Below, piece by piece: positions 1 to 20,881 of a stretch of 20,881 bases of DNA. Position numbers and translations under genes: made by a program. Under the pieces are notes generated by a model. That model saw only the letters and a program-made list of their open reading frames with translations, made no database searches and was not told where the DNA came from. The stretch comes from Sulfurimonas sp. (lineage in GTDB: Bacteria > Campylobacterota > Campylobacteria > Campylobacterales > Sulfurimonadaceae): the NCBI GenBank assembly GCA_026988735.1, contig JALSKR010000053.1, positions 1 to 20,881 on the forward strand, read 5' to 3'. Every line of letters starts with the position of its first letter. Within the stretch, counting starts at the first letter, position 1.

Positions 1-1
1 A

Positions 2-904
2 ATGAAATATAATATTCCAGCAGATGTTCCGGCAAAAAAAGTGTCACTTTACAAAAAGAATCTTAAAGAGGCAACAAATGCTACAAACCATTTGATGCTT
101 TTTGCAGGAGATCAAAAAGTTGAGCATTTGAACAATGACTTTTACGGTAAAGATATTCCACTTGAAGACAACTCACCTGAACATATGTTTCAGATTGCTT
201 CAAAAGCAAAAATTGGTGTTTTCGCAACACAGTTTGGGCTGATTAGCAGATATGGACGTGATTATAAAAATATTCCTTATCTTGTAAAACTCAACTCAAA
301 AACAAATCTTGTTCCTTATGACAAACAGGACCCCTATTCAAAAGCCTGGTTGAGCGTCGGTGATGTAGTCGCATTTGCAAAAGAGAGTGGACTTGATATA
401 AAAGGTGTAGGTTATACCCTTTACCTTGGCGGTGCATTTGAACATGAAATGTTAACCCAGGCAGCAAGTATAGTGCATGAAGCACATAAAAACGGTCTTT
501 TGGCTGTGCTTTGGATCTATCCAAAGGGTAAGTTTGTAAAAGATGAACATGATGGACATCTTATTGCAGGAGCAGCTGGTGTGGGTGCAGCTTTGGGTGC
601 TGATTTTGTCAAACTCAAAGTTCCTTATAATAAAAAAGGAAAGTTTGATGCAAAACTACTTCAAGAGGCAACAATGGCAGCAGGAAAAACTGGAGTTCTG
701 TGTGAAGGCGGTGCTAAAAAAGATGCAAAAGAGTTTTTAACAGAGCTATATGAACAAATTCACAAAGGAGGTTCTCGCGGTAACGGTACAGGGCGTAACA
801 TTCATCAGCGTCCACTGAAAGAGGCTGTAAAAATGGCAAATGCTATTTATGCAATAACTTCGCAAAATGCTACTGTAAAAGAAGCATTGCAACTACTTCA
901 ATAG
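2..904 (+). CDS. fbaB: Archaeal-type class I fructose-bisphosphate aldolase (DhnA/FbaB family)
   Basis: Predicted to cleave or form fructose-1,6-bisphosphate from dihydroxyacetone phosphate and glyceraldehyde-3-phosphate through a Schiff base, in the cytoplasm. The 300-residue protein is a single TIM-barrel domain of the DeoC/FbaB type. Visible landmarks are GDQKVEH at residues 36-42 (the family's D-x-G-x-EH region), LWIYPKG at 170-176, and ADFVKLK at 200-206. Trp171, Tyr173 and Lys204 are spaced as the catalytic Trp144, Tyr146 and Schiff-base Lys177 of the Thermoproteus tenax enzyme. A C-terminal phosphate-binding GTGRNIHQR lies at 262-270. It is the first gene seen and the upstream region is outside the window, so no ribosome site can be checked; MKYNIP at base 2 looks like a natural N terminus. 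It ends in TAG, which overlaps the next gene's ribosome site. Family is clear. The exact substrate is inferred, since DhnA-family members include other aldolases. Confidence 0.86.
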   Translation: MKYNIPADVPAKKVSLYKKNLKEATNATNHLMLFAGDQKVEHLNNDFYGKDIPLEDNSPEHMFQIASKAKIGVFATQFGLISRYGRDYKNIPYLVKLNSKTNLVPYDKQDPYSKAWLSVGDVVAFAKESGLDIKGVGYTLYLGGAFEHEMLTQAASIVHEAHKNGLLAVLWIYPKGKFVKDEHDGHLIAGAAGVGAALGADFVKLKVPYNKKGKFDAKLLQEATMAAGKTGVLCEGGAKKDAKEFLTELYEQIHKGGSRGNGTGRNIHQRPLKEAVKMANAIYAITSQNATVKEALQLLQ

Positions 905-907
905 GAA
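903..907 (+). promoter_or_regulatory. Ribosome binding site overlapping a stop codon
   Basis: AGGAA uses the last bases of the aldolase stop codon (TAG 902-904) and lies six bases from ATG 914. Ribosomes ending on the aldolase gene would land on the flavoprotein start, so the two should be translated in step. Confidence 0.65.
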
Positions 908-913
908 CGCGAT

Positions 914-2308
914 ATGAACAAAGAATATGATTTAATTGTTATTGGTGCAGGTCCTGCGGGAACTCCAACTGCTATGGCAGCAGCGCAGTTTGGTATAAAA
1001 GTTCTGTTGATAGATAAAAGAGAAGCACCGGGCGGTGAATGTTTGTTTGAGGGATGTATTCCCTCAAAGGTACTTGAAAATGCGGCAAATAAATATTGGG
1101 ATGTGCTCACTTCCAGTACTTTTAATATAGAGCTTAAAGGAAAAGAACAGATACACTGGGAAGCTGTTTTAAAAGATAAAGATATGATTTTGAAAAATCG
1201 TTCTATGGCTGCTTTAAAACAGATAGAAAAATTACCTTCACTTGATTTTAAGCAAGGCAAAGCGGCCTTTGTTGACGAACATACAGTAGACGTTAGCGGA
1301 GAGCTTTTTTGTTTTAAAAAAGCACTGATTGCGACAGGTGCCAAAAGTGCAATTCCTGATATAAAAGGGAATGGAGTTGATAGAGTTTGGACAAACAGAG
1401 ATCTGTTTTTTGAAGAAGAGATACCAAAAGAGTTACTTTTTATAGGTGCTGGTGCTATCAGTTGCGAACTGGTGCAAATGTTTGCAAAACTTGGTACAAA
1501 GTGTCATGTGTTAGAGCGCGGTGAAAAAATCTTAAAACACATCAGTAAAGATGCAACAGACATTGTCTATAACAATATGCTTACACTTGGTATCAAAATA
1601 GATTTGAATGTAGGGTTGGAGAAGATTGATTATGAAAATGATAAATTTATAATACACTTTAAACAAGAAGGTAAAAAACGGATTCTTGAATATGACAATG
1701 TTGTAATGGCAACAGGTCGTGTGGCAAATCTTGATGATCTTTCCCTTGAAAAAGCTGGAGTGGCATATGATGAAAAAGGTGTACTGGTAAATGAAAAACT
1801 GCAATCATCTCAGGAGCATATTTATGCCTGCGGTGACTGTATCAACAGCCCGAAATTTGCGCATACAGCAAGTTATGAAGCTGGTATAGTTGTACACAAT
1901 ATGTATGCGCCAAGCCCGCATGCAGTAGATTATGACAAAAACAGCTGGGTGCTTTTCAGTGATCTGCAAATCGCTGTCGTTGGAATAGATGAAAGTGTCG
2001 CAAAAAAAAGAGATATAGAGACAAACGTAGAAGTTTATAACTATGAGATAGATGCAAGGGCACAAATAGACAAAAGAACGGACGGCTTTGTAAAGTTTAT
2101 CATCGACAAGAAAACAAAAATCATCATCGGTGTAGAAATTGTAAGTGCAGATGCTTCCTCTTTGGTCGGAGAAGCTTCTTTGATAGTAGCAAATAAAATG
2201 ACTGCTATGGATGTATTGGGTGCAATTCATCCTCATCCTACACTGAATGAAGCTTTTGGAAAACTGGCACAACAGATATTTTTTAAATCTATGATGCAAA
2301 GAGGATGA
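914..2308 (+). CDS. Dihydrolipoamide dehydrogenase-like pyridine nucleotide-disulfide oxidoreductase
   Basis: A class I flavoprotein disulfide oxidoreductase of normal family length (464 aa). It has an N-terminal FAD-binding GAGPAG at residues 11-16, the redox-active disulfide Cys43/Cys48 in GGECLFEGCIPSK, and a second dinucleotide fold GAGAISCE at 178-185. The ATGR stretch, the FAD-contacting ACGDC at 305-309, and a dimerisation domain ending in IHPHPTLNE follow; there His441 and Glu446 match the catalytic His-Glu pair of E. coli Lpd. The enzyme should therefore be active. Its partner is unclear: no E1/E2 lipoyl enzyme or glycine-cleavage gene is in view. The disulfide motif has LFEG between the cysteines instead of the common LNVG of Lpd, so another disulfide or quinone substrate is possible. 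AGGAA at 903-907, overlapping the aldolase stop, is six bases from ATG. I leave the symbol blank because lpd would over-claim. Confidence 0.85.
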   Translation: MNKEYDLIVIGAGPAGTPTAMAAAQFGIKVLLIDKREAPGGECLFEGCIPSKVLENAANKYWDVLTSSTFNIELKGKEQIHWEAVLKDKDMILKNRSMAALKQIEKLPSLDFKQGKAAFVDEHTVDVSGELFCFKKALIATGAKSAIPDIKGNGVDRVWTNRDLFFEEEIPKELLFIGAGAISCELVQMFAKLGTKCHVLERGEKILKHISKDATDIVYNNMLTLGIKIDLNVGLEKIDYENDKFIIHFKQEGKKRILEYDNVVMATGRVANLDDLSLEKAGVAYDEKGVLVNEKLQSSQEHIYACGDCINSPKFAHTASYEAGIVVHNMYAPSPHAVDYDKNSWVLFSDLQIAVVGIDESVAKKRDIETNVEVYNYEIDARAQIDKRTDGFVKFIIDKKTKIIIGVEIVSADASSLVGEASLIVANKMTAMDVLGAIHPHPTLNEAFGKLAQQIFFKSMMQRG

Positions 2309-2312
2309 TTCA

Positions 2313-3587
2313 ATGAATTCTATTGTAAAAAGTATAAAAGCATTAGAGATACTTGACTCAAGAGGAAATCCTACTGTAAGAGTTTTACTCGAACTTGAAG
2401 ACGGAACGAAAGTTTCTTCTTCTGTACCGTCAGGTGCGAGTACAGGAGAGTACGAAGCGGTTGAAATTCGAGACAATGATCCAAAACGGTATGATGGTAA
2501 AGGTGTTTTAAAAGCTGTTGCAAATATAAACAATGCAATCGCGCCATTAATTGTAGGTATGGATGCAAAAGAGCAGGCCAAAATAGATGCTGCAATGATA
2601 GCACTTGACGGTACGCCAAATAAATCAAATCTTGGAGCAAATGCTATTTTGGGCGTAAGTATGGCTGTAGCAAAAGCGGCTGCTGCTTCAAGCGGTCTGG
2701 AATTGTATGAGTACCTTGGAGGTACGGATGCAAGACGAATACCTGTACCATGTATGAATATTTTAAATGGCGGTGAACATGCCGATAACAGTGTAGATTT
2801 TCAAGAGTTTATGGCCGTACCTGTCGGTGCACCGACTTTTAGTGAAGGTTTGCGTTATGTTGCACAAACATTTCATGCCCTGAAAAAGATTTTAGCCAAA
2901 AAAGGGCTTGCAACTTCTGTCGGAGATGAGGGAGGTTTTGCACCGGATTTACAAAGCAACGAAGAGGCTATGGAACTTATCATAGAAGCGATACAAAATG
3001 CCGGATTTGAACCCGGTAAAGATATTATGATAGGTATAGACAGTGCCGCAACTTCATTTTGCAGTGATAAAAAAGGAAATTATGATCTTAAATGGTCAGG
3101 TGCCGGACATAAAACAAGTGATAATCTCATAAAAATTGCCAAAGAGTGGGTTAAAAAATATCCTATTATCTTTTGGGAAGATCCTTTGGCTGAAGAAGAT
3201 TGGGAAGGTTTTGCAAAATTTACAGCAGAACTTGGCGATAAAATAGAGGTAATCGGAGATGATATCTTTGTTACAAATACAAAATTTATTTCACGAGGGA
3301 TTCAAGAACACACTGCGAATTCTTCACTTATCAAACTCAATCAAATCGGAACAGTCACAGAGACAATAGATGCTGTAAGAATGTGTCGTGATAATGGATG
3401 GAGATACTTGCTTTCACACCGTTCAGGTGAAACTGCAGATACCTTTTTAGCTGATTTTGCAGTAGCAATGGATGGTGGACATCTCAAAACAGGTTCAGCT
3501 TCACGCAGTGAAAGACTGTCAAAATACAACAGACTTTTGGAAATAGAAATGATGCTTGAAGAGACGGCGATTTATAAGTGGAAATAA
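2313..3587 (+). CDS. eno: Enolase (phosphopyruvate hydratase)
   Basis: Interconverts 2-phosphoglycerate and phosphoenolpyruvate. The 424-aa protein is full length for the family and keeps every landmark I can check. SGASTGEYEA lies near 40-49, with Glu165 in the DFQEF segment and Glu206 in GDEGGFAP. Metal ligands are Asp243, Glu289 and Asp316, Lys341 sits in LIKLNQIG, SHRSGE spans 368-373, and Lys392 is in LKTGSASRSER. These correspond to Glu168, Glu209, Asp246, Glu290, Asp317, Lys342 and Lys393 of E. coli enolase. GAGGA at 2301-2305, inside the end of the preceding gene, decides the start at ATG 2313. Known Campylobacterota genomes usually carry eno next to recA, so this one in a glycogen operon may be a second copy; that cannot be tested from this window. 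Confidence 0.96.
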   Translation: MNSIVKSIKALEILDSRGNPTVRVLLELEDGTKVSSSVPSGASTGEYEAVEIRDNDPKRYDGKGVLKAVANINNAIAPLIVGMDAKEQAKIDAAMIALDGTPNKSNLGANAILGVSMAVAKAAAASSGLELYEYLGGTDARRIPVPCMNILNGGEHADNSVDFQEFMAVPVGAPTFSEGLRYVAQTFHALKKILAKKGLATSVGDEGGFAPDLQSNEEAMELIIEAIQNAGFEPGKDIMIGIDSAATSFCSDKKGNYDLKWSGAGHKTSDNLIKIAKEWVKKYPIIFWEDPLAEEDWEGFAKFTAELGDKIEVIGDDIFVTNTKFISRGIQEHTANSSLIKLNQIGTVTETIDAVRMCRDNGWRYLLSHRSGETADTFLADFAVAMDGGHLKTGSASRSERLSKYNRLLEIEMMLEETAIYKWK

Positions 3588-3597
3588 AGGATAAAAG

Positions 3598-5736
3598 ATG
3601 ATGAAAAAAGATCCTTCGGTAAATATAGCCATACCAAAGCTGCCTGAAAAATTAATTGGTTTGAAAGATATTTCTCTTAATCTGTGGTGGACATGGAATC
3701 CGCGCGGAAAAAATCTTTTTAAACTTTTAAATGCCTATCTCTGGAAGGAGAGTAATCATAATCCAATTTTAATGCTTAAAAATATGTCAGAAGAAGAACT
3801 GGAAAAAGCATGTTCCAATGAGTATTTTATGCGTGAATATCATTATGTATATGATATGTTCAAAGTATATATGAATGATACCAATGTTTATGCAAAGGAA
3901 CCTTTACCTGTTGCATATTTTTGTGCAGAATACGGTTTGCATCATTCCGTACCGATATATTCGGGAGGTTTGGGGTTTTTAGCCGGAGATATTTTAAAAG
4001 AATCCAGCGATATGGGTCTGCCGATGGTGGGTATAGGATTTATGTATCCAAAAGGATATGTTCGTCAGTTTATCGGTACAGATGGCTGGCAAAACGGGGC
4101 TGAAGAGCCTATAGAAAAAGATGTGGCACCGATTGAAAGGGTTTTAGATAATGATAAAAACCATTTCACGATAGAGGTGCCGTTTATTGATCCTCCTGTA
4201 TTTGCAAGTGTATGGAAGATAAATGTCGGTCGCGTGACGCTCTATCTTTTAGACACGGACATAGAAAAAAATGATCCCTGGGACAGGCAAATTTCTTCCA
4301 GACTCTATACTTCTGATATGAACCAAAGACTGCGTCAACAGATTGTACTCGGTATAGGCGGATACAGAGTGCTTGAAGAGCTTGGCATCGAATATTCCAT
4401 TTTGCATCTTAATGAGGGGCATCCTGCCTTTGCTCTTTTTGAACGGGTACGAAGTTTTATGCAAAATGATAAATTGAGTCTGGATGCAGCAATTCAAAAA
4501 GTGAAAAAAACCTCAATTTTTACGACACATACACCTTTGCAGGCTGCAACGGATGTATATGATTTTGATATGATAGGAGCATCATTTAAAGATTACTGGG
4601 AAGCATTGGGAATGAACAAAGAGCAGTTTATGAGTTTTGGTCTGAATCCTGACAATCCAAATGCCGGTTTTAATATGACGGTTTTTGGATTGAATATGTG
4701 CGATAATGTAAATGCAGTCAGTAAAAAACATTGTGAGGTGGCAACAGAAATATGGAAACATGTGTTGCCAAAAAAAGAAGACGGCAAACCGGCTATGGAT
4801 TATGTGACAAACGGGGTACATCTGCCGACATGGATCAGTGATGAGTTGACTGAAATACTGATACATTCTTTGGGAGATAAATGGAATGTAATACAGGATG
4901 AGAGTGAACTGTGGGATTTTATAAAGGATATAGAGAATAAAAAACTTTGGGATATTTCACAAAGGAGTAAAATAGTCATGGTTAATTTTATAAGAGAATG
5001 TGTCCGTATGAAATATGCAGATGATGGGATTGACCCTGTTGTTGCCATGTCAGAAGGAGTGCTTTTGGACCCTGATATCTTAACGATTGGATTTGCCCGT
5101 CGCATGGCTGAGTACAAACGTCCTGATTTGATTTTACAGGATTTGGACAGACTGGAAAAAATTTTAAACAACAGTGACAAACCTGTGCAGATTATTTTTG
5201 CAGGCAAAGCCCATCCTTCTGATATGGCAGGAAAAAAAATACTGCAGCATATATTTAAGACAGCACAAGACTGCAGGTTTAGAGGGCGTATAGCTTTTGT
5301 GGAAGATTATGGTGAAAATGTAGCAAAGTATCTGCTCCACGGTGTGGATGTATGGTTGAACAATCCATTGATACCTATGGAAGCCTGCGGTACCAGTGGT
5401 ATGAAAGCTTCACTTAACGGTACGCTTCATGTATCAGTTTTGGACGGTTGGTGGCCGGAGGCTTATAATGGTAAAAACGGTTGGACATTCGGAATAGAAC
5501 CGTCTGACAATGCGAAAGATGCTTCAGCCCTATATGATTTACTCGAGAATGAAATAGTACCGCTTTATTATGAGGTAGATAACAATAGAGTGCCAAATAA
5601 CTGGATACTCAAGATGAAAGAGGCGATGCTGAGCATTCCGCCTGCTTTTAGTGCAAGAAGAATGATGAAGGATTATCTTGAAAAATTCTACATTCCTATT
5701 TCAAAAAATTTACAACATACAGGAGAAAAGTTATGA
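3598..5736 (+). CDS. glgP: Alpha-glucan (glycogen/maltodextrin) phosphorylase, short GT35 type
   Basis: Phosphorolyses the non-reducing ends of glycogen to give glucose-1-phosphate, using pyridoxal phosphate. At 712 aa it belongs to the short, archaeal/Thermotoga-like branch of GT35 phosphorylases rather than the E. coli GlgP/MalP branch of about 800 aa. The N-terminal domain with LSLNLWWTWNP-like sequence (about residues 25-36, read here as ISLNLWWTWNP) is typical of that branch. YFCAEYGLHHSVPIYSGGLG follows, with HLNEGHPAFAL and TTHTP in the middle. EACGTSGMKASLNGT contains Lys603, which matches the PLP-binding lysine (Lys680 in rabbit muscle phosphorylase). The long N-terminal allosteric extension of animal enzymes is absent. 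AAAGGA at 3586-3591 overlaps the enolase stop; ATG at 3598 is followed directly by a second ATG at 3601, and either could be used. The gene overlaps the next one by four bases (ATGA). Confidence 0.93.
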   Translation: MMKKDPSVNIAIPKLPEKLIGLKDISLNLWWTWNPRGKNLFKLLNAYLWKESNHNPILMLKNMSEEELEKACSNEYFMREYHYVYDMFKVYMNDTNVYAKEPLPVAYFCAEYGLHHSVPIYSGGLGFLAGDILKESSDMGLPMVGIGFMYPKGYVRQFIGTDGWQNGAEEPIEKDVAPIERVLDNDKNHFTIEVPFIDPPVFASVWKINVGRVTLYLLDTDIEKNDPWDRQISSRLYTSDMNQRLRQQIVLGIGGYRVLEELGIEYSILHLNEGHPAFALFERVRSFMQNDKLSLDAAIQKVKKTSIFTTHTPLQAATDVYDFDMIGASFKDYWEALGMNKEQFMSFGLNPDNPNAGFNMTVFGLNMCDNVNAVSKKHCEVATEIWKHVLPKKEDGKPAMDYVTNGVHLPTWISDELTEILIHSLGDKWNVIQDESELWDFIKDIENKKLWDISQRSKIVMVNFIRECVRMKYADDGIDPVVAMSEGVLLDPDILTIGFARRMAEYKRPDLILQDLDRLEKILNNSDKPVQIIFAGKAHPSDMAGKKILQHIFKTAQDCRFRGRIAFVEDYGENVAKYLLHGVDVWLNNPLIPMEACGTSGMKASLNGTLHVSVLDGWWPEAYNGKNGWTFGIEPSDNAKDASALYDLLENEIVPLYYEVDNNRVPNNWILKMKEAMLSIPPAFSARRMMKDYLEKFYIPISKNLQHTGEKL
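5721..5736 (+). promoter_or_regulatory. Ribosome site plus ATGA stop/start overlap, glgP-gap
   Basis: AGGAG at 5721-5725 sits inside glgP, and the glgP stop TGA (5734-5736) shares bases with the gap start ATG (5733-5735). This is the classic arrangement for translational coupling and ties phosphorylase output to GAPDH. Confidence 0.75.
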
Positions 5737-6740
5737 AAAAACGTATAGCAATTAACGGACTTGGTCGAATTGGTAATCAGGTACTCAGACATTATGTAAA
5801 TAATCTGCCACAAAACTGTGAAATAGTTGCGGCAAATACTTCAAGTGTAGAAGATGCTGCGTATCTTTTGCAGTATGATTCTGTTCACGGACGGGCAGAT
5901 TTTTCTATTGAAACAAAAGAGAATACACTTGTCATTGACGGGCATGAAATTACGATAGTAAGTAACCACAACCCTTTGGAGTTGCCGTGGAAAGATTTAG
6001 GTATAGATATTGTCATAGACTGTACAGGACGTTTTACCGATGGAACTTTGGCGGTACAACATATAGAGGCGGGTGCCAAAAAAGTGCTTATCTCCGCACC
6101 GGGGAAAAATGTCGATTTAACAATAGTAAAAGGAGTGAATCATAAAGAGTATGACACTCAAAAGCATCATATAATATCCAATGCTTCTTGTACAACCAAC
6201 TCTTTAGCACCTGTAATGCAAGTGCTTGAAGAGAATTTCGGTGTACAAAATGCCATGATTACGACAACACATGCCTATACTTCCTCTCAGGTGACAGTTG
6301 ACAAGCGTGCCAAAAAACGCAGACGCGGCCGTGCGGCAGCTGTCAACATCATACCGACAACTACAGGCGCAGCTATTGCAACAGTTGAAGTCATTCCATC
6401 ACTGGCAGGGAAAATGGAAGCCATGGCTTTGCGTGTTCCTGTTCCTGATGGAGCCATAACAGAAGTTGTGGCACTACTCAAGAAAGATGTAACGGCAGAG
6501 AGTGTGAATGAAGCATTTCAAAAAGCTTCAGAAACCCAATTGCAGGGCATCTTGGAGTTTACGACTGATGAAGTTGTCTCCTCAGATATTATAGGTAACA
6601 GACACTTAAGTATTATAGACGGTTTGTCAACATCTGTAGTTGGTAAAAGTATGGTCAAAGTAATGGCGTGGTACGATAATGAGTATGGTTATTCACAGAG
6701 GCTGCTCGAAGTAGCTGATTATATGGCTTCAAAATTATAA
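5733..6740 (+). CDS. gap: Glyceraldehyde-3-phosphate dehydrogenase, probably NADP-preferring or dual-cofactor
   Basis: Interconverts glyceraldehyde-3-phosphate and 1,3-bisphosphoglycerate. It has a Rossmann GLGRIGNQ at 9-16, nucleophile Cys153 in SNASCTTN, activating His180 in TTTHAYT, and a C-terminal WYDNEYGYSQR. Length (335 aa) is normal. Cofactor-site residues are unusual. The aspartate that binds the adenosine ribose in NAD enzymes (Asp32 of Geobacillus stearothermophilus GAPDH) is Thr36 here. The Leu187-Pro188 pair is Lys191-Arg192. The S-loop 191-200 is strongly basic, with eight Lys/Arg in ten residues. Replacing these same three positions converts the G. stearothermophilus enzyme towards NADP, so an NADP or mixed preference is inferred, fitting a biosynthetic (gluconeogenic) direction. 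AGGAG at 5721-5725 serves ATG 5733, which overlaps the glgP stop, suggesting coupled translation. Confidence 0.94.
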   Translation: MKKRIAINGLGRIGNQVLRHYVNNLPQNCEIVAANTSSVEDAAYLLQYDSVHGRADFSIETKENTLVIDGHEITIVSNHNPLELPWKDLGIDIVIDCTGRFTDGTLAVQHIEAGAKKVLISAPGKNVDLTIVKGVNHKEYDTQKHHIISNASCTTNSLAPVMQVLEENFGVQNAMITTTHAYTSSQVTVDKRAKKRRRGRAAAVNIIPTTTGAAIATVEVIPSLAGKMEAMALRVPVPDGAITEVVALLKKDVTAESVNEAFQKASETQLQGILEFTTDEVVSSDIIGNRHLSIIDGLSTSVVGKSMVKVMAWYDNEYGYSQRLLEVADYMASKL

Positions 6741-6755
6741 AAAAAGGATGAAATT

Positions 6756-7187
6756 ATGAAAAGAATTTTAGCAACTGTTTTAGCAGGTAGTTTGTTTTTG
6801 AGTGGATGTGCAACCCGTGGTGTCAATGAAATAGACCCGAGTGCTGTAAATTATGAACTGACATATCAGGTCGGTACCATCGAATCTGTAAAACCGGTCG
6901 TTATAAAAGATAACGGTACAGGTACATTTGTGGGTGCAATTTCCGGTGTGGTTTTAGGTTCCTTGGTCGGTAAAGGCAGAGGCAATGCATTGGCAACGCT
7001 TATAGGCGGTTTAGGCGGTGCCTATGCAGGAAACCAACTTGGAAAAGTAAATGCTCTTGAGTTGAGCGTATTACTTGATGACGGACGACGAATTGTAGTT
7101 ATTGCCAAAGGGAAAGATTTTTACAAAGGTGAAAGAATTCGTATAGTCAAGCGTAATGGCAGAGTATACAGTGTAGAGCCATTTTAA
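6756..7187 (+). CDS. Glycine-zipper outer-membrane lipoprotein (SlyB/17-kDa antigen-like)
   Basis: A 143-aa exported lipoprotein of unknown role. The N terminus MKRILATVLAGSLFLSGC is a lipoprotein signal with lipobox LSGC, so Cys18 is the expected lipidated residue. Residues about 57-97 form a glycine zipper (FVGAISGVVLGSLVG, then LIGGLGGAYAGNQLG) that probably inserts in or lies on a membrane. The C-terminal 45 residues are a small basic beta-rich domain. The overall plan is that of SlyB/Pcp-type envelope lipoproteins. AAGGA at 6744-6748 is seven bases before ATG, and the stop codon abuts the next start. It is the only envelope protein among cytoplasmic carbon-metabolism genes here. A direct role in glycogen metabolism is not evident. 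It may be a passenger or may respond to growth state. Confidence 0.85.
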   Translation: MKRILATVLAGSLFLSGCATRGVNEIDPSAVNYELTYQVGTIESVKPVVIKDNGTGTFVGAISGVVLGSLVGKGRGNALATLIGGLGGAYAGNQLGKVNALELSVLLDDGRRIVVIAKGKDFYKGERIRIVKRNGRVYSVEPF

Positions 7188-8822
7188 ATGCTGAGTTCTT
7201 TGGCAGGAAAGCCGGCTCCTCATGAAGAATTAATTGATGTTGCCTCGCTTATCAGTGATTATTATGAGTGTCAGCCGGATTGTTCATCAGCAGACCAAAA
7301 GGTAAGCTTTGGAACATCGGGTCACAGGGGAAGTGCCTTTAGCAACAGTTTTAATGAAGCACATGTCCTGGCAATTACGCAGGCGGTATGTGAGTATAAA
7401 AAAAAGATGGGTTACGACGGAGCGCTGTACATAGGCAAAGACACCCATGCACTTTCAACACCGGCACAGATAAGTGCTGTTCGCGTATGTGCAGCAAATG
7501 GTATTTTTGTTTGTATTGCCAAAGACGAAATCTATACACCGACTCCTTTAGTCTCTTTTGCAATTTTAGAACATAATAAACACAACAAAGAGAGGGCAGA
7601 CGGTATAATAATAACACCCTCACATAATCCTCCCCAGGACGGCGGCTTTAAATATAATCCGCCAAACGGAGGACCTGCCGATACCGATGTGACTTCTGCC
7701 ATTGAAAAAAGAGCGAATGAGATTTTACAAAACAAGCTTGAAGATGTCGTTCTTGTCTCTTATGAAGAGGCACTCCAGTCCAAATATGTTTCAGCATATG
7801 ATTTTATTACTCCTTATGTGGAAGCACTCTGTGAAATTATAGATTTTAAAGTGATAAAAAATGCCAAATTCAGGTTGGCAGCAGATCCGCTTGGAGGCTC
7901 ATCGATACAGGTGTATGAAAAGATAAAAGAGTATTATCATCTTGATATGGAAATAATTCATCCGTATGCAGATTTTACTTTTTCTTTTATGACTTTGGAT
8001 CATGACGGGAAAATCCGCATGGACTGCTCTTCACCTTATGCAATGGCGTCACTGCTTAAACTCAAAGATAGGTATGATTTGGCTTTTGCAAATGACACAG
8101 ATGCAGACAGACACGGGATTGTAACGCCAAAAGGCGGACTTATTAATCCAAATCATTACCTCAGTGTGGCTATCTGGTACCTCTTTACGCATAGAAAAAA
8201 CTTTACGAAAGATTTAAAAGTCGGAAAAACCTTGGTTTCTAGTTCTATGATAGACAGAGTCTGTGCAAATCTCGGTATAGATGTTTATGAGGTACCGGTA
8301 GGTTTCAAATGGTTTGCGGATGGTTTATCTGAGGGATGGCTCGGTTTTGCTGGAGAAGAGAGTGCCGGAGCGTCATTTTTAAGAAATGATGCCTCTGTCT
8401 GGACGACAGATAAAGACGGCATTATTATGACACTGCTCTCAGCTGAGATTATGGCAGTTACAGGCAAAGATATCGCAGATATCTATGCCGAGTTTGAAGC
8501 AGAGTTTGGAAAATCTTACTATGAGCGTATTGATGCACCTGCCTCGTTGGAGCAAAAAAAGATACTGAAAAACCTTGATGCAGAGTCTCTCAATATTCAA
8601 ATACTCGGCGGTGAAAAAATAGAAAAAATTTTTACAAAAGCTTCAGGAAACGGTGCGTCCATAGGCGGAGTGAAGATTGTTACACAAAACGGCTGGGTGG
8701 CAATGCGTCCGTCGGGAACAGAAGATATTTACAAAATCTATGCTGAGAGTTTTTTATCAAAAGAGCATCTCAAACAAATACAAACAGAAGCACAAAATCT
8801 TATAAAAGAACTGGTTGGGTAG
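7188..8822 (+). CDS. pgm: Phosphoglucomutase (alpha-D-glucose-phosphate specific, E. coli Pgm type)
   Basis: Interconverts glucose-1-phosphate and glucose-6-phosphate, the junction between glycogen and glycolysis. At 544 aa it matches the E. coli Pgm length and its domain order can be followed throughout. FGTSGHRG is near residues 41-48, and catalytic phospho-Ser145 lies in TPSHNPPQDGG. The metal loop DTDADRHG is at 303-310 (Asp303, Asp305, Asp307), sugar-binding GEESAGASF begins at 389, and phosphate-binding RPSGTED is at 507-513. ATG 7188 directly follows the previous stop (TAA 7185-7187). The only ribosome-site candidate is a weak GAG at 7176-7178, so translation may depend on ribosomes arriving from the lipoprotein gene. 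The N terminus MLSSLAGKPA aligns in register with E. coli Pgm, supporting this start. Confidence 0.96.
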   Translation: MLSSLAGKPAPHEELIDVASLISDYYECQPDCSSADQKVSFGTSGHRGSAFSNSFNEAHVLAITQAVCEYKKKMGYDGALYIGKDTHALSTPAQISAVRVCAANGIFVCIAKDEIYTPTPLVSFAILEHNKHNKERADGIIITPSHNPPQDGGFKYNPPNGGPADTDVTSAIEKRANEILQNKLEDVVLVSYEEALQSKYVSAYDFITPYVEALCEIIDFKVIKNAKFRLAADPLGGSSIQVYEKIKEYYHLDMEIIHPYADFTFSFMTLDHDGKIRMDCSSPYAMASLLKLKDRYDLAFANDTDADRHGIVTPKGGLINPNHYLSVAIWYLFTHRKNFTKDLKVGKTLVSSSMIDRVCANLGIDVYEVPVGFKWFADGLSEGWLGFAGEESAGASFLRNDASVWTTDKDGIIMTLLSAEIMAVTGKDIADIYAEFEAEFGKSYYERIDAPASLEQKKILKNLDAESLNIQILGGEKIEKIFTKASGNGASIGGVKIVTQNGWVAMRPSGTEDIYKIYAESFLSKEHLKQIQTEAQNLIKELVG

Positions 8823-8853
8823 GTTTATTTAAAATTGTAAACAAGGGAGAACA
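8823..8853 (+). other. Longest intergenic gap in the block, with a short inverted repeat
   Basis: These 31 bases between pgm and the nucleotidyltransferase fusion hold GTTTA (8823-8827 area) and TAAAC (8838-8842 area) around a 10-base AT-rich spacer, then the ribosome site GGGAG (8845-8849). The repeat has only five pairs and no T-run, so it is not a convincing terminator. It is the only place inside the block with room for a promoter element or operator, but I see no clear -35/-10 pair. Confidence 0.35.
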
Positions 8854-11355
8854 ATGAAAGCGGTAGTTATGGCGGGCGGATTCGGAACAAGAATCCAGCC
8901 TTTGACAAATTCACGTCCAAAACCAATGTTACCTGTAATGAATAAGCCCATGATGGAGCATACAATGATGATGCTCAAAGATTTGGGAATAACAGAGTTT
9001 ATTATTCTTCTTTATTTCAAACCAGAAATTATTCAAGACTACTTCAAAGACGGCAGTGATTTTGGCATAAATATAAGTTATGTTGTACCTGATGATGATT
9101 ACGGAACGGCGGGGGCTGTCAAACTTGCACAAGAATTTATAGGTGATGAGAATTTCATTATAATCAGCGGTGATTTGGTAACAGACTTTAATTTTCAAGA
9201 ACTTTTTGATTTTCATAAAAAAAAGAAGTCAAAACTTTCCATCGGGCTTACTTCTGTGGAAAATCCTCTGCAGTTTGGTGTTGTTATAGCCAATGAAGAT
9301 AACGTGATTGAGAAATTTCTTGAAAAACCGAGCTGGGGAGAGGTCTTCAGTGACACTATTAATACGGGGATTTATATAATTGAACCTGAAATTTTGGATT
9401 TTATTCCTGCGGGTGAAAATTTTGATTTTGCAAAAGATTTGTTTCCAACGCTCATGGAGCAAAAAATTGAGTTGATGGCTTACAATCTGCAGGGTTATTG
9501 GCGTGATGTCGGCAATCCGCAGAGTTACAGAGAGGTATATGAAGATATACTGGGTGGTGAAGTAAAGTTTAAAATACCCGGTAAGAAGAAAAAATATCCT
9601 GACGGAGTGCTCTATTCACTAGGGAAAAACAAGATTGCAGATTCAGCTGAAATTATCGGTACTGTTGTTTTAGGCAATAATGTAACAATCCAAAAGAATG
9701 TAAAGCTGACCAACACTGTTATAGGGGACAATGTAAGTATTGGGGCATCAAGTAAAATTAAGAATTCTGTTTTTTGGGAAGATATAAAAGTTTCGACACA
9801 CGTGCTCATGGACAGCTGTGTGATTTGTAATGATAATATCATTGAGAAATATGTTAGTGCAACGGCAGGTCTTATACTGGCGGAGGGGTGCGAAGTTGGG
9901 GAACTGACACGCTTTGACAAAGATGTTATTATCTGGCCAAATAAAAAAATAGAACCGGCTTCTGTTGTAACGAACAATCTTGTTTTGGGCAGTAAATATA
10001 AAAACTCTATTTTTGAAGACGGAAGTGTTTACGGTAAAAGCAATATTGAACTCTCCTGTGAAATGGCTACAAAACTCGGAGAATCTTTGGGAGCGCAACT
10101 GCCTGTCCACTCTACTGTGTTAGCCGGACGTGACCAGGATAAAAACTCATTGATGATTAAACGTGCTTTTTTAGGTGGTCTGCTCTCTTGCGGAGTTAAT
10201 ATTCTGGATTTGAAAGAGACGCCCCCTTCTGTTCTTAGATATACGCTTGCCCATGACGATAATTTAGTCGCCGGTGTGCATTTTAAAAGATGTTTGAATG
10301 ATACGGCCAGTTCGGAGATAACTTTTTTTAATGATGAAGCAATGAAAATACATTCCGAATCTGCCAAAACAATAGAAAAAACTTTTTTTGCTGAGAAATT
10401 CCGTCGTGTTGATTACAACAAAATAGGAAGAATTCGGGAAACTGAACATAACATAGAGGCCATTAATTATCAGCGGGCAATCATGAATAATATTGACCAT
10501 AAGATTGTAAGACACGAAAATTTCAAAGTGGTAATGGATTTAATGCACGGTACAACGACAGATATATTTCCAAAAATTATCAATGATATGGCAGTAGAAC
10601 ATGTCATACTGAACTCTTATTATGATGAGAAAAAATTAGCGAATATTGCACTGTTGGAGAAAAAATCACAACTCAATGTATCAAAGATTGTACGCTGTCT
10701 GAATTATAATATGGGGTTTTTAATCTATCCCAATGCCCAACAGTTGGTTCTTGTGGCTGAAAACGGTGTGGTCTTGAGTAAAGTAAAAGCTTTGTATGCC
10801 GTGCTTGAGTTATTGAATTTGGACGGGATGAATGAAAAGAAAAAAGTTTTTTTGCCTGTCTGGGCACCGGATATCCGATACTTTAAAAATCTTGTTATAG
10901 AAAGAGGCAAGTACAGTGACTTTAAAGTGCAAAAGTTAAAAGAGTATGATTTGATTGCCACAGTGGACGGCAATTTTGTTTTTACGGAGTTTAGCTATAC
11001 CCGTGATGCGCTCTATGCGAGTCTGAAAATCATGGAGCTTTTAAGTACCTATAAAATTGATTTGTCAGTTCTTATAAGAAGTCTGAGCGATTTTTACTAT
11101 AAACAATTTAAAGTTGATTGTCCTCAAAAGTTGAAGGGTAAGATGATGCGAAAATTTTTGAAATACGCAAAAGGGAAAAAATCATCATCAGAAGTGGGTG
11201 TGAAAATCTGGGAAGGCAAAAATGATTGGGTATTAATGATACCTGATCAGTACAGTGAACATCTCAACCTCTATATTCAGGCGGAGAATGACGAAAAAGG
11301 AGAGTTGCTTTATGAATCGTATCTGAAAAAAATAGAGCAATTTTCACAAGAGTAG
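8854..11355 (+). CDS. Sugar-1-phosphate nucleotidyltransferase fused to left-handed beta-helix and degenerate phosphohexomutase domain
   Basis: An 833-aa three-part protein. Residues 1-235 are an NTP-transferase domain with GGFGTR at 8-13, Lys23 in RPKPMLP, GTAGAV at 84-89, SGD at 105-107, EKPSWGE at 157-163 and GYWRDVGNP at 214-222. It should make an NDP-sugar from a sugar-1-phosphate. Residues about 255-390 are hexapeptide-like left-handed helix repeats (TVVLGNNVTI, NTVIGDNVSI). Residues about 395-833 have the outline of a phosphoglucomutase/phosphomannomutase (VLAGRDQDKNSLMIKRAFLGGLLSCGV, split here as 422-448), but every catalytic loop is altered, so this half is probably non-catalytic. 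The architecture resembles the mannose-1-phosphate guanylyltransferase-like fusions of cyanobacteria. Substrate could be mannose-1-P/GTP or glucose-1-P/ATP or UTP; the neighbours argue for a glucose donor. GGGAG at 8845-8849 gives a good start. Confidence 0.85.
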   Translation: MKAVVMAGGFGTRIQPLTNSRPKPMLPVMNKPMMEHTMMMLKDLGITEFIILLYFKPEIIQDYFKDGSDFGINISYVVPDDDYGTAGAVKLAQEFIGDENFIIISGDLVTDFNFQELFDFHKKKKSKLSIGLTSVENPLQFGVVIANEDNVIEKFLEKPSWGEVFSDTINTGIYIIEPEILDFIPAGENFDFAKDLFPTLMEQKIELMAYNLQGYWRDVGNPQSYREVYEDILGGEVKFKIPGKKKKYPDGVLYSLGKNKIADSAEIIGTVVLGNNVTIQKNVKLTNTVIGDNVSIGASSKIKNSVFWEDIKVSTHVLMDSCVICNDNIIEKYVSATAGLILAEGCEVGELTRFDKDVIIWPNKKIEPASVVTNNLVLGSKYKNSIFEDGSVYGKSNIELSCEMATKLGESLGAQLPVHSTVLAGRDQDKNSLMIKRAFLGGLLSCGVNILDLKETPPSVLRYTLAHDDNLVAGVHFKRCLNDTASSEITFFNDEAMKIHSESAKTIEKTFFAEKFRRVDYNKIGRIRETEHNIEAINYQRAIMNNIDHKIVRHENFKVVMDLMHGTTTDIFPKIINDMAVEHVILNSYYDEKKLANIALLEKKSQLNVSKIVRCLNYNMGFLIYPNAQQLVLVAENGVVLSKVKALYAVLELLNLDGMNEKKKVFLPVWAPDIRYFKNLVIERGKYSDFKVQKLKEYDLIATVDGNFVFTEFSYTRDALYASLKIMELLSTYKIDLSVLIRSLSDFYYKQFKVDCPQKLKGKMMRKFLKYAKGKKSSSEVGVKIWEGKNDWVLMIPDQYSEHLNLYIQAENDEKGELLYESYLKKIEQFSQE

Positions 11356-11362
11356 GACAATT

Positions 11363-13384
11363 ATGAATGTAAGTTTTATGTGGCATATGCACCAGCCTGA
11401 CTATCGCAACGAAGAGGGAATTATGCAGATGCCGTGGGTCTTTTTGCATGCCATAAAAGACTATTATGATATGCCGTGGATGCTCAGTCGATATAAAAAC
11501 ATACAGGCAACATTTAATATCACTTCTCCTTTGATAGAGCAGTTGAAACTCTATTATAAAAATTCCAAAAAATCAGACAAGTTTTTGTCCCTTTGGTCAC
11601 AAAATCCATCTTCTTTGAAAACACAGGAGAGACAATGGCTTGTAAAAATTTGCAAAAGTTCCCAGTTTGACACGATGGTAAAAAGCTTGTCCCATTACGA
11701 AGAACTGTATAAAAAAGAGAATTTTGATGATGATGAGTTGTTGGACCTTGAAGTTCTGTTTGTTCTCTCCTGGTGTGGAAATTATCTTCAAAAAAACAAC
11801 TTACATGTAAAGCGTTTACTGCAAAAGCAAAGAAATTATACCGATGAAGATAAAGTACAGCTTTTAGAGGAGTTGTCAAAATTTATAAGGGGCATATGGA
11901 AGTTTTATAAAGAACTTTATGATAAAAAACGTATAACAATCAGTACGACACCGTTTTATCATCCTATATTGCCGTTACTGCTTGATATGCAAAATGCCAA
12001 AAGAGCAAATCCTCATACGCAGATACCGCAAAATTATGAAAAACTTGAAGAAGATTCCCGTTTACATGTACAAAAGGCAAAAGATCTGTTTTTTGAGACC
12101 TTTGGCTATACAACAGATGTTTTTTGGCCTGCAGAGGGAGCTGTTGATGAGAAGAGTGTAGCGCTTTTAAAGTCTCTTGGTATTAATTTTATCGCAACAG
12201 ACGAAGCAATACTCTATAAATCTTTAAATACAAACAGCAAAAAGCTTATTTATACTCCCTATAATTATAAGCATATGCTTATAGGATTTCGTGATCACAA
12301 ACTGAGCGATTTGATAGGTTTTGAGTATAGATACAAAGAGGCGAGAGAGGCTGCAGAAAATTTTATGTCAGAACTGGAATCTATACAAAATATGAATGGC
12401 AACGCAACTGTTTTTGTGATTTTAGACGGTGAAAATGCCTGGGAGTTTTATAAAAATAACGGTTTTGATTTTTTTGAAGCACTGTACGCTTCTTTGGAAA
12501 AAGCATCCTGGTGTAAAACATTGACAACAGATGAGGTAAAAAGTCTGCCTTCTCGTGAGCTTATTAATCTGGAGCCGGGAAGTTGGATCAACGGCTCTTT
12601 TGATACCTGGGTCGGAGAGTATGAGAAGAGAAGAGCTTGGGAACTTCTTTTTTTGGCAAAAAAAGATTATGAACATCATAAAGCATCATTAAGTGATGCA
12701 AAAAAAACAAAAATAGCAGACCACTTTTTACAGGCAGAGTGCTCTGACTGGTTTTGGTGGTACGGAAGTGATCATTATACAAATTTTGCTTTGGAATTTG
12801 ATGCAATTTTTCGCAGGCACCTTATAAATATTTACAATCTGATAGGCATTGCCGTACCCAATGATTTGTACCTGCCAATCGGAAAAAATCAAAGCAGCAC
12901 ACAATTTTGGATAAAACCGCAGTCAAAAATAACACCGAACATAGACGGTAAAAGAGATTCGTTTTTTGAGTGGATGGGCTGCGGTGTTATAGATGAGAGC
13001 AGAGTTTTTTCAACAATGCAGTCAAATACGGGACCCATTAAAAAAATATACTATGGACAGGATGATTTTAAACTCTATTTTGCTTTTGAGGGTGCTGTTG
13101 AAAATTTGTGTAAAAAAGGCAGAATGAATATTATCATAGACCCGATGGGATTGAGTATAAAAATATCTTTTCATCAAAAGGAGATTGTACTGCAGGGCAT
13201 CAAAATAAAATCTGCATGTAAAGAGTGGCTGGAGGTAAGTCTGGATAAAGAGCAGATAAAGCAAAAGAAAATTTGGTTACGATTTGAAATTGAAGAAAAC
13301 AGTACTTCTTTGCAAACCCTGCCGAGTTTTGGTGAACTTGAAGTAGATCTGCAAGATGATTATGCCAAAAACTGGTTTATATGA
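11363..13384 (+). CDS. GH57 glycoside hydrolase, amylopullulanase/alpha-amylase-like
   Basis: A cytoplasmic (no signal peptide) alpha-glucan-active enzyme of 673 aa. The five GH57 regions are present. HMHQP is at 8-12, TTPFYHPILPLL starts near 195, WPAEGAVD has the probable nucleophile Glu258, LDGENAWE has the probable acid Asp355, and WINGSFDTWVG is at 408-417. The W-P-A-E and D-G-E-N forms are those of the amylopullulanase-like branch. After the catalytic barrel the C-terminal 150 residues hold a beta-rich domain (PNIDGKRDSFFEWMGCG, then KKIYYGQDDFKLYF) as found at the end of such GH57 proteins. It could hydrolyse alpha-1,4 and/or alpha-1,6 bonds; sequence alone does not decide. AGGA at 11354-11357 overlaps the previous stop. 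The gene ends in an ATGA overlap with a second, different GH57 gene. Confidence 0.87.
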   Translation: MNVSFMWHMHQPDYRNEEGIMQMPWVFLHAIKDYYDMPWMLSRYKNIQATFNITSPLIEQLKLYYKNSKKSDKFLSLWSQNPSSLKTQERQWLVKICKSSQFDTMVKSLSHYEELYKKENFDDDELLDLEVLFVLSWCGNYLQKNNLHVKRLLQKQRNYTDEDKVQLLEELSKFIRGIWKFYKELYDKKRITISTTPFYHPILPLLLDMQNAKRANPHTQIPQNYEKLEEDSRLHVQKAKDLFFETFGYTTDVFWPAEGAVDEKSVALLKSLGINFIATDEAILYKSLNTNSKKLIYTPYNYKHMLIGFRDHKLSDLIGFEYRYKEAREAAENFMSELESIQNMNGNATVFVILDGENAWEFYKNNGFDFFEALYASLEKASWCKTLTTDEVKSLPSRELINLEPGSWINGSFDTWVGEYEKRRAWELLFLAKKDYEHHKASLSDAKKTKIADHFLQAECSDWFWWYGSDHYTNFALEFDAIFRRHLINIYNLIGIAVPNDLYLPIGKNQSSTQFWIKPQSKITPNIDGKRDSFFEWMGCGVIDESRVFSTMQSNTGPIKKIYYGQDDFKLYFAFEGAVENLCKKGRMNIIIDPMGLSIKISFHQKEIVLQGIKIKSACKEWLEVSLDKEQIKQKKIWLRFEIEENSTSLQTLPSFGELEVDLQDDYAKNWFI

Positions 13385-13395
13385 GGGAAAAAATG
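13381..13395 (+). promoter_or_regulatory. Alternative starts and ribosome site of the second GH57 gene
   Basis: ATG 13381 overlaps the first GH57 stop (TGA 13382-13384). GAGGGA at 13383-13388 then leads to a second in-frame ATG at 13393 four bases later. The second start has the better ribosome site and alignment; the first may still be used by re-initiating ribosomes. Confidence 0.6.
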
Positions 13396-15393
13396 AAAAA
13401 AGTATCTTTATTGTTTGGAATTCATATGCATCAGCCTGTAGATAATTTTGATGAGGCAGTAGACAAAGCTGTAAAGCTCTGTTATGAACCATTTTTTCAG
13501 ACAATGCTGCAATATCCAAAATTTAAGTTTTCCCTGCACTGCAGCGGGTGGCTGCTTGACAAGATAAAATCAGAATATCCGAAACTTTTTGCAAATATGC
13601 AGACTTTGACAAAAGCCGGCTCTATTGAGTGGCTCAGTGGAGGATATTATGAACCTGTACTCTCTAGCATACCCGCCAAAGACCGACGGGCACAGATAAA
13701 AAAGCTCAGCAACTATATAAAAAAACATTTTAAGGTAAAGCCTCAGGGCTTATGGCTGACGGAGAGAGTTTGGGAAGCCTCTTTGGTAAGCGATTTAAGA
13801 AGATGCGGTATACAATATGCCATGGTGGATGATTACCATTTTTTAAGCAACAGATATGATGCGAATAAAATGAACGGTTATTATATGACGGAAGATAACG
13901 GGGATGATTTGGCTCTTTTTCCTATAGCAAAAAAGTTGAGATACTCTTTGCCTTTTTCCAGTGACGGTGATGCCATAGATAGCATTTTGGAATATCAAAA
14001 AGAGGAAAATTCTGCAGCCGTTATATTTGATGATGCCGAAAAGTTTGGACTCTGGCCCGATACAAACAAATGGGTTTATGAGCAAAAATGGCTGCAGAAT
14101 TTTGTAGAAGCTGTTTTGGAAAATGAAAAAATACAAACGCAGCATTACAGCAAATATCTGCAAAAAAACAACTCTTTGGGACTGGCGTATCTGGATAACT
14201 GTTCTTACTCTGAGATGGGAGAGTGGAGTCTAGAGACAGAGGCTGCTTTGGAATTTAAGAAGATTCAAGAAGAGGTTGCACCCTACATTATCAAAGGCGG
14301 TATCTGGAAAAACTTTTTTATAAAATATCATGAGAGTAACTATTTGCATAAGCGAATGCTCTATTTGAGTTTGAAACAAAAAGATTTTGACAGATATTCA
14401 CTCGATGCACTTTACAGACTGCAGACAAATGATGGCTTTTGGCATGGTATTTTTGGCGGTTTTTATCTGCCGAGTCTGCGGGACAATGCCTATAGATACC
14501 TTCTTGAAATAGAACAGCAGCGAGCCAAAGAAGAGATAAGTTTTGAGTTTTTTGATATTGACAAAGACGGATATAGTGAGCTCAAAGTCTTAACACCGAC
14601 ACTCAGTTTGCTCTTTTCTACAAAAAATGGTGCACAGATGGTCGAATTTGGCTCACTTGACACTCTCTTTAACTGGCAAAATACCATTATGAGAAGAAAA
14701 GAGAGCTATCATAATAAAATTCTACATGTAGAGCAAAAAAACAAACATGAAAACAAAGAAGTTATTGCTAGTATCCATGACAGAAACAGTAAAGCAGATG
14801 AATCTTTAAAGAGTGAACTTGTATTTGACTGGCATGCAAAGAACTCTTTTATAGACCACTTCAGCTGTGAGGAATTTACGTTGGAGAGTTTTCAACATTT
14901 GGCTTACAAGGAGGTGGGTGATTTTGCAAACAAGCCGTTTGTCCTGAAAAATAAAAAGTTTGTACGCCAAGGCGGTATCTATCTGGGTGAAAAAAAGTAT
15001 GATGCAAAACTGCAAAAAAGGTATTCTTTTGATACAAATGCATTTCATTTAAAAAACAGATTTACAACAGCATATACAGAAAAACTCTACTTTGCCCAGG
15101 AGTTTAATTTTCATTTTGCCCATCCATATGCAGTAACTTTTAATGACAAAACCGTGCAAGACGGTTTGCGTCTGCATGATGTCGACAGATTGGCAATTCA
15201 AGATGATTTTACAAAAAAAACATTGCTTATAAGGGTAAATCAAAAATGTAATATATTTGCCTTTGTTTTGCATACAGTTTCCCAGTCTGAGAACGGTTTT
15301 GAGAAAATAGCACAGCAGATAAGCTTTGTTTTTATAACAGATTTTGTATCAGATTTACAACTGCAATTTTCTTTGGAAGTGCATAATGTCTGA
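13393..15393 (+). CDS. GH57 4-alpha-glucanotransferase (Thermococcus litoralis TLGT-like)
   Basis: Transfers alpha-1,4-glucan segments between chains. It aligns along its length with Thermococcus litoralis 4-alpha-glucanotransferase: GIHMHQP at the N terminus, SGGYYEPVLSSIP, and GLWLTERVWE with nucleophile Glu124. IFDDAEKFGLWP has acid Asp214, and GGIWKNFFIKYHESN and DGFWHGIFGG follow. The C-terminal DUF1925/DUF1926-like beta domains end in FDW...DHF and SQSENGF motifs. Length is 666 aa from ATG 13393. That start is chosen because GAGGGA (13383-13388) precedes it and MKKVSLLFGIH aligns with the TLGT N terminus. ATG 13381, in the ATGA overlap with the previous stop, has no ribosome site and would add four residues. 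No secretion signal is present, so it acts on internal glycogen or maltodextrin. Confidence 0.92.
   Translation: MKKVSLLFGIHMHQPVDNFDEAVDKAVKLCYEPFFQTMLQYPKFKFSLHCSGWLLDKIKSEYPKLFANMQTLTKAGSIEWLSGGYYEPVLSSIPAKDRRAQIKKLSNYIKKHFKVKPQGLWLTERVWEASLVSDLRRCGIQYAMVDDYHFLSNRYDANKMNGYYMTEDNGDDLALFPIAKKLRYSLPFSSDGDAIDSILEYQKEENSAAVIFDDAEKFGLWPDTNKWVYEQKWLQNFVEAVLENEKIQTQHYSKYLQKNNSLGLAYLDNCSYSEMGEWSLETEAALEFKKIQEEVAPYIIKGGIWKNFFIKYHESNYLHKRMLYLSLKQKDFDRYSLDALYRLQTNDGFWHGIFGGFYLPSLRDNAYRYLLEIEQQRAKEEISFEFFDIDKDGYSELKVLTPTLSLLFSTKNGAQMVEFGSLDTLFNWQNTIMRRKESYHNKILHVEQKNKHENKEVIASIHDRNSKADESLKSELVFDWHAKNSFIDHFSCEEFTLESFQHLAYKEVGDFANKPFVLKNKKFVRQGGIYLGEKKYDAKLQKRYSFDTNAFHLKNRFTTAYTEKLYFAQEFNFHFAHPYAVTFNDKTVQDGLRLHDVDRLAIQDDFTKKTLLIRVNQKCNIFAFVLHTVSQSENGFEKIAQQISFVFITDFVSDLQLQFSLEVHNV
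15375..15388 (+). promoter_or_regulatory. galT: Ribosome site fixing the galT start
   Basis: GGAAG at 15375-15379, six bases before ATG 15386, chooses this start over the in-frame ATG at 15344, which lies deeper in the preceding gene and would add fourteen residues unlike any GalT N terminus. Confidence 0.7.
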
Positions 15394-16399
15394 AATACGC
15401 TATGACAAACTGCATAACAAGTATGTAATTATCGCACCGGAGCGTCTGCATCGTCCAAATCTTGTAAAACAGGAACCCTTAGAGTCTGAGAAAGAAAACT
15501 GTCCGTTTTGTGAGGGACATGAAGAGTTTACCCCGCCTGAAATCTTTGCCCTGCGAGACAACAGAGCAAACACACCGGGCTGGCGGACAAGAGTTGTTCC
15601 GAATCTGTATAAAGCAGTACAGATAGAAGAGAAAAATATTTCCCAAAGAGACGGTTTTTTTGAGTATGTCAAAGGTTTCGGTGCACATGAAATTATTATA
15701 GACACACCCTGTCATGAGTGCAGGTTCTCTGCTCTTTCTCAACAAGAGATTTTTGACTGGCTCTTGACTCTAAATATACGGATAACTGATTTGACAAAAG
15801 ACAAAAGAATCATCTCTGTAAATATATTTAAAAACAGCGGGCAAAATGCCGGAGCCTCGCAGCAACATCCGCACACACAAATCATAGCATTGCCGATAAT
15901 GCCTCAAAATGCTTTGGAATTTTTACAAAGAAACCAAGAGTATTATAGTATTCATGGCAGAGGAATTGTTCAGGATATGGTGCATAATGAAAAAGAGGCA
16001 AAAGTGAGAGTTATTGACGAAACAGGCATATTTACCGCCTATTGCCCCTATGCAAGTTTTTTCTCTTTTGAAGTGATTATTGCTCCTGGCAAAGTAATTT
16101 CAAATGTCAGTCACTGTTCTCAAGAGGAACTAAAAGATTTGGCACAAATACTCAAAAATGTTTTTAGCATGCTTGATACTCAGCTTGATGCATATGATTA
16201 CAATATCAGTTTCCATATTGCACCGGTAAATAAAAATTTTGAAAATGAAAAATATATGAATGATATTGCTGAAAATTTCAGTTTTTATTTGCGGATAATG
16301 CCAAGGCTTTATACGTTAGCAGGATTTGAACTCTCTGCAGAGACGGCAATTAACGGTGTTGCTCCTGAAGTCTGTGCCAAACTGTTGAGAGGTAATTAG
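15386..16399 (+). CDS. galT: GalT-family hexose-1-phosphate nucleotidylyltransferase (galactose-1-P uridylyltransferase or ADP-glucose phosphorylase-like)
   Basis: A 337-aa HIT-superfamily transferase. Cys39 and Cys42 (CPFC), His110 (TPCH) and His161 match the zinc ligands of E. coli GalT. QHPHTQ at 160-165 places His163 as the nucleophile that carries the nucleotidyl group. The segment around it, FKNSGQNAGASQQHPHTQ, resembles the Arabidopsis ADP-glucose phosphorylase (At5g18200) as well as bacterial GalT. In a cluster with two glycogen synthases and no galactose gene, exchange or phosphorolysis of ADP-/UDP-glucose is as plausible as galactose metabolism. The open frame runs back to 15344, but the true start is ATG 15386: GGAAG at 15375-15379 precedes it and MSEIRYDKL aligns with family N termini. 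It overlaps the preceding gene by eight bases. The symbol denotes the family, not a proven galactose role. Confidence 0.86.
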   Translation: MSEIRYDKLHNKYVIIAPERLHRPNLVKQEPLESEKENCPFCEGHEEFTPPEIFALRDNRANTPGWRTRVVPNLYKAVQIEEKNISQRDGFFEYVKGFGAHEIIIDTPCHECRFSALSQQEIFDWLLTLNIRITDLTKDKRIISVNIFKNSGQNAGASQQHPHTQIIALPIMPQNALEFLQRNQEYYSIHGRGIVQDMVHNEKEAKVRVIDETGIFTAYCPYASFFSFEVIIAPGKVISNVSHCSQEELKDLAQILKNVFSMLDTQLDAYDYNISFHIAPVNKNFENEKYMNDIAENFSFYLRIMPRLYTLAGFELSAETAINGVAPEVCAKLLRGN

Positions 16400-16402
16400 A
16401 AG

Positions 16403-17761
16403 ATGAATGTTCTTTTTGCGGCAAGTGAAATTTTCCCTTATGCAAAAACAGGCGGGCTTGCAGATGTCTCCTGTGCTTTGCCTCTTGCTTTAAAGGAGTA
16501 TGTGAAAATCAGCAGAGTAATGCCGCTGTACGGATGTATGAATGAGAGTGAGTATAAATCTTATGATAATTTTACGGTAAGTTTGGACGGCGGGCATTAC
16601 CCGGTTACAATTTTTACAAAAGAAGAAAAAGATGTTGTTACCTATTTTGTAAAAGCGCTACACTTGAGTCAGACACAAAATCTGTACGGTGATGAAAATG
16701 GAGACTATAAAAACAATGCATTGCGTTTTGGGATATTTTGCATGGCGGTTCTTGAACTGGCTTTGCGCCTCAACTGTAGACTCATCCATCTCAATGACTG
16801 GCATACGGCACTGGTTGCACTCTTTGTAAAAGAATACCAACTGAATATTAAAACGGTATTTACTATTCACAATCTTGCGTATCAGGGTGTTTTTGATCAG
16901 TCAGTTTTGCAAACTCTGGATATTTCTGAACGCTATTTTACTATGGATGCTTTGGAATTTTATTCAAAAGTCAATTTGCTAAAGGCAGGAATTGCCTACA
17001 GTGATATGATTACTACGGTAAGCCCGACTTATGCGCGGGAGATTTTAACAGAAGGTTTTGGCTGTGGTTTAAACGGTTTTTTGCAAAAACATGAGCGAAA
17101 ACTTGTCGGTATTTTAAACGGGATTGATTACACTGTTTTTAAACCTTTGCACGATAAAAAAATAAAAAGCAAAGCAAAAGCTGATTTTTGTCAAAAGTTT
17201 GGCTTTGAAAATCCAAAACTACCGCTTTTTATTATGGTGAGTCGATTAACTGAACAAAAAGGTATTGACCTGTTGCTGGAGTCGTTTGAAGAACTGCAAA
17301 AGAAAAAAATCAATCTTTTTATTTTGGGTGAAGGTGAGACAAAATATACGCAAGCATTACATGTATTTGTAAAAAAACAGAGCAATTTTTCTTTTGTTCA
17401 GGGGTTTGATGAGGATTTGTCACATCAGGCATACCTGGCATCTGATTTTTTGCTGATGCCGTCAAGGTTTGAGCCCTGCGGGTTAAATCAGTTTATTGCA
17501 ATGAACTGTGGCAGTGTAGCAATTGTCCATGAGGTCGGGGGCTTAAAAGATTCTGTGCATGAACAAAAAGCTTTGTGTGGACAGGGTGTTACCTATAAAG
17601 AGCAGAACAAAAAAGAGTTTTTGTATGCTGTAGAGAGAGCTTTAAATCTTTACAGTGAGAAGAAAAAAATGCAAAAGATTATAGATTTTAATCTTGCATG
17701 TGATTTTTCTTTTGACAAGAGTGCAAAAAAATACTTCAAAATTTATAAGAGTCTGCTATGA
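16403..17761 (+). CDS. glgA: Glycogen synthase, diverged copy 1 (GT5)
   Basis: Adds glucosyl units from an NDP-glucose donor to the growing alpha-1,4-glucan. At 452 aa it is about 25 residues shorter than E. coli GlgA. Core residues are kept: Lys15 in KTGGLADV, LNDWHTA near 134-140, ILNGID, Arg281 and Lys286 in SRLTEQKG, and Glu357 in SRFEPCGLNQ. The stretch after EPCGL differs from the consensus. Where classical GlgA has YGT-P-VR-TGGL, this protein reads NCGSVAIVHEVGGL, so donor specificity or regulation may differ from copy 2. GAGAGG at 16387-16392 lies ten bases from ATG. The gene ends in an ATGA overlap with the ROK kinase gene. Confidence 0.93.
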   Translation: MNVLFAASEIFPYAKTGGLADVSCALPLALKEYVKISRVMPLYGCMNESEYKSYDNFTVSLDGGHYPVTIFTKEEKDVVTYFVKALHLSQTQNLYGDENGDYKNNALRFGIFCMAVLELALRLNCRLIHLNDWHTALVALFVKEYQLNIKTVFTIHNLAYQGVFDQSVLQTLDISERYFTMDALEFYSKVNLLKAGIAYSDMITTVSPTYAREILTEGFGCGLNGFLQKHERKLVGILNGIDYTVFKPLHDKKIKSKAKADFCQKFGFENPKLPLFIMVSRLTEQKGIDLLLESFEELQKKKINLFILGEGETKYTQALHVFVKKQSNFSFVQGFDEDLSHQAYLASDFLLMPSRFEPCGLNQFIAMNCGSVAIVHEVGGLKDSVHEQKALCGQGVTYKEQNKKEFLYAVERALNLYSEKKKMQKIIDFNLACDFSFDKSAKKYFKIYKSLL

Positions 17762-18600
17762 AACTGGGGATAGATATAGGCGGAACATATCTTCGTTATG
17801 AACTCAGAGAAAATGGCAAAACAATACAAAAATCATCTCTCAAAAGCACACAAACAGGACTTTGCCGTTTTTTAGAGATGATTTTAAAAAAAGAAAAAAA
17901 GATTGCAACTGTTTTTATATCCTATGCCGGACAGATAAAAGAGGGTGTTATTCTTGCCTCTCCCAATATAAAAATAGACAAACATGACATAAAAGCCTAT
18001 ATAGAAGCCAAGTACAATGTAAAACTTTTTATACAAAACGATGTCAACTGTGCAGTTTTGGCTGAAGCAAGAGCCTGCAATACCAAAAATATCTGTGCCG
18101 TTTATGTGGGAACAGGCCTTGGACTTGGCGTTGTCACTTCCTCTGGACTTTTGCAGGGAAATGACAGTATTGCAGCAGAACTGGGACACATTCCCTATAA
18201 AAACGCCCCCTTGACATGTAACTGCGGCAAAGAGAACTGTATAGAACTTTTTTGCTCAGGAAGCGGACTTTTACGATGGAAGGAGCACTGTAAACTCAAA
18301 TCGGCATTGAGTTTAGAACAATTGCACCAAAGCAAGAATGACAAAGCACAAAAAATTTATGATGAATTTGTTGAAGCTCTTTTATATGCAGTGGGTACGA
18401 CTATCACGCTTTTTAATCCGAAAGTTTTGGTGCTTGGAGGCGGATTGATTATGAATAACAGGTACTTACACGAGATTGTTGAACAAAGAATCCATGCATA
18501 TGCTTTGCCGCTTGCTTTGAAAAATATAAAAATTACTGTTTCACAACTTGAAGATGCTGCCCTTGAGGGCGCATTTTTACTAAAGGATTATCATGGCTGA
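17758..18600 (+). CDS. glk: ROK-family sugar kinase, probable glucokinase
   Basis: Phosphorylates free hexose, most likely glucose, with ATP. The 280-aa protein has the ATP-binding DIGGT at 6-10, ASPN at 67-70, catalytic Asp95 in QNDVNCA, and GTGLGLGV at 118-125. Glu141 and His144 lie in ELGHIP. The ROK zinc motif CNCGKENCIE uses Cys154, Cys156 and Cys161 with His144, and GGG near residue 226-228 completes the nucleotide site. There is no N-terminal DNA-binding helix, so it is a kinase and not a ROK repressor. Position between two glycogen synthase genes fits recapture of glucose released by debranching or GH57 action. It shares ATGA with the gene before it and overlaps the gene after it by eight bases. 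Glucose as substrate is inferred from family and context. Confidence 0.88.
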   Translation: MKLGIDIGGTYLRYELRENGKTIQKSSLKSTQTGLCRFLEMILKKEKKIATVFISYAGQIKEGVILASPNIKIDKHDIKAYIEAKYNVKLFIQNDVNCAVLAEARACNTKNICAVYVGTGLGLGVVTSSGLLQGNDSIAAELGHIPYKNAPLTCNCGKENCIELFCSGSGLLRWKEHCKLKSALSLEQLHQSKNDKAQKIYDEFVEALLYAVGTTITLFNPKVLVLGGGLIMNNRYLHEIVEQRIHAYALPLALKNIKITVSQLEDAALEGAFLLKDYHG

Positions 18601-20071
18601 AAAACTAAATATACTTTTTGCGGCGGCTGAGGTTGTCCCTTTTGCCAAAACAGGCGGACTGGCTGATGTGGCGGGTGCTCTGCCAAAGGCTTTGCAAAAT
18701 CTGGGACATAACATTAAAGTTGTCATGCCGAGGTATTACAGCATTGATACTGCAAAACTAGAAAAACTTCCTGCATCACTGGGCGTTCCTATGGGTATTA
18801 TGGGAGAATTTTGGGCCGGAGTCTACAAAACAACTCTGCCTCAAAGCAAGGTGGAGATCTATTTTATAGAGTATGAACACTATTTTGGAAGAAGCGGACT
18901 GTACGGGGATGAGAACGGCGGTTATCATGATAATGACAACCGTTTTGTGTTTTTTTCAAAAGCAGCCTTGCAGCTTTGTAAAATGCTGCATTTTACGCCT
19001 GATATTATTCATGCAAATGACTGGCATACGGCTGCTATGCCAGTTCTTGCAAAAACACGTTTTGTGCATGATTTTGCTTATGCGACTTCGGTGTTAACGA
19101 TTCACAATCTCCAGCATCAGGGACATTTTTACAAAGGTGTGATGGATGTTATGGAGGTCGGCTGGGAATATTTTAATCCGCACTCTTTGGAGAGTTTTGA
19201 CGGTGTCAATATCTTAAAAGGCGGTATTGCCGAAGCGGATGCCGTTACCACAGTATCAAAAAAATATGCTCTTGAGATTCAAACACCGGAATTCGGTTTT
19301 GGATTGGACGGACATATAAGAGCACATAATCATAAACTTTTTGGCATCTTAAACGGAGTGGATTATACAGAATGGAACCCTGCTGTTGATAAATTTTTAG
19401 CACAAAACTATGATGTCGGAAACATGCAGGGAAAGCTTACATGTAAAGAGGATCTGCAAAAACATTTTCATCTTGCAGTACGGGATGACGTGCCGCTTAT
19501 AGGCTTTGTAGGACGTTTTGTAAAACAAAAAGGCATAGAACTGATAGCCGGCGTGATAAACAAACTCTTGGACCATGATATACAGGTTGTCATGCTTGGA
19601 ACCGGTGAGTATTGGGCTGAAGATTTTTTTTCAGAAGTAGCGTATTTTCGGGAGAATTTTGTCCTGCATGTAGGCTATTCAAATGAGCTGGCACACAAAA
19701 TAGAAGCAGGAAGTGATATGTTTTTAATGCCCTCTCTCTTTGAACCCTGCGGACTCAACCAGATATACAGCCTGCGCTACGGTACCCTGCCGATAGTCAG
19801 AGCAACAGGAGGACTTGATGATACGATAGTGAATTTTGATGAGCAGCATAAAACCGGCAACGGCTTTAAGTTTTATGATGCTACATTAGAAGCACTTTAC
19901 AACACGGTTCTGTGGGCTGTGAATGTTTACAATAACAAAAAAGAGGCATTTCAAAGAATGCAAAAATTTGCGATGCAGGAGCATTTTAGCTGGGAAGACT
20001 CCGCCAAAGAGTATGAAAAAGTCTATTTGTTTGCATTGCAACACAAACGAGGAAAAAATTATGAAATATGA
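18593..20071 (+). CDS. glgA: Glycogen synthase, canonical copy 2 (GT5)
   Basis: Full-length bacterial glycogen synthase (492 aa), transferring glucose from ADP-glucose (usual bacterial donor) to glycogen. Lys19 lies in KTGGLADVAGALP, HANDWHTA is near 142-149, and TIHNLQHQG and ILNGVDY follow. Arg308 and Lys313 are in GRFVKQKGIEL, Glu384 is in FEPCGLNQIYSLRYGTLP, and the consensus IVRATGGLDDT comes after. Every donor-site motif of E. coli GlgA that I can check is retained, unlike in copy 1. AAAGGA at 18582-18587 lies inside the end of the ROK gene, five bases from ATG. It overlaps the branching enzyme gene by eleven bases, the usual glgA-glgB partnership. Confidence 0.96.
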   Translation: MAEKLNILFAAAEVVPFAKTGGLADVAGALPKALQNLGHNIKVVMPRYYSIDTAKLEKLPASLGVPMGIMGEFWAGVYKTTLPQSKVEIYFIEYEHYFGRSGLYGDENGGYHDNDNRFVFFSKAALQLCKMLHFTPDIIHANDWHTAAMPVLAKTRFVHDFAYATSVLTIHNLQHQGHFYKGVMDVMEVGWEYFNPHSLESFDGVNILKGGIAEADAVTTVSKKYALEIQTPEFGFGLDGHIRAHNHKLFGILNGVDYTEWNPAVDKFLAQNYDVGNMQGKLTCKEDLQKHFHLAVRDDVPLIGFVGRFVKQKGIELIAGVINKLLDHDIQVVMLGTGEYWAEDFFSEVAYFRENFVLHVGYSNELAHKIEAGSDMFLMPSLFEPCGLNQIYSLRYGTLPIVRATGGLDDTIVNFDEQHKTGNGFKFYDATLEALYNTVLWAVNVYNNKKEAFQRMQKFAMQEHFSWEDSAKEYEKVYLFALQHKRGKNYEI

Positions 20072-20881
20072 AGTCTTTTATGATGTGTCACGCTTGAGCG
20101 AATTTGATATTTACCTGTTTAAAGAGGGAAAGCATTTTCAGCTTTATAAGCATCTTGGCGCTCATCAAATGCAGCGCGCGGGTATTGCAGGGGTTTATTT
20201 TGCCGTGTGGGCGCCAAATGCCAAAAGTGTGGCGGTTCAGGGAGACTTTAACAGCTATAACAGATACACCCATTATCTAAAACAAAGAGAAGACGGTTCT
20301 GGGATTTGGGAAGGTTTTATCAGTGGGGTTGCAAATGAAAGTACCTATAAATATTTTGTAGATTCTGATAATGAACATGCTAACAAAGACAAGGCTGATC
20401 CTTACGCTTTTTATACGGAAGTCGCACCAAATTCGGCATCAAAGATTTATGAGTTGGAGGGATATGGATGGAGTGACGCAAAATGGATGAAAAACAGAGC
20501 AAAAAACAATTCTCACAAAGCACCCATTTCAATCTATGAGGTGCATTTAGGCTCATGGAAACGCAAAGTAGAAGAAAATAACCGTTTTTTGACGTATACG
20601 GAATCCGCACATGAACTAGCTGTGTATTTGCAAGAAATGAACTATACGCATATAGAAATTATGCCTGTCATGGAGCATCCGTTTGAGGGTTCCTGGGGCT
20701 ACCAGACAACAGGGTATTTTGCTCCGACATCACGATATGGAACGCCGCATGAGTTTATGGAGTTTGTTGATATTATGCATCAACACAATATTGGTGTTTT
20801 ATTGGATTGGGTGCCTTCACATTTTGTCAATGACGGACACGGACTTATGAACTTTGACGGAACCTGTCTGTATGAACATGC
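20061..20881 (+). CDS. glgB: 1,4-alpha-glucan branching enzyme, 5' part (cut by window end)
   Basis: Makes alpha-1,6 branches in glycogen. Only the first 273 codons are present; the frame is open to the last base with no stop, so the truncation is by the window edge. Residues about 30-115 are the CBM48/E-set domain (GVYFAVWAPNAKSVAVQGDFN). The start of the GH13 barrel follows: ISIYEVHLGSWKR near 157-169, MPVMEHPFEGSWGYQ, TGYFAPTSRYGTP, and conserved region I as DWVPSHFVNDGHGL near 252-265. These are signature GlgB (GH13 subfamily 9) segments. GAGGA at 20049-20053 is seven bases before ATG 20061, which lies within the last codons of glgA copy 2. The N terminus is short, without the extra N1 module of E. 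coli GlgB. Confidence 0.94.
   Translation, partial: MKYEVFYDVSRLSEFDIYLFKEGKHFQLYKHLGAHQMQRAGIAGVYFAVWAPNAKSVAVQGDFNSYNRYTHYLKQREDGSGIWEGFISGVANESTYKYFVDSDNEHANKDKADPYAFYTEVAPNSASKIYELEGYGWSDAKWMKNRAKNNSHKAPISIYEVHLGSWKRKVEENNRFLTYTESAHELAVYLQEMNYTHIEIMPVMEHPFEGSWGYQTTGYFAPTSRYGTPHEFMEFVDIMHQHNIGVLLDWVPSHFVNDGHGLMNFDGTCLYEH

What the first reader, a model, noticed from the sequence alone, without database searches (positions are those of the whole stretch)
8854..11355. Nucleotidyltransferase fused to a phosphohexomutase domain that has lost all four catalytic loops
The C-terminal half keeps the mutase framework (AGRDQDKNSLMIKRAFLGGLL at 424-444 in shape, and the downstream domain order). The TxSHNP phosphoserine loop is replaced around 472-482 (GVHFKRCLND). 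The DGDADR metal loop is replaced around 621-634 (IYPNAQQLVLVAENG). The GEESG sugar loop is replaced around 704-717 (VDGNFVFTEFSYTRD), and the RPSGTE phosphate loop around 796-806 (IPDQYSEHLNL). The frame is intact over 833 codons, so the domain is kept while catalysis is lost, pointing to a structural or regulatory role such as a sensor of glucose-1-P or glucose-1,6-bisphosphate controlling the nucleotidyltransferase. Similar fusions are known in cyanobacteria; the role of the dead half is, as far as I know, unresolved.
Basis: partly seen in the sequence, partly recalled or inferred. Interest (0 to 1): 0.72.

Follow-up and report, generated by a model that had tools for sequence, protein, structure and literature searches.

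The report
Glycogen enzyme with dead mutase half
A Sulfurimonas-like bacterium carries, in its glycogen gene cluster, a sugar-activating enzyme fused to a mutase that has lost its catalytic parts; the pattern across related genomes suggests that this fusion stands in for the usual glycogen enzyme GlgC, with the dead half kept for control or assembly.

Summary

The gene heads a GH57-GH57-GalT-GlgA-ROK-GlgA operon. In 200 Campylobacterota genomes the fusion and GlgA occur in the same 27; GlgC and GlgE matches are in 0, GalU in 196. I infer that the fusion is the missing NDP-glucose (probably ADP-glucose) pyrophosphorylase, in place of GlgC, with the dead half as regulatory or assembly domain. 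Against a unique role: the operon's GalT-like gene tracks GlgA almost as well (26 of the 27, 1 of 173). Activity, substrate and effector are untested. The public label 'mannose-1-phosphate guanylyltransferase/phosphomannomutase' is doubtful in its first part and contradicted by the residues in its second.

The parts
8854..11355 (+). whole fusion gene, 833 aa
   Evidence: full-length relatives
8854..9558 (+). nucleotidyltransferase domain, residues 1-235, signature residues kept
9583..9981 (+). left-handed beta-helix, residues 244-376
   Evidence: PF25084 and PF00132; strands in the model
10006..11352 (+). pseudo-mutase half, residues 385-833, four-domain phosphohexomutase fold
10273..10305 (+). 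former phosphoserine loop, residues 474-484 GVHFKRCLNDT; Ser column is Cys480
10723..10746 (+). former metal loop, residues 624-631 IYPNAQQL (canonical DGDADR)
10957..10980 (+). former sugar loop, residues 702-709 ATVDGNFV
11233..11259 (+). former phosphate loop, residues 794-802 LMIPDQYSE (canonical RPSGTE)
7188..8822 (+). separate intact phosphoglucomutase Pgm directly upstream
   Evidence: TIGR01132 824.2 bits, cut-off 778.05; all four catalytic motifs present with the wider patterns
3598..5736 (+). alpha-glucan phosphorylase
   Evidence: TIGR02094 768.9 bits, cut-off 191.7
11363..13384 (+). GH57 protein a
   Evidence: PF03065
13381..15393 (+). GH57 protein b, alpha-amylase/4-alpha-glucanotransferase type
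   Evidence: PF03065, PF09094, PF09095
15386..16399 (+). GalT-like nucleotidyltransferase (start taken at 15386; the mechanical ORF starts at 15344)
   Evidence: PF01087, PF02744; co-occurrence
16403..17761 (+). glycogen synthase GlgA, copy 1, KTGGL at residue 15
   Evidence: TIGR02095 458.2 bits, cut-off 328.45
17758..18600 (+). ROK-type kinase (named by eye from the sequence)
   Evidence: recurrent place in the operon
18593..20071 (+). glycogen synthase GlgA, copy 2, KTGGL at residue 19
   Evidence: TIGR02095 552.1 bits

Best explanation
The protein is the NDP-glucose (most likely ADP-glucose) pyrophosphorylase that feeds glycogen synthase GlgA in Campylobacterota, where no GlgC was found. 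The N-terminal nucleotidyltransferase and beta-helix do the chemistry on glucose-1-phosphate. The C-terminal half is a pseudo-phosphohexomutase: it keeps the four-domain fold but not the catalytic loops, and works as regulatory or assembly domain, through a rebuilt cleft and new conserved surfaces. Shown: fold (predicted), loss of the catalytic loops, conservation, operon, co-occurrence with GlgA, no GlgC or GlgE match. Inferred: substrate, nucleotide, replacement of GlgC, and that the dead half controls or assembles the enzyme.
For: Nucleotidyltransferase signature residues invariant over 70 sequences. Fusion and GlgA in the same 27 of 200 genomes, 14 genera of 47, 8 families by the labels; Fisher p 5e-34, which ignores kinship. 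Within the window's genus in that sample, 4 genomes are listed with both and 5 with neither. GlgC 0 of 200 at E 1e-70 and 0 of 60 over its cut-off; control positive in 7 of 14 named genomes. GlgE 0 of 200, control positive in 1 of 14. GalU 196 of 200, so it does not track the glycogen genes, and G242 has fusion and GlgA but no GalU match at E 1e-60. Operon order FUS-GH57a-GH57b-GalT-GlgA-ROK-GlgA recurs, with losses, in distant families. Separate Pgm TIGR01132 in 20 of the 27 fusion genomes and 3 of the other 173. Both window GlgA copies have KTGGL (its link to ADP-glucose is recalled). Conserved replacement loops in Campylobacterota, close versions in Aquificota and Deferribacterota proteins, low pN/pS in every domain.
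Against: The fusion is not the only gene that tracks GlgA: the operon's GalT-like nucleotidyltransferase is in 26 of the 27 (missing in G058) and in 1 of the other 173 (G106), so co-occurrence alone does not say which of the two, if either, makes the sugar nucleotide. The nucleotidyltransferase scores nearer to mannose-1-phosphate guanylyltransferase (NF052502 237.1 bits, cut-off 440) than to GlgC (TIGR02091 126.4 bits, cut-off 424.9). In the nearer, partly overlapping sample of 60 genomes: 23 both, 30 neither, 5 fusion only (G008, G014, G027, G034, G052), 2 GlgA only (G007, G037); all seven are drafts of 150 or more contigs. Some copies lie without glycogen neighbours (L053, L054, L070). Seven of 27 fusion genomes have no TIGR01132 Pgm. 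Actinomycetota relatives showed no glycogen neighbours. pTM 0.59 leaves the placement of the halves open. No activity, effector or partner is known.
Confidence: 0.55

Rival explanations
1. The C half is only a structural or docking module (oligomerisation, or binding GlgA or another operon protein) and binds no small molecule.
For: New conserved stretches away from the old loops (434-442, 511-519, 761-769); the Ser loop is no more conserved than the average of the half; recurrent operon.
Against: The former metal, sugar and phosphate loops are above average in conservation (27, 15 and 18% of windows of the half are as conserved), which suggests that the old cleft still has a task.
Confidence: 0.3
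2. The enzyme makes GDP-mannose or another NDP-sugar for other glycans and sits near glycogen genes for another reason.
For: Best NCBIfam score is to a mannose-1-phosphate guanylyltransferase model, though below its cut-off; N part folds like GMPPB; public names; some copies without glycogen neighbours.
Against: Same 27 of 200 genomes as GlgA; glycogen operon in distant families; no GlgC match that could supply GlgA.
Confidence: 0.15
3. GlgA uses UDP-glucose from GalU, and the fusion has a secondary role in the pathway.
For: GalU is in 196 of 200 genomes; a GlgA that takes UDP-glucose as well as ADP-glucose is documented for Chlamydia trachomatis (PMC7935935, passages seen).
Against: The fusion is present in every genome with GlgA in the 200-genome sample; G242 has no GalU match yet has both.
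Confidence: 0.12
4. The operon's GalT-like protein supplies or recycles the ADP-glucose (members of that superfamily with ADP-glucose phosphorylase activity are recalled), and the fusion does something else.
For: PF01087 and PF02744; in 26 of the 27 GlgA genomes and 1 of 173 others; in 13 of 15 operon stretches looked at.
Against: G058 has two GlgA and the fusion but no GalT-like match at E 1e-20; G106 has the GalT-like gene without GlgA or fusion. The recalled phosphorylase reaction runs towards breakdown.
Confidence: 0.1
5. One reading: the dead half senses glucose-1-phosphate or glucose-1,6-bisphosphate, its ancestral ligands.
For: The fold is kept; several basic residues are invariant or nearly so (K436, R437, R462, R517, K761, R766).
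Against: Sugar and phosphate loops are replaced, and several canonical basic positions of the mutase site are changed (read by eye).
Confidence: 0.12
6. A truly bifunctional pyrophosphorylase/mutase, as databases name it.
For: Public names; Ser at the phosphoserine column in 25 of 60 relatives; 7 of 27 fusion genomes lack a TIGR01132 Pgm.
Against: Metal, sugar and phosphate motifs absent from their loops in 360 of 360 proteins scanned; in this window an intact Pgm lies next door.
Confidence: 0.04

Closest known systems
GlgC, ADP-glucose pyrophosphorylase (TIGR02091)
   Same: nucleotidyltransferase plus beta-helix, and (inferred for the fusion) a place in glycogen synthesis
   Different: 126.4 bits against a cut-off of 424.9; carries an extra pseudo-mutase of about 450 residues; no GlgC match in the 200 Campylobacterota genomes searched
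GDP-mannose pyrophosphorylases (GMPPB 7d72, Leishmania 7whs, Arabidopsis VTC1 7x8j) and tlr0611 (8x7s, deposited as UTP--glucose-1-phosphate uridylyltransferase)
   Same: closest solved sequences and folds of residues 1-378
   Different: these chains of 355-401 residues have no mutase half; substrate of the fusion is unknown
Archaeal phosphoglucomutase/phosphomannomutase (9du5, 1wqa, 2f7l)
   Same: four-domain fold of residues 383-832, 20-23% identity
   Different: all four catalytic loops replaced
GMPPA/GMPPB (7d72)
   Same: logic of a dead relative that controls a live pyrophosphorylase (the control role of GMPPA is recalled, not checked)
   Different: there the dead partner is a pyrophosphorylase on a separate chain; here it is a mutase on the same chain
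Actinomycetota fusions named mannose-1-phosphate guanyltransferase (L071-L074, P0121-P0240)
   Same: same architecture over 99% of the length at 25-29% identity; the four motifs absent in P0121-P0240
   Different: own loop sequences, with Asp, Glu and Arg in the former metal loop in ten of ten rows; no glycogen neighbours seen (L072 has no annotation)

Membership tests
alpha-D-phosphohexomutase superfamily (as an active enzyme) | four-domain fold | tested here: met
alpha-D-phosphohexomutase superfamily (as an active enzyme) | phosphoserine loop with Ser-His-Asn | tested here: not met
   GVHFKRCLND, Cys480 at the Ser column
alpha-D-phosphohexomutase superfamily (as an active enzyme) | metal loop DxDxDR | tested here: not met
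   YPNAQQ; pattern in 2 of 360 proteins, both off the loop
alpha-D-phosphohexomutase superfamily (as an active enzyme) | sugar loop, [GC]Ex[SN][GA] | tested here: not met
   TVDGN; 0 of 360. Relatives such as L049 read GEGN, which is close
alpha-D-phosphohexomutase superfamily (as an active enzyme) | phosphate loop RxS[GN]T[ET] | tested here: not met
   IPDQYS; 0 of 360
NDP-sugar pyrophosphorylase (PF00483) | GxGTR and PKP signatures and the two metal-binding Asp | tested here: met
   PF00483 194.4 bits; G8 G9 G11 R13, P22 K23 P24, D107, D218 invariant over 70 sequences (roles recalled)
GlgC | TIGR02091 score over its curated cut-off | tested here: not met
   126.4 against 424.9 bits
GlgC | makes ADP-glucose | not testable with these tools
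   only context: same 27 genomes as GlgA
mannose-1-phosphate guanylyltransferase (NF052502) | score over the curated cut-off | tested here: not met
   237.1 against 440 bits

The most novel reading that the evidence does not exclude
Campylobacterota, and perhaps Aquificota and Deferribacterota, make ADP-glucose not with GlgC but with a distantly related pyrophosphorylase whose allosteric unit is a pseudo-phosphohexomutase with a rebuilt cleft: an independent solution to the committed, controlled step of bacterial glycogen synthesis.
Probability: 0.42. Interest if true: 0.8.

Novelty: new variant of a known kind. Interest (0 to 1): 0.6.

Why it matters
[quoted passage not shown] This fusion is a concrete candidate for another one, found with GlgA in 8 families of Campylobacterota, and directly testable. 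It is also a case of a mutase reused, by sequence, as a non-catalytic domain in proteins from four phyla. And it means that 'phosphomannomutase' in the public names of this family should not be used to reconstruct metabolism.

Tried and rejected
Intact catalytic motifs elsewhere: searched over 360 proteins, none at the right loop. Recent decay or a sequencing artefact: rejected, as the frame is intact in dozens of records and all domains show low pN/pS; synonymous distances are saturated in 18 to 24 of 36 pairs per domain, so the ratios are rough. GlgE route: no match in 200 genomes. An in-frame TGA flagged inside GlgA of G180, G021 and G004: read for G180 only, where it is the normal stop. 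Literature: ten searches of the open PMC library (listings with starts of abstracts only, apart from passages of PMC7935935 and PMC11046441) gave no title or abstract on this fusion in glycogen synthesis; subscription journals are not held, so this is weak evidence of novelty. The second structure job and the viral fold library were not used.

Full report
Where it lies. The window belongs to a Sulfurimonas-like genome: the best named match of the protein is from Sulfurimonas sp. SWIR-19, 91%. Around the gene stand an alpha-glucan phosphorylase, an intact Pgm, two GH57 proteins, a GalT-like protein and two glycogen synthases, identified by profile, and a ROK-type kinase named by eye.

The four loops. 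Alignments to solved mutases and to the genome's own mutases agree: SHN to CLN, DGDADR to YPNAQQ, GEQSG to TVDGN, RxSGTE to IPDQYS. Over 360 proteins from three searches (one listed from each, the query among them) none has a sugar or phosphate motif; a metal-type pattern occurs in 2 and SHN in 6, each time off the proper loop. The wider patterns find all four motifs in five of five intact mutases of this genome. The 360 are the best hits of three queries, two from Campylobacterota and one from Nonomuraea, not a sample of the whole family. Replacement sequences are conserved: in the 60 rows of the Campylobacterota-type group P797 is in 60, F710 in 60, M795 in 59, P626 in 59, G706 in 57, Q629 in 56; the Ser column is free (Ser 25, Cys 14, Lys 7 and others). 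Sulfurihydrogenibium azorense (P0316, Aquificota), another record named Aquificae (P0270), Limisalsivibrio acetivorans (P0357, Deferribacterota) and a record named Deferribacteres (P0348) have close versions, MIPDQY or MVPDQY at the phosphate loop. The ten Actinomycetota rows have their own versions. By position entropy the former metal, sugar and phosphate loops are more conserved than most windows of the half, the Ser loop is average, and the strongest windows are 434-442 MIKRAFLGG, 761-769 KGKMMRKFL and 792-800 WVLMIPDQY. Median pN/pS over 36 pairs is 0.08 for the nucleotidyltransferase, 0.15 for the beta-helix and 0.13 to 0.18 for the four mutase domains, with saturated synonymous distances in 18 to 24 of the 36 pairs. 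So the half looks like an old, constrained pseudo-mutase.

The pathway. In 200 Campylobacterota genomes the fusion (E 1e-150) is in 27, GlgA in 27, and the lists are identical. GlgC matches are in 0, GlgE in 0, GalU in 196, Pgm TIGR01132 in 23, of which 20 carry the fusion. The operon's GalT-like gene is in 27, of which 26 carry the fusion; G058 lacks it and G106 has it alone. In 22 of the 27 the fusion and GlgA lie on the same contig within about 15 kb; in the other 5 (G041, G050, G058, G164, G177), all drafts, they are on different contigs, but in each the fusion still stands next to GH57a (counted by eye from the tables). In the nearer sample of 60 genomes, which overlaps the first, 23 have both, 30 neither, 5 only the fusion, 2 only GlgA, and all seven exceptions are assemblies of 150 or more contigs. 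I read these exceptions as assembly gaps, which is an inference. GlgC scores over its cut-off in 0 of those 60; the four weaker matches, in three genomes, are the fusion itself.

How it most likely works. GlgA needs an activated glucose. GlgC was not found and GalU does not track GlgA. Of the four nucleotidyl-transferring genes tested (fusion, GlgC, GalU, GalT-like), two track it: the fusion in 27 of 27 and the GalT-like gene in 26 of 27. The fusion is the one of pyrophosphorylase type. It is therefore best read as the NDP-glucose pyrophosphorylase of the pathway, probably for ADP-glucose, since both GlgA copies of the window have the KTGGL motif of bacterial GlgA (meaning recalled). GlgC-type enzymes are controlled by metabolites (recalled). 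A conserved dead sugar-phosphate enzyme fused to this step is a plausible controller, but its ligand need not be the ancestral one, because the sugar and phosphate loops are rebuilt. A pure assembly or docking role is nearly as likely.

Limits. No activity, ligand or partner is shown. The nucleotidyltransferase is by sequence closer to GDP-mannose enzymes than to GlgC. Genomes are not independent, so the p-value overstates the case, although the fusion genomes fall in 8 families and the window's genus holds genomes with both genes and with neither. Some copies lie without glycogen neighbours (L053, L054, L070). Other phyla were not tested for the link with glycogen.

Noticed in passing
L053, L054, L070 and G057 (C14 and C138): Some genomes carry a second copy of the fusion; L053, L054 and the plasmid copy of Sulfuricurvum kujiense (L070) have none of the window's other genes nearby.
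   Followed up: partly
window 15386-16399: The GalT-like gene of the operon is in 26 of the 27 genomes with GlgA and in 1 of 173 others, and in 13 of 15 operon stretches; its role in glycogen metabolism is unknown.
   Followed up: partly
window 16403-20071: Two different GlgA genes flank a ROK-type kinase gene; several families have only one GlgA.
   Followed up: no
window 2-8822: Genes that look like aldolase, dihydrolipoamide-dehydrogenase-type, enolase and GAPDH proteins, a small lipoprotein-like gene and Pgm form one run upstream of the fusion; most of such a run was seen in a few close relatives (names by eye).
   Followed up: no
L051, L058, L090: Three assemblies hold split or interrupted copies of the fusion; these may be assembly errors.
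   Followed up: no
Actinomycetota rows of alignment A2, columns of residues 625-630: Ten of ten Actinomycetota rows have Asp, Glu and Arg in the former metal loop, so their dead half may differ in ligand.
   Followed up: no
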